Assembly: GCA_015068065.1 (NCBI GenBank)
Contig: SVLE01000001.1
Location: forward strand, 67,428-120,567
DNA from: Oscillospiraceae bacterium
Lineage (GTDB): Bacteria > Bacillota > Clostridia > Oscillospirales > Oscillospiraceae
DNA: 53,140 nucleotides
Reading direction: 5' to 3'
Shown here: piece by piece, positions 1 to 53,140 of the stretch
Layout: each line of letters opens with the position of its first letter
Numbering within the stretch: the stretch's first letter is position 1
Position numbers and translations under genes: made by a program
Notes under the pieces: generated by a model
What the model was told of the DNA's origin: nothing
Seen by the model: the letters and a program-made list of their open reading frames with translations, nothing else
The model's database searches: none

Positions 1-1
1 T

Positions 2-884
<883 letters not shown>

Positions 885-899
885 TTAGGGGGTATCATA

Positions 900-1493
900 A
901 TGGACGGAATCGAAAAAATCACCGCGCGCATCCTGGATGATGCGCGGCGGGAGGCCGATGAGATTGCCGCGCAGGCCAAGCAGAAGGCCGACGAGATCGC
1001 CCAGCGGTATGCCAAACAGGGGGATCAGGAGGCGCAGGCCATCCTGACCCGGGGCGAAAAAGCCGCTGCCGAGCGGCTGGAGCGGCTGGAGTCCGCGGCG
1101 GGCATGGAGCGGCGCAAGATGCTTCTGGCGGCCAAGCAGCAGGTGCTGGCCGAGGCCTTTGAAAAGGCGCTGGACGACCTGTGTGCGCTGCCCGAGCAGG
1201 AATACATTAATCTGCTGGCCGGGCTGGCGCTCAGAGCGGCGCGCAACGGACGGGAACAGCTGATTTTCTCTGTGTCCGATCGCGCCCGGGTGGGCAAGCA
1301 GGTGGTCATGGCCGCCAACGAGCGACTGGGAGACAGTGGCAAGCTTACCCTCAGCGAGCAGACCCGGAACATTCGGGGCGGCTTTATCATGAGCGACGGG
1401 GATGTGGAGGTCAACTGCGCCTTTGAGACCCTGGTGCGCATGCAGCGGGAAACGCTGGAAAAAGAAGTGGCTGACATCCTGTTTGCCCACTGA
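900..1493 (+). CDS. ntpE: V-type ATP synthase subunit E (peripheral stalk)
   Basis: This is a peripheral-stalk subunit that links the A3B3 head to subunit I. It has 197 aa, the normal family length. The N-terminal half is a charged Ala/Glu/Lys/Arg-rich helix (residues about 1-90) that would form the coiled coil with the partner stalk subunit. The C-terminal half contains the globular head-binding domain with GGFIMSDGDVEVNCAFETL, a recognisable subunit E motif. It starts 15 bases after ntpK within the operon. No subunit H/F (NtpF) is visible; it may lie upstream of ntpI outside the window. Confidence 0.93.
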   Translation: MDGIEKITARILDDARREADEIAAQAKQKADEIAQRYAKQGDQEAQAILTRGEKAAAERLERLESAAGMERRKMLLAAKQQVLAEAFEKALDDLCALPEQEYINLLAGLALRAARNGREQLIFSVSDRARVGKQVVMAANERLGDSGKLTLSEQTRNIRGGFIMSDGDVEVNCAFETLVRMQRETLEKEVADILFAH

Positions 1494-1528
1494 ATTTGAA
1501 ACCATTCTCTCCGAAAGGTGGAGATATT

Positions 1529-2506
1529 TTGCCGAATAAAAAGGATACGGATTATCTAAGCATATCCGCGCGGATCCGGGCCCTGGAAAATCGCCTGCTC
1601 ACCCGGGAACGGTTGGAGCGGATGGTGGAGGCCCGGGAGGACGCGGAGGCGCTTAAGGTGCTGGCCGAGTGCGGCTATGGGGAGCTGAACGCCCTGAATG
1701 GGGCGGCACTGGAGCATATGCTGAGCACGGCGCGGGAAAGGGTGTTTGCCGAACTGGCGGCGGGCCTTCCCGACAGTCGGCTGCTGGATCTCTTCCGGCT
1801 GAAGTACGACTACCACAACGCCAAGGTGCTGGTCAAGGCAAAGGCTACCGGGCAGGAGGCGCGACGGCTGCTGGTGGCCGGCGGGCGGTACAGCCCGGAG
1901 GAGCTGGAACAGGGACTGGAGCGCTGTGGCGAATTTTTCCGCCGCGCGGTGGAACGGGCTGGGGAGACCATGGAACAGACCGGTGACCCCCAACTGGCCG
2001 ATCTGTTGCTGGACAAGGCCTGCTTCGAGGAAATGGGCCTGCTGGCAAAGGAATGCGGCAGTGCGTTTTTACAGGGCTATGTGCGCCTTGCAGTGGATGC
2101 GGCCAATCTGCGCTCCCGGGTGCGCTGTGCCCGGCTGGAAAAGGGACATGACTTTTTGAAGCAGGTGCTTATGGAGGGCGGAAGCGTCAGCGTGGATGCC
2201 CTGCTGCGCTCGCGCGAAGTGGGCGAGCCCTTCCGGGTGGGTCCCCTGAGCGAGGCATCACGGCTGGCAGACGAGCTTGCCAAGCCCGGCGCGGGTGCCC
2301 TGACTGCCTTCGAGTGTGAGTGCGACAATGCCCTGATGGCCTATCAGGAAAAGGCCCGCCGCACCCCCTTTGGGGAGGAAGTGGCGGCAGGCTACCTGTT
2401 TGCCCGTGAAGCGGAGCTGACGGCTATCCGCACCGTGATGGCAGGCCGCATGGCCGGCCTGGGTCCGGACGTGATCCGGCAGCGGCTGCGGGAAAGCTAT
2501 GTGTAA
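1529..2506 (+). CDS. ntpC: V-type ATP synthase subunit C (rotor cap)
   Basis: This funnel-shaped subunit connects the central shaft to the K ring. The 325-aa all-helical protein carries the subunit C pattern ARIRALENRLLTRERLERM at the start and LLDLFRLKYDYHNAKVLVKA near residues 80-110. I chose the TTG at 1529 because GAAAGGTGG at 1513-1521 sits 7 bases upstream. An upstream in-frame TTG at 1496 would add 11 residues but overlaps the end of ntpE without a ribosome-binding site. The next gene starts 17 bases after the stop. Confidence 0.9.
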   Translation: MPNKKDTDYLSISARIRALENRLLTRERLERMVEAREDAEALKVLAECGYGELNALNGAALEHMLSTARERVFAELAAGLPDSRLLDLFRLKYDYHNAKVLVKAKATGQEARRLLVAGGRYSPEELEQGLERCGEFFRRAVERAGETMEQTGDPQLADLLLDKACFEEMGLLAKECGSAFLQGYVRLAVDAANLRSRVRCARLEKGHDFLKQVLMEGGSVSVDALLRSREVGEPFRVGPLSEASRLADELAKPGAGALTAFECECDNALMAYQEKARRTPFGEEVAAGYLFAREAELTAIRTVMAGRMAGLGPDVIRQRLRESYV

Positions 2507-2523
2507 GCGGGAGGTGGATGCAG

Positions 2524-2832
2524 ATGTATAAGATCGCTGTTTTGGGCGACAAGGACAGCGTGCTGGGATTCCGGGCGTTGGGCCTTGACGTGTTTTCTGC
2601 CGACAGCGCCGAACAGGCGCGTCCCATTCTCCACCGGTTGGCCAGGGAGGGCTATGCCATCATCTATCTGACCGAGCAGCTGGCTACCGGCCTGAGTGCG
2701 GAGATGGCCCGCTATAAGGATGAATTGACCCCCGCCATCATCCTCATCCCCGGCAAGGAAGGCTCGCTGGGGATCGGCATGGAGAACATCAAGACCGCGG
2801 TGGAGCGTGCCGTGGGTGCGGACATCCTCTAA
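2524..2832 (+). CDS. ntpG: V-type ATP synthase subunit F (NtpG, central shaft)
   Basis: This small central-stalk subunit binds subunit D and helps regulate rotation. The 102-aa protein starts MYKIAVLGDKDSVLGFRALG, the classic subunit F opening, and has the family signature AIIYLTEQLA in the middle and IPGKEGSLGIG later. Two ATG codons lie 6 bases apart. The second (2524) is preferred because GGGAGG at 2509-2514 is 9 bases upstream, whereas it almost touches the first ATG at 2518. It lies between ntpC and ntpA, as in E. hirae. Confidence 0.92.
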   Translation: MYKIAVLGDKDSVLGFRALGLDVFSADSAEQARPILHRLAREGYAIIYLTEQLATGLSAEMARYKDELTPAIILIPGKEGSLGIGMENIKTAVERAVGADIL

Positions 2833-2877
2833 GTGAGGCAACAACAAAGAAATTTTCTTCGAAAGAAGGTTTAGCCT

Positions 2878-4650
2878 ATGGGAAAGATCGTCAAGGTCTC
2901 CGGCCCTCTGGTGGTGGCCACGGGACTGGAAGAGGCCAATATGGCCGACGTGGTCCGTGTGGGCGAGCAGCGTCTGATCGGTGAGATTCTCACCATGACG
3001 GGCGGCTCGGCCTCCATTCAGGTATATGAGGAGACTTCCGGCCTCGGCCCCGGTGCCGAGGTGGTCACCACCGGGGCCCCCCTGTCTGTGGAACTGGGCC
3101 CCGGCCTGATTGAGAACATCTATGACGGCATCCAGCGTCCGCTGGAGGTCATTATGAACACGGTGGGCAACAGCAGCCTGCCCCGTGGCGTGGAAGTGCC
3201 CGCTTTGGATCGGGAGAAGAAGTGGACCTTTGTTCCCACAGCCAAGGTGGGCGATAAGGTGGTAGGCGGTGACGTGATCGGCACCGTTCAGGAGACCGCT
3301 TCCATTCTGCACAAAATCATGATCCCCCCCAAGATGGAGGGCACCATTACGGCCATTGAGGGTGGCGAATTTACCGTTACCGAGACGGTGGCCAAGCTGG
3401 AACTGGCAAACGGAACGGTACAGGACCTGACCCTGATGCAGAAGTGGCCGGTGCGCGTGGGTCGTCCCTACAAGCACAAGTATCCCCCCACCCGGCCGCT
3501 GTCTTCCGGTCAGCGCATTGTGGATACCATGTTCCCCGTGGCCAAGGGCGGTACCGCCGCCATTCCCGGCCCTTTCGGCTCGGGCAAGACCGTGATGCAG
3601 CATGCGCTGGCAAAGTGGTCGGACGTGGATCTGGTGGTCTACATCGGCTGCGGCGAGCGCGGCAACGAGATGACCGACGTGCTGCGGGAATTCCCCGAGC
3701 TGGTGGACCCCCGCACCGGTGAGACGCTGATGAAGCGTACCGTCCTCATTGCCAACACCTCCGATATGCCTGTGGCCGCCCGTGAGGCGTCCATCTATAC
3801 CGGTATTACCATTGCCGAGTATTTCCGCGATATGGGCTACGATGTAGCCGTCATCGCCGACTCCACCTCCCGCTGGGCCGAGGCTCTGCGTGAGATGTCC
3901 GGCCGTCTGGAAGAGATGCCCGGTGAGGAGGGCTATCCCGCCTATCTGGCCTCCCGTCTGTCCCAGTTCTATGAGCGGGCGGGCAGCGTGTCCTGCCTGG
4001 GCAGTGATGATCGCAAGGGTAGTTTGACCGCCGTGGGCGCGGTCTCCCCTCCCGGTGGTGACCTGTCCGAGCCGGTATCTCAGGCTACCATGCGCATCGT
4101 CAAGGTGTTCTGGGCGCTGGACGCCTCTTTGGCCTATCGCCGTCACTTCCCCGCCATCAACTGGCTCAACTCCTACTCCCTGTATCTGGAGTCCCTGAAG
4201 CCGTGGTATGACGAAAATCTGGGGAAAAGCTTCCTGAAAAACCGCGAGTGGGCCATGGCCATGCTTCAGGAGGAGGCCAGTCTGAACGAAATCGTTCAGC
4301 TGGTGGGTAAGGACTCCCTGTCTGCCAAGGATCAGATCACCCTTGAGGTGGCCCGTATGATCCGTGAGGATTTCCTGCAGCAGAACTCTTTCGTGGACAT
4401 TGACTCCTTCTCCGAGTACGACCGTCAGGGCCGCATGATGCAGCTGATTCTGGACTATGACCGGCTGTGCCGTGAGGCTGCTGCCGCGGGCGCTGACGTG
4501 AACGAGCTGTTTGGCATCCCTGCCCGTGTAGGCATCGGCCGGGCCAAGAGCGTTCCCGCCAACGAGTATAAAGAAAATTACGAAGCGCTCTCCCGTGAGA
4601 TGGAAGAGCAGATCCGGGCCTTAGCCGGGAAAGGGGGCGACGAGCTGTGA
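2878..4650 (+). CDS. ntpA: V-type ATP synthase catalytic subunit A
   Basis: This is the nucleotide-hydrolysing or -synthesising subunit of the A3B3 head. It has 590 aa, the full family length. The Walker A motif GPFGSGKT is at residues 231-238, and the signature [17 protein letters not shown] and the Walker B region [20 protein letters not shown] follow. The characteristic non-homologous insertion, absent from F-type beta, lies between the N-terminal barrel and the P-loop. It overlaps the start of ntpB by 4 bases, which suggests translational coupling. Confidence 0.98.
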
Positions 4651-6023
4651 TCCGTGAATACAAGACCATTGAGGAAATCAACGGCCCCCTGATGGTGGTC
4701 AAAAAGGTCGAGGGCGTCACCTATGACGAGCTGGCCGAGATCGAACTGACCGATGGCTCCGTGCGCCGGTGTAAGGTGCTGGAAGTCAACGGCGACAGTG
4801 CTGTTGTCCAGCTGTTTGAAAACTCTGCGGGTATCAACCTGCGGGACTCCAAGGTGCGTTTTCTGGGTCATCCCCTGCAGCTGGCGGTGTCCGGAGATAT
4901 GCTGGGCCGCGTGTTTAACGGCATGGGTCAGCCTATCGACGGCGGCCCCGCCATTCTGGCCGATGAGTACCGCGACATCAACGGTCTGCCCATGAATCCC
5001 GCCGCCCGCAACTACCCTAACGAGTTTATTCAGACGGGTATTTCCTCTATTGACGGCCTGAACACGCTGGTCCGCGGCCAGAAGCTGCCCATTTTCTCTG
5101 GTTCCGGACTGCCTCATGCCAATCTGGCGGCCCAGATCGCCCGTCAGGCCAAGGTTCTGGATGGAGAGAGCAAGTTCGCTGTTGTCTTCGCGGCCATCGG
5201 TATTACCTTTGAGGAATCCGAGTTCTTCGTCAGCGAGTTTAAGCGCACTGGCGCCATCGACCGCACCGTGCTCTTTACCAATCTGGCCAACGACCCCGCC
5301 GTAGAACGTATCGCCACCCCCCGTATGGCCCTGACCGCCGCGGAGTATCTGGCCTTTGAACAGGGAATGCACGTGCTGGTCATCCTCACCGACATTACCA
5401 ACTATGCCGAGGCGCTGCGCGAAATTTCCGCCGCCAAGAAGGAAGTCCCCGGCCGCCGCGGCTACCCCGGCTATCTGTACACCGACCTTGCCACCATGTA
5501 CGAGCGTGCCGGCCGTCAGCTGGGCAAGGAGGGTTCCATCACTATGATCCCTATCCTCACCATGCCCGAGGATGACAAGACCCACCCCATCCCCGACCTG
5601 ACCGGCTATATCACCGAGGGTCAGATCATCCTGTCCCGTGAGCTGTTCCGCCGCGGTGTGACCCCTCCTGTGGACGTGCTGCCCTCCCTGTCCCGCCTGA
5701 AGGACAAGGGCACCGGTGCGGGCAAGACCCGTGAAGATCATTCCGGCACCATGAACCAGCTGTTTGCGGCCTACGCAACCGGCAAGGAGAATAAGGAGCT
5801 CATGTCCATTTTGGGCGAGGCGGCCCTGTCTCCCACCGACCTGCTGTACGCCAAATTTGCCGATGAATTTGAAAAGCGCTATGTGGGTCAGGGAAATGAC
5901 GAGAACCGTTCTATTGAGGAAACGCTGGATCTGGGCTGGGAGCTGCTGAGTATTCTGCCCACCTCCGAGCTCAAGCGTATCAAGCCGGAGTATATCGAAA
6001 AATACCTGCCCAAGAAGGATTAA
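4647..6023 (+). CDS. ntpB: V-type ATP synthase subunit B
   Basis: This is the non-catalytic nucleotide-site subunit of the head. It has 458 aa. In place of a Walker A loop it has the degenerate segment [17 protein letters not shown] expected for subunit B. The conserved region [20 protein letters not shown] and the signature [20 protein letters not shown] are present. Translation starts at a GTG whose last two bases begin the ntpA TGA stop. A 162-base gap with hairpins separates it from ntpD, which is unusual in this otherwise tight operon. Confidence 0.97.
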
Positions 6024-6024
6024 T

Positions 6025-6163
6025 ACTTGATTCTTGATGAAATTGTTTCATCAAGAATCCCGCGTGCTGCGCGCGCTCAAATTGCGCTGACGGCGCAATT
6101 CGCCGTCTCATAACAACTTGACGCGCTTCGCGCTATAAAAAAGGTTAACCTTTTTTATCAAGT
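6025..6163. repeat. hairpin-rich MITE/REP-like insert between ntpB and ntpD
   Basis: This 139-base segment is bounded by a 7-base inverted repeat (ACTTGAT at 6025-6031 and ATCAAGT at 6157-6163). It contains a perfect 14-bp hairpin with a 3-base loop (6029-6059), competing hairpins at 6080-6100 and 6089-6107, a small GC stem at 6123-6133, and a perfect 24-base palindrome at 6135-6158 made of an A/T run flanking GGTTAACC. It has no coding sense and interrupts an otherwise compact operon. It may be a mobile repeat, an mRNA-processing signal or an attenuator that sets the level of subunit D. I cannot tell which. Confidence 0.6.
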
Positions 6164-6185
6164 TCTACTATAAGGGGGGAAGCAA

Positions 6186-6866
6186 ATGCCTTCCACGACC
6201 ATAAACCCCACCCGTATGGAACTGACCCGGCTGAAAGGCCGGCTCAAAACCGCCCAGCGGGGCCACAAACTGCTTAAGGACAAACGGGATGAGCTGATGA
6301 AGCAGTTCATGGACGTGGTGCGGGAGAACCGCGCCCTGCGAAAGAGAGTGGAGGACGCCCTTGTGCGTGCCCACGGCTCCTTTACCGTGGCCTCCGCACT
6401 CATGTCCCCGGAGATGCTGGAGCAGTCTCTCATGTGCCCCAAGCAGAGCGTGGAACTGGACATGACCTTTGAAAACGTTATGTCCGTTAATGTGCCGGAG
6501 TATCACTTCCGCACCAAAAACGACGATCCTTCCCAAATTTATCCCTACGGCTTTGCCCAGACCAGCGGTGAGCTGGATGACGCGGTGAGTGAGTTGTCCG
6601 GGGTGTTTCAGGACATGCTGAAGCTGGCCCAAATTGAAAAGACCAGCCAGCTACTGGCCGAGGAGATCGAAAAAACCCGCCGGCGTGTGAACGCGCTGGA
6701 GTACGTCAAGATCCCTCAGATGCAGTCCAGTATCAAGTATATCACCATGAAGCTGGACGAGAACGAGCGTGCCAATACCATCCGGCTGATGAAAGTCAAG
6801 GATATGATTCTGAAAGAAAGCTTGGAGCAGAAGCGGGCCGCTACCGCCCGCGCGGCCGAAACCTGA
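6186..6866 (+). CDS. ntpD: V-type ATP synthase subunit D (central shaft)
   Basis: This is the coiled-coil central axle that rotates within the A3B3 head. The 226-aa protein opens with PTRMELTRLKGRLKTAQRGH, the classic subunit D signature, and ends with a second long helix (IEKTRRRVNALEYVKIPQM onward). The two helices would pair as the antiparallel shaft. AAGGGGGG lies just before the ATG. It is separated from ntpB by the hairpin-rich insert. It is the last recognisable gene of the ATPase operon. Confidence 0.95.
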   Translation: MPSTTINPTRMELTRLKGRLKTAQRGHKLLKDKRDELMKQFMDVVRENRALRKRVEDALVRAHGSFTVASALMSPEMLEQSLMCPKQSVELDMTFENVMSVNVPEYHFRTKNDDPSQIYPYGFAQTSGELDDAVSELSGVFQDMLKLAQIEKTSQLLAEEIEKTRRRVNALEYVKIPQMQSSIKYITMKLDENERANTIRLMKVKDMILKESLEQKRAATARAAET

Positions 6867-6871
6867 GCACA

Positions 6872-6912
6872 CAAGACCCGGCAGTCTTCACAGAGGACTG
6901 TCAGGTTTTCGC
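6872..6912 (+). terminator. possible weak terminator after ntpD
   Basis: An imperfect hairpin pairs CAGTC with GACTG around a loop, followed by a short GGTTTTC run. The stem is short and the U-tract weak, so this is only a candidate end of the ATPase transcript. Confidence 0.35.
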
Positions 6913-6934
6913 ATGGAGAAAGCGGGTGTTTGTG

Positions 6935-6963
6935 TTGAAATTCTTGTCCGGGGGTGGTAATAT
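6935..6963 (+). promoter_or_regulatory. sigma-A promoter of the beta-helix gene
   Basis: TTGAAA (6935-6940), a 17-base spacer and TATAAT-like TAATAT (6958-6963) lie 33 bases before the ATG at 6996. Confidence 0.7.
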
Positions 6964-6995
6964 TTCTAAAAGCGAACAAACAGAAGGAGCGCGAC

Positions 6996-7985
6996 ATGTG
7001 TAATATCGAGTACTATTTGACCAGCACCGGCGATATGACCGACCGTACGGCGGAAATTCGCACCCTGCTGGAAGAATACGGCGTATGCCGGTTGGGCTGC
7101 GGCACCTTCGTGGTGTCCGGATTGGATATGCCGGACCATAGCTCCCTCATGGGTGAAGGGGGCGCGACCACTCTGCGGCTGCCGGAGGAGACACAGAGCA
7201 ATTATGCCGTGAAAGTAGGATCGTTCTGCACGGTCAAAGACATGCACCTGCGGGGTGATGACAACCTGACCGAACGTGTGGAGGAAATGGGAGACCGGCA
7301 CGGCCTCCTGTTTGAAGGCAATGCTACCCCAAAGGACTGGGCGAACCAACCTCAGAACTCCATTGTCTCCGGCTGCTTCATTACCGGCTTCTCCGGCGGC
7401 GGCATCACCTGCCGGGATACGGGGTACGGTACCCAGTGCTGCCTGCTCGTGTCCGACTGCCACATCATGTTCTGCGGCGCGGGCATCAACATCGCTCATC
7501 TGAGTGAGTTCCACAAGTTTACCAACGTGCTCAGTGAGAGAAACTGCTACGGCTGTATCAACAACGGTGGCAACAACGTGTTCACCAACTGCGGCTTTAA
7601 CTGCAACAAGACAGGCTTCCTCATGGACAACGCCCAGGGGCAGTCTATTAACAACTCCCACGGCTCCATGGTGGGCTGCACCATCAACCATTCCCACTAT
7701 AATGAGGGGATTGGCATCATATCTCTGGGGATTACGGCGGGCTATATTTTTACCGGCTGTCAGGTGTTCTTCTCCAAAATCGTGGTGGAGGACTCCGACG
7801 GGCTGGTGTTCGATGCCATGAACTACGGCCGCAAGGTTGAAATCGACATCAAGGGCGGCGGAAGCGTGGTGTTCAGCAACAGTTCGTTCCGACCTGCGCC
7901 GGATGCCATCCGCATCACCGACAACGACCATGTGAGATTTATCAACTGCTATGACCGCATGACCGGAGAGGTCGTGGATGTATAA
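6996..7985 (+). CDS. Cys-rich right-handed beta-helix protein
   Basis: The 329-aa product has the repetitive pattern of a right-handed parallel beta-helix, with recurrent short strands ending in Gly/Asn/Cys (for example NCYGCINNGGNNVFTNCGF). Such folds occur in polysaccharide lyases, tailspikes and surface proteins. No catalytic residues can be assigned. It has about 17 cysteines and no signal peptide or membrane segment, so a cytoplasmic location is likely unless it leaves by another route. I chose the ATG at 6996 because AGAAGGAG at 6982-6989 precedes it; an upstream in-frame start lies inside the promoter. It appears monocistronic. Confidence 0.7.
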   Translation: MCNIEYYLTSTGDMTDRTAEIRTLLEEYGVCRLGCGTFVVSGLDMPDHSSLMGEGGATTLRLPEETQSNYAVKVGSFCTVKDMHLRGDDNLTERVEEMGDRHGLLFEGNATPKDWANQPQNSIVSGCFITGFSGGGITCRDTGYGTQCCLLVSDCHIMFCGAGINIAHLSEFHKFTNVLSERNCYGCINNGGNNVFTNCGFNCNKTGFLMDNAQGQSINNSHGSMVGCTINHSHYNEGIGIISLGITAGYIFTGCQVFFSKIVVEDSDGLVFDAMNYGRKVEIDIKGGGSVVFSNSSFRPAPDAIRITDNDHVRFINCYDRMTGEVVDV

Positions 7986-8025
7986 CCGGCCTGCAGATTG
8001 AGAAAAGAACGGAAAAAGTCATAAA

Positions 8026-8060
8026 TTTTCCCCGCCCCTCTTGCCGAGGGGCGGGGAAAA
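8026..8060. terminator. strong GC-rich hairpin after the beta-helix gene
   Basis: Perfect 15-bp arms (8026-8040 and 8046-8060) enclose a 5-base loop. No U-tract follows on either strand, so termination is likely but not certain. A weak promoter candidate (TTGCCG, 17 bases, TATACT at 8064-8069) starts within its loop and right arm. Confidence 0.55.
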
Positions 8061-8107
8061 CTGTATACTGATGGGTGTTGACATAATGATGAAAGGGGCG
8101 AGCGGCG

Positions 8108-9121
8108 GTGAGACGAACAAGACAAGGACCCAGTTTTCTGGCCCGGCTGGGCATTGGCCTGTACAATGCACTGGTAGTGGTGTCTGCTATTATCGTGGCG
8201 TGCTATGCCGCGTATCAGATTTTTGTCCGACCGCCTGCCGTACAGCCCCCCGATATCCCGGACAGCAGTCAGACCGATGTGTCCGGACAGGAGCAGGGGG
8301 GATTGAAACGCCGGGATCAGGTGTGGACCTTTCTGCTGATGGGCACAGACGACGGAAACGGAAATGCCGACACCCTTATGGTGGCCATGTATGACGTGAA
8401 GCAGCAGAAGGTGGGCGTGGTTTCCATTCCCCGGGATACTATCGTGGACCGGGCGTGGAGCCGCTATCCCAAAATCAACGGCGCGTACAGTAAAGGCGTG
8501 GACCGGGTACGGGAAGAGGTGTCCTATCTGCTGGGCATCCCCATCGATTACTACATCAAGGTGGACATCAAGGCTTTTGTGGCCCTGGTGGACGAGGTAG
8601 ACGGCGTGGACTTCAACGTGCCGGTGGATATGGACTACGATGATCCCTGGCAGAATCTGTCCATTCACTATAAAAAAGGAATGCAGCACCTGAACGGCCA
8701 GCAGGCGCTGGAGGTGGTGCGCTTCCGCCACAACAACGATATGTCGGGCTATTCAGACGTAGGTCGCACCCAGACTCAGCAGGCACTGCTCACCGCGGTG
8801 GCAAAAAAGGTACTTTCCTGGAACAACGTGACCAAGATCGGCGGGTTTGTGGACATTTTCGCGAACTATGTGGACACGGATCTGGATGCGACCGATATGG
8901 CGTATTTCGCTAGCCAGGCTCTCTATTTGGATCTGAACACAGGGGTGTCCACCAAGACGCTGGAGGGCCGTGGAGACGCCACCTACAAGGGCTACACCTG
9001 GTGCTATGAGCTGGACAAGGACAAAGCGCTGGCGGATATCAACGCCATGCTTAATCCCTACACCACGACCGTTACCGACGAGATGGCCCACATTATGAAA
9101 GCGGATTCCTACGCCACTTAA
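8108..9121 (+). CDS. LytR-CpsA-Psr (LCP) family cell-wall ligase
   Basis: LCP enzymes transfer undecaprenyl-linked polymers (teichoic acid, capsule) onto peptidoglycan outside the membrane. The 337-aa protein has an Arg-rich cytoplasmic start, one membrane helix (about residues 17-40, NALVVVSAIIVACYAAYQIF) and an extracellular LCP domain. The domain shows FLLMGTDDGNGNADTLMVA, VGVVSIPRD, KINGAYSKG and ALEVVRFRHNND, including the conserved Asp and Arg that bind pyrophosphate. The start is the GTG at 8108 with GAAAGGGG 9 bases upstream. The next gene starts 51 bases downstream, so they may be co-transcribed. Confidence 0.92.
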   Translation: MRRTRQGPSFLARLGIGLYNALVVVSAIIVACYAAYQIFVRPPAVQPPDIPDSSQTDVSGQEQGGLKRRDQVWTFLLMGTDDGNGNADTLMVAMYDVKQQKVGVVSIPRDTIVDRAWSRYPKINGAYSKGVDRVREEVSYLLGIPIDYYIKVDIKAFVALVDEVDGVDFNVPVDMDYDDPWQNLSIHYKKGMQHLNGQQALEVVRFRHNNDMSGYSDVGRTQTQQALLTAVAKKVLSWNNVTKIGGFVDIFANYVDTDLDATDMAYFASQALYLDLNTGVSTKTLEGRGDATYKGYTWCYELDKDKALADINAMLNPYTTTVTDEMAHIMKADSYAT

Positions 9122-9172
9122 AATGGGTATGATACATAAGACAAGCGCCCCGGCGCAAGGAGGAAAAGACGT

Positions 9173-9871
9173 ATGAGCGAAGCAATGCAGAGCAATCCCG
9201 GCAAGGAACTGGTGCGTGCCGTAAACGGCGTGGACTGGCTGCGCATTCCCATCAAGACCTGTCTGATCACTAACGAGCACGACATGAAGAACATCGTGGA
9301 CGAGTATGCCCGTGAGCAGATGCAGGAGGGGGACATCCTCTTCATCTCCGAAAAGGCGGTGGCCTGCACCCAGAACCGGGCCATCCCCATGGAGGACATC
9401 AAGCCACGTAAGCTGGCGGTCACCCTGAGCAAATACGTGACCAAGACTCCCCATGGCATCGGTCTGGGCATTCCCGAGACCATGGAGATGGCCCTGCGGG
9501 AGTGCGGCGTGCTGCGTATTCTGTTTGCGGCATTCTGTTCCGTGATCGGCAAGATATTTAAGCAGAAGGGCTGGTTCTATATGGTGGCCGGCCCCAAGGC
9601 CCGGGGCATTGACGGGCCCACCCACGGCACCATCCCTCCCTATGACCACTATGTGGTGCTGGCCCCCGCCGCCCCCGGCAAGGTGGCCAAGGAGCTGGCT
9701 GCCCATCTGGGTCACGAGGTGGCCATCGTGGACATCAACGATCTGGGGGCCAACATTCTGGGCTATTCCAGCAAGGAGCTGGAGAAGCAGCCGCTGGAGC
9801 AGATTTTGGGGGACAACCCCCTGGGCCAGGGCGGCGAGTGTACACCCATGGGCATCATCAGAAAGGCATAA
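9173..9871 (+). CDS. coenzyme F420-0:L-glutamate ligase-like protein
   Basis: The 232-aa protein belongs to the F420_ligase (CofE-like) fold family. The visible matches are EGDILFISEKAVACTQNRAI near residue 45, a glycine-rich segment GPKARGIDGPTHGTIPPYDH, and VAIVDINDLGANILG near residue 190. True CofE adds glutamate to F420-0. Many Clostridia without F420 carry this shorter relative, whose substrate is unknown, so I would not assign F420 synthesis. An AAGGAGG lies 10 bases before the ATG. A strong bidirectional terminator follows directly. Confidence 0.75.
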   Translation: MSEAMQSNPGKELVRAVNGVDWLRIPIKTCLITNEHDMKNIVDEYAREQMQEGDILFISEKAVACTQNRAIPMEDIKPRKLAVTLSKYVTKTPHGIGLGIPETMEMALRECGVLRILFAAFCSVIGKIFKQKGWFYMVAGPKARGIDGPTHGTIPPYDHYVVLAPAAPGKVAKELAAHLGHEVAIVDINDLGANILGYSSKELEKQPLEQILGDNPLGQGGECTPMGIIRKA

Positions 9872-9875
9872 AAAG

Positions 9876-9905
9876 AACCGGCGTTCCTGACGGAACGCCG
9901 GTTTT
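9876..9905. terminator. bidirectional terminator between convergent genes
   Basis: Perfect 12-bp arms (9876-9887 and 9892-9903) enclose a 4-base loop, with an A-run before and a T-run after. It serves the F420-ligase-like gene on plus and the editing-protein operon on minus. Confidence 0.9.
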
Positions 9906-9906
9906 C

Positions 9907-10458
9907 TCATCCTTCCTCCACAGGCAGATCCACCACGATGGGCTCGTGTCCGGTGGACTGCACGAATTTGAGCAGGTCATCTCTGGTCAGCCGCAGGGTG
10001 GAGGTGGACAGGCCGGGATGGGCGCTGATGTATTCATCGTCCATCAGGGGCTTGTCCATGACCAACTGAATGTGATGGTCGGTGTCAAACATCAATTCCA
10101 GAGCGGAGACGGAGCCGGGGGTGGTGTGCAGGTACTCCGCCATGTGGTCCGCATCGGCGAAGGACAGGCGGGCGCAGCCCAGCTGGGTGGAGAGGAACTT
10201 GGTCTTGAAGGGCTTTTCCCCATGCATCATCAAAAGATAAAACTGAGTTTGCTGGCGGTTGCACAAAAACAGGTTCTTGCAGATGGGCGCGCCCAGCTTT
10301 TCCTCAATAATGCGGCAGTCCTCCATGGTGTCCGCGTGGTCATGGTCCACACGGATGTAGGGGATGGACAGATCGTCCAGCTTATCGTAGATGGCCTCTT
10401 CCGCGTCCGTGCGGCGGTCTGCGGGGCGGCCGGTATAAACGGTTTCGTCGATGTACAT
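9907..10458 (-). CDS. prolyl-tRNA editing protein (YbaK/ProX deacylase)
   Basis: This is a free-standing trans-editing enzyme that hydrolyses mischarged aminoacyl-tRNAPro, usually Ala-tRNAPro. The 183-aa protein has the ProX pattern: IYDKLDDLSIPYIRVDHDHA at residues 24-43, the KNLFLCNRQQTQFYLLMMHG substrate-loop region with its Lys, and LMFDTDHHIQLVMDKPL with GLSTSTLRLTRDDLLKF at the end. It is the last gene of a minus-strand cluster, 12 bases after the UPF0210 stop, and ends at the shared terminator. Confidence 0.88.
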   Translation of the reverse strand: MYIDETVYTGRPADRRTDAEEAIYDKLDDLSIPYIRVDHDHADTMEDCRIIEEKLGAPICKNLFLCNRQQTQFYLLMMHGEKPFKTKFLSTQLGCARLSFADADHMAEYLHTTPGSVSALELMFDTDHHIQLVMDKPLMDDEYISAHPGLSTSTLRLTRDDLLKFVQSTGHEPIVVDLPVEEG

Positions 10459-10470
10459 GGGAAGGACTCC

Positions 10471-11829
10471 TTAGTTCTTCAGACTCTGCATGGGAGCCGG
10501 GATGCGTCCGCCCCGGGCGATAAAGTCGGCGCAGGAGCCTGCATGGACGGGCATCACGGGGGCGGAGCCAAGCAGGCCGCCAAACTCCACCATATCACCC
10601 ACCTTGCAACCGGGGGCGGGGATAAGGCGCACGGCGGTGGTTTTGGAGTTGACCATGCCGATGGCCGCCTCGTCCGCGATGATGGCGGACAAAGTCTCTG
10701 CAGTGGTGTCGCCGGGGACAGCGATCATGTCAAGGCCCACGGAGCAAACGCAGGTCATAGCTTCCAGTTTGTCCAGTGTCAGAACACCGGAGGAGGCCGC
10801 GGCGATCATCCCCTCGTCCTCGCTGACGGGGATGAAGGCACCGGACAGGCCACCCACATGGGAGGAGGCCATTACGCCGCCCTTTTTCACCGCATCGTTC
10901 AGCAGGGCCAGCGCGGCGGTGGTGCCGTGGATGCCGCAGGTCTCAAGACCCATTTCTTCCAGAATGCGGGCCACACTGTCGCCCACCGCAGGGGTGGGGG
11001 CAAGGGACAGGTCCACAATGCCGAAGGGGACGTTCAGGCGGCGGCTTGCCTCCTGCGCCACCAGCTGACCCATGCGGGTAATGCGGAAAGCGGTCTTTTT
11101 CACCGTCTCGGCCACCACGTCAAAGGGCTGACCCTTGACGGACTGGAGGGCGTGGTACACCACGCCGGGGCCGGAAACGCCTACGTTGATGACACGTTCA
11201 CCCTCGCCCACGCCGTGGAAGGCGCCGGCCATAAAGGGGTTATCCTCCACCGCGTTGCAGAACACCACCAGCTTGGCGCAGCCAAAGCCGCCCTTATCGG
11301 CGGTGGCGGCGGCCAGATCCTTGATGGTGCGGCCCATGAGGGCCACCGCGTTCATGTCAATGCCAGCCTTGGTGGAGCCCACATTGACACTGGAGCAGAC
11401 GATGTCGGTGGTGGCAAGGGCCTCGGGAATGGAGTTGATGAGGATGCGGTCAGCATCCGTCATCCCCTTTTGCACCAGCGCGGAGAAGCCGCCGATGAAG
11501 TTGACTCCGGTAGTCTTGGCGGCCCGGTCCATGGCGGCAGCAAAGGGTGCGTAGTTTTTAGCATCACAGGCCGCGCCTACCAGAGCGATGGGGGTAACCG
11601 AGATGCGCTTGTTGACGATGGGGATACCGAACTCCCGTTCAATGGCTTCGCCGGTGGAAACAAGATGCTCGGCGCTGCGGGTGATTTTGTCATAAACCTT
11701 GTCACAGGCCAGCTTGATGTCGCTGTGGGCACAGGACAGCAGGGAGATGCCCATGGTGATGGTGCGCACGTCCAGATGCTGTTGGTCGATCATCTGGATG
11801 GTCTGCATGATTTCGTGTTGGTTGAGCAT
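10471..11829 (-). CDS. UPF0210 (PFL/DUF711) family protein
   Basis: The 452-aa protein matches the UPF0210/DUF711 family, typically about 450 aa and almost always encoded beside a small ACT-domain protein, as here. Recognisable segments are [20 protein letters not shown] at the start, [30 protein letters not shown] and [20 protein letters not shown]. The biochemical function is not established; the ACT partner suggests amino-acid sensing. I chose the ATG at 11829 because GAGGTG precedes it and the family starts there. The longer open frame upstream is only a shadow of the ACT gene. Confidence 0.9.
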
Positions 11830-11843
11830 ATCAGACACCTCGC

Positions 11844-12113
11844 TTAGATGCGATGCATCGCGTTGAAGATGTCCTCCCGCTGGATGCGGATGGACAGACC
11901 GCGCTCCTCGCCGGCCTTGGCCAGAATATCGGCCATGTCGCCGATGGTGGTGGGGCAGGCGGCGGTGTCCACCAGCATGACCATGGTGAAGTACTCCTGC
12001 AGCACGGTTTGGGTGATGTCCAGAATGTTGATGTTGTGTTCGGCCAGCAGGGCACACACCATGGCGGTGATGCCCACCTGATCCTTGCCGATGACGGTTA
12101 CGATGGCTTTCAT
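11844..12113 (-). CDS. ACT domain protein (UPF0237)
   Basis: This is a stand-alone ACT domain, a beta-alpha-beta-beta-alpha-beta module that binds small ligands such as amino acids. The 89-aa sequence starts [20 protein letters not shown], with the Gly between the first strand and helix that forms the ligand site, and continues [19 protein letters not shown]. It ends 14 bases before the UPF0210 start. This pairing is conserved across Firmicutes and supports a shared, still unknown task. Confidence 0.92.
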
Positions 12114-12130
12114 AAAAACAGTCCTTTCTG

Positions 12131-12706
12131 TCAGTTGAGTTCATCAAGGGTGAGTTCAAACCCATCCAGGAAGTGCTCCATAAAATATTTCAGCGCGGGG
12201 ATGGGGTTCTGGCACAGGGCGGCGTAGGTCTGCTCCTTTGCTTTTTTGAACTCGGTGTTGCCCGCCTTGAGTTCCTCCACGCACTTGATATAGGCCGACA
12301 ACTTGTCGGCGGCTTTGACGATGGCATGGATCTCCGGATCGGGGATAGTCACCGCCTCGTCAAAATCGCGGCGCAGTTCCTCAGGCAACATGGACAGCAG
12401 CTTTTGCTCCGCCACCGCCTCCACCTGCTTGTAGGCGGCCTGAATGTCCGGGTTGTCGTACTTGATGGGGGTGGGCATGTCGCCGGTGAGGATCTCGCAG
12501 GCGTCGTGATACAGTGCGGCCACCGCCACCGTACCCGGGTCAATTTGTCCGCCGTAAAAGCGGTTCTGGATCACGGCAAGGGCATGGGCCAGCACAGCCA
12601 CCTGATGGGAGTGCTCCTGAATATTTTCCTGAAAGGTGTTGCGCATCAGCCCCCAGCGGTTGATGTACCGCATACGGGAAAGCATGGCAAAAAAGGGATG
12701 GGACAT
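12131..12706 (-). CDS. yfbR: HD-domain 5'-deoxynucleotidase YfbR-like
   Basis: It dephosphorylates deoxyribonucleoside 5'-monophosphates. The 191-aa protein shows the metal-binding HD pattern: the first His in [17 protein letters not shown], the HD pair in [20 protein letters not shown], and the distal Asp in [18 protein letters not shown]. The [11 protein letters not shown] segment matches the Arg-Trp substrate site of YfbR. The ATG at 12706 follows AGGAGGA; an in-frame start 8 codons upstream lacks spacing for that site. It is the first gene of the minus-strand set leading to ACT, UPF0210 and the editing protein. Confidence 0.9.
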
Positions 12707-12739
12707 AGGGGCGTCCTCCTGTCTGTTCAAGTACAGATT

Positions 12740-12768
12740 ATTTTACCACACGGGAGGAAAAGTGTAAA
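12740..12768 (-). promoter_or_regulatory. sigma-A promoter for the yfbR-ACT-UPF0210-editing operon
   Basis: On the minus strand TTTACA (12763-12768), a 17-base spacer and TAAAAT (12740-12745) lie just upstream of the ribosome-binding site. Confidence 0.75.
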
Positions 12769-12771
12769 CGC

Positions 12772-12803
12772 AAAAAACGGGACTGAGATCAGTCCCGTTT
12801 TTT
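12772..12803. terminator. bidirectional terminator overlapping the XRE gene stop
   Basis: Perfect 15-bp arms (12772-12786 and 12789-12803) begin with six A and end with six T. The XRE gene's TGA stop (12789-12791) is inside the stem. Confidence 0.9.
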
Positions 12804-13463
12804 GCGTGCCTTGAACCATGCTCGCAGGGTCAGGATGATGAGCAACCAGAGGACAGCGGAACGTAGCAGAAGGAGAACGCCGGAAAATAAGTAGAGCAGA
12901 GAATGCCCTAGAAAACCGTGGTATAGAAAATATGCCGCGACTGGAAAAGGGAAAAGAAGTGAGATGGGATTTGAGGAAAAGGCGAGGCCGATCAGCTGAG
13001 GATTTAAGACCAAAATACTGACGGCAGTCAAGAGCCAACCGCAAATGAGCCAGGGGTGCTTTTTAGACAGCAGCGGGGGAAAGCCCAGAACAAACAAGAC
13101 CAGACCTAACGCCACCAGTACTATACTGAACACCAGACCGAGGATGACGGCAATACCGCCCAGCACCATAAGGACGGTGCCTGTGATCTGTGCTGGGGTC
13201 AGTCCGGCCCGCTTTTCCATGTAGATGACCTGGGGTTCGACGGCGGGCTGTTCCGGCTGTGGCTGTGCGTCTTCACGCACCAGTTGATCCACGCTGATTC
13301 CGAACAGGTCGGCCAGCTTGATGATCTTGTCCAGATCGGGCACCGACTGGCCCGTTTCCCACTTGCTTACCGACTGGCGGGATACCTCCAGCCGCTCGGC
13401 CAAATCACCCTGAGACAGGTTTTGGGCGGTGCGTAATTCCAATATCTTTTCGGCCAAAGTCAT
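12789..13463 (-). CDS. XRE-family HTH regulator with C-terminal membrane domain
   Basis: The 224-aa protein has an N-terminal lambda-repressor-like HTH (residues about 5-60; LSQGDLAERLEVSRQSVSKW with VPDLDKIIKLADLFGISVD), a Pro/Gln-rich linker and four to five hydrophobic helices (about 80-215). This architecture is common in Clostridia and probably senses an envelope or membrane signal, but the target is unknown. AAAGGAGG precedes the ATG. It has its own promoter and is transcribed away from the Nudix-wal operon. It ends in the shared terminator. Confidence 0.88.
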   Translation of the reverse strand: MTLAEKILELRTAQNLSQGDLAERLEVSRQSVSKWETGQSVPDLDKIIKLADLFGISVDQLVREDAQPQPEQPAVEPQVIYMEKRAGLTPAQITGTVLMVLGGIAVILGLVFSIVLVALGLVLFVLGFPPLLSKKHPWLICGWLLTAVSILVLNPQLIGLAFSSNPISLLFPFPVAAYFLYHGFLGHSLLYLFSGVLLLLRSAVLWLLIILTLRAWFKARKKRD

Positions 13464-13489
13464 GAGACCGCCTCCTTTCTTCTGGGGCT

Positions 13490-13518
13490 ATTATAGAGAA
13501 TTGCGGACGCAAAGGCAA
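13490..13518 (-). promoter_or_regulatory. promoter of the XRE membrane regulator
   Basis: On the minus strand TTGCCT (13513-13518), 17 bases, TATAAT (13490-13495), 27 bases before the ATG. Confidence 0.75.
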
Positions 13519-13589
13519 CCAAGCGGGGTTGGAAATATTGGCAACCGGCGGTTGCGGAGGAAAAATCTCCCCTAAAGAGGGGCAATTTC

Positions 13590-13618
13590 TTGGCAAGGGA
13601 GCGAGGTTGTGATATAAT
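13590..13618 (+). promoter_or_regulatory. strong promoter of the Nudix-wal operon
   Basis: TTGGCA (13590-13595), a 17-base spacer and TATAAT (13613-13618), preceded by TG in the extended -10 position. Confidence 0.85.
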
Positions 13619-13676
13619 ATTCCGGTATGGAAACCCGAACGCAAAATGATTACTGAACGCGGTACGGAGGATGTGT

Positions 13677-14216
13677 ATGGAGCTGACGGAAAAGACCCTG
13701 TCCAGCCAGACGGTATTTGAAGGCAAGATCATCACGGTCAAGCTGGACAAGGCCCTGCTGCCCAATGGGGCTGAGGCGTCCCGGGAAGTGGTGGAGCACC
13801 CGGGCGGGGTGTGCATTCTGGCACTGCAAGAAGATGGCACCGTCCCACTGGTGCGCCAATTCCGCTATCCTCTGGGCGACGTGATGCTGGAGCTGCCCGC
13901 GGGCAAGCTGGAATACGGGGAGGAGCCCCGTCCCGCGGCCATCCGGGAACTGGGGGAGGAGGTCGGGCTGGAGCCCGGCGAGCTGACCGAGCTGGGCTTT
14001 ATCTACGTTTCTCCCGGCTTCTGTACGGAGAAGCTGCACATGTATCTGGCTCGGGACGTGAAGGCGGTTCCTGTTCACCCGGACGAAGACGAATTTCTGG
14101 ACATCGTCTACCTGCCGTTTGGAGAACTGATGGAGATGGTCATGTCCGGGGAGATCACCGACGGAAAGACGGTGGCCACCGTGCTGAAGACCAAGGTTCT
14201 GCTGGACCTTGGCTAA
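13677..14216 (+). CDS. Nudix hydrolase, ADP-ribose pyrophosphatase type
   Basis: It probably hydrolyses ADP-ribose or related nucleoside diphosphates to AMP and a sugar phosphate. The 179-aa protein has the complete Nudix box GKLEYGEEPRPAAIRELGEE followed by VG (residues about 75-97), with the metal-binding Glu cluster, preceded by VRQFRYPLGDVMLELPAG as in ADP-ribose pyrophosphatases. The ATG at 13677 is preferred because ACGGAGG ends right before the alternative ATG at 13671, which leaves that one no spacing. It is 21 bases upstream of walR and probably co-transcribed with it. Confidence 0.92.
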   Translation: MELTEKTLSSQTVFEGKIITVKLDKALLPNGAEASREVVEHPGGVCILALQEDGTVPLVRQFRYPLGDVMLELPAGKLEYGEEPRPAAIRELGEEVGLEPGELTELGFIYVSPGFCTEKLHMYLARDVKAVPVHPDEDEFLDIVYLPFGELMEMVMSGEITDGKTVATVLKTKVLLDLG

Positions 14217-14237
14217 GATTGGAAAGAGGTGCTTTGT

Positions 14238-14936
14238 ATGGAAAAGACCATTCTGATCGTGGAAGACGAGACCAATATCGTGGATATTCTCTCCTTTAAT
14301 CTGGAGCGGGAGGGGTATAACACCATCGAGGCCTATGACGGCCAGACCGGCCTGCAGCTGGCCCGGGAGCAGAACCCTGACCTGATCCTGCTGGACCTGA
14401 TGCTGCCCAAAATGAACGGCTTTGACGTGTGCAAGCAGCTGCGCTCCGAGGGCTGCGCCATTCCCATTATCATGCTTACCGCCCGGGAGGAAGAGGCGGA
14501 CAAGGTGCTGGGGCTGGAGCTGGGAGCAGATGATTATATTACCAAGCCCTTTGCCGTGCGGGAACTCATGGCCCGGGTCAAGGCCAATATCCGTCGGGCT
14601 CACATGCCTGCTGCCGCGGCGGAGGACAACTCGGGCCGCATGGTGTTTGGCCGCATTGTCATCGATACCGAGGGTGCGATGGTACAGAAGGACGGCGTGA
14701 CGCTGGAGCTGAGCCAGCGGGAATATGATCTCATCCGTTTTCTGGCCGGGCAACCGGGCAAGGTGTTCTCCCGCGAGGCACTGATGGAGCACGTGTGGAA
14801 CTATGCCGGCTATGTGGGTGACGTGCGAGGTGTGGATGTGGCGGTGCGCCGTTTGCGGGAAAAGATCGAGGATGATCCCGCCAACCCCGCGTTTATCGTG
14901 ACCCGCCGGGGTTTGGGCTATCTGTTCAACGCGTAA
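14238..14936 (+). CDS. walR: OmpR/PhoB-type response regulator, WalR-like
   Basis: This is the DNA-binding partner of the kinase encoded next. The 232-aa protein has a receiver domain (1-115) with the acidic pocket ILIVEDE, phospho-acceptor Asp53 in LILLDLMLPKMNG, Thr in MLTARE and Lys in ITKPFAVREL. A winged-helix DNA-binding domain (about 130-230) follows, with LELSQREYDLIRFLAGQPG and VDVAVRRLREKIE. The ATG at 14238 has AAAGAGGTG upstream. WalR rather than PhoB is inferred from the following walK, walH-like and walI-like genes. WalR controls cell-wall hydrolases and is usually essential. Confidence 0.9.
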   Translation: MEKTILIVEDETNIVDILSFNLEREGYNTIEAYDGQTGLQLAREQNPDLILLDLMLPKMNGFDVCKQLRSEGCAIPIIMLTAREEEADKVLGLELGADDYITKPFAVRELMARVKANIRRAHMPAAAAEDNSGRMVFGRIVIDTEGAMVQKDGVTLELSQREYDLIRFLAGQPGKVFSREALMEHVWNYAGYVGDVRGVDVAVRRLREKIEDDPANPAFIVTRRGLGYLFNA

Positions 14937-14977
14937 TGATTCGATTTCGCTTTGTGCGATGAAAGGGGGGAGCGGCC

Positions 14978-16756
14978 ATGCTTCGCAGTTTGCATATGAA
15001 GCTTGTGATGATCATGGTGCTGCTCATCCTGTCTCTGATGACAGTGGTTGGGGCATTTCTGATCAACTCCGTGGTTGCTTTTTACCTGAATGATTTTTAT
15101 ACCCAGATCGGCACTGTGGTCAGTGACCGGGATCTGTACCGGGATCTGACACAGGAGACGGCGGCGGAGCTTGCCGGCGAGGTCACCGGGGTGGAGATGC
15201 TGGAGCAGGTGCTGGGTGCCTATGCCGGTGAGCTGGGCGTGAACGGCAGCAACCGCAACTTTTATATTCTGGACGAGACCGGCGTGTATCTGGCCGGAAC
15301 GGACGATGAGTACGGTGCGAGGCTGGAGTACACCGAGAACCTGCTGGCTGTGATCAAAGACCGGAGTATGGTGGGTGACGAGAGCAGCGTGGCTGCCGAC
15401 TACATGGATGTGGCCATCCCCATCGACCGGGGAGATGGACAGTATATCATCTACATCCGGGACAACAGAGATACGGTGGACGAGCTGAACAATCAGCTGT
15501 TTATTCTGATCATGCAGGCATTGGTCTTTGGCCTTGTGATCTCGGTACTGCTGTCCTTCCTTCTGTCCAAAACCATGGTTACTCCCATTCAGCGGCTGAC
15601 CGACGGCGCAGAGCGGGTGGCCGGCGGAGACTTTTCGGACAAAATCGAGGTCACCTCCCGGGATGAGATCGGCGTGCTGACCAACACCTTTAATGACATG
15701 GCTCAACAGCTGCAGGACACTATTCAGCAGGTGGAGAACGAACGCAATAAACTGGATACCCTGTTCCTGCACATGACTGACGGCGTGGTGGCCTTCTCCA
15801 GCGAGGGGGCGGTGATCCACTCCAACCCCGCCGCAGCGGAGATGCTGCGTACAACGATTGATGAAAACACCCGCTATCAGGATTTGTTCGGGCAGGTTGC
15901 CGAGCTGGGCAGCGTACTGTCCGCGCCGGACTATCTGGAGGGAGAGCGGGCGGAGGGTGACCGCTATCTGGAACTGCTGCTGGCCCCCTTTGACCGGGAA
16001 AATCAGGCGGGAGCACTGGTAGTCCTCCATGATGTGACCGCCCAGCGCAGGAACGAGGAGATGCGCAGAGAATTTGTTGCCAACGTGTCCCATGAGCTGC
16101 GCACACCTCTGACCAATATCCGCAGCTATGCCGAAACGCTGTCCGAAAACGCGGGCGAGATGCCCCCCAACACGGAAAAGAAGTTCCTGAGCGTGATTTT
16201 GAACGAGAGCGACCGCATGACCCATATCGTACAGGATCTGCTTACCCTGTCCCGCTTTGACTCCGGACACAGCGAGCTGAAGCTGGGGCGATTCTCCTTT
16301 ACCGGCGCTATTAATGACCTGTACAACGCCGTATACATGGAGGCGCAGAAGCATGACCACACCGTGGAACTGAAGCTGGAACCCGGACTGCCTGAGATTC
16401 TGGCTGACCGGGAGCGGGTTTTGCAGGTGATGATGAATATCGTGTCCAACTCCATTAAGTACACCCCCAACGGCGGTCATATCGAGATTTCCGCCGGGCG
16501 CACCCCAGACCGGGTGTGGATGGAGGTGTCGGACAACGGTATTGGCATCCCCAAGGAGGACCGGGCTCGTATTTTCGAGCGCTTCTATCGGGTGGACAAG
16601 GCCCGCTCCAGAGAGTCGGGCGGTACCGGTCTGGGACTGTCTATCGCAAAGGAAATCATTGACCGTCATCAAGGCGTGCTCACCACGGTGGACAAGGATG
16701 AGCCCGGTCTGACCGTGCGCATGGAACTGAAAATAGAGGGTCCCGGCCATGAGTAA
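14978..16756 (+). CDS. walK: sensor histidine kinase, WalK-like
   Basis: This membrane kinase phosphorylates the WalR-like regulator. The 592-aa protein has TM1 (about 8-30), an extracellular PAS-like sensor (30-170), TM2 (about 173-198), HAMP (198-250), a cytoplasmic PAS (255-355), HisKA with phospho-acceptor His372 in ANVSHELRTPLTNIRSYAE, and an ATPase domain with N box MMNIVSNSIKY, G1 SDNGIGIP and G2 GGTGLGLSIAKEI. This matches WalK exactly. A GGGGGGAG lies before the ATG. It overlaps the next gene by 8 bases. Confidence 0.92.
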   Translation: MLRSLHMKLVMIMVLLILSLMTVVGAFLINSVVAFYLNDFYTQIGTVVSDRDLYRDLTQETAAELAGEVTGVEMLEQVLGAYAGELGVNGSNRNFYILDETGVYLAGTDDEYGARLEYTENLLAVIKDRSMVGDESSVAADYMDVAIPIDRGDGQYIIYIRDNRDTVDELNNQLFILIMQALVFGLVISVLLSFLLSKTMVTPIQRLTDGAERVAGGDFSDKIEVTSRDEIGVLTNTFNDMAQQLQDTIQQVENERNKLDTLFLHMTDGVVAFSSEGAVIHSNPAAAEMLRTTIDENTRYQDLFGQVAELGSVLSAPDYLEGERAEGDRYLELLLAPFDRENQAGALVVLHDVTAQRRNEEMRREFVANVSHELRTPLTNIRSYAETLSENAGEMPPNTEKKFLSVILNESDRMTHIVQDLLTLSRFDSGHSELKLGRFSFTGAINDLYNAVYMEAQKHDHTVELKLEPGLPEILADRERVLQVMMNIVSNSIKYTPNGGHIEISAGRTPDRVWMEVSDNGIGIPKEDRARIFERFYRVDKARSRESGGTGLGLSIAKEIIDRHQGVLTTVDKDEPGLTVRMELKIEGPGHE

Positions 16757-18038
16757 AAGGATTCGTGTGACAGAGACACTGAAAACCGTGGCCATCGTGG
16801 CGCTGACCTGTTGCGCATTTTGGCTGATCAGGGAGAGTCAGATGTTTCAGGTGGCCGGCGTACTGGGAACTGCCCGGCCCGGTGCGGAGGGGGTACAGGT
16901 ACAGACGGTTCAGAGCCAGAATGTTCTGCCCATACGCATGGCGGTCATGAGCCAGGGTGGTTGCTACGCGGTCCAGTATGACGAGCAGGATCTGACCGGC
17001 ACGTTTGGACGCATGGCACCTCTGCTGAACGAGGCCCTTTCCAGTGCCCAGACTCCCCGTGAGATCACCGCAGAGCAGTGGCAGAAGGCGCTGACCAGTG
17101 CACCGGGTGTTTACTTCGATTTTCAGGGAGAACTTCCGCTTTCGGTTCTGGCAGGATGGCTGTCCGGACAGGAAAACATAGGGTTGAGCGCATATGCCAG
17201 ACACCTGCTGCTGGCTGCGGACGGCGAGGGCGGAGTGATCCTGGCCTATTACGAAAAAGAAAGCGGAGCGTATTTTGCCTGCCCCACCCCGCTGGTCAAT
17301 CTGAGCCATCTGCAAAGTGCAGTGGCCCAGACCACGCCAAACGGTGCGGTCTTTGCCTGTCAGGCGGCCAATTACGGTATGCTGGCACCCTGGACGATCA
17401 TCAGCGCACAAACACCTCAGCCCCGGGAGTACGCCGCACACAATCCGCTGCCTGCACAAGAAGAGGACGGACTGAATGAGCTGCTGGAGACACTGGCATT
17501 TCCTCTGGGAATCACCACGGTCTATGAGACACCGGAGGGGCGCAGAGCACGCAGCGGAAACGACACCCTGTCTGTGTCCAATGAAGGTCTGGTCACCTAT
17601 TACAGCACCCGGGAAGAAGAGCGCTATCCGGTCACAGCGGGTGAGGGCGAGAGCGAACTGTTTGCTGCCGTGGACGGTGCAAACCGATTTGTTCGTAGCG
17701 TACTGGACCTGTGGCGGGGAGAAGGGCGTGTTTGTCTGGAACAGGTGGAGGAACAGGGGAACGGGGTTTACCGGATGAACTTCCGCTATGTTTTGGGCGA
17801 TATCCCGGTCCAGACCGGACAGCGGGGCTATGCAGCCACAGTTCTGGTGGATCAGGGCTATATCACGGAGTTTGAACTTCAGCTGCGGACCTATGTTCCA
17901 ATGGAGCAGACCACGCTGATGCTGCCGCAGCCGCAGGCTGCGGCTGCGCTGGCCGATCTTGGACAGACGGGCAGCCAAATGGAGTTGCGCTATCAGGACA
18001 GCGGTGATATAGCCAGAGCCGGCTGGATTGCAAACTAA
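16749..18038 (+). CDS. walH: WalH/YycH-like regulatory protein
   Basis: The 429-aa product has a short cytoplasmic start, one membrane helix (about residues 10-27, LKTVAIVALTCCAFWLI) and a long extracytoplasmic domain. This is the topology of YycH, which modulates WalK through membrane contacts. Sequence similarity to YycH is not obvious to me; the call rests on position (overlapping walK, before a YycI-like gene), length and topology. A 25-base repeat shared with the region downstream of groEL begins within its stop codon. Confidence 0.65.
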   Translation: MSKRIRVTETLKTVAIVALTCCAFWLIRESQMFQVAGVLGTARPGAEGVQVQTVQSQNVLPIRMAVMSQGGCYAVQYDEQDLTGTFGRMAPLLNEALSSAQTPREITAEQWQKALTSAPGVYFDFQGELPLSVLAGWLSGQENIGLSAYARHLLLAADGEGGVILAYYEKESGAYFACPTPLVNLSHLQSAVAQTTPNGAVFACQAANYGMLAPWTIISAQTPQPREYAAHNPLPAQEEDGLNELLETLAFPLGITTVYETPEGRRARSGNDTLSVSNEGLVTYYSTREEERYPVTAGEGESELFAAVDGANRFVRSVLDLWRGEGRVCLEQVEEQGNGVYRMNFRYVLGDIPVQTGQRGYAATVLVDQGYITEFELQLRTYVPMEQTTLMLPQPQAAAALADLGQTGSQMELRYQDSGDIARAGWIAN

Positions 18039-18061
18039 GCGTCTGAGCGCCCGGGAGCAGG
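18037..18061 (+). repeat. short copy of a 25-base interspersed repeat at the walH stop
   Basis: This stretch matches 24 of 25 bases of the reverse complement of 19185-19209. It starts inside the TAA of walH and runs into the walH-walI gap. The partner copy likewise starts just after the groEL stop, on the opposite strand. Confidence 0.7.
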
Positions 18062-18090
18062 TGAGATCAGAGGGAGAGGGGGCAGAACCG

Positions 18091-18963
18091 ATGGAAGGCG
18101 GAAAAATCAAGAATGTTGTGATTGTCATTTTGCTGATCCTGAACGGATTTCTGCTTTTTCTGGTGGGCGGACGCAGAATGGAGACCACCCAAAGTCATGA
18201 ATCGGCCCGGAACAGTGCCATTCAAATCATTCGCGACGGCGGCGTACAGCTGGAGGCAGAGAATGTTCCGGATAACACCGAGCTGCCGGTGCTGCAGGCT
18301 GAACGGAATCTGGAAGAGGAAAAAAACCTTGCGGCGGCGGTATTGGGGGCGGATGTGAGCGTGGAGGCGTTGGGCGGTGAGGTATATCGCTGCCATAACG
18401 GGAACGGATGGATCCAGTTCCACAGCACCGGAGAGTTCATGGCAGAGCTGGGGGGACCGGCATTTGCTCTGGAGGGTGAGTCGGCGAAGCATGCTGCTGC
18501 CCTACTATCCGAACTGAGAATTGAAAGTCGGGTTCTGACGGACACTGTGGCGGGTGGAACGGGAAGCGTCACACTGAGACAAACCGTGAGTGGTGTGCCC
18601 GTGCTGAACTGCCAGGCGGTAGTTCATTACCGTGATGGAGTGATTGTCAGCATCACCCAGGGCAGACGGCTGCCAGGTGAGGTACAAGCTGCCGCGCCTA
18701 AGGAGACCATGTCCGTGTCTACCGCATTGATGCGGATGTACAATGGACTGAAAGCGTTGGGCGATGTTTATACCAGAATCGAGGAGATTACGCCGGCCTA
18801 TACTATGAGCGTTGATCTTTCCGGAACGGCCCGTCTTGACCCAGTGTGGTATATAAAGACGGATACGGGTTCCTATCAGATGGATATTCATACCGGGCGG
18901 CTTAGCCGGTTGGGCGGTGCCGCAGTAGCGGCAGATGCGCAGATTGTGCTGGCAGAAGAATGA
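18091..18963 (+). CDS. walI: WalI/YycI-like regulatory protein
   Basis: The 290-aa protein has an N-terminal membrane anchor (VVIVILLILNGFLLFLVGG, residues about 8-26) and an extracytoplasmic domain. The anchor sequence KNVVIVILLILNGFLLF closely resembles YycI family members, and the C-terminal half has YycI-like beta-rich repeats. YycI works with YycH to tune WalK. The ATG at 18091 follows AGGGGG; an upstream in-frame TTG at 18028 would overlap walH and translate the 25-base repeat. The metallo-hydrolase gene walJ that often follows is absent; a terminator follows instead. Confidence 0.8.
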   Translation: MEGGKIKNVVIVILLILNGFLLFLVGGRRMETTQSHESARNSAIQIIRDGGVQLEAENVPDNTELPVLQAERNLEEEKNLAAAVLGADVSVEALGGEVYRCHNGNGWIQFHSTGEFMAELGGPAFALEGESAKHAAALLSELRIESRVLTDTVAGGTGSVTLRQTVSGVPVLNCQAVVHYRDGVIVSITQGRRLPGEVQAAAPKETMSVSTALMRMYNGLKALGDVYTRIEEITPAYTMSVDLSGTARLDPVWYIKTDTGSYQMDIHTGRLSRLGGAAVAADAQIVLAEE

Positions 18964-18972
18964 GATAAAAAG

Positions 18973-19010
18973 AACACAGGGTGCTGTCCCATTGGACAGC
19001 ACCCTGTGTT
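18973..19010. terminator. terminator of the Nudix-wal operon
   Basis: Perfect 17-bp arms (18973-18989 and 18994-19010) with a CATT loop, preceded by an A-run and followed by a T-rich tail. Confidence 0.9.
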
Positions 19011-19213
19011 TGTTTGATTTTGTTGCGACGGTTTGGGCGCATGGCCGGGTCGCTTTTTCTGCGCACTTCGTATTGTCACGCCTCGCACCCTCCGCGACGG
19101 CCGATAACTCCTCCGACTTCGCCGAAACCCGTTCCACCCTGCGGGTGTCTCTGGGCTTTCGGCATCCGCTCCGGAGTCTATCGTCCTGCTCCCGGGTGCT
19201 CAGACGCTTCTTA
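19011..19213 (-). repeat. probable interspersed structured repeat downstream of groEL
   Basis: This 203-base stretch between the walI terminator and the groEL stop has no supported gene. On the minus strand its first 25 bases (19185-19209) match 24/25 with the segment at 18037-18061. It can fold into nested stems: 19121-19130 with 19153-19163 (ten pairs, one bulge) around an inner CACCC/GGGTG hairpin (19135-19147). I suspect a dispersed Oscillospiraceae intergenic repeat, but this rests on impression and needs a genome-wide search. Confidence 0.5.
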
Positions 19214-20854
<1,641 letters not shown>

Positions 20855-20867
20855 TTACCTCCAAATA

Positions 20868-21197
<330 letters not shown>

Positions 21198-21224
21198 TTA
21201 GCACTTCGGACAAACGAGTGCTAA
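21198..21224 (-). promoter_or_regulatory. CIRCE operator (HrcA site)
   Basis: The inverted repeat TTAGCACTT-N9-GAGTGCTAA matches the CIRCE consensus with one mismatch, and the pairing extends two more bases (GG/CC) outward. It lies between the promoter and groES. HrcA repression of groESL is well established for this site. Confidence 0.95.
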
Positions 21225-21235
21225 CCACGAAAATG

Positions 21236-21264
21236 ATGATACCCTGTTTTATAGGAAAAATCAA
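21236..21264 (-). promoter_or_regulatory. groESL promoter
   Basis: On the minus strand TTGATT (21259-21264), 17 bases, TATCAT (21236-21241), 12 bases before CIRCE. The -35 lies in the tail of the lipid-kinase terminator. Confidence 0.7.
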
Positions 21265-21292
21265 CCCCCAAATTTGAAAAAGTGGGGGCTGA
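21258..21292 (-). terminator. terminator after the lipid kinase
   Basis: On the minus strand CCCCCA pairs with TGGGGG around an AT-rich loop, followed by TTGATTTTT. The stem is short but GC-rich. Confidence 0.55.
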
Positions 21293-21314
21293 AAGGAAAA
21301 TATTTACGGTGTGT

Positions 21315-22259
21315 TCACAAAACGGCTTTTTGAGCTGTGGGCGGAGTGCTAAATCCGACAGCATACGAGGCATGGGCGGGGTAAAAGAAGTTGATTTTTT
21401 TCTCCGAGAGGCGCACGGTAAAGGCGGTGTCCCGCATGACCTCTCCATCCACAACAGCGGTGATCTCCTCGTCGGAGCGGAAGGAGATGGACTGACCGTG
21501 GTAGGCAGTGACGAATTTGGGCAGGTCCTTATACCTGCCCTTGGCATACTTGCCCAGCAGGCCGGGAAGCTGATACAGGGACACTTTGTTAACATGGAGT
21601 ATATCCAGCACGCCGTCGTCGGGCATGGCTTCGGGCACGGGCATGAAGCCGCCGCCGTAGTACCGCCCATTGCATACGCACAGCAGGGCGGAGGGACCAT
21701 CCAGAACCTGTCTGCCCATTTCCACATGCAGAGGGCGGGAGATTCCCTTGAACAGCACATGCTCAAGAAGGGACAGCACATATGCGCCCATGCCGGACAC
21801 AAAGTGCCAGCCCTTGTAGCGATGCACGCCCGCACCGATGCGGGCATCCACACCGGCGCACACCATGTCGATACCCAGCTTGCCGTTGCAGTCAATCAGA
21901 TCAAAGGGGGTCTGGGGGCCAACGGCAAGAGACTCCAGATCGTAGAACTGTTCCCGGTAGTTCGCGCCGAAGATTTTGAGAAAATCATTTCCCGTTCCCT
22001 TGGGCACACAGGTAATAGCCGCGTTGTCAAAGCCGGCCGCCCCATTGACCACCTCGTTCAGCGTGCCGTCACCGCCGCAGGCGTAGATGCGCACTTCCTC
22101 GCCGGTTTGAGCGGCGGCCCGGGCGATGCGTTCGGCGTCTCCGGCTTCTTTGGTATAAATCACCTCATACTCAAAGGACAGGGTGGACAGAAGCTTGTCC
22201 AACGCCGCGGTGGAGGCCTTTTTGCCCGCGGCGGGGTTGATGATGAATAAATGTCGCAT
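21315..22259 (-). CDS. diacylglycerol kinase family lipid kinase (YegS/DgkB type)
   Basis: It phosphorylates diacylglycerol or a related membrane lipid with ATP. The 314-aa protein starts MRHLFIINPAAGKK (nucleotide-binding NPxxGK), has the signature YACGGDGTLNEVVNG (GGDGT motif, residues about 58-72) and VPKGTGNDFLKIFGA. In Gram-positives DgkB recycles diacylglycerol released during lipoteichoic acid synthesis; that role is an inference here. AGGAGG precedes the ATG, 21 bases after the methyltransferase, so both share a promoter. Confidence 0.93.
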   Translation of the reverse strand: MRHLFIINPAAGKKASTAALDKLLSTLSFEYEVIYTKEAGDAERIARAAAQTGEEVRIYACGGDGTLNEVVNGAAGFDNAAITCVPKGTGNDFLKIFGANYREQFYDLESLAVGPQTPFDLIDCNGKLGIDMVCAGVDARIGAGVHRYKGWHFVSGMGAYVLSLLEHVLFKGISRPLHVEMGRQVLDGPSALLCVCNGRYYGGGFMPVPEAMPDDGVLDILHVNKVSLYQLPGLLGKYAKGRYKDLPKFVTAYHGQSISFRSDEEITAVVDGEVMRDTAFTVRLSEKKINFFYPAHASYAVGFSTPPTAQKAVL

Positions 22260-22280
22260 AATAAACCTCCTGAAAGGAGT

Positions 22281-23396
22281 TTATAGATACATAAAAAGAT
22301 CGCACTTCAACATACCATTATAAAGTTTTCGCTTTTTGTCCGCCTGCTTGCCGAAGGTGCGCTCAAACTCCGTGTGGGAGGACAGCAGATACAGTTTCCA
22401 GCTGTCAGGGAATTTCTGATAGGCTTTGCCAAAGGCGCGGTACAGATCCTCGGCCTCCCGGCGTTCCATAATGCGCTCGCCGTAGGGCGGGTTGGTAACG
22501 ATGCGGCCATACAGGCCGCCCCAGTGGAAGCGGGTGGCGTCCGCGACCTCAAAGGAAACCAGATCATCCACCTCGGCCAGCCGGGCATTATGCCGGGCCA
22601 ACTCCACGGCGGCGGGGTCCAGATCGCCGCCCCAGATTTCATAGTTGCCGTCAAACTCCTTATCCATGGCTTCATCTGCCGCATCCAGCCACAGCTTGTT
22701 GTCCAGCCACGCCCACTTCTGGGCGGAGAAAGAGCGGTTTAGACCGGGAGCACGGTTTTTGGCGATGAGGGCGGCCTCGATGGGGATGGTGCCCGAGCCG
22801 CAGAAGGGGTCGCACAAGGGATCGCGGCCCTTATATCGGGACAGCATCACCATGGCGGCGGCCAACGTTTCCCGCAAGGGAGCCACGACGCCTTGAGCCC
22901 GGTAGCCGCGCTTGTGCAGACCCGCACCGCTGGTGTCCAGCATGAGGGTGACAGTGTCCTTCATAATAGAGAACTGGATCTGATAGAGCGGGCCGGTCTC
23001 GGGCAGGGTCTCCATACCGTACTTCTGGCCCAGTCGGGCGGCCACGGCCTTCTTCACGATGGCCTGACAGGCGGGGACGGCGTGCAGGGTAGAGTTCAGG
23101 CTGTGGCCCTTCACCGGGAACTGACCGTTTTTAGGGATAAACTGTTCCCAGGGCAGGGCGCGGGTGCCCTGAAACAATGCCTCAAAATCCCGGGCAGGGA
23201 AACTGCCCAGCACCACCAGAAGCCGCTCGCCGGTACGCAGATTCAGATTGATTCTGGGAATGTCCGCGGTCGTGCCGGAGCACACCACACGGCCATTTTC
23301 CGCCCGGACGTCGGCAAGGTCCAGACGGCGCAGTTCGTCGGCCACCAGTGATTCCAGACCGAACAGGGTGGGGACGGCAAATGAAAGCTGTGACAT
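22281..23396 (-). CDS. THUMP-domain class I SAM-dependent RNA methyltransferase (RlmL/YpsC type)
   Basis: It probably methylates N2 of a guanine in 23S rRNA. The 371-aa protein has an N-terminal ferredoxin-like/THUMP region (1-160) and a Rossmann methyltransferase domain with CDPFCGSGTIPIEAALIAKN (SAM site), IWGGDLDPAAVELAR, and the catalytic IVTNPPYGERI (NPPY motif of N-methyltransferases). The length matches the stand-alone Gram-positive YpsC form rather than the fused E. coli RlmL. It is the promoter-proximal gene of a two-gene minus-strand operon with the lipid kinase. Confidence 0.92.
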   Translation of the reverse strand: MSQLSFAVPTLFGLESLVADELRRLDLADVRAENGRVVCSGTTADIPRINLNLRTGERLLVVLGSFPARDFEALFQGTRALPWEQFIPKNGQFPVKGHSLNSTLHAVPACQAIVKKAVAARLGQKYGMETLPETGPLYQIQFSIMKDTVTLMLDTSGAGLHKRGYRAQGVVAPLRETLAAAMVMLSRYKGRDPLCDPFCGSGTIPIEAALIAKNRAPGLNRSFSAQKWAWLDNKLWLDAADEAMDKEFDGNYEIWGGDLDPAAVELARHNARLAEVDDLVSFEVADATRFHWGGLYGRIVTNPPYGERIMERREAEDLYRAFGKAYQKFPDSWKLYLLSSHTEFERTFGKQADKKRKLYNGMLKCDLFMYL

Positions 23397-23431
23397 GGGA
23401 TAACCTACTTTCGGGAAAGGATATTTTCTAC

Positions 23432-23460
23432 AGTATATCCGTTTTTTCGCTCCGGTGCAA
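23432..23460 (-). promoter_or_regulatory. promoter of the methyltransferase-lipid kinase operon
   Basis: On the minus strand TTGCAC (23455-23460), 17 bases, TATACT (23432-23437). Confidence 0.75.
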
Positions 23461-23532
23461 TGAATTTAAGCCTATTTCCCGGATGGAAACTTTAAGTTGC
23501 CGAAAAATTTCCCGCGCGCAAAATGAAGTTGG

Positions 23533-23561
23533 TAGACAAACGGGGGAAAATACGATATGCT
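23533..23561 (+). promoter_or_regulatory. promoter of the XRE-NfeD gene
   Basis: TAGACA (23533-23538), 17 bases, TATGCT (23556-23561), 35 bases before the ATG at 23596. Confidence 0.6.
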
Positions 23562-23595
23562 ACCATTAGAAACCGGCAGAAAGGAGGGAGCGGAG

Positions 23596-24432
23596 ATGTC
23601 CTTTGGAAGTCGACTGCAGGCCTTGCGCCACCGTCACGGAATTACCCAGGAGGCCTTTGCTCAGCAGTTGAATGTGTCACGGCAGGCGGTATCCAAGTGG
23701 GAGTCCTCCCGGGGCTATCCGGAGATGGAAAAGCTTCTGTATATCTGTAAGCACTATGAAGTGACCATGGATGAGCTGTTTGCTGATGAGGTTCCCGCCC
23801 CCAACGAACGAGGGGAACAGGAGGCACAGGAGGAACTGGCTGACGGCCCCACCCTGAAACGATCTTTGGGGAACTTCTTTACCAACTTGTCTCCCAGAGA
23901 TCAGTGGGTGTTCGGAACCTTTGTGAGCTCCGTGGTGCTGGTGCTGGTGTCCCTGTTCTTCCTGCTGTGTACAACAATGGCGAAAGGAGCAACGGATGGT
24001 ATGACGTTAAAAGTGGCGTGGCTGGCCCTGCTGATTTTGTTCAGTGTGGGAGAGGCTGTTACCGTGGGACTGACCAGCATATGGTTTGCGGTGGGTGCGC
24101 TGGGCGCACTGCTGTGCGCGCTGGCGGGCGGCGGAGTGTGGCTTCAGGTGGGCGTGTTTCTGGCACTGTCTGGGCTGGCGCTGGCGCTGGTACGGCCACT
24201 GGCAAAAAAGTTTCTGACGCCCGGCTATTCGGCTACCAACGCCGATCGGGTCATCGGGCAGGAGGCGGTGGTTACACAGGAAATTGACAACCTGCGCGGT
24301 CAGGGGCAGGTGAACATCGCCGGTCAGACCTGGACCGCCCGCAGCCAGGACGATGCAGTTATTCCCGAGGGAGAGCTGGTGCGGGTGCTGCGCATTGAGG
24401 GCGTGAAAGTGTTTGTTGCCCCAAAGGAGTAA
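23596..24432 (+). CDS. XRE HTH domain fused to NfeD-like membrane protein
   Basis: The 278-aa reading frame joins two families. Residues 1-60 are an XRE helix-turn-helix (ITQEAFAQQLNVSRQAVSKW); residues about 95-120 form a membrane helix; from about 136 on the sequence is a typical NfeD: membrane helices LALLILFSVGEAVTVGLTSI and AVGALGALLCALAGG, then the OB-fold GQEAVVTQEIDNLRGQGQV. NfeD partners with SPFH proteins, and one follows directly. Within the frame an AAAGGAG precedes the ATG at 24001, exactly where a normal NfeD would begin, so a separate NfeD product is possible. The ATG at 23596 has AAAGGAGGG upstream. Confidence 0.8.
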   Translation: MSFGSRLQALRHRHGITQEAFAQQLNVSRQAVSKWESSRGYPEMEKLLYICKHYEVTMDELFADEVPAPNERGEQEAQEELADGPTLKRSLGNFFTNLSPRDQWVFGTFVSSVVLVLVSLFFLLCTTMAKGATDGMTLKVAWLALLILFSVGEAVTVGLTSIWFAVGALGALLCALAGGGVWLQVGVFLALSGLALALVRPLAKKFLTPGYSATNADRVIGQEAVVTQEIDNLRGQGQVNIAGQTWTARSQDDAVIPEGELVRVLRIEGVKVFVAPKE

Positions 24433-24470
24433 ACAAAAAATTCGGATACAATTTTTATAGGAGGTAAATT

Positions 24471-25406
24471 ATGGGTTTCTTGATTCCTGTCATTCTGGTC
24501 ATTCTGGTTTTGGGCGTTATGGCCGCCAACATCCGCGTGGTGCAGCAGTCCCGGGCATTTGTAGTGGAGCGGTTGGGCGCGTTCCAGTCGGTGTGGAGCG
24601 TTGGCCTGCACTTCAAGATCCCTTTCCTTGAGAGAGTGGTCAAGAACGTGTCTTTGAAGGAGCAGGTGGTGGACTTTGCACCCCAGCCTGTTATCACCAA
24701 GGATAACGTTACCATGCAGATCGATACGGTGGTGTACTTCCAAATCACCGATCCCAAGCTGTATACCTATGGCGTGGAGCACCCCATGTCCGCCATCGAG
24801 AACCTGACCGCCACCACCCTGCGTAACATCATCGGTGATCTGGAGCTGGACCAGGCATTGACCAGCCGTGACCACATTAACACAAAGATGCGCGCCATTC
24901 TGGACGAGGCCACCGACCCCTGGGGCATCAAGGTCAACCGCGTGGAGCTCAAGAGCATCATCCCGCCCCGTGAGATTCAGGACGCCATGGAAAAGCAGAT
25001 GAAGGCCGAGCGTGAGCGCCGCGAGGCCATCCTGCAGGCCGAGGGCCAGAAGCAGTCTCAGATCCTGGTGGCCGAGGGCGAAAAGCAGTCTGCCATTCTC
25101 CGTGCCGATGCCGCCAAGCAGGCCAAGATCATGGAGGCGGAAGCCGAGAAGGCCGCCCGCATCATGGCCGCCGAGGCTGAGGCTGAGGCCATTATGAAGG
25201 TCCAGCAGGCCACCGCTGACGCCATCAAGCTGGTCAACGAGGCCAAGCCCGGCGAAGGCGTGATCAAGATCAAGGCTCTGGAGGCCTTCCAGGCTGCTGC
25301 CAACGGCAAGGCCACTAAAATCATCATCCCCAGCGAGCTGCAGGGTCTTGCGGGTCTTGCCAGCACCGCCAAGGCGGTCTTTGAGACCGAAGAGCCCAAA
25401 GCTTAA
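24471..25406 (+). CDS. SPFH/band 7 (stomatin-like) membrane protein
   Basis: This is a scaffold of membrane microdomains. The 311-aa protein has an N-terminal membrane helix (about 3-22, IPVILVILVLGVMAANI), the SPFH domain (about 23-175) with VQQSRAFVVERLGAFQSVW and NVTMQIDTVVYFQITDP, and a long Ala/Glu/Lys coiled coil (about 175-250) built from repeats like AEGEKQSAILRADAAKQAKI. It is paired with the NfeD-like gene 38 bases upstream, the standard operon. It is closer to QmcA/stomatin than to flotillin. Confidence 0.95.
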   Translation: MGFLIPVILVILVLGVMAANIRVVQQSRAFVVERLGAFQSVWSVGLHFKIPFLERVVKNVSLKEQVVDFAPQPVITKDNVTMQIDTVVYFQITDPKLYTYGVEHPMSAIENLTATTLRNIIGDLELDQALTSRDHINTKMRAILDEATDPWGIKVNRVELKSIIPPREIQDAMEKQMKAERERREAILQAEGQKQSQILVAEGEKQSAILRADAAKQAKIMEAEAEKAARIMAAEAEAEAIMKVQQATADAIKLVNEAKPGEGVIKIKALEAFQAAANGKATKIIIPSELQGLAGLASTAKAVFETEEPKA

Positions 25407-25414
25407 AAGGACAC

Positions 25415-25448
25415 AAAAATCGCCTGACCGCACGGTCAGGCGATTTTT
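25415..25448 (+). terminator. terminator of the NfeD-SPFH operon
   Basis: Perfect 15-bp arms (25415-25429 and 25434-25448) with a GCAC loop and an A-run/T-run flank. Confidence 0.93.
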
Positions 25449-25521
25449 TATGCCTGGTACAGATTTGATGTATTATGATTCCGTGGCTGATTTACATCCG
25501 GCTTGTGAAGGTGAAAAAGAA

Positions 25522-25546
25522 GTGGAGGCGGCCGGGCCGCCTCCAC
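25522..25546 (-). terminator. terminator of the thiolase gene
   Basis: Perfect 11-bp GC-rich arms with a 3-base loop; on the minus strand the tail is TTCTTTTT. Confidence 0.75.
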
Positions 25547-25560
25547 AAGTTTTTGCAGAA

Positions 25561-26754
25561 TTATACTTTCTCAATCACAGTGGCGCTGCCGAAGCCGCCG
25601 CCCACGCACAGGGTGGCCAGGCCGTACTTGGCATCGGGACGGCGCTGCAGCTCGTAGCACAGGGTGCCGATCAGACGGGCACCGGTCATGCCGGCGGGGT
25701 GACCCAGGGCGATGGCGCCGCCGTTGACGTTCAGCTTGGACTGGTCGATGCCCAGCTCCTTCACGCAGGCCACGGCCTGAGCGGCGAAGGCCTCGTTCAG
25801 CTCGATCAGATCCATCTGGTCGATGGTCATATCCAGCTGCTTGAGCACCTTGCGCACGGCGGGGATGGGGCCGATGCCCATGACACGGGGATCAACACCG
25901 GCGGTACTGTAGCCGATAAGCTTGGCCATGGGCTTCACGCCCAGCTCCTTGACCTTGCGGCCGCTCATCAGCAGCAACACGCAGGCGCCGTCATTACGGC
26001 CGCAGGCATTGCCTACGGTAACGGTGCCACCCTCCTTAAACACGGGCTTGAGCTGAGCCAGCTTCTCCGGCGAGGTCAGCCGGGGATGCTCGTCCTTGTC
26101 CACGGTGTACTCGGGAGTCTTTTTGGTGGCGGGGAAAGTGACGGGCACGATCTCGTCAAACTTACCGGCTTCGTAGGCCGCCTGATAGCGCACCTGGCTC
26201 TGATGGGCCAGGGCATCCTGCTCTTCCCGGGTGATGTTGTACTGCTCGGCCACGGTCTCGGCGGTGATTCCCATGCCGAAGCGGCCGTAAATGCTAGAGG
26301 GCTGGGCGCCTACCTGGCTTTCCGTGATGGAATCATAGACAGTCAGGTTGCCGGTGCCCGCGCCGTAGCGGATGTTGTTGGTGAAGAAGGGGGCGTTGCT
26401 CATGCTCTCCACACCGCCGGCGATCATGATATCGGCCATGCCAACCATGATCTTGTTCATGGCGTTCTGCACGGCGGACATGCCGGAGGAGCAGGCCTGC
26501 TGAATGGTGAAAGCGGTGACCTCGTAAGGGAAACCGGCCAGCAGGGCGGCGTGACGGGCCACGTTGTGGATGGCGGAGGAGGGACGGGTCTCACCCATGA
26601 TGATCTCATCCACCATATCGGGGGTGATATTGCCTCGCTTGACGATCTCCTTGAATACGATGGCAGACAGGTCGGCCACGGTCAGGGACTTCAAGGCGCC
26701 GCCCATCTTACCGATGGGGGTGCGGCATGCGGCTACTACATAAACGTCTTGCAT
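25561..26754 (-). CDS. thlA: acetyl-CoA C-acetyltransferase (thiolase), full-length copy
   Basis: It condenses two acetyl-CoA into acetoacetyl-CoA, or the reverse, at the entry to butyrate-type or short-chain CoA metabolism. The 397-aa protein has all catalytic elements: nucleophile Cys in [17 protein letters not shown] (near residue 88), the His in [20 protein letters not shown], and the second Cys in [15 protein letters not shown]. It stands alone, far from other acyl-CoA genes. Its 3' end is nearly identical to the remnant at 46398-46640, and the DNA upstream matches the flank of that remnant, so it is a duplicate of the operon gene there. Confidence 0.96.
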
Positions 26755-27075
26755 ATTGATTCTCTCCTTATAAGTGTATTTACAGCAAGGTTATTCATTT
26801 TCAATATAGCATTATGAATGCCGAAAAACAAACGCATAAATCAGGGCTGATACATTTATAAAATTAAATGATAAGCGAGTTTTTCTCAAATCCGCTCGAT
26901 GGGGGTGGACACGCCTAAGCAGGAGGGGAACAGGCCGTATCGGCCCTGAGTATTCTGCAGGGAGAGCGGCTTCCGCATGCGTTTGAAGCGGAGTTGGTGT
27001 TGCGAGGACCACTTGCAGTGCCTACCGCCAATTGGCCGCGTTTTTGAGAAAAGCATAATAGCTTCCGGAGCCGTT
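26755..27075 (-). pseudogene. decayed 3' end of a second thiolase gene plus spacer (duplicated segment)
   Basis: No gene is supported here. The stretch 26755-26890 aligns loosely with the 46641-46761 spacer (shared CTCCTTAT, GCATAAA, GCTG, CATTTATAAAA, TAAATGA). The stretch from about 26892 aligns with the 3' end of the thiolase at 46762-47958: the first 24 bases differ at 2 positions, followed by shared blocks up to about 26990, with indels. It is a decayed copy carried along when the thiolase was duplicated. Confidence 0.65.
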
Positions 27076-27081
27076 CCGTGC

Positions 27082-27087
27082 TATAAT
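27082..27087 (+). promoter_or_regulatory. -10 of the oxidoreductase promoter
   Basis: TATAAT with TG in the extended -10 position; the -35 (TAGCTT, 17 bases upstream) is poor. Confidence 0.55.
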
Positions 27088-27156
27088 GGGGACATCCGGA
27101 AGAAAATATAACACGCGGTGCTCCACAGGCGCTGTGTTCTGATAAGGAGATCGGTT

Positions 27157-28092
27157 ATGGAGCTTTGCTACGGTATCTTAAGTACATCTTCCATCGCACC
27201 CCGGTTTATTGCCGCGGTACGCGCCTGCGGCAAGGGGCGGATCGTGGCTGTATCTTCCCGCACCCTGGAAAAGGCGCAGGAAAAGGCCGCCGAATGGGAC
27301 ATCCCCACGGCGTACGGTTCCCACCCGGAACTGCTTCAGGACAAGACTGTGAACATCGTCTACATTTCCAACGTGAATACCGGGCACTATCCCTGGGCCA
27401 AAGCGGCGTTGCTTGCAGGCAAGCATGTGATATGCGAAAAACCGTGTACCACAACCCAAGCGCAAACGGAAGAGCTGTATGCGCTGGCGAAAAGGCAGGG
27501 GCTTTTCTTTATGGAGGCGCAGAAAATGCTGTTTTTGCCGGCGGTTCTGGAGGTCAGGGAGAGACTTGGGGATCTGGGGCGGATCACCATGATGGAACTG
27601 AGCCACAGCTTTCCTGCGGCCTACAACGGATGGATGTTTGACAAAGAAGCCGGAGGCGGGCCGCTTTTGAGCAGTGGCATTTACGCAGTACAGCTGATCA
27701 GCTGGCTGTTTGGCCGAATCACGGATATCCGTGGTACAGCAAGCAAACTGGACAGCGGTGTGGAGTGGCAGTACATCCTTACGGGGGAAACAGAAACCGG
27801 AGTTTTGTTTTCTGCCAAAAACAGCACCCGGGCAGTCTTGGATAATACCTGTCGGATTTTTGGTGAAAATGGGTTTATCGAGCTGCCAAACTACTGGAAA
27901 GCCAGAAAGGCCATCTTTTATATTGACGGCAAAACAGAAGTGCTGGAATATCCCTGTGAACACGAACTGGTCTACGAGGCGGCGCACATTGCCGATTGCC
28001 TGGAAAAAGGGCTGAAAAACAGTCCCGTAATCACCGAAGCACTCTCTTTGGAGGGCATCCGCGCCATTGAGAAAGTAAAGGCCAGTTGGTAA
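27157..28092 (+). CDS. Gfo/Idh/MocA family NAD(P)-dependent oxidoreductase
   Basis: This is a sugar- or inositol-type dehydrogenase of unknown substrate. The 311-aa protein has an N-terminal Rossmann domain (1-120) opening MELCYGILSTSSIAPRFIAA, then VNIVYISNVNTGHYPWAKAA and the family hallmark CEKPCTT with the catalytic Lys (near residue 93). The C-terminal alpha/beta domain contains GGGPLLSSGIYAVQLISWLFG. The ATG at 27157 follows AAGGAG by 7 bases; the upstream extension is not needed. It is transcribed alone, up to the hairpin at 28115-28144. Confidence 0.9.
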   Translation: MELCYGILSTSSIAPRFIAAVRACGKGRIVAVSSRTLEKAQEKAAEWDIPTAYGSHPELLQDKTVNIVYISNVNTGHYPWAKAALLAGKHVICEKPCTTTQAQTEELYALAKRQGLFFMEAQKMLFLPAVLEVRERLGDLGRITMMELSHSFPAAYNGWMFDKEAGGGPLLSSGIYAVQLISWLFGRITDIRGTASKLDSGVEWQYILTGETETGVLFSAKNSTRAVLDNTCRIFGENGFIELPNYWKARKAIFYIDGKTEVLEYPCEHELVYEAAHIADCLEKGLKNSPVITEALSLEGIRAIEKVKASW

Positions 28093-28114
28093 GGATACCT
28101 GGAATAATAAAAAG

Positions 28115-28144
28115 GAGCCTCACTATCCCGGAATAGTGAGGCTC
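28115..28144. terminator. terminator beside the left tRNA fragment
   Basis: Perfect 12-bp arms (28115-28126 and 28133-28144). On the minus strand it directly follows the tRNA-like 3' end and is followed by CCTTTTTATT, so it looks like an original tRNA terminator. It may also serve the oxidoreductase. Confidence 0.8.
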
Positions 28145-28150
28145 TCCTTA

Positions 28151-28195
28151 TGGTTGCGGAGGCAGGACTTGAACCTGCGACCTCCGGGTTATGAG
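28151..28195 (-). repeat. 3' half of a tRNA gene (left direct repeat, att-like)
   Basis: On the minus strand this reads from an anticodon-loop-like CTCATAA through the T arm (GCAGG TTCAAGT CCTGC) to an acceptor strand ending CCA. The 5' half of a tRNA is missing. The first 40-41 bases on the plus strand are identical to 44542-44582. Such 3'-half tRNA copies are typical scars of site-specific integration. Confidence 0.85.
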
Positions 28196-28329
28196 TTGCG
28201 GTCGAAGTTTCCGCTGGAGGCTTTCTGGCCATTTTCAAGCCTTTGCTCCCCGGCTGAGGATGGTCTTTAGCCTTTTTTTCACCGTTGTTCCAACAGTTAA
28301 ATTTCCTGTTCTGGGTCAAAAAGTGAGGC

Positions 28330-28372
28330 AAACCGCAAGGCTCAAGACTTTTCGCCTTGAGCCTTGCGGTTT
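28330..28372. terminator. terminator of the pilin-like operon
   Basis: Perfect 17-bp arms (28330-28346 and 28356-28372) with a 9-base loop; it lies 23 bases past the pilT stop on the minus strand. The rest of the 28196-28395 gap shows no gene. Confidence 0.85.
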
Positions 28373-28395
28373 TATGGTGGATATCCAATTTGCCC

Positions 28396-29454
28396 TCATC
28401 CCAAGCGCCGCAGCATCTGTTCAGGGTTGTCCGCATATTCCAGTGCCGTCTGTTGGCTGATTTGTCCGCTGTGGTACAGGCTCAGAATGGACTGATCCAT
28501 ACTAAGCATTCCCTCTTCCGCTCCGGAGGCAATGGCTCCGGCGATTTGATGATTTTTACAGTCTCGAATCATGCTGCGTATAGCGCTTGTCATATGCATA
28601 ATTTCAAAGGCGGGCACTCTGTCTCCGTTTACGCCGGGCAGCAGCTGCTGGGATACAATAGTATGCAGCACCGCACTGAGTTGGATACGGATCTGCCCCT
28701 GCTGGTCGGCAGGAAACGCATCGATCACACGATCAATCGTATTTACCGCACCCTTGGTGTGCAGAGTAGCCAGCAGCAGGTGACCGGTCTCCGCTGCCGT
28801 CATAGCGGTGCGGATCGTTTCCAAATCGCGCATTTCACCCAGTTGGATCACATCGGGTGCCTGCCGCAGACAGGCGCGCAGGGCTGACAGGTAGTCCTGG
28901 GTGTCTACCGCGATTTCCCGCTGGCTAACTATACTTTTCTGGTTGCGGTGGAGAAATTCGATGGGATCCTCCAGCGTGATGATGTGACAGGCTCGCTGAC
29001 AGTTGATTCGGTCGATGAGGCAGGCCTGGGTAGTGGATTTGCCGCAGCCGGCCGTTCCGGTGACCAGTACCATACCGTTGGTCAAGTTGGCAAGAGACAT
29101 GACTGACTCAGGGATGCCCAACTGCTTCCAGTCCGGAATGGAAAAGGCCACGACGCGAACCACTGCGGCACAGGACCCTCGCTGGCGGTAAGTGTTTACG
29201 CGAAAGCGGGCAAGTCCGGGTACGGAGAAAGAAAAATCATCGTCCCCGGAACTCAGATAATCAGCCATATCCCGCTGGGCCAGGTCATAGATCCCGAGGA
29301 TAAGGGCTTCTCCCTGCGCAGGCATGATTTTTTCGTCTCCAAGACAGAGCAATTGTCCATCCTGTTTGACACTCACCGGTGCACCGGGAACCACAAACAG
29401 ATCTGAGGCCCCCATCTGAACTGCGCGGGAAAGATATTCCATCAAAGCCGACAT
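28396..29454 (-). CDS. pilT: PilT-family type IV pilus ATPase
   Basis: This hexameric secretion ATPase normally powers pilus retraction. The 352-aa protein has an N-terminal PAS-like domain (1-100), Walker A GTAGCGKST at 133-141, the Asp box TLEDPIEFLHRN, Walker B APDVIQLGEMRD, the His box TGHLLLATLHT, and AIRSMIRDCK, a variant of the PilT AIRNLIRE retraction motif. It is the last gene of a seven-gene minus-strand operon. No PilB extension ATPase is in the window, so PilT may act on pili assembled by proteins encoded elsewhere. Confidence 0.93.
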   Translation of the reverse strand: MSALMEYLSRAVQMGASDLFVVPGAPVSVKQDGQLLCLGDEKIMPAQGEALILGIYDLAQRDMADYLSSGDDDFSFSVPGLARFRVNTYRQRGSCAAVVRVVAFSIPDWKQLGIPESVMSLANLTNGMVLVTGTAGCGKSTTQACLIDRINCQRACHIITLEDPIEFLHRNQKSIVSQREIAVDTQDYLSALRACLRQAPDVIQLGEMRDLETIRTAMTAAETGHLLLATLHTKGAVNTIDRVIDAFPADQQGQIRIQLSAVLHTIVSQQLLPGVNGDRVPAFEIMHMTSAIRSMIRDCKNHQIAGAIASGAEEGMLSMDQSILSLYHSGQISQQTALEYADNPEQMLRRLG

Positions 29455-29466
29455 GGCCGTCCCTCC

Positions 29467-29868
29467 TTATTTTCCGCCCCAGACCGTGATCCGGTCCTCG
29501 GCCTGCCAGATCCCGGCGGGCACCGTCTGCCAGCGCAGGATACGATAATCCGCACCCTGCACCGCTACCTCGACCGTTAACATCTGGGTGTCTCCCACAG
29601 CACAGCTGTACTGCAGGATCGAACCCTGACCTGTTACTCCCTCCGGCATTTCTCCCGAGCGCAGCGCAGCGAGGAGCTCCTCTGCCCGCCGGTCTGCGGC
29701 GTAATAATCCTGTACAGCCTGCTCCGCCCGATGCCCCAGCCGTGCCCCGGCCTGTGCGGTGGATACTGTCAGCAGGGCAAACACCGTCAGGCAGAGCACA
29801 CCGAAAATGGTCAGCAGGGAACTGAGGCCCACCACCGGGCTTCCACCTGTCCGGAAACGATCACCCAT
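29467..29868 (-). CDS. single-pass membrane protein of the pilin-like operon
   Basis: This is an unrecognised 133-aa protein. It has a short polar start (MGDRFRTGGSPVVG), one hydrophobic helix (SLLTIFGVLCLTVFALLTVS, about residues 16-36), a predicted helical stretch and a beta-rich C-terminal domain. The layout is that of a pseudopilin, but there is no Glu at position 5 of the helix and no standard prepilin peptidase site. It overlaps the preceding gene by 8 bases and ends 12 bases before pilT. A minor pilin-like subunit is the best guess. Confidence 0.65.
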   Translation of the reverse strand: MGDRFRTGGSPVVGLSSLLTIFGVLCLTVFALLTVSTAQAGARLGHRAEQAVQDYYAADRRAEELLAALRSGEMPEGVTGQGSILQYSCAVGDTQMLTVEVAVQGADYRILRWQTVPAGIWQAEDRITVWGGK

Positions 29869-30259
29869 GGTTCTCCACCTCCTGCCAGTTCACATCCAGT
29901 TGTGCCAACGGTGCTTCTCCCGCACCATAGACCCGAATTCGTGCTGAACCCAGAGTGGTATAAGCTGTTGGAAGTCGGCTGACCTCCAAACGATATTCTC
30001 CGGGTGGATCGCACGGCTCCCATACCGCATCGTAAAACATGGTTTCAGTCTGGTCAACGGATTCGGGCCGTTCCTTCTCGATGCTTTTCAATCTCTGCGC
30101 CACATTCTGCGCCAACAGCAGTGCCCCGTGCCGCTGTGCCTGATCCCGGACACTTTGTTCCGCCCAGACAAACATGCGCAGGCACAACGCGCCTGCCAGG
30201 GCAAAGACCAGGACCATGACCAGCAGTTCCATTATCAGCAAAGAAGTTCGGTTTTTCAT
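29861..30259 (-). CDS. pseudopilin-like membrane protein
   Basis: The 132-aa protein has a charged start followed by SLLIMELLVMVLVFALAGALC, a hydrophobic helix with a Glu where prepilins carry it, but Ser/Thr instead of the usual Gly before the cleavage site. The rest is a small beta-rich domain with helix WAEQSVRDQAQRHGALLLAQ. It resembles minor type II/IV pseudopilins. It overlaps its upstream neighbour by 4 bases and its downstream neighbour by 8, so the set is tightly coupled. Confidence 0.65.
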   Translation of the reverse strand: MKNRTSLLIMELLVMVLVFALAGALCLRMFVWAEQSVRDQAQRHGALLLAQNVAQRLKSIEKERPESVDQTETMFYDAVWEPCDPPGEYRLEVSRLPTAYTTLGSARIRVYGAGEAPLAQLDVNWQEVENHG

Positions 30260-30744
30260 ACCGCCTCATCCTCGTATACGGGCAGGTGCAGCCATACCCA
30301 GCTGGTCTGCCCCCCGCACAGGAACTCTACCCGAAGCAGATCATTTTCCCGGCTTAGGGTCATCTGGTCGGCGGGAACAATCGTTTCGCCGTCTTGAGGG
30401 TCAAATATTCCGTCTTCTTCGGCAAACAATTGCATCAGCCATCCGTCATAACAGTAGATCCGTGTCAGGTAAACTTCGCCCTGTATCTCCTGCCGGATAG
30501 TCAAAGCATCTCCATTCCCGAAAGACTCCACAGTGATCGCCCCGGACACAGGTGCCTGTCGGACGCTGGTGGCAATAAACTGGGTTCGGATGCGGTCGTC
30601 ACCGGTCTGCCGACCCCGCTGTATCATCATTTGGTACAGGTTTGCTCCGGTCAAAAGGACAAGCAGGATACTCGCCCCGAATACGCCCAGCAAAAGAAGG
30701 GCCGCAAGTCCGGATACGGACCGTTTTGTTGTATTTTCTTTCAT
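30256..30744 (-). CDS. DUF4860-like membrane protein of the pilin-like operon
   Basis: The 162-aa protein has an N-terminal helix (SGLAALLLLGVFGASILLVL, about residues 10-32) and an extracytoplasmic beta-rich domain with YLTRIYCYDGWLMQLF and DGETIVPADQM. The pattern resembles DUF4860 proteins, which occur in clostridial pilT/pilC clusters. No canonical prepilin cleavage site is visible. It overlaps both neighbours by 4 bases. A structural or assembly role in the appendage is inferred from context only. Confidence 0.65.
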   Translation of the reverse strand: MKENTTKRSVSGLAALLLLGVFGASILLVLLTGANLYQMMIQRGRQTGDDRIRTQFIATSVRQAPVSGAITVESFGNGDALTIRQEIQGEVYLTRIYCYDGWLMQLFAEEDGIFDPQDGETIVPADQMTLSRENDLLRVEFLCGGQTSWVWLHLPVYEDEAV

Positions 30745-31064
30745 TTCGACTTTACCAAAACTGTGATGTCAGGCATCAGGTTATCCGCAAATGCTTCATA
30801 AAACACCCGATAGTGGGCCTCATCGATCTGCACACCACTGTACCGGGTCAGCTCCTCCAGCGTGGGGGGGTAGACCCCCTGCTCGGCATAATAAGCCGCC
30901 GCAGCCCGGCGCACCGCCTGTTCCAACTGTCGCTGTCCCTCCTGCGTACGCCCGGTGTCCATGTTGCGCAAGGCCGTAAAAAAGCCCAACAGGATCGTAC
31001 CCGCCAACAATATATATATCCCTATGTGAAGGGCACGCTGGAGTATGATTTTTCCTTTTTTCAT
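30741..31064 (-). CDS. short pilin-like protein
   Basis: The 107-aa protein has one hydrophobic helix (HIGIYILLAGTILLGFFTAL, about 13-32) followed by an amphipathic helix and AAAAYYAEQGVYPPTLEELT, a pattern very common just after the N-terminal helix of type IV pilins. A Gly-Phe-Thr-Leu-type cleavage site is missing, so processing would be non-standard. It starts 6 bases after pilC and overlaps the next gene by 4. It may be the main subunit, given the pilin-like core, or a minor one. Confidence 0.65.
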   Translation of the reverse strand: MKKGKIILQRALHIGIYILLAGTILLGFFTALRNMDTGRTQEGQRQLEQAVRRAAAAYYAEQGVYPPTLEELTRYSGVQIDEAHYRVFYEAFADNLMPDITVLVKSK

Positions 31065-31070
31065 CGGTCC

Positions 31071-32117
31071 TCACCCAATTCCGGACATGATGTGGAGCAG
31101 AGGCAGCATTACACTTAACAGGATTGCCCCCACCAACACAGATGTGATCAGTACCAGTGTGGGCTCAATGCCGTTTATGCGCATTTCCAGCGCCTGCTCA
31201 CTTTCCTCCAGCATCTGACCGGCCAGCTGTTCCATTACAGTCTCTGCGCAGCCGCTGCGCACCCCGGCCTCCAGCAGGCGACACCGCGCCTTGGACATCA
31301 GCCCACTCTCGCGCAGGGCAGCTGCAAGAGGAGCGCCCTGCTGTATACGTTTCAGGCATTGTTCGCACCGATTCAAAAACCGGGGATTCTCCTGCCCAAG
31401 GGCTTGGGCCAGCTGTACCGACTCCTGTTCGGTCAATCCGCTGCTCAGTCCCAGCGACAGCACCTGTACAAAGCGTGCGGCATTGATTTGTCCAAACACG
31501 CCGCAGTCGTCCCGCATTCTGCGCCAGCGGGTCATCAGCCATTCCCGAAACCGGGGCCAGGCTACCGCCAGCGTCAGCACACTTACAACCAGCGCCAACA
31601 GAGTACATAGTACCGGGAGAGCCCGGCGCAGCGCATTTCCCAACAAGAGCAGTCCACCGGCAAAGCCGGTCAGTCCGCTGCCCAGCCGGGCATATACATC
31701 ATCAAAAACCGGCAGCACCCATACCAGCAGTACCGCCACCACCGCAAACATGACCAGCAGCAGCATGGAGGGATACAGCAGGGCCGCATACAGATGCTCA
31801 TCCATCCGGGCACGTGCCCGATAATGGTCTGTCAGTGCCTGAAGGGAATGTTCTGTTTTTCCTGTCCGTTGTCCGGCCTCCATCAGCGCACACAGATAGG
31901 CGGGGAAGCACCCCATCTCCCGAAAAACCTGTTCCAGCGATGCACCCTCGTCCGCCCGCTGCGCCATTTGGTGCAGTACTGCGGCCAGCCTGGGATCCTC
32001 TTCGTCCCGGGCCATCAGATCCAACGCATCCCCCGCCGAAATCCCGGCATGAAACAGATTGGTCAGAGACTGACAGACTGCCCCCAGTTCTTCGTTTGAC
32101 AGCTTCCGTTTTGTCAT
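31071..32117 (-). CDS. pilC: type II secretion/type IV pilus inner-membrane protein PilC (GspF family)
   Basis: This polytopic platform protein transmits ATPase motion to the growing pilus. The 348-aa protein has two repeated GspF domains: residues about 10-125, with AGISAGDALDLMARDEEDPR and FREMGCFPAYLCALMEAGQR, and about 205-320, with GLSSGLTEQESVQLAQ and GLMSKARCRLLEAGVRSG. Membrane helices lie near residues 130-170 and at the C-terminus. The ATG at 32117 follows GGGAGG; the long upstream open frame overlaps the transglutaminase gene and is a shadow. Confidence 0.9.
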   Translation of the reverse strand: MTKRKLSNEELGAVCQSLTNLFHAGISAGDALDLMARDEEDPRLAAVLHQMAQRADEGASLEQVFREMGCFPAYLCALMEAGQRTGKTEHSLQALTDHYRARARMDEHLYAALLYPSMLLLVMFAVVAVLLVWVLPVFDDVYARLGSGLTGFAGGLLLLGNALRRALPVLCTLLALVVSVLTLAVAWPRFREWLMTRWRRMRDDCGVFGQINAARFVQVLSLGLSSGLTEQESVQLAQALGQENPRFLNRCEQCLKRIQQGAPLAAALRESGLMSKARCRLLEAGVRSGCAETVMEQLAGQMLEESEQALEMRINGIEPTLVLITSVLVGAILLSVMLPLLHIMSGIG

Positions 32118-32157
32118 AAAGCCTCCCGCACGCTGCCGTATGTTCAGGCAGCGCTCA

Positions 32158-33138
32158 TCAGTAAAAATACTTTGCGTGGTAGTTTTCGCCGTCTCCGATA
32201 TAGGCCATGATCTGTGCGCTTTGTCCACCGGAGGAGGCAAAGGTGGGGTCCATGCGCTTCCAGCTGTGGCCGTCAAAGAAAATCGCGCCGTCCACCCAGC
32301 CGGTCTGCTCCGACCAGACACTGATCCATGCATGATAGGCCGGGCCGGCAAAGCCCACCACCAGTTTGCAGGGCACACCCTGACTGCGCAGCATCCCGGT
32401 CATCAAAGCCGCATAATCAAAACAGATCCCACTCTTTTTCTCCAGGACCCAATCCAGATCGGGCAGATAGCCGCTTTTCACGGTGGCAGCCAGTTCCCGG
32501 TCATAAGTTAGTCCACGGACCACATAATCATAGACGATCTCTACTTTTTTTAGCGGGTCAGTCTCTTCTCCAATCAGCTGCGCCGCCAGTGCCACCGTTT
32601 GGGGGGCGTGGTCGAAGTTTACATATTGGTTGGAATGCAGGAAGGGAGCAAACTCATCCGTCAGTTCCACCCGCGTAGTCAAAGAAAGTACTGCGGCGTA
32701 ACTGCTGCCCTGTACGTTCTTGTAGATGGTAATGCGGTAGTCACCATTGCCGTCCGACAGGGGGAACGCCGCCCATTCGCCGGCAGTCAGATTGTAGGTG
32801 TAGGTTGTTCCCGCCCCTTTGACCTGTGCTTTGAGCCGCAGGTCGGTGGACCGGGTATAGCAGACCATCACATACCCCTGCGCAGTGTTGGAATAGTCGA
32901 TAACCGCCTGTTCGTTCTGTTTGACCCGCACTCCGGAAGCTACCGCCGTCACACGGGTGGCCAGCGCGGCAGGGCTCTGTGCCAGTGCCACCGCCTCGTC
33001 CTCCAACACCACGACACCTTCTGTCCGTGCCTGTTCGGACAGATAGGGGTTCGCTTGCTCAGACGGGGCACAGCTCGTCAGCATCAGCAGGCACGCCAAT
33101 CCGTACAGCGCACGCTTCACTATTTGTTTTCTGGACAT
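32158..33138 (-). CDS. secreted transglutaminase-like lipoprotein
   Basis: The 326-aa protein has a lipoprotein signal peptide with lipobox LTSC (residues about 20-23) and a C-terminal transglutaminase-like fold with the Cys-His-Asp triad: Cys in KSGICFDYAALMTGMLRSQG, His in AYHAWISVW and Asp in RMDPTF. Bacterial relatives act as proteases or cross-linkers on surface proteins. It is the first gene of the pilin-like operon, 40 bases before pilC, so it may process or cross-link the appendage; that link is inference. Confidence 0.88.
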   Translation of the reverse strand: MSRKQIVKRALYGLACLLMLTSCAPSEQANPYLSEQARTEGVVVLEDEAVALAQSPAALATRVTAVASGVRVKQNEQAVIDYSNTAQGYVMVCYTRSTDLRLKAQVKGAGTTYTYNLTAGEWAAFPLSDGNGDYRITIYKNVQGSSYAAVLSLTTRVELTDEFAPFLHSNQYVNFDHAPQTVALAAQLIGEETDPLKKVEIVYDYVVRGLTYDRELAATVKSGYLPDLDWVLEKKSGICFDYAALMTGMLRSQGVPCKLVVGFAGPAYHAWISVWSEQTGWVDGAIFFDGHSWKRMDPTFASSGGQSAQIMAYIGDGENYHAKYFY

Positions 33139-33195
33139 AGTCTGTCACCTCATTTAACTGACCGGCTGGCAGAAAATGCGTTATTTCCTGACTCA

Positions 33196-33224
33196 ATCAT
33201 ACCATTTTCTGCTTGTTCGGTAAA
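33196..33224 (-). promoter_or_regulatory. promoter of the transglutaminase-pil operon
   Basis: On the minus strand TTTACC (33219-33224), 17 bases, TATGAT (33196-33201). Confidence 0.65.
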
Positions 33225-33242
33225 GTTTTTCCCGGTATACAC

Positions 33243-33272
33243 TTGAAAAAACGCGATCTTTTCTGATATAGT
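33243..33272 (+). promoter_or_regulatory. promoter of the SARP-type regulator
   Basis: TTGAAA (33243-33248), 18 bases, TATAGT (33267-33272), divergent from the pil operon promoter. Confidence 0.7.
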
Positions 33273-33320
33273 GTCATTACAAAGAAACTACTTTGCCTTT
33301 GTAAGAAAGGGGGGCATGCC

Positions 33321-34520
33321 ATGTCGAACCTGCACATAACCATGCTGGGCAAGTTTTCTATCCGCAAAGAGGGGAATTTTATAGACGATTCCAGCAATCG
33401 TATGCGCAAGGTATGGCTGGTGCTTGCCTATCTTGTTTTTTCCCGCACCACCCGCGTAACACAGGACAATCTGCTGCAGCTGCTATCTTCCGGCAACAGC
33501 GAAGGTGATCCCGGCAGCCGCATCAAGGCGATGCTCTACCGGGCGCGAACCCTGCTGGATCAATTGGGCGAACATGTCGGTCACGACCTGATCCTCTTCA
33601 AAAACGGCTGCTACAGTTGGAACACCGAGCTGCCCGTCACAGTAGATGTGGAGGAATTTGACCGCCTGTGCTCTTCCGCTGCACAGCAGACGGACGAGGA
33701 TGCCAGACTGGATCTGTATCAGCAGGCACTGGCCCTGTATGCGGGCGATTTTCTTCCCAAGCTCTCCTCTGAGCCGTGGGTCATGCCCATCAGCACCTAT
33801 TACCACCAGATGTATCTGGATGCAGTTCAGAATACACTGGAACTGCTGGAGCGGCGAAATCAGTGGATACCGGCTGTTGCCCTTTGCCGACGAGCTTTGT
33901 TGGTGGAAGCCTACAGCGAGCCCCTTTATCAGCATCTGATGCGCGGGTTGATCGCACTGGAGGATCGCGCCGGTGCACTCCACGCTTACGAAGAAATGAG
34001 CGAACTGCTCTTTGCCAACTTCGGCGTTATGCCCTCAGACGAAAGCAGGCGGCTCTATCGTGATGCCGCCCGTGAAGCCGGCAGTGTCGCCATTACCACC
34101 GGAACGCTGCGTGATATGCTGAAAGAACCGGCTGGTGCCAAAGGTGCCCTGCTGTGCGAATACGACTTTTTCCGTCTGCTCTATCAGGTGCAGGCCCGGG
34201 CCATCATTCGCAGCGGGGATGTAGTTCACATCGCTCTGCTTTCGGTACACGGACGAGGCAAAAAAGACCTTCCTCGCCGCAGTCTGGACACCGCAATGGA
34301 TAATTTGCAGGATGTGATCGTCCATGGCCTGCGTCAAGGCGATATCGTGACCAAGTGCAGCGTATCCCAGTTCGTTATCATGTTGCCTCATGCCAACTAT
34401 GAAAACAGTTGTGCCGTTTGTGAGCGGATTCTCCGTTCTTTCGGACGGCAATACCCCCACTCTCCGGCCAGCATCACGTTTAGAGTCCAGCCTCTGGAAC
34501 CAAATCTTCCCACTGCGTAA
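33321..34520 (+). CDS. SARP/BTAD transcriptional regulator with degenerate GGDEF-like C-terminal domain
   Basis: The 399-aa protein has an N-terminal OmpR-type winged helix (1-95: LHITMLGKFSIRKEGNFID, RMRKVWLVLAYLVF, RIKAMLYRARTLLDQ), a bacterial transcriptional activation domain of TPR-like helices (about 105-250: YQQALALYAGDFLP, RALLVEAYSEPLYQHLMRGL) and a C-terminal domain (about 270-390) whose pattern follows GGDEF cyclases, but with SVSQF in place of GGDEF before VIMLPHANYE. It should not make c-di-GMP but might bind a nucleotide. It is flanked by the pil operon (divergent) and the sortase gene, whose 3' end it overlaps by 41 bases. Confidence 0.82.
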   Translation: MSNLHITMLGKFSIRKEGNFIDDSSNRMRKVWLVLAYLVFSRTTRVTQDNLLQLLSSGNSEGDPGSRIKAMLYRARTLLDQLGEHVGHDLILFKNGCYSWNTELPVTVDVEEFDRLCSSAAQQTDEDARLDLYQQALALYAGDFLPKLSSEPWVMPISTYYHQMYLDAVQNTLELLERRNQWIPAVALCRRALLVEAYSEPLYQHLMRGLIALEDRAGALHAYEEMSELLFANFGVMPSDESRRLYRDAAREAGSVAITTGTLRDMLKEPAGAKGALLCEYDFFRLLYQVQARAIIRSGDVVHIALLSVHGRGKKDLPRRSLDTAMDNLQDVIVHGLRQGDIVTKCSVSQFVIMLPHANYENSCAVCERILRSFGRQYPHSPASITFRVQPLEPNLPTA

Positions 34521-35322
34521 ATATTCCGGTCAGTGCCCCCTGCACTACCCAGCGGTGGTCATATCCGTTTCCGGTGCAGGTGGACAGGGTGATCACACTG
34601 TCCTCCACCGTAGGAACAAGGTCGGTTTCAATCGCCGAGCGTTCTGCACTGTAATCCAAAAACGCCTGCTTCTTTTCCGGAGTGTTTACATCCAGTCGAT
34701 AGGTATACCCACGTACTTCTGCCTCAAAGGCGGCAAAGATATCATAGCGGTGTATACCCTTGTCATTCACAATGTAAATGCAGGGATATTCCTGCCAATG
34801 GCTCTGTGTTCGGTATTGCCTGAGCGAACCGAACATGGAGCCGTTTTTCATGTTATGACCGTAAATGATTGTATTGAAGCCACTGAGATCCGGTTGCATT
34901 TTGCATTCCAGAAACACCGAGCCCGCCGCATTACGCTTGCCCTGCCAGGTGTGGTTGAGGTAATATTGATTGTCCTCCCCCTGCAGGATGGGGTAGTCCA
35001 ACTGCGTGCCGGGAATAGCAATCCAACCTAAAACATCTTCGTTGGCCTGCTGCAGCTGGCCCAAATCTACACTCCACAGGTACTGTGCGTTCTCTTCCAG
35101 TGGGCGGAACTCCAGCTGAGCGGGCGATTCCGGAATCAGAGGCACTTCCGGCTCGGGCAATCCTTCCACAGAGCTTTGTTCCAGACCGGCTGCACTTTGG
35201 GCCTGCAGGGTGCTTTGCTGCGCGTGCCAATAGTCCATCCCCTGACGGGCAAGGAGCGCAGTACTGCCACAAAAAGCTATGGTCAACATAAGGACCGCGG
35301 CCTTTCGTATTATTTTCTTCAT
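34480..35322 (-). CDS. srtB: class B sortase
   Basis: This membrane transpeptidase joins surface proteins to peptidoglycan. The 280-aa protein has an N-terminal signal anchor (about 7-25), then the sortase barrel with DVLGWIAIPGTQLDYPILQG, the catalytic His in TIIYGHNMKNGSMFGSLRQY, the catalytic Cys in ITLSTCTGNGYDHRW and the Arg in HRWVVQG. The helix insertions and the TLSTC motif place it in class B. The large adhesin with a VPKTGD sorting signal is the next gene upstream and is the obvious substrate. Its 3' end overlaps the SARP gene tail-to-tail. Confidence 0.94.
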   Translation of the reverse strand: MKKIIRKAAVLMLTIAFCGSTALLARQGMDYWHAQQSTLQAQSAAGLEQSSVEGLPEPEVPLIPESPAQLEFRPLEENAQYLWSVDLGQLQQANEDVLGWIAIPGTQLDYPILQGEDNQYYLNHTWQGKRNAAGSVFLECKMQPDLSGFNTIIYGHNMKNGSMFGSLRQYRTQSHWQEYPCIYIVNDKGIHRYDIFAAFEAEVRGYTYRLDVNTPEKKQAFLDYSAERSAIETDLVPTVEDSVITLSTCTGNGYDHRWVVQGALTGIFTQWEDLVPEAGL

Positions 35323-35363
35323 TGGTACTGCCTCCTTTCAACATCTGTTATGGCACGTTTAGC

Positions 35364-35400
35364 ATATCATGTACCGGTCACAGGAACGGTTATATTTTGC
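35364..35400 (-). promoter_or_regulatory. conserved 37-nt promoter/operator element, sortase copy
   Basis: This element is 29/37 identical, without gaps, to 40463-40499. On the minus strand it reads GCAAAATATAACC, then a second half-site GTGACCGG starting 13-14 bases downstream, then ATGATAT. TAACC and TGACC form a direct repeat of 12-base period. A -10 (TATGCT) lies 7 bases after the second half-site, and no -35 is evident, so an activator is likely. It is 42 bases before the srtB ATG. Confidence 0.7.
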
Positions 35401-35432
35401 GTTCTGTCCTTCAAAAAACATTTTTTCTGTAA

Positions 35433-35466
35433 CGCAGCACCCCCGGGTTGCCCCGGGGGTGCTGCG
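35433..35466. terminator. strong hairpin after the adhesin gene
   Basis: Perfect 15-bp GC-rich arms (35433-35447 and 35452-35466) with a 4-base loop. No immediate U-tract follows on the minus strand, so readthrough into srtB is possible. Confidence 0.6.
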
Positions 35467-35498
35467 CATGCTGTTCTGTTTTGGTTAAAACCCGGTTA

Positions 35499-38400
35499 TC
35501 AGTTGCTTTGCCAGCGCTTCTTGTCCTCGGTGCCCAGCACAACCAGAGCCGCGCCGGACAGGATGGCCATCAGCAAATATACTGCCAGCTTGTCGCCAGT
35601 CTTGGGTACGTCGGCCAGGGGAACCTCGTCCTCGATAATTTCAACGGGCTGCTCGGGCAGTTCGGGGATCTCCACCAGAGGCACGTCTTCCTCAGGAATC
35701 TCAATGGGCTCCTCGGGGAGCTCGGGCTCAACGGGCTCTTCCGGAGTCACAGGAACATCAGGAACCACGGGCTCGTCGGGAACAACAGGGGTCACAGGAG
35801 TAACGGGGGTCACAGGAGTAACGGGGGTCACAGGAGTAACGGGGGTCACAGGAGTGACAGGGGGACGGCCGGGAACTCCGGGAGTAACGTTTCTATACCA
35901 GGAACCGACCAGCTTCACGGCCTTAGCGGGCATGGTAAACGCACCCTGCTGCACCTCGACATCCTCGGTTCTCCAACCGGCGAAGGTATAGCCTGCCATG
36001 GCGGGCTTATCGGCCACACTCACCGCAGCGCCGGCGGAATACCGGGCCGTGGCGGGAACGACAGGAGCATGCTGGGGAACAGTGCCGGCGTACTCGTAGC
36101 TCACAGTGTAGGTCACAGGAGCGGAGCCGCGCTTTTCATACTTGTTGGTGATCTCCACCAGGCCGGAGTCATTGGCAGTAACGGTGGCGTACTCGTTCCA
36201 GTACAGCTCGTCGTAAACCACCTTGGTTCCCTCCCAGGTGTAGCCGCTGATCACGAAATTGTCTTCCTCAACGGTGTAGCGACCGACCTCCACCTCCATG
36301 GTGTAGGTGCCGTCGGTAAACTCGCCGTAGGTGACGATGCCGGCCACCTGAGTGCCGTTGCTGATCTGCTTGTAGACGATAAATGCCACATCATCGGGCA
36401 GAACATCGCCGTTCTTCAGGCCTTCAGTAGTCTTGGTAATGACCAAAGTGCCGGTCTTGGGAGGAGGCGGTGCGTTCTTGGTCCAGGAGCCTCTCAGCAC
36501 CACGTGAGTCTCAGGCATTTCGAACTTGCCGTCCACAATCTGGGCTTCCTCGGTAGTCCAGCCGGAGAAAGTGTAGTTTCTGAGATTGGGAGCATCCGCC
36601 ACGGTCACCTGGGTGCCGGGGCCGTACTGAGCGCTGCCGGGAACAGCGGGGGCGCCCTCAGGCACTTCACCGGTGTAAGCGTAAGTCACATTGAACAGAA
36701 TGGGAGGAGGAACTTCCTTCTTGGTCCAGGAACCGGAGACAACCACGTCCTCAGCGGGCATCTGGAAATCTTCCTTGTCCCAGCCGGAGAAGATATAGCC
36801 GTTCAGGTAAGGGGCATCGGCCACGTTAACCTGCTCGCCGGCCTGATACGCAACGGTGGCAGGCAGCTCGGGAGCGCCCTCGGGAATCTCGCCGGTGTAC
36901 TGATAGGTTACGGAATACTTGGGAATAGCGGTCCAGGAACCGGTAATGACCACAGCCTCAGCGGGCATCTCAAAGTTTTCCTTATTCCAGCCAGAGAAGG
37001 TGTAGCCGTCCAGCGCGGGAGCATCGGCCACGATAACCTCGGTACCAGCTTCGTATTCCACGGTGGCGGGCAATTGGGGAGCGCCTTCAGGAACCTCACC
37101 GGTGTATTCATAGCTCACGGGATACTTGGGGTCGGGATTTTTGGTCCAGGAACCGGTAATGACCACGGCCTCGGCGGGCATCTCAAAGTTTTCCTTGTCC
37201 CAGCCGGAGAAGGTGTAGCCTGCCAGCACAGGAGCGTCGACCACGGTGACCTGCTCGCCGGCCATATACTGCTGGGCAGCAGGAACAGAGGGAGCGCCCT
37301 CGGGAATTTCGCCGGTGTACTCGTAAGACACAGGGTATCTGGGAATGGCGGTCCAGGAGCCGGTGATGATCACGTTTTCGGCGGGCATCTCAAAGTTTTC
37401 CTTGTCCCAGCCGGAGAAGATATAGCCATTCAGGTAAGGGGCATCGGCCACGGTGACCTGCTCTCCAGCCATATACTGCTGAGCAGCAGGAACAGAGGGA
37501 GCGCCCTCGGGAATTTCGCCGGTATACTCATAGTTCACGGAATACTTGGGAATGGCCGTCCAGGAACCGGTGATGATCACGTCTTCGGCGGGCATCTCAA
37601 AGTTTTCCTTGTCCCAGCCGGAGAAGGTGTAGCCTGCCAGTTCGGGAGCATCTGCCACGGTGACCGCAGTGCCTTCTTCGTACTGTACAGTCTCGGGCAG
37701 CTCGGGAGCACCCTCGGGAACTTCACCGGTGTACTGATAAACAACATTGTACAGGTCGGGGGGGATCACCGTCCAGGAACCGGAGATGACCACATCTTCA
37801 GCGGGCATCTCAAAATTTTCCTTGTCCCAGCCGGAGAAGATATAGCCTTCCAGATAGGCCGCGGCAGCCACGGTAACGGCAGCACCGGCAGTGTACTCAA
37901 CGGTGGCAGGCAGCGCAGGCGCGCCCTCAGGGACTTCGCCGGTGTACTGATAGGTTACAGAATACTTGGGAATGGCGCTCCAGGTGCCGGTGATAACCAC
38001 AGCCTCGGCGGGCATCTGGAAATCTTCCTTGTCCCAGCCGGAGAAAGTATAGCCTTCCAGTTCGGGATCATCGGCCACAACAACTTCAGTGCCGTAGGTG
38101 TACTCGCCGGCAGCGGGCAGCTGGGGCGCGCCCTCGGGAACTTCGCCGGTGTACTCGTAGGTGACGGGATAGAGAATGGCAGTGTAGACATAGGTCACGG
38201 TGGTGTGACCAGTGATGGTACCGCTGACGGGGTCGCTGTCCTCGGCCAGTGCCTTGAACTCATAATGCTCAATATCCTTCTGCTCGGTCACATACTCCTT
38301 GCCGTACAGGATACCGGTCTGCGCGATTTGCTCGGCAATAGCCACGCCCTGCTCATCCACATAGTTGACAGTCAGGTCAAACCGGGGCAGAATGCCGCGG

Positions 38401-39842
38401 ATATCAGGAACGTTGAACTCAGCCTCAACAGGGGTCTCATCCTCTCCCACTGTGTAGTCCAGAGTGGTGGTGCCGTTTGCGGAGGTCAGGATGGTGTAAC
38501 CCCCGTAGGCGGGGTCAGACTCAATAGCGGAGGGGTCGATTTCCACCTGATAGGTGATGGTGTAGGCGGTGATGCCGTCGGCAACGACAGGGGTAAAGCT
38601 GCTTAGATCCCAAGTTTCGGAGGTGCCGTTGTAAGCGGAGGTCACGCTCACCATGCTCACACCCTCGCCCATGGGGTCGGTGATAACGGTGGGAACGGTT
38701 TGGACAGTAACCACGTTGCCGGCCTCACCGATCAGATCCACGCTCAGCGTGTCAGCGGAGCTGACGATGGTACGGTCGAAGTCGGACAGCACACCGTATC
38801 TGTCGGTGTAGTTATAAGCCACGGCGATGGTGGCGGCGGAGATGTCGGCCAGAATGTCGGCCACATCGTCGTAGTCGACGGCATCGGTCTGAGAGCCGGT
38901 GTCACTGCCGCCGTAGGTCACCTTGCTGGTGGAATCGTTGTCTACATCACCAACACGGGCAGTGGGGGCGCCATCACTGAACAGGATCAGAGACTGATTA
39001 TCCGCGGGGATGCCGGTCAAAGCCGCAGTATCGTTGAGCAAGTTACGCCCCAGAACCAGACCGGCTTCCATGTTGGTGCCGCCTCTGGTCAGGTAGGTGC
39101 TGCCCTGATAGGCGCCGTTTCCGGTGCTCAGAGAATTGACCAGGCTCTTCACGCTGCTCAGGTTGGCGGCATTGGTTACGTCGATCCAATCCTGAATGGC
39201 CACGGCATCAGTACCGAACACGATAACACTGACCAGCCGCTTGTCACCCTCACCGACATTCTCAACGTAGCTGTCAAGGAAGTCGGATACGGCGGACTGC
39301 AACTGCTGAAGGTGGGTGCCGGGCTCCCTGTACTGACAGGCGGGCTCGCCCTGCACGTGGAAGCTGCGCCGCTTGTCGCAGTTGACACAGCGGTTGCCGC
39401 CGAAGAAGCTCCTCTCGTAGGAGTTTCCGCTGCCATCGGGACACAGATTGCTGGTGCCCTTGTGGTCTGCGTGGTTCTCGCTCTTGCCGCAGGTAAGGCA
39501 TCCATCGGGAGCCTCGTCCATGGAGTTGGACACGTCCAGCACCAGGGCGACTGCACCGTGGGTGGCGCCGTCCAGCTGGATGCTGGTGTCCTTGGTCTCC
39601 ACAGTCAGAGTGATGTCAAATACATTCTCGGTGCCGGTGGCAGTCGCTTGCTTGGACAGGTGGATCTCCCAATCCTCAGCAGTACCCACTGTACCGTCCT
39701 GCTTGTAGTAGGTGTCCTCGTAATTTCTGACCAGCTCGGGGGTCTCTCCCGCGGCCAGCACGCTGATGTTGATCATGCTGATGATCATCACGATGCTCAT
39801 CAGCAGAGCCAGAGCTCTCTTGCCATAATTCTTCTTTGCCAT
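35499..39842 (-). CDS. wall-anchored VWA/InlB-repeat adhesin
   Basis: This is a 1447-aa surface protein. Features in order: signal peptide (1-31); VWA domain from about residue 95 with MIDAS DVSNS at 103-107, interrupted right after it by a Cys-rich insert (Cys 115, 118, 134, 152, 155, 169); seven similar InlB-type repeats of about 69 aa (YEYTGEVPEGAP to MPAEAVVITGSW) and one diverged copy; a SpaA-like segment (TGTLVITKTTEGLKNGD); a ninth repeat; a PVT/Pro/Glu wall-spanning stretch; sorting signal VPKTGD, a membrane helix and a basic tail. GAAAGGAGA precedes the ATG. A c-di-GMP-I riboswitch lies immediately upstream, and the sortase gene follows. It is probably an adhesin; its ligand is unknown. 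Confidence 0.93.
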   Translation of the reverse strand: MAKKNYGKRALALLMSIVMIISMINISVLAAGETPELVRNYEDTYYKQDGTVGTAEDWEIHLSKQATATGTENVFDITLTVETKDTSIQLDGATHGAVALVLDVSNSMDEAPDGCLTCGKSENHADHKGTSNLCPDGSGNSYERSFFGGNRCVNCDKRRSFHVQGEPACQYREPGTHLQQLQSAVSDFLDSYVENVGEGDKRLVSVIVFGTDAVAIQDWIDVTNAANLSSVKSLVNSLSTGNGAYQGSTYLTRGGTNMEAGLVLGRNLLNDTAALTGIPADNQSLILFSDGAPTARVGDVDNDSTSKVTYGGSDTGSQTDAVDYDDVADILADISAATIAVAYNYTDRYGVLSDFDRTIVSSADTLSVDLIGEAGNVVTVQTVPTVITDPMGEGVSMVSVTSAYNGTSETWDLSSFTPVVADGITAYTITYQVEIDPSAIESDPAYGGYTILTSANGTTTLDYTVGEDETPVEAEFNVPDIRGILPRFDLTVNYVDEQGVAIAEQIAQTGILYGKEYVTEQKDIEHYEFKALAEDSDPVSGTITGHTTVTYVYTAILYPVTYEYTGEVPEGAPQLPAAGEYTYGTEVVVADDPELEGYTFSGWDKEDFQMPAEAVVITGTWSAIPKYSVTYQYTGEVPEGAPALPATVEYTAGAAVTVAAAAYLEGYIFSGWDKENFEMPAEDVVISGSWTVIPPDLYNVVYQYTGEVPEGAPELPETVQYEEGTAVTVADAPELAGYTFSGWDKENFEMPAEDVIITGSWTAIPKYSVNYEYTGEIPEGAPSVPAAQQYMAGEQVTVADAPYLNGYIFSGWDKENFEMPAENVIITGSWTAIPRYPVSYEYTGEIPEGAPSVPAAQQYMAGEQVTVVDAPVLAGYTFSGWDKENFEMPAEAVVITGSWTKNPDPKYPVSYEYTGEVPEGAPQLPATVEYEAGTEVIVADAPALDGYTFSGWNKENFEMPAEAVVITGSWTAIPKYSVTYQYTGEIPEGAPELPATVAYQAGEQVNVADAPYLNGYIFSGWDKEDFQMPAEDVVVSGSWTKKEVPPPILFNVTYAYTGEVPEGAPAVPGSAQYGPGTQVTVADAPNLRNYTFSGWTTEEAQIVDGKFEMPETHVVLRGSWTKNAPPPPKTGTLVITKTTEGLKNGDVLPDDVAFIVYKQISNGTQVAGIVTYGEFTDGTYTMEVEVGRYTVEEDNFVISGYTWEGTKVVYDELYWNEYATVTANDSGLVEITNKYEKRGSAPVTYTVSYEYAGTVPQHAPVVPATARYSAGAAVSVADKPAMAGYTFAGWRTEDVEVQQGAFTMPAKAVKLVGSWYRNVTPGVPGRPPVTPVTPVTPVTPVTPVTPVTPVTPVVPDEPVVPDVPVTPEEPVEPELPEEPIEIPEEDVPLVEIPELPEQPVEIIEDEVPLADVPKTGDKLAVYLLMAILSGAALVVLGTEDKKRWQSN
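35797..35850 (-). repeat. 18-bp tandem repeat (PVT wall-spanning segment)
   Basis: Three perfect 18-base units plus partial units at both ends encode Pro-Val-Thr repeats in the wall-spanning region. Such arrays change copy number by slippage, which would alter the length of the spacer. Confidence 0.8.
36470..38180 (-). repeat. InlB-type repeat array in the adhesin gene
   Basis: Seven close copies of about 207 bases and one diverged copy. Repeats 4 and 5 share a long almost identical stretch (around 37256-37330 and 37466-37540), so unequal recombination could change the repeat number. A ninth, diverged copy lies outside at about 35900-36110. Confidence 0.85.
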
Positions 39843-39871
39843 TATTTCGTTCTCCTTTCAGTGGGTGAGCG

Positions 39872-39966
39872 AAATATCGGCGGCCGCGCCGGCATAGCCC
39901 TTCGGCCTTAGCCCGCTTGCTTTGCGTCCCGCCCTTTCGGTGCGGTTTGCCACTTGTCGAATATTT
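39872..39966 (-). promoter_or_regulatory. c-di-GMP-I (GEMM-I) riboswitch controlling the adhesin
   Basis: On the minus strand the order of conserved parts is that of GEMM-I: a P1 strand (AAATATTCG), GGCAAACC, a stem capped by a GAAA tetraloop, GGGACGCAAAGC, then a second stem holding the 11-nt tetraloop receptor as CTAAG opposite TATG, and the closing P1 strand CGATATTT, which pairs with the first with one bulge. It ends about 30 bases before the adhesin ATG and begins 25 bases after the stop of the small upstream gene. No terminator hairpin is obvious, so control of translation or stability is likely. Confidence 0.9.
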
Positions 39967-39990
39967 CCCGTTTTCCTTTTCTGTTATTTT

Positions 39991-40410
39991 TTAAGATGCT
40001 TTTTCTTTTGCCTGAATTGCGCTGTCCATCAACAGGAGCAGCTCCAGCACACTGCGGAAGCTTTGTTCCCGCCGCCCCTCCAGCCATGTAATGCTGCCCT
40101 GCCAGCTGGTGTGCTGCCGGAACAGGATCCGAATGGCGAAGGTGGCTGTTGCTCCATCCGGAGGTGGCTGTGTGGGTGGCCCCGTGGCGTGCTCAGGAGG
40201 GGGGGCGAACATTCGGGTCGCGGTGAAGGAGGCCGGAAAATTCATTCGATCCAGCATCTGCTCCATTTCAATCAGAAACTGCGTCCCGCTTTGAAACGTT
40301 TTTTCTGTGTTCAGATATGTATTGTACAGTCGCCCTGCCAGAATCGCATTTTCATAGGAGTCGATGCAGACCGTTGTTGTGCGGTACTCTTCGCCCCAAA
40401 TTCGTTCCAT
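39991..40410 (-). CDS. small protein of unknown function upstream of the riboswitch
   Basis: I do not recognise this 139-aa protein. It has no signal peptide or membrane helix. It opens MERIWGEEYRTTTVCIDSYE, has a Pro-rich centre (PPPEHATGPPTQPPPDG), a stretch FRQHTSWQGSITWLEGRREQ and a helix SFRSVLELLLLMDSAI. It ends 25 bases before the c-di-GMP riboswitch, and its promoter region carries the 37-nt element shared with srtB, so it is probably co-transcribed with the adhesin. The start is uncertain: ATG 40410 is shown, but a TTG at 40416 fits the AAGGAGGGG spacing better. Confidence 0.7.
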   Translation of the reverse strand: MERIWGEEYRTTTVCIDSYENAILAGRLYNTYLNTEKTFQSGTQFLIEMEQMLDRMNFPASFTATRMFAPPPEHATGPPTQPPPDGATATFAIRILFRQHTSWQGSITWLEGRREQSFRSVLELLLLMDSAIQAKEKAS

Positions 40411-40462
40411 GCTCAATAGCACCCCTCCTTTCTGAGTGTGTTTTACCTGTTGTGCTATATAT

Positions 40463-40499
40463 ATATCATCCTCCGGTTACGCGAGTGGTTATATTTTGC
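40463..40499 (-). promoter_or_regulatory. conserved 37-nt promoter/operator element, adhesin-operon copy
   Basis: This is the partner of 35364-35400. Here the direct repeat is exact, TAACC N7 TAACC, followed by GG, ATGATAT and an AT-run that can serve as -10, with the same 7-base spacing. Confidence 0.7.
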
Positions 40500-40570
40500 A
40501 TTTCTTTGTTCATTTTTTGGTTTTCTTTTTTATAACCGGAAGGTGAGCCCGGTTTTTCTTGCGCTTGCGC

Positions 40571-40599
40571 TTGCGTCCGTCCGTTTCCTTTGCTAATAT
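40571..40599 (+). promoter_or_regulatory. promoter of the GGDEF/HD-GYP gene
   Basis: TTGCGT (40571-40576), 17 bases, TAATAT (40594-40599), 35 bases before the ATG. Confidence 0.65.
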
Positions 40600-40633
40600 G
40601 TTAATGTATAACACCCAGATAAGGGGGATGACT

Positions 40634-43600
40634 ATGGTTTCCCGGTTAAAAGATACCTTGTTGCTGTTGGGCAGCGCGGGCGGCGAACGTGCGCAGCTGC
40701 GCGAGATATTTCGTTCCGCTTACGACCTGCTGGAAGCAGAAAACCTCACACAGGCCCATATGCTGCTGGATCAGAACAGCAGTTGTATTGCTGCGGTTTT
40801 AGCCGACCTTCCCCTTTCCGTTCCGGAGGATGTCCGGCGTTTATCCTCTTTCTGTCACCACGGAACACCAAATGAAATCCCTCTGATTCTGTTTGTTCCC
40901 TCTGACGGGGCCGGAACTCAGGAAGAACTGGCCTTTTCTCTTGGCGCAACCGAGGTGGTGCTGAGCCCTTATACCTCTTCCGTTGTTCAGCGACGGGTAC
41001 AGACCATCATTGACTTGTTTCTGCATCGGTGGAATCTGGAACGGATGGTAGACGAACAAAGCCGGACCATCCGCAACACCAATCAGGTCATGCTGGATGC
41101 CCTGTCTGCCATCATTGAGCACCGCAATACGGAGTCAGGCAATCACGTTTTGCGTATTCGCCGTTTCACCGCTATTCTGCTGGAAGAGGTGGCCGCTTTC
41201 TGCCCGGAATACAAACTGACTGCTGAGAACATCCGAATTATCTCCAATGCCGCTGCCCTGCACGATATTGGCAAAATCTCCATTCCAGACTCCATCCTGA
41301 ACAAGCCAGACCGACTTACAGCCGAGGAATATGAGGTCATTAAGACCCACACCACAGTCGGCGGTCAACTGGTGGAAAATCTCAGCGGTATGGGCGACAC
41401 GGAGTATCTGCGTTACGCCTATAACATTGCCCGATACCACCATGAACGCTGGGACGGCAAGGGCTATCCCGCAGGACTGAAAGGAGAAGAGATTCCCATC
41501 TGCGCGCAGGCGGTTGGTCTGGCCGATGCGTTCGATGCGCTGACCTCTCCTCGGGTATACAAGCCTGCCATTGCTTATGATCGGGCCATTAACATGATCG
41601 TGAATGGTGAGTGCGGCCTGTTCTCTCCCAAATTACTGGAGTGCTTCAAGCGTGTACGCACCCAACTGGTCGGTTTGGCACACCAGTATGCAGACGGATA
41701 CTCTCCAAAGTCTGACCAGATCACCCTGCCTTTGCCCGGTCCGGAATGGAAAACCCATCGACTTGATTCCCTGCAGCTGTCTCAGGTCAAATACCAGACG
41801 CTGCTTCATCACATGAATGACACGGTGCTGGAGCTGGATCTGGACAACGAATTGTACCATGTAGTTTATAATCCCAATCCGGATCTGGACTCGCTGGTGC
41901 CTGCGGCCCCCTTTAGTCAAATCATGCAGCATCTGCGGCAGGGCGTGATCCATCCGGAGGATATGCCTGTGGCCAATCAGATCCAACGCACCATTGCGGA
42001 GGATTTTTTCCGTCTGAATCTGCGTCGGCTTTCCTTCCCTATGCGCATTTTCTCTCCATCCACCGGAGAATATCAGGCCTATGAACTGATTTTTCTGCGG
42101 GTCAACACCGGAAATGCTGAGCAGAGGATCCTGCTTGCCATTTGGCATAAGACTGCGAAAACCCTGCCGGCAAAAGAAGCATTTCTTCACACAGACCTGT
42201 ACTCATCTCCGGCCCTGTATGGACTGGTCAGCACTGCCCTGCGCTGCCACTGCGACGATTTGTGTACCATCGATGCCGGTGCTGATACCCTGTTTTCCCT
42301 GACCGGATACACCCATCAGGAAATCACTGCGCAGTTTGCTTCGTCCCTGCTTAACCTTGTGCTTCCGGAGGATCGCCCTGCGTTTCTGGCAGCGGCAAAG
42401 GAGCATCTCCAGGCCGGTGGGCGCTCGGACATTCAGTTCCGGCTGATGCGCAAAGACGAAGATCCTCTTTGGGTATTGGCCAGAGGCCGTCTCTATCTGG
42501 AATCAGACGGCAGGGAATACCTTTATCTGGCCATTCGGGACAATTCCCAGCTGCGCCAGACCATCGATCGTCTGCAGGATGAGATCCAACGTCATCAGGC
42601 GCTTACGGAACAGAGTGAAGGCGTCATCTTCGATCTGGATCTGAAAACCGATTCGCTTACCTGCTCCGCCCGCTGGCAGGAAATGTTTGGCTACGCACCT
42701 CTGACCCGGAATTTCCTGGCCTCCATATCCCAGACCAGCCACTTCCATCCGGACGATCTGCCTATCCTCCACTCCTGGGCGGATGCCCTGCGCCGCGGGG
42801 AAGATGCTCCTTCTTACCAGGAGGTTCGCATTGTGAATAAGGACGGAAAGTACGTTTGGTGTCGCATCCACGCCCGACTGCAGCAAAATAATCATATTGT
42901 CGGCATCGTCTATGACGTGGACGAGTTCAAGCGGACCACATTGGCCCTGAAAGAGCGGGCAGAGCGCGATGCCCTGACCAAGCTGCTTAACAAGGCTTCC
43001 ACACAGCAACTGGTTTCCGAGCACCTGAATGCTCAGGAGAGCGGTCAGCTTTCTGCGCTGCTCATTCTGGATTTGGATAACTTCAAAACAATCAACGACA
43101 GCCGCGGACACCTTTACGGCGATGCCGTTCTGTCCCAGCTGGGCAGTCGGCTGCGCAGTCTGTTCCGTGCCAACGACATCATTGGTCGTATCGGCGGCGA
43201 CGAATTCCTTGTTTTTCTCAAGAATCTGCCCGATGCGGAAGTTGTAAAGGACCGCTGCTCCCTGCTTCTGAACTCTTTGGGGGAACTGCTGAACCGACTG
43301 GCCCCTGACCTGAATGTGTCCTGTTCCATCGGTGCCGCCATTGCCCCCACCCACGCCTCCAACTATGCCGATTTGTTCCACCGGGCGGACGAGGCGCTGT
43401 ACCAAGCAAAAAAGCGGGGTAAAAGCCGCTACCGCATCTATAACCGCCGAGATAAGTACGATGCCCTGTTGGAAAACACCACGTACGTCAACTCCCGCAT
43501 TGACTCCGATGAACAGCCCAATATTGCGGACAACTCCTTTATTCGCTTTGTTTTCCACGCCCTGTATGAGAGCGATGATATCGAGTCCACCGTGGATGAG

Positions 43601-44365
43601 ATTCTGTCCCAGATCGGCAGGCAGTTCAATGTCAGCCGCGCCTACATCTTTGAAAACAACGAGGACAACACCACCTGCAGCAATACCTTTGAATGGTGTG
43701 ATGAGGGAATCACTCCGCAAAAAGATATTCTGCAGAATATCAGCTATATCACCGACATCCCGGGCTGGCCGGATGTTTATGACGAACACGGGTTGCTCTA
43801 CTGTTCCGACGTATCGGAACTGGCTCCCACCGCCCGTGCCATTCTGGAGCCGCAGGGGATCAAGAGTATGCTGCACTGCGCCATTATGGATAACGGTGTG
43901 TTCCGGGGCTATATCGGTTTTGACGACTGCGCTGCCCACCGCCTGTGGACACAGGAGCAAATCTCCCTGCTTCGATTCCTGTCTGAAGTTCTTGCCCTGT
44001 TCCTGTTGAAGAAGCGGACGCAGGACAAGGTGATCGAACAGGTCACCAATCTGCAAAACGTATTGGATAATCAGGACGCGTGGGTGTATGTGATTGACCC
44101 GGACACTTACCAGCTCCAGTTCCTGAACAAAAAGCTCCGCTCTCTTGCGCCAAGCAGTCGTGCTGGGATGACATGCTATTCCGCTTTTATGGATCGCCAG
44201 TCTCCATGTCCCGATTGCCCTCTCGCCACAGCAGACCACTCCTGCGTCATTGAGAACTCCAAGCTGGGGGTGCGTGTGCAGGCAAAATCTACACAGATTT
44301 TGTGGAACGGCAAGACCGAACAGTTGATTACCTGCTATGATGTGAACAGGGCACAAAGCAGCTGA
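40634..44365 (+). CDS. GGDEF + HD-GYP c-di-GMP turnover protein with PAS and GAF domains
   Basis: The 1243-aa cytoplasmic protein has a receiver-like N-terminus (about 5-130), HD-GYP (about 145-345; LHDIGKISIPDSIL and YHHERWDGKGYPAGLKGEEI), three PAS-type segments (about 375-770), GGDEF (about 775-935) with intact RIGGDEF and an inhibitory I-site RAND exactly 5 residues upstream, a GAF domain (about 955-1120) and a final PAS-like domain with a Cys-rich patch (CPDCPL). It could both make and degrade c-di-GMP, and feedback inhibition by product is likely. It is divergent from the c-di-GMP-controlled adhesin operon. The ATG at 40634 follows AAGGGGG. Confidence 0.93.
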   Translation: MVSRLKDTLLLLGSAGGERAQLREIFRSAYDLLEAENLTQAHMLLDQNSSCIAAVLADLPLSVPEDVRRLSSFCHHGTPNEIPLILFVPSDGAGTQEELAFSLGATEVVLSPYTSSVVQRRVQTIIDLFLHRWNLERMVDEQSRTIRNTNQVMLDALSAIIEHRNTESGNHVLRIRRFTAILLEEVAAFCPEYKLTAENIRIISNAAALHDIGKISIPDSILNKPDRLTAEEYEVIKTHTTVGGQLVENLSGMGDTEYLRYAYNIARYHHERWDGKGYPAGLKGEEIPICAQAVGLADAFDALTSPRVYKPAIAYDRAINMIVNGECGLFSPKLLECFKRVRTQLVGLAHQYADGYSPKSDQITLPLPGPEWKTHRLDSLQLSQVKYQTLLHHMNDTVLELDLDNELYHVVYNPNPDLDSLVPAAPFSQIMQHLRQGVIHPEDMPVANQIQRTIAEDFFRLNLRRLSFPMRIFSPSTGEYQAYELIFLRVNTGNAEQRILLAIWHKTAKTLPAKEAFLHTDLYSSPALYGLVSTALRCHCDDLCTIDAGADTLFSLTGYTHQEITAQFASSLLNLVLPEDRPAFLAAAKEHLQAGGRSDIQFRLMRKDEDPLWVLARGRLYLESDGREYLYLAIRDNSQLRQTIDRLQDEIQRHQALTEQSEGVIFDLDLKTDSLTCSARWQEMFGYAPLTRNFLASISQTSHFHPDDLPILHSWADALRRGEDAPSYQEVRIVNKDGKYVWCRIHARLQQNNHIVGIVYDVDEFKRTTLALKERAERDALTKLLNKASTQQLVSEHLNAQESGQLSALLILDLDNFKTINDSRGHLYGDAVLSQLGSRLRSLFRANDIIGRIGGDEFLVFLKNLPDAEVVKDRCSLLLNSLGELLNRLAPDLNVSCSIGAAIAPTHASNYADLFHRADEALYQAKKRGKSRYRIYNRRDKYDALLENTTYVNSRIDSDEQPNIADNSFIRFVFHALYESDDIESTVDEILSQIGRQFNVSRAYIFENNEDNTTCSNTFEWCDEGITPQKDILQNISYITDIPGWPDVYDEHGLLYCSDVSELAPTARAILEPQGIKSMLHCAIMDNGVFRGYIGFDDCAAHRLWTQEQISLLRFLSEVLALFLLKKRTQDKVIEQVTNLQNVLDNQDAWVYVIDPDTYQLQFLNKKLRSLAPSSRAGMTCYSAFMDRQSPCPDCPLATADHSCVIENSKLGVRVQAKSTQILWNGKTEQLITCYDVNRAQSS

Positions 44366-44385
44366 AAACAGAAAAATTAGAATTT

Positions 44386-44421
44386 ACCAGCCGGATATGC
44401 GGAAGTATCCGGCTGGTTTTT
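44386..44421 (+). terminator. terminator of the GGDEF/HD-GYP gene
   Basis: An 11-bp GC-rich stem (44387-44397 and 44406-44416) followed by TTTTT. Confidence 0.9.
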
Positions 44422-44507
44422 CTGAAATCCTCCCCGTGTGGGTCAAGGCTTGGGTCAGAGGGGTGAACTGGATTTTGACCCATACGGTTTCGGGAGAAAA
44501 ATGCAGC

Positions 44508-44541
44508 AAAACACCGTGTTTCGTATGAAATACGGTGTTTT
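44508..44541 (-). terminator. terminator beside the right tRNA fragment
   Basis: 15-base arms with one mismatch (44508-44522 and 44527-44541), directly following the tRNA-like 3' end on the minus strand. Confidence 0.65.
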
Positions 44542-44542
44542 A

Positions 44543-44587
44543 TGGTTGCGGAGGCAGGACTTGAACCTGCGACCTCCGGGTTGTGAG
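44543..44587 (-). repeat. 3' half of a tRNA gene (right direct repeat, att-like)
   Basis: Same orientation as 28151-28195 and identical over 40-41 bases through the T arm and CCA end. It then differs (anticodon-loop region CTCACAA here, CTCATAA on the left). The 5' half is again missing. The stretch 44588-44822 between this and the next remnant holds no recognisable gene. Confidence 0.85.
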
Positions 44588-44822
44588 GAACGCACAAATT
44601 CTTGAAACATTTGAAAAAGTGGTGTAATATTATGCAATTTGGCACATTTTGAGAACAAAAAGCTGTGTTTGTTTCGCGGCGTTTAGTCGTATTTATGGCT
44701 GCGTGCGCTAAATTTGCGCCAAACCGCAGGAGGCAAAGCCAGTTTTAAGCGAGTTCAGAGATGAACTCACGGTGATCACCACATTGACTACGAGCACGAG
44801 GAATTTGTGTAGTTTGGAAGTG

Positions 44823-45384
44823 TCATTCCAACCGTTCTTTTTTGGCCAGATTCTCATCAAACCGAATCAGCACAGACTTTAGATCTTCAGGTAACCTGTT
44901 CCGACATTTTTCCTTTAATTCCTCCGGTACACCATAAAACCCTTTGGCGATGCTGTCTGCAATAGCAGTTAGGGTGTCGCAGTCGCCACCCAGAGAAACG
45001 GCGGTGCGGATGACATCTTCAAAGCTGTTACCCTCCAGAAATGCGGTAATAGCTTCCGGCACAGTTTCTTGGCGGCTCTCCACATGTCGATGTTCGGGGC
45101 GGATTTGATCGCAGGTGCGACTTAAAGCGTGTTGGAAGGTTTGCTCAATGTACTCTTTGATCTCGCTTTTGCTGTGACCGGTACGGGCGAGGAAGATGGT
45201 ATTCGGTGCCCTCCACATCCACACGGCAGCTGCTCTGCAGGATGATGGTTACTTCGTATTTTCGATTGGTGTGCCAGCGCTCGGTGCACTGGTAGCGCAG
45301 GGCATGGCGCTCTTTGACGTTGAAGTCCGGCGGCCACCGGGTCTGTTTGATCTTCAATTCAAGGCCGTCATGTTCGGAACTCAT
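44823..45384 (-). pseudogene. fused remnants: unknown N-terminal piece and ADP-ribosylglycohydrolase C-terminus
   Basis: Two overlapping frames carry one broken unit. The frame 45145-45384 gives about 65 credible residues (starting MSSEHDGLELKIKQTRWPPD), then loses sense. The frame 44823-45224 gives, from about residue 13, the C-terminal part of an ADP-ribosylglycohydrolase: GHSKSEIKEYIEQTF, ETVPEAITAFLEGNSFEDVI and the metal-binding segment SLGGDCDTLTAIADSIA. The N-terminal metal site is missing, so no activity is expected. A deletion seems to have joined two unrelated genes out of frame near 45190. Confidence 0.75.
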
Positions 45385-45497
45385 GGGGACACCTCCCAGC
45401 CCTGGTTTTTCTTATCATAGCACAGGAGGAGCGCAGGGTGTGTCCATTCTAAAAAGTGACACATTTCCGGATTGTATGGCACTATTTGGCAGCGCGC

Positions 45498-45532
45498 AAA
45501 AAGGTCGGCCGGCAGATGCCGACCGACCTTTT
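45498..45532 (-). terminator. terminator of the CoA operon
   Basis: A long GC-rich stem flanked by AAAA and TTTT, 6 bases past the hbd stop. Confidence 0.85.
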
Positions 45533-45537
45533 AGGGG

Positions 45538-46398
45538 TTATTCGTAATCGTAGAAGCCGTGGCCGTTCTTGCGGCCGTAGCGGCCCTTGTCGTACTGCTC
45601 CTTGAACAGATCGTAGCCCAAAGGCTTTTTGCCGGTGCGGTCGTACTCGTCCTGCATCATCAGGAAGTTGCGGTCGATGCCGGTCAGATCCTTGGAGCGG
45701 AAGGGACCCATCTTGTGGCCGGCACCCTTTTCGCAGGCAATGTCAATATCCTCGTAGGTGCAGTAGCCGTTCTCCACCAGCCAGTACGCCTCGTTGGCGA
45801 TGGCGCTGATGATGCGGTTGACGATGAATTTCTCCACTGCCTTGCGGATCAGTACCGGGCGCTTGCCCGTGGCGGTGGAGAAGTCCATCAGAGCCTGAGC
45901 GGTCTCCTCGCCGGTGTGATCGCCCTTGACCACTTCGGTCAGCTCCATGACCAGAGCGGGGTTGAAGTAGTGCAGATTGGCCACGCGGGAGGGATCGTCC
46001 ACATCGTCCTTGAAGATGGAGGATACCATGGTGCTGGAGTTGGTGGCCAGAATGGCATGCTTGGGGGCAATGGCGTTCAGCTTCTTGAATATGTCGTGCT
46101 TGGCGGCTTCGTTTTCAAAGATCGCTTCAATCACCAGATCGGCGTTGCCGGCGGCCTCCTCCAGGGAGTCGGTCACATGGAACCGGGTGGCAACGGCGTC
46201 TGCTTCATCCTGAGTCATGCGGCCCTTGGACACGCGGCCGTCCAGATAATCGGCGGCCCAGGCCTTGGCCTGCTCACAGATATCCTTGTTGCTGTCGGTC
46301 ACATAGACCTGAAAGTCGTATTTGGCGGTGTTCAGGGCAATCTGACGACCCATCATGCCGCCGCCCACTACACAGACGGTTTTAATGTTCATTTTCAT
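45538..46398 (-). CDS. hbd: 3-hydroxybutyryl-CoA dehydrogenase
   Basis: It interconverts acetoacetyl-CoA and 3-hydroxybutyryl-CoA with NAD(P)H. The 286-aa protein has the Rossmann site VCVVGGGMMGRQIALNTAKY (near residue 8), the catalytic Ser in ATNSSTMVSSIF, the catalytic His in VANLHYFNPALVMELTEVVK and the C-terminal helical domain with KGAGHKMGPFRSKDLTGID. The start overlaps the mini-thiolase stop, so translation may be coupled; an in-frame ATG two codons downstream is possible too. It is the last gene of the minus-strand CoA operon. Confidence 0.95.
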   Translation of the reverse strand: MKMNIKTVCVVGGGMMGRQIALNTAKYDFQVYVTDSNKDICEQAKAWAADYLDGRVSKGRMTQDEADAVATRFHVTDSLEEAAGNADLVIEAIFENEAAKHDIFKKLNAIAPKHAILATNSSTMVSSIFKDDVDDPSRVANLHYFNPALVMELTEVVKGDHTGEETAQALMDFSTATGKRPVLIRKAVEKFIVNRIISAIANEAYWLVENGYCTYEDIDIACEKGAGHKMGPFRSKDLTGIDRNFLMMQDEYDRTGKKPLGYDLFKEQYDKGRYGRKNGHGFYDYE

Positions 46399-46640
46399 TA
46401 TACTTTCTCAATCACAGTGGCGCTGCCGAAGCCGCCGCCCACGCACAGGGTGGCCAGGCCGTACTTGGCATCGGGACGGCGCTGCAGCTCGTGGCACAGG
46501 GTGCCGATCAGACGGGCACCGGTCATGCCGGCGGGGTGACCCAGGGCGATGGCGCCGCCGTTGACTTCGGCTTGGACTGGTCGATGCCCAGCTCCTTCAC
46601 ACAGGCCACGGCATGCGGCTACTACATAAACGTCTTGCAT
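46398..46640 (-). pseudogene. internally deleted mini-thiolase (80 codons, frame restored)
   Basis: Compared with the full thiolase at 25561-26754, this copy keeps the first 11 codons ([11 protein letters not shown]) and the last 50 or so ([13 protein letters not shown] to ATVIEKV) but lost 950 bases between short CGGC repeats, plus a separate single base. Together 951 bases are missing, so the frame is restored, with about 15 residues read out of frame in between ([14 protein letters not shown]). The nucleophilic Cys is gone, so no thiolase activity is possible. AAGGAGCG before the ATG and the overlap with hbd suggest that it is still translated, perhaps only to couple hbd. Confidence 0.9.
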
Positions 46641-46761
46641 ATTGATGCGCTCCTTATCATTAGTTGAATGTGGTGGTTCACTCTTGCTATAGCACCAAAA
46701 GCAGGAAAAATGAATGCATAAAGCTGGGCAAATGCATTTATAAAAATAAATGAAACAGTAC

Positions 46762-47958
46762 TTAGACCCGCTCAATGAGGGTGGACACGCCCAGACCGCC
46801 GCCGCAGCAGGAGGAGAACAAGCCGTACTTGCCCTTGGTGTCCTGCAGGTGGCGGATGGTGAAGGCGGCGATGCGGGTGCCGGAGGCGCCGTTGGGGTGG
46901 CCGAAGGCGATGGCACCGCCATGGGGATTCCAGCGAGCCATGTCAATGGTACCGCCCATCTGGTTTTCCATCTCACGGATGACGGACAGGTTCTGGGCGG
47001 CGAAGGCCTCGTTGCACTCGTACACGTCTATGTCGTTCAGAGACAGGCCGAACTTCTTCAGCAGCTTGACGTTGGAATAGGCGGGGCCGATGCCCATCAT
47101 GCGGGGGTCGACGCCGTATTCGGCAGAGCCCACCCAGCGGGCGATGGGAGTGTAGCCCAGCTGATTGGCCATATCCTCGCTCATCATCAGAACGGCAGAG
47201 GCACCGTCGTTCAGGCCGCTGGCGTTGCCCGCGGTGGTCACGCCGCCCTCCTTGACGGGGCGCAGAGCGGCCAGCTGCTCCATGGTGGTGGAGGGGCGGG
47301 GATGCTCGTCCTTGTCCACGATGATCTCAGGGGTCTTTCTGGTGGCGGGGATGACCACAGGACAGATCTGGTCATCCAGCCAGCCGCTTTCCATGGCCTG
47401 ACCGGCCAGCTGCTGGCTGCGCAGAGCGAACGCGTCACAGTCCTCCCGGCTCACATCCCACTTGCGGGCCATGGAGTCGGAGATGGTGAGCATATCGATG
47501 GCCTCCTCCTTGCGGGGAGAGAGCTGGTTGGGGATGGCGGTGGGAGGGATGAGCTTGTAGGGATCCACGGCCATGGAGAACTTGGCAGCCCGCTGGCTGT
47601 AGCTCTCGCCGCCGCCGGCAATGATCACGTCGGCATTGCCGGTGGCGATCTTCCAGGCGGCGTGGTTTACCGCGTCGATGGCGGAGCCGCACTGCATTTC
47701 GATGAAGCTGGCCACTGTCTCGTAGGGCAGGCCGGCGTAGAGGGTGGAGTAGCGGGCCATGTTGGTGGAGTGGGCGTCACCGGCGGCGGAGCCCATAAAG
47801 ACGCAGCCCACCTTGCCTCCCCGCTCCATGATGCCGGAGCGGTCCACCAGAGCCTTGACGATCATGCCGCACAGCTCGCTGGGGTAGAACTTTTTCAAAG
47901 CCCCGCCCATCTTGCCGAAGGGGGTACGAAGAGCGTCTACAAAAACGACATTGTTCAT
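46762..47958 (-). CDS. thiolase family acetyl-CoA acyltransferase
   Basis: This is a second, divergent thiolase of 398 aa. It has the nucleophile Cys in [19 protein letters not shown] (near residue 90), the His in [20 protein letters not shown] and the second Cys in [18 protein letters not shown]. It starts [20 protein letters not shown]. Substrate preference cannot be read from sequence; its position between an SDR and 3-hydroxyacyl-CoA dehydrogenase suggests beta-oxidation-like or 3-ketoacyl-CoA chemistry. The ATG at 47958 is 10 bases after the SDR stop; the longer open frame is a shadow. Confidence 0.95.
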
Positions 47959-47968
47959 GGTATGTACC

Positions 47969-48700
47969 TCACTTGCCGGCGTTGACGAACAGGGTCTGAC
48001 CGGAGACGTAGCCGGCCTCCTCGCAGGCCAGGAAGCAGACGGCGGCAGCGATCTCAGAGGGCTCGGCCAGACGGCCGCTGGGGATAGACTTCTTGGTGGC
48101 TTCCACAATCTCCTCGGGTACGGTTTTATACATGTCGGTGTTGGTGGCACCGGGAGCGACACAGTTGACGGTGATGTTCTTGCGGCCGGACTCCTTGGCC
48201 AGAGAGCGGGTCAGGCCTTCCAGTGCGCACTTGGCGGCGGCGTAGTTGGACTGGCCCACGTTGCCCCGAATGGAGGAGGAGGCGATGTTGACGATGCGGC
48301 CGTAGCACTGCTCGCGCATGGAGCCGATAACGGCCTGACAGGTGAAGAAGGCGCTGTTCAGGTTGGTGTTGATGACCCTCATCCACTGGTCGGTGGTCAT
48401 CTTGTGGAACATGCTGTCCCGGGTGATGCCGGCATTGTTCACCAGAATGTCGATGCGGCCAAAGTCCTGATAAATCTGAGCGAAAGTGGCCTTGACGCTC
48501 TCCTCGCTGCTGATGTCGCAGGCGTAGGAGAAGGCGCGCTTGCCGGTGGGATCCACGGGGGCGGTGTCGATCTGGTTCAGATCCAGAATGGCCACCTTTT
48601 CAATGCCCTCTTCCAGAAACTTTCTCACGATGGCGGCGCCGATGCCCCTGGCAGCACCGGTGACAACGGCATATCTGCCCTGAAGTTTGTTCATAACCAT
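47969..48700 (-). CDS. short-chain dehydrogenase/reductase, FabG/PhaB-like
   Basis: This NAD(P)H-dependent 3-oxoacyl reductase has 243 aa. The cofactor site is VVTGAARGIGAAIVRKFLEE, the structural motif is LVNNAGITRDSMFHKM, and the catalytic Ser-Tyr-Lys lies in NIASSSIRGNVGQSNYAAAK. The C-terminus SGQTLFVNAGK is typical of FabG-type enzymes. In this operon it would more likely reduce a 3-oxoacyl-CoA than an ACP ester. Two nearby starts are possible (MVMNK or MNK). It lies between the CoA-transferase and thiolase genes. Confidence 0.93.
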   Translation of the reverse strand: MVMNKLQGRYAVVTGAARGIGAAIVRKFLEEGIEKVAILDLNQIDTAPVDPTGKRAFSYACDISSEESVKATFAQIYQDFGRIDILVNNAGITRDSMFHKMTTDQWMRVINTNLNSAFFTCQAVIGSMREQCYGRIVNIASSSIRGNVGQSNYAAAKCALEGLTRSLAKESGRKNITVNCVAPGATNTDMYKTVPEEIVEATKKSIPSGRLAEPSEIAAAVCFLACEEAGYVSGQTLFVNAGK

Positions 48701-48720
48701 ATTCTCCTGTATATAAAAAG

Positions 48721-49935
48721 TTAAATGGTTCCGTTGTGTTTCAGCTGCGCCAGCTGTTCGGCGGTCAGGCCGGCCAGTTCGGCGTACACTTCCTCATTGT
48801 GCTGACCCAGCATGGGGGCGGGGCGGTGCACGTAGGTTTCCGTTTCGCTGAATTTGATGGGCATGGCGGTGACGGTGAACTCGCCAAGACCGGGCTGATC
48901 CATGGTGGGGAACATATTCCGGGCGCCGGCAAAGTGGGGATCCTTGGAGATGTCCGCAATGGACAGGATAGGGCCGGCGGGGACACCTGCGGCCAGCAGC
49001 TTGTCCACCACTTCGTCCACGGTGTAGTCCTTGGCCCAGCCCTCCAGCAGTTCGCAAATCTCACGGTAGTGGATGGTGCGCTGGGCGATGCAACAGAAGC
49101 GCTCGTCCTTGGGCACGTCGGGCATGCCCAGCACCTGCTCGCACAGCTTGACGAACAGCTCGTCCTTGCCCACGCCGATCATGAACACGCCGTCCTTGGC
49201 ATGGTAGGTGCCGTAGGGACAGTTGGCGGGGTAGCGGTTGCCGGTGCGGGGGGTGGTGTTGCCGGTGACGAAGAAGCGGTTGTTCTCCGCCTGCTGCACG
49301 GCGATGATGGAGTCCACAAGGGCGGTCTCCACCCGCTGACCCTTACCGGTGATGGTGCGGGCGTGCAGAGCGGCAAGGATGCCGATAACCGCATTCATGC
49401 CGCCGGTAATGTCACCCAGAGAGGCACCCACCTTCAGGGAATCGCCGCCCTCCTCGCCGGTAACGCTCATGATTCCGCCCATGGCCTGGGAGATCACGTC
49501 GTAGGCGGGGCGCCTGGTGTAGGGACCGAAAGAGCCGAAACCGGAGATGGAACAGTAGATGAGCCTGTCGTTGATCTGTCTGAGATCTTCGTAGCCCAGA
49601 CCTAACCGATCCATGACGTCGGGGCGGAAATTCTCCACCACCACATCCGCTTTCTTTACCAGTTCACGGAGCAGGGCCTTTCCCTCCTCACTCTTCAGGT
49701 TGAGGGTGATGCTGCGCTTGTTGCGGTTGACCGTGACGAAAAAGGTACTTAAGTCGCCGCCATCCTTGAAGGGGGGATTCTTGCGGGCCTCGTCACCACC
49801 GTTGGGGATCTCTACCTTGATGATATTGGCGCCCATTTCGCCCAGCCACATGGTGGCAAAAGGGCCGCTAAGCACCCGGGTCAGGTCGATGACAGTAATG
49901 TCACTCAGTGCACCGGGATGTCTGTTCTGCTCCAT
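48721..49935 (-). CDS. CaiB/BaiF family III CoA-transferase
   Basis: It moves CoA between carboxylic acids. The 404-aa protein has ITVIDLTRVLSGPFATMWLG at the start, VVENFRPDVMDRLGLGYEDL, ISGFGSFGPYTRRPAYDVIS and the catalytic Asp in LGDITGGMNAV. It could activate the operon's substrate acid by CoA exchange. It is the first gene of the minus-strand CoA operon and is divergent from a LysR regulator. The ATG at 49935 has AGGAGGTG 7 bases upstream; a GTG at 49944 is too close to that site. Confidence 0.94.
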   Translation of the reverse strand: MEQNRHPGALSDITVIDLTRVLSGPFATMWLGEMGANIIKVEIPNGGDEARKNPPFKDGGDLSTFFVTVNRNKRSITLNLKSEEGKALLRELVKKADVVVENFRPDVMDRLGLGYEDLRQINDRLIYCSISGFGSFGPYTRRPAYDVISQAMGGIMSVTGEEGGDSLKVGASLGDITGGMNAVIGILAALHARTITGKGQRVETALVDSIIAVQQAENNRFFVTGNTTPRTGNRYPANCPYGTYHAKDGVFMIGVGKDELFVKLCEQVLGMPDVPKDERFCCIAQRTIHYREICELLEGWAKDYTVDEVVDKLLAAGVPAGPILSIADISKDPHFAGARNMFPTMDQPGLGEFTVTAMPIKFSETETYVHRPAPMLGQHNEEVYAELAGLTAEQLAQLKHNGTI

Positions 49936-49993
49936 AAGGGGCACCTCCTTATCTATATTCTGAGAAAATATGTATTCTGATTTGATGATACCA

Positions 49994-50022
49994 TTGACAT
50001 TTTAGAAAAACCAATTCATAAT
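49994..50022 (+). promoter_or_regulatory. promoter of the LysR gene
   Basis: TTGACA (49994-49999), 17 bases, CATAAT (50017-50022). A minus-strand promoter for the CoA operon (TTGGTT, 18 bases, TATCAT) overlaps it. Confidence 0.7.
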
Positions 50023-50032
50023 TAAAATGAAT
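50014..50032. promoter_or_regulatory. LysR-type operator candidate
   Basis: The inverted repeat ATTCAT-N7-ATGAAT fits the T-N11-A box of LysR-type regulators and overlaps the LysR gene's own -10, consistent with autoregulation and control of the divergent operon. Confidence 0.55.
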
Positions 50033-50066
50033 ATATTCAATTCTTTGAATGTTTGGAGGCGGAGCC

Positions 50067-50966
50067 GTGATCACCCTGCAGCAGCTGAACTATTTCAGAG
50101 AACTGGCCAATAACGGCAATCTCACCCATACGGCGTGTAAGCTGTACATTACGCAGGCCGCGCTGAGCAATACCATTTCCAATCTGGAGCGGCAGCTGGG
50201 GGTCAAGCTGTTTGAGCGGGCGGGTCGCGGGCTGCGCCTGAGCCGGGCGGGTGAGGTGTATTATGAGTGCGTGGCGCAGGCGCTGGACGCACTGGAGACA
50301 GGCCGCGCCCGCATTGGCGGCCTGCTGCGGGAGCGGGAGGGAAAGGTCGTCTTCGCCGCAAACAATTCCATCGTATGGGCAGAGCTGATCCGGGATTTTC
50401 AAAAGGAGTATGCGGGTTACTCCGCGCGTCAGGTTACCTGTATTGATCCGGAACAGACCCGTGACATGCTGATGAATTTGCAGGTGGATTTTGCCATTGC
50501 CGGTTTGAACGATTTTGCCATGACCGGACTTGAATTCCAGGTATTCCGGGAGGAACCCGTGGGTGTTTGCCTGCCGGTGAATCATCCGCTGGCGGCCAGA
50601 GAGCGGATCTGCCTGAAGGATCTCGCGGGGGAGAAGTTTATCAACCTGCCCGGTGAGCACCCGTTCCAGCGCTACTGCGACAAGCTGATGCGCAAAGCGG
50701 GAGTGCAGGGCGAGGTAGTGATGGAGAGCGACTACCGCATGAGTACTCCGTTGATCGAAAGCGGAGTTGGTATTGCGATGACCACTTACAGCGCCTATCG
50801 CCAATCGGCCAGCTTTTTGGGGGGCGGGACGGTGTACGTTCCTCTTGAAGCTGGGGTCGAACCCCGGTCCATTGCACTGGTCTGGAATCCGCACCGATCA
50901 CTGAATCATTCGGCCCGCGCCTTTCGGGAGTTTGTCCCCACGTGGGAGAAAAGTAGAACAGAATAA
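50067..50966 (+). CDS. LysR family transcriptional regulator
   Basis: The 299-aa protein has an N-terminal winged HTH (LQQLNYFRELANNGNLTHTA, QAALSNTISNLERQLGVKLF) and a C-terminal periplasmic-binding-like effector domain (about 90-295). It is divergent from the CoA-transferase-SDR-thiolase-hbd operon and very likely controls it, with an acyl-CoA or carboxylic acid as probable effector. The GTG at 50067 follows GGAGG by 7 bases; the upstream ATG at 50049 would be read through the ribosome-binding site. Confidence 0.92.
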   Translation: MITLQQLNYFRELANNGNLTHTACKLYITQAALSNTISNLERQLGVKLFERAGRGLRLSRAGEVYYECVAQALDALETGRARIGGLLREREGKVVFAANNSIVWAELIRDFQKEYAGYSARQVTCIDPEQTRDMLMNLQVDFAIAGLNDFAMTGLEFQVFREEPVGVCLPVNHPLAARERICLKDLAGEKFINLPGEHPFQRYCDKLMRKAGVQGEVVMESDYRMSTPLIESGVGIAMTTYSAYRQSASFLGGGTVYVPLEAGVEPRSIALVWNPHRSLNHSARAFREFVPTWEKSRTE

Positions 50967-50986
50967 AAGAAACCCCGGCACCGCAG

Positions 50987-51042
50987 TGAAGTGATAAAAT
51001 AACGGTAGACACGAAAGTGTCTACCGTTATTTTATCACTTCA
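50987..51042. terminator. very long perfect hairpin between LysR and the immunity gene
   Basis: 26-bp perfect arms (50987-51012 and 51017-51042) with a GAAA loop. It ends the convergent LysR and toxin-immunity transcripts. Confidence 0.8.
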
Positions 51043-51073
51043 GCATAGCGGGTGGATTTATTGGAATTGGTTT

Positions 51074-51382
51074 TTAAATCAGATAGTCTGAAAGATCATC
51101 CGCTTTTTTCTCCAAGTCTTTTGCTGTAGGTTCAGAGCGTTCAAACTGTGCTTTGATCTCTTCGTTTACAGCGGCGTTCATGATGGGAACCAACTTTAAA
51201 TCTTCCTCTTTAATGTAGAGATCAGCAATGTCTTCCTTTTCTCCGCATTGAGGGATAAGGACATCCCAAGAGCCGTTATCCGGTTCGGGTTCCCAGATAA
51301 CGCCGTGCATTCCTTTGTGTACTCCTTCTTTTGCATATTCTGGTTTTTCTGCGATGACTTCAACACAATCCAAATATTTCAT
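51074..51382 (-). CDS. DUF4926-like protein, probable immunity partner
   Basis: The 102-aa acidic protein has no membrane segment. Its first 65 residues follow a DUF4926-like pattern (YLDCVEVIAEKPEYAKEGVH, then a Gly-Val-Ile strand and an acidic EEDLKLVP end), followed by a Lys/Glu-rich helix. DUF4926 proteins often sit beside polymorphic toxins. Here the gene starts one base after the stop of a DUF6883-like toxin candidate. The immunity role is inferred from that arrangement and from its acidity. Confidence 0.6.
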   Translation of the reverse strand: MKYLDCVEVIAEKPEYAKEGVHKGMHGVIWEPEPDNGSWDVLIPQCGEKEDIADLYIKEEDLKLVPIMNAAVNEEIKAQFERSEPTAKDLEKKADDLSDYLI

Positions 51383-51383
51383 T

Positions 51384-51935
51384 TTATTTCCCTCCGTATG
51401 GTGTGTTCAACTTTAACGTTCCGTTAGGCATAATCATCCATCCAGTAATGAATGATACACGTTCTGGAGTGTTTTTTCGCGGAATCAAAATCCGGATGTT
51501 AAGCAGTTGCCCTCGTTCATTGAGTTTTCCGAGAGTGTAGTCACCGGACAAGTACTTTTCTCGCGCCTGCTTCTCTATTTCGGCTTGTAGCCACGAAGCA
51601 TCCTCGGCATAGTAGCCCCATTCATTGAAAAGTTTTTCTTTATTATGCGTATAAGTGCCAGTCGTGTTGAACAGGTAAGGGTCGAATTTTCCGTAATCGC
51701 TGTGTACCCTGGCATTCCCCAGAACGAACGCATAGTCGATCGGCTCCAACGTGCAATGACAAAACGGGTGGTGCGGACAGGGTGGATGAGTTTCTTCGGT
51801 AAAGAAGCACCCGTCCAACAGGAGGCATTCTGCGCAATGAGTTTTGCCTTGGGGATGGTGCATCCATTGAACCCACCCCGGGGAATCGGCTGATTTTTGC
51901 GATAGCAGGGTTCCTGCTCTTTGTTTATAGTACAT
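51384..51935 (-). CDS. Cys/His-rich protein with DUF6883-like toxin C-terminus
   Basis: The 183-aa protein has a metal-binding-looking cluster (HCAECLLLDGCFF, then HPPCPHHPFCHC, about residues 33-66), resembling the end of phage MuF-type head proteins, then a C-terminal domain (about 85-180: KFDPYLFNTTGTYTHNKEKL, NIRILIPRKN, GTLKLNTPYGG) like DUF6883, a predicted polymorphic-toxin domain. No secretion signal is seen. The ATG at 51935 follows AAGGAGA; the long upstream extension has no coding character. It may be the tail end of a lost larger toxin gene. Confidence 0.6.
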   Translation of the reverse strand: MYYKQRAGTLLSQKSADSPGWVQWMHHPQGKTHCAECLLLDGCFFTEETHPPCPHHPFCHCTLEPIDYAFVLGNARVHSDYGKFDPYLFNTTGTYTHNKEKLFNEWGYYAEDASWLQAEIEKQAREKYLSGDYTLGKLNERGQLLNIRILIPRKNTPERVSFITGWMIMPNGTLKLNTPYGGK

Positions 51936-52500
51936 CCATTTCTTCTCCTTTTCAATCAGTAAGAACAAAGGTTCTTCTATAAATGGAGGGAAATGGGGTA
52001 AAATTGCACGTTTGCGTACACATATCTCGAAAAATTTACAGAGATTTAAAGAAAAGCACATTTTTCGTGTCGATAACGACGACCAGACGCCGACCGAGGC
52101 CTCTCGTGCCGCCCAAGCAAGCTTTTTTCCTTCGGCCCGGTGGTCAACCGCCGGTAAGCGTGTCGGGAAATTCCCGGGGGAATCCACGAAGCCGGGAAAG
52201 GTGGTGGGGAAAAACGGTTCCTCAAAATACCGACACAAGGAACGGCGAAACCATTGTTGGCGCGCAAAGTTCCCGGATTCCCGTCAGTCTTGCGGTGTTC
52301 CTAATAATCGCGAAATTTCGCAAAATTCCGGCGCTGTCCTGCAGAGACATCTCTTCCCTCGGGGATAGAAGAACGATGCCGCAGGGTGCAAATCTGCACA
52401 AAATCGAGACAGAATCGGTAGTTGCTGCAACCGATGCCGACCACAAAGCGACTCCTGAAATCAAACTTCCCTTTAAGCCCTTGCCACACAGGCAAGTTAG
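51936..52500. other. gene-poor stretch
   Basis: No supported gene is seen on either strand; frames are short and of mixed composition. Several GC-rich and AT-rich patches alternate, and a small hairpin (CTTGCC/GGCAAG) lies near 52480-52496. It probably consists of remnants of mobile or phage DNA. Confidence 0.5.
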
Positions 52501-52529
52501 TTGTTTCGGCTTACAAAATGTGCTATAAT
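52501..52529 (+). promoter_or_regulatory. promoter of the lipoprotein remnant
   Basis: TTGTTT (52501-52506), 17 bases, TATAAT (52524-52529) with TG in the extended -10 position. Confidence 0.75.
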
Positions 52530-52602
52530 GCGATTGAAAACGCCTTGTACCGTAGCAATGTCGTTCTCTTTAACTCACATAAAACGGGAGGAGAAAATCA
52601 GA

Positions 52603-52780
52603 ATGAAACGTGTTTAACAATGCTTTTGGCGATTTTGGCTGCGATTGCACTAACTTCCTGTGAGGAAAATAGTATCTTGATTCCAATGATCCGTCTAAAA
52701 TAAATGTAGAAACGATGAACCCATCCGAATCTAATCCGTTCTTGACCATTGCTCCGGAGTTGGTTGAAAAAGAAACATAA
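52603..52780 (+). pseudogene. frameshifted small lipoprotein
   Basis: After a good promoter and GGGAGGAG 9 bases upstream, the ATG opens MKRV and then stops. One missing T in a T-run would join it to LTMLLAILAAIALTSCEENS, a textbook lipoprotein signal peptide with lipobox LTSC. A second frame change near 52675 leads into DSNDPSKINVETMNPSESNP and on to LVEKET before a stop at 52778. Two frameshifts in 180 bases make it a pseudogene unless sequencing errors are involved. I recognise no family in the mature part. Confidence 0.65.
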
Positions 52781-53040
52781 GTGTGAATTATTATGAAACT
52801 TTTTGAATGCTCCTATTGAATACTTAGGTTTACAGTTGCTAAATCCTCTACCATCAACGCCGACATCAGCACTAATGTCCCCACCGATCAAAGCGACGAC
52901 GAAAGCGACGGAGGTATCGTCGCAACGGTTCCCAAAGCGACAATAAAGCGACAGAACAGGCACAAATAGGCATAACTAGTTGTAACTATCAACAACTAGA
53001 AATAAGTACCGGAAAAACAGCAAAATAAGCAAAAAGAAGC
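52781..53040. other. gene-poor stretch with AAAGCGAC repeats
   Basis: No gene is supported. Four copies of AAAGCGAC or a near form lie in about 52889-52946. A reverse-strand frame across this area reads through the lipoprotein remnant and looks non-coding. Confidence 0.45.
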
Positions 53041-53077
53041 CTCGCTACCCTGAGATAGCGAGGCTTTCCTTATGGCA
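53040..53077 (-). terminator. terminator hairpin at the window end
   Basis: AGCCTCGCTA pairs with TAGCGAGGCT; on the minus strand it ends in CTTTTTGC. It resembles the hairpin at 28115-28144 and would end a minus-strand transcript entering from the right. Confidence 0.75.
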
Positions 53078-53140
53078 CGTCGCGCCGAAAAGGATATATT
53101 CGTTTCTCTTTATACGATTCCCATTGCGATCTCAACAACC

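Follow-up and report, generated by a model that had tools for sequence, protein, structure and literature searches.

A c-di-GMP-I riboswitch probably turns on a large sortase-anchored surface protein in small-genome Oscillospiraceae

The analyzed stretch of DNA from an Oscillospiraceae bacterium (53,140 nucleotides, hereafter the window) contains on its minus strand a gene (35499..39842) encoding a secreted adhesin-like protein of 1447 aa. The protein has a signal peptide, a VWA region with the MIDAS-type motif DVSNS that is kept in four genomes, a GBS104-like Ig domain, a MucBP domain, List-Bact repeats, and a C-terminal LPXTG-type anchor, VPKTG, recognized by the NCBIfam model LPXTG_double (NF033073; 54.9 bits, cut-off 48). 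The VWA_2 score is 26.8 bits, with a curated cut-off of 27. The MIDAS-type residues, the GBS104-like Ig domain and the anchor together suggest that the protein is an adhesin. Its gene is followed by that of a class B sortase (34480..35322, minus strand; PF04203), which scores above the cut-off of the NCBIfam equivalog TIGR03064 (169.9 bits, cut-off 153.75). The original prediction of a sortase-anchored VWA adhesin with a sortase next to it is thus supported, with a VWA_2 score just under the cut-off. In addition, T2SSE, T2SSF and DUF4860 genes (28396..32378, minus strand) form a cluster that resembles type II secretion/type IV pilus loci, at a distance of a few kb from the genes described here.

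On the other side of the adhesin gene, a plus-strand gene (40634..44365) encodes an HD-GYP - PAS - GGDEF - GAF protein, the sole PF00990 match found in the genome of the window. The GGDEF, RxxD (I-site-like), HDIGK and HHExxDGxGYP motifs are kept in all five compared GGDEF proteins, so that both active-site motifs, GGDEF and HD...HHExxDGxGYP, are present in 5/5 and enzymatic activity is predicted for them. This gene had been described as divergent from the adhesin locus, and it is; its directly divergent partner, however, is not the adhesin gene but an uncharacterised, previously overlooked ORF of 143 aa (ORF143; 39991..40422, minus strand) that separates the riboswitch discussed below from the divergent intergenic region. 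The intergenic region contains an element conserved in five aligned genomes (40455..40497, minus strand), TATAACC-N6-GTAACC, in which a TAACC direct repeat with a spacing of about one helical turn is followed by a TATA-rich stretch; this element is perhaps the promoter/operator of the ORF143-riboswitch-adhesin transcript. As for ORF143 itself, a conserved partner gene with the motif ASWQGxxxWxE...E.SFRSxLEL, searches of Pfam at E 0.001 (chance-level rows only) and of NCBIfam at E 1 gave no match. Structure prediction (pLDDT 80.7) yielded a fold with no convincing resemblance to known ones.

A search with Rfam models found a c-di-GMP-I (GEMM-I) aptamer (RF01051) at 39961..39876 of the minus strand with a score of 64.6 bits (gathering score 35; E 1.9e-10 for the whole window). 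The match spans model positions 1-87 of 87, was recovered again by a local search, and is the sole above-threshold Rfam match within the window and the single RF01051 match found in its genome (1.68 Mb, 87.6% complete). The core motifs are legible in the sequence and alignment, namely, GGCAAACC, the GAAA tetraloop, GGGACGCAAAGC and the CTAAG/TATG tetraloop receptor. The closing helix P1 is formed by GAAATATTCG (39967..39958) with CGATATTTC (39879..39871), nine pairs with one bulged U. The adhesin ATG (39842) follows 28 nt after the P1 edge and 33 nt after the Rfam edge. The element in front of the adhesin gene is therefore confirmed as a GEMM-I riboswitch aptamer, as had been claimed for 39872..39966 with a distance of about 30 bases to the ATG and with a significant family score as the test; the turnover enzyme, sensor RNA, adhesin and sortase, also said to be neighbours, are all present at the locus. 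By analogy with its family, the ligand of the aptamer would be c-di-GMP.

The original prediction did not include a mechanism for this control. The unconstrained fold of the leader contains a hairpin over the ribosome site and lacks P1. In this hairpin, the strand GCCGAUAUUUCGCUC pairs with the strand running from GGAGA to AAUGGC, which covers the Shine-Dalgarno (SD) sequence, the start codon and the codon of Ala-2. Both structures use one switching strand, GCCGATATTTCGCTC (39867..39881, minus strand), as the 3' strand of P1 in the bound state (GAAAUA-U-UCG with CGAUAUUUC) and as the anti-SD/anti-AUG strand in the free state; P1 and the SD/AUG helix are therefore mutually exclusive. The partners in the free state are the SD stretch AAAGGAGA (39851..39858, minus strand), in which the GG and GA of GGAGA are paired in the free ensemble, and CGAAATAATGGC (39838..39849, minus strand; helices 6 and 7), which comprises the start codon (39842..39840) and the Ala-2 codon. 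Forcing P1 costs 4.3 kcal/mol above the free ensemble and raises the mean unpaired probability of GGAGA and AUG from about 0.27 to about 0.60 (G, G, A, G, A: 0.43, 0.48, 0.89, 0.59, 0.76; A, U, G: 0.43, 0.35, 0.88), the A of AUG being more paired with P1 forced (0.43) than in the free form (1.00). The ON state would therefore be just partly open. When folding of the growing chain (155 nt) was modeled, the probability of P1 was 0.91-0.92 until nt 130, 0.49 at nt 136 and 0.00 from nt 142, and this loss coincides with the emergence of the AUG strand CGAAAUAAUGG.

The conservation of these helices was analyzed in related leaders. An RF01051 search of 119 related genomes found GEMM-I in 41 of them; the 120 matches outside the genome of the window (four below the cut-off) fall into 87 clusters (62 single, 18 double, 6 triple and 1 quadruple). 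A model, R1, was built on 13 leaders sharing the platform of the window and had matches in 101 of 400 family genomes. The leader set was composed of 66 of the 69 R1 matches of at least 76.7 bits among the matches listed, the window included (G738, G800 and G509 were left out), and four further leaders from the 119-genome search (G028, G032, G051 and G083); of the resulting 70, G234 had no usable start codon, which left 69. One leader with a cut 5' end was dropped from the pairing tests (68 leaders).

The switch helix covaries across these 68 platform leaders. The mean energy of the native switch pairing was -9.36 kcal/mol vs. -7.25 kcal/mol with permuted partners (z -9.7, 0/20,000), and 36 leaders dereplicated at 75% identity gave z -6.4 (0/20,000). 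For P1, the values were z -4.0 (1/20,000) and z -3.5 (3/20,000), respectively, with six of the 68 P1 5' strands retained in the statistic although they had been anchored to an incorrect core-motif copy; a control region gave z 0.2 and 0.3 in the same permutation test. Since strands are shared among relatives, the native switch partner ranked first or joint first in just 7 of 68 rows. The helix is present in the MFE structure of 64/68 expression platforms and absent in four; in G665_C45_801, the X:Y pairing amounts to a mere -0.5 kcal/mol. Among 53 R1-aligned leaders (50 loci given), two-sided changes occur in one or more sequences at 8 of the 9 pairs of the main switch helix. Pairing holds in 95.4% of the cells of the whole structure (83.5% after shuffling) and 177 cells are changed on both sides (47.8 in shuffles), in an alignment (A4) that was fitted with R1 to the tested structure; both the permutations and the alignment test leave shared ancestry in. 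A compensatory change is seen in the relative L210 from yak cecum, in which UAUUUUG/CAAAAUA replaces UAUUUCG/CGAAAUA.

GEMM-I aptamers were also found in tandem, two to four in a row, before large secreted proteins, at G022:C2:127023-127403 (L084) and in other genomes of the genus. These arrays have a second type of platform, with a CUUUGCA/UGCAAAG hairpin directly ahead of AAAGGAAG. In the 25 tandem clusters, every first copy (25 of 25) has G in front of GCAAA, at what is taken as position 20; the last copies have 12 G, 6 A and 4 C, with 3 unreadable, and the gene-proximal aptamer may therefore differ in ligand preference or affinity. Three further GEMM-I leaders (G036:C103:14396, G045:C3:50541 and G042:C212:19218) precede what we take to be VTC-domain proteins. 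The G045 leader has a hairpin and a U tract, so that the genus may also use transcriptional platforms.

An ORF of at least 40 aa could be read behind 66 of the 69 leaders with the platform of the window, and by a simple hydrophobicity rule all 66 proteins have a secretory N-terminus. Alanine occurs within residues 2-5 in 65 of these 66 proteins vs. 2 of 14 behind tandem-type platforms (those of the 25 tandem clusters that fit the tandem-platform pattern). In the lone exception, G714 (MTKK), the switching strand has GUCA opposite UGAC at the start codon. The motif [LIVF]PxT[GSA] was found in the last 70 residues of 22 of 37 complete ORFs; eleven of the other 15 have near variants (APKTG, APQTG, APATG, PAKTG, and VPKTD in G028 and G051) and four (G055_C12, two of G006, and G714) have no anchor variant. 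The sister adhesins of G028 and G051 (L149 and L150) end in VPKTD, and those of the window and G032 in VPKTG; anchoring in the former two is therefore less sure.

The GGDEF gene, ORF143, the riboswitch and the adhesin gene co-occur in four other genomes, in three of them with the sortase gene. The order in the sister genomes G028, G032 and G051 is GGDEF (divergent), ORF143, riboswitch, adhesin, sortase, BTAD regulator and transglutaminase-like gene, and the N-termini of their adhesins are 69-77% identical to that of the window. The fourth locus, L210, contains the GGDEF, ORF143, riboswitch and adhesin parts; in its 13.4 kb, no match for the sortase, BTAD or transglutaminase proteins was found. 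Homologues of ORF143 are located upstream of 29 of the 69 platform leaders (the upstream stretch is short, 10 to 570 bases, for some of the misses) and upstream of 7 of the 87 GEMM-I clusters, all seven with the platform of the window. In addition, a sequence listed as viral (L262, IMGVR_UViG_3300032167_006209, 2998-4610) carries ORF143, the same riboswitch (142 bits) and the start of a secreted protein with a MIDAS-like motif; the three ORFs tried had no PHROG match, and it may therefore be bacterial DNA.

Taken together, the folding and covariation suggest, with a probability of about 0.8, that the riboswitch is a translational ON switch for the sortase-anchored adhesin. P1 would form while the aptamer is being transcribed, and c-di-GMP, if bound as the family implies, could then lock it, tying up the 3' strand and leaving the ribosome site more accessible. 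With no ligand, the switching strand would pair with GGAGA..CGAAAUAAUGGC and hide the SD sequence, the start codon and the Ala-2 codon, which should reduce translation. The signal itself is presumably set by the divergent HD-GYP/GGDEF protein. The ON direction is read from the anatomy, which is typical of ON switches stabilised by their ligand. The OFF helix also includes the conserved C's at the 3' end of the aptamer. In the Vc2 aptamer, C92 at the 3' end is thought to pair with the ligand. In Bc2, C89 is predicted to do so (PMC4933901). Ligand binding and repression would therefore be mutually exclusive.

The mechanism could instead be transcriptional, the ligand altering termination upstream of the adhesin gene, as in the Bacillus thuringiensis Bc2 RNA, a c-di-GMP-I ON switch acting through an anti-terminator on a collagen adhesion protein (PMC4933901); within the genus, the G045 leader, which precedes another kind of gene, folds with a long hairpin that has a U tract at its end. 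No terminator-like site was found in 39700..40800, however, and hence no Bc2-type intrinsic terminator between aptamer and gene, whereas shuffled sequences had 1.8 on average, and the gap of just 28 nt between P1 and the ATG is occupied by the SD sequence. Transcriptional control is therefore unlikely here, although its Rho-dependent form can still be entertained. That c-di-GMP represses the adhesin instead is likewise improbable: most class I riboswitches of Clostridioides difficile acted as OFF switches, one of them before a putative adhesin, but one gene behind a class I riboswitch rose >30-fold in the same species (both PMC6200980). In the leader studied here, the sole conserved alternative helix found is incompatible with P1 and traps the SD sequence and AUG when no ligand is bound, as expected of a translational ON switch.

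It is very improbable that the aptamer is degenerate and, instead of switching, merely shapes the leader. The single copy found in the genome speaks for this, but the window and four relatives have full-length, well-scoring leaders, with compensatory change. An A at position 20 makes some GEMM-I aptamers prefer cGAMP, and this base is present in 14 of the 120 related GEMM-I matches, and in G665_C45_801 and G524_C69_11586 among the leaders with the platform of the window. Sensing of 3',3'-cGAMP (GEMM-Ib type) in place of c-di-GMP is nevertheless highly unlikely for the window, which has G, the first of GGCAAACC, at model position 11, presumably equivalent to aptamer position 20. The presence of GEMM-I in the genus also tracks that of GGDEF, being found in 21 of 48 GGDEF-bearing vs. 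0 of 16 GGDEF-less genomes (Fisher p 6e-4). A translational ON switch responding to c-di-GMP thus stays the preferred reading.

GEMM-I control of adhesins is already known from Bc2-cap and Vc1-gbpA (PMC4933901, PMC4744006). Bc2-cap is, like the element studied here, a c-di-GMP-I ON element upstream of a (collagen) adhesion protein, but it uses a terminator/anti-terminator, whereas in the window no terminator was found and the helix covers the SD sequence, AUG and the Ala-2 codon (PMC4933901). Vc1-gbpA of Vibrio cholerae similarly promotes a secreted colonisation factor; its 5' UTR is 225 nt, in contrast to the 28 nt between P1 and ATG in the window, and its authors detected neither a terminator nor an anti-SD and did not settle on a mechanism (PMC4744006). 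In C. difficile, c-di-GMP likewise exerts ON control of sortase-dependent surface proteins through riboswitches before CD630_28310 and CD630_32460; these, however, are class II, another RNA class, class I being mainly OFF there (PMC6200980). A class II search of 64 genomes of the genus found no match and had no positive-control match either. The triple-tandem riboswitch Bc3-5 (PMC4759541) resembles the tandem arrays of other species of the genus (up to four in a row, G022) and differs from the single aptamer of the window. A search of the open-access literature found no class I ON platform in which the aptamer's own 3' strand sequesters the start and second codons, and no genome with a one-locus c-di-GMP system. 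The new parts are the start-codon-capturing ON platform and the one-locus layout.

In the 64-genome genus set, the genomes of the window (G000), G028, G032 and G051 (1.7-1.9 Mb; completeness 87.6, 96, 96 and 98%) each have exactly one GGDEF match, at the adhesin locus, and with stricter filters one GEMM-I match each; PilZ and EAL had no match in these four. The T2SSE ATPase of the window had no second domain such as MshEN. The four genomes thus apparently have a one-locus c-di-GMP circuit, by a count that covers GGDEF, GEMM-I, PilZ and EAL.

It is tempting to go further and propose, tentatively and at somewhat less than even odds, that in small-genome Oscillospiraceae, the named members of which come from ruminant cecum, c-di-GMP is a private single-purpose signal wiring one locus (bifunctional GGDEF/HD-GYP enzyme, riboswitch, adhesin and sortase), and that the ON/OFF helix restricts which residue the adhesin can have at its second position. 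Most c-di-GMP networks comprise numerous enzymes and receptors, and cause and effect in them are therefore hard to trace. If one enzyme feeds one RNA receptor for one adhesin, such a genome would offer a natural circuit of minimal size that allows direct measurement of dose, threshold and specificity. The class of leaders described here would also be a list of surface proteins of uncultured gut bacteria that are probably controlled by c-di-GMP, predicted from RNA alone.
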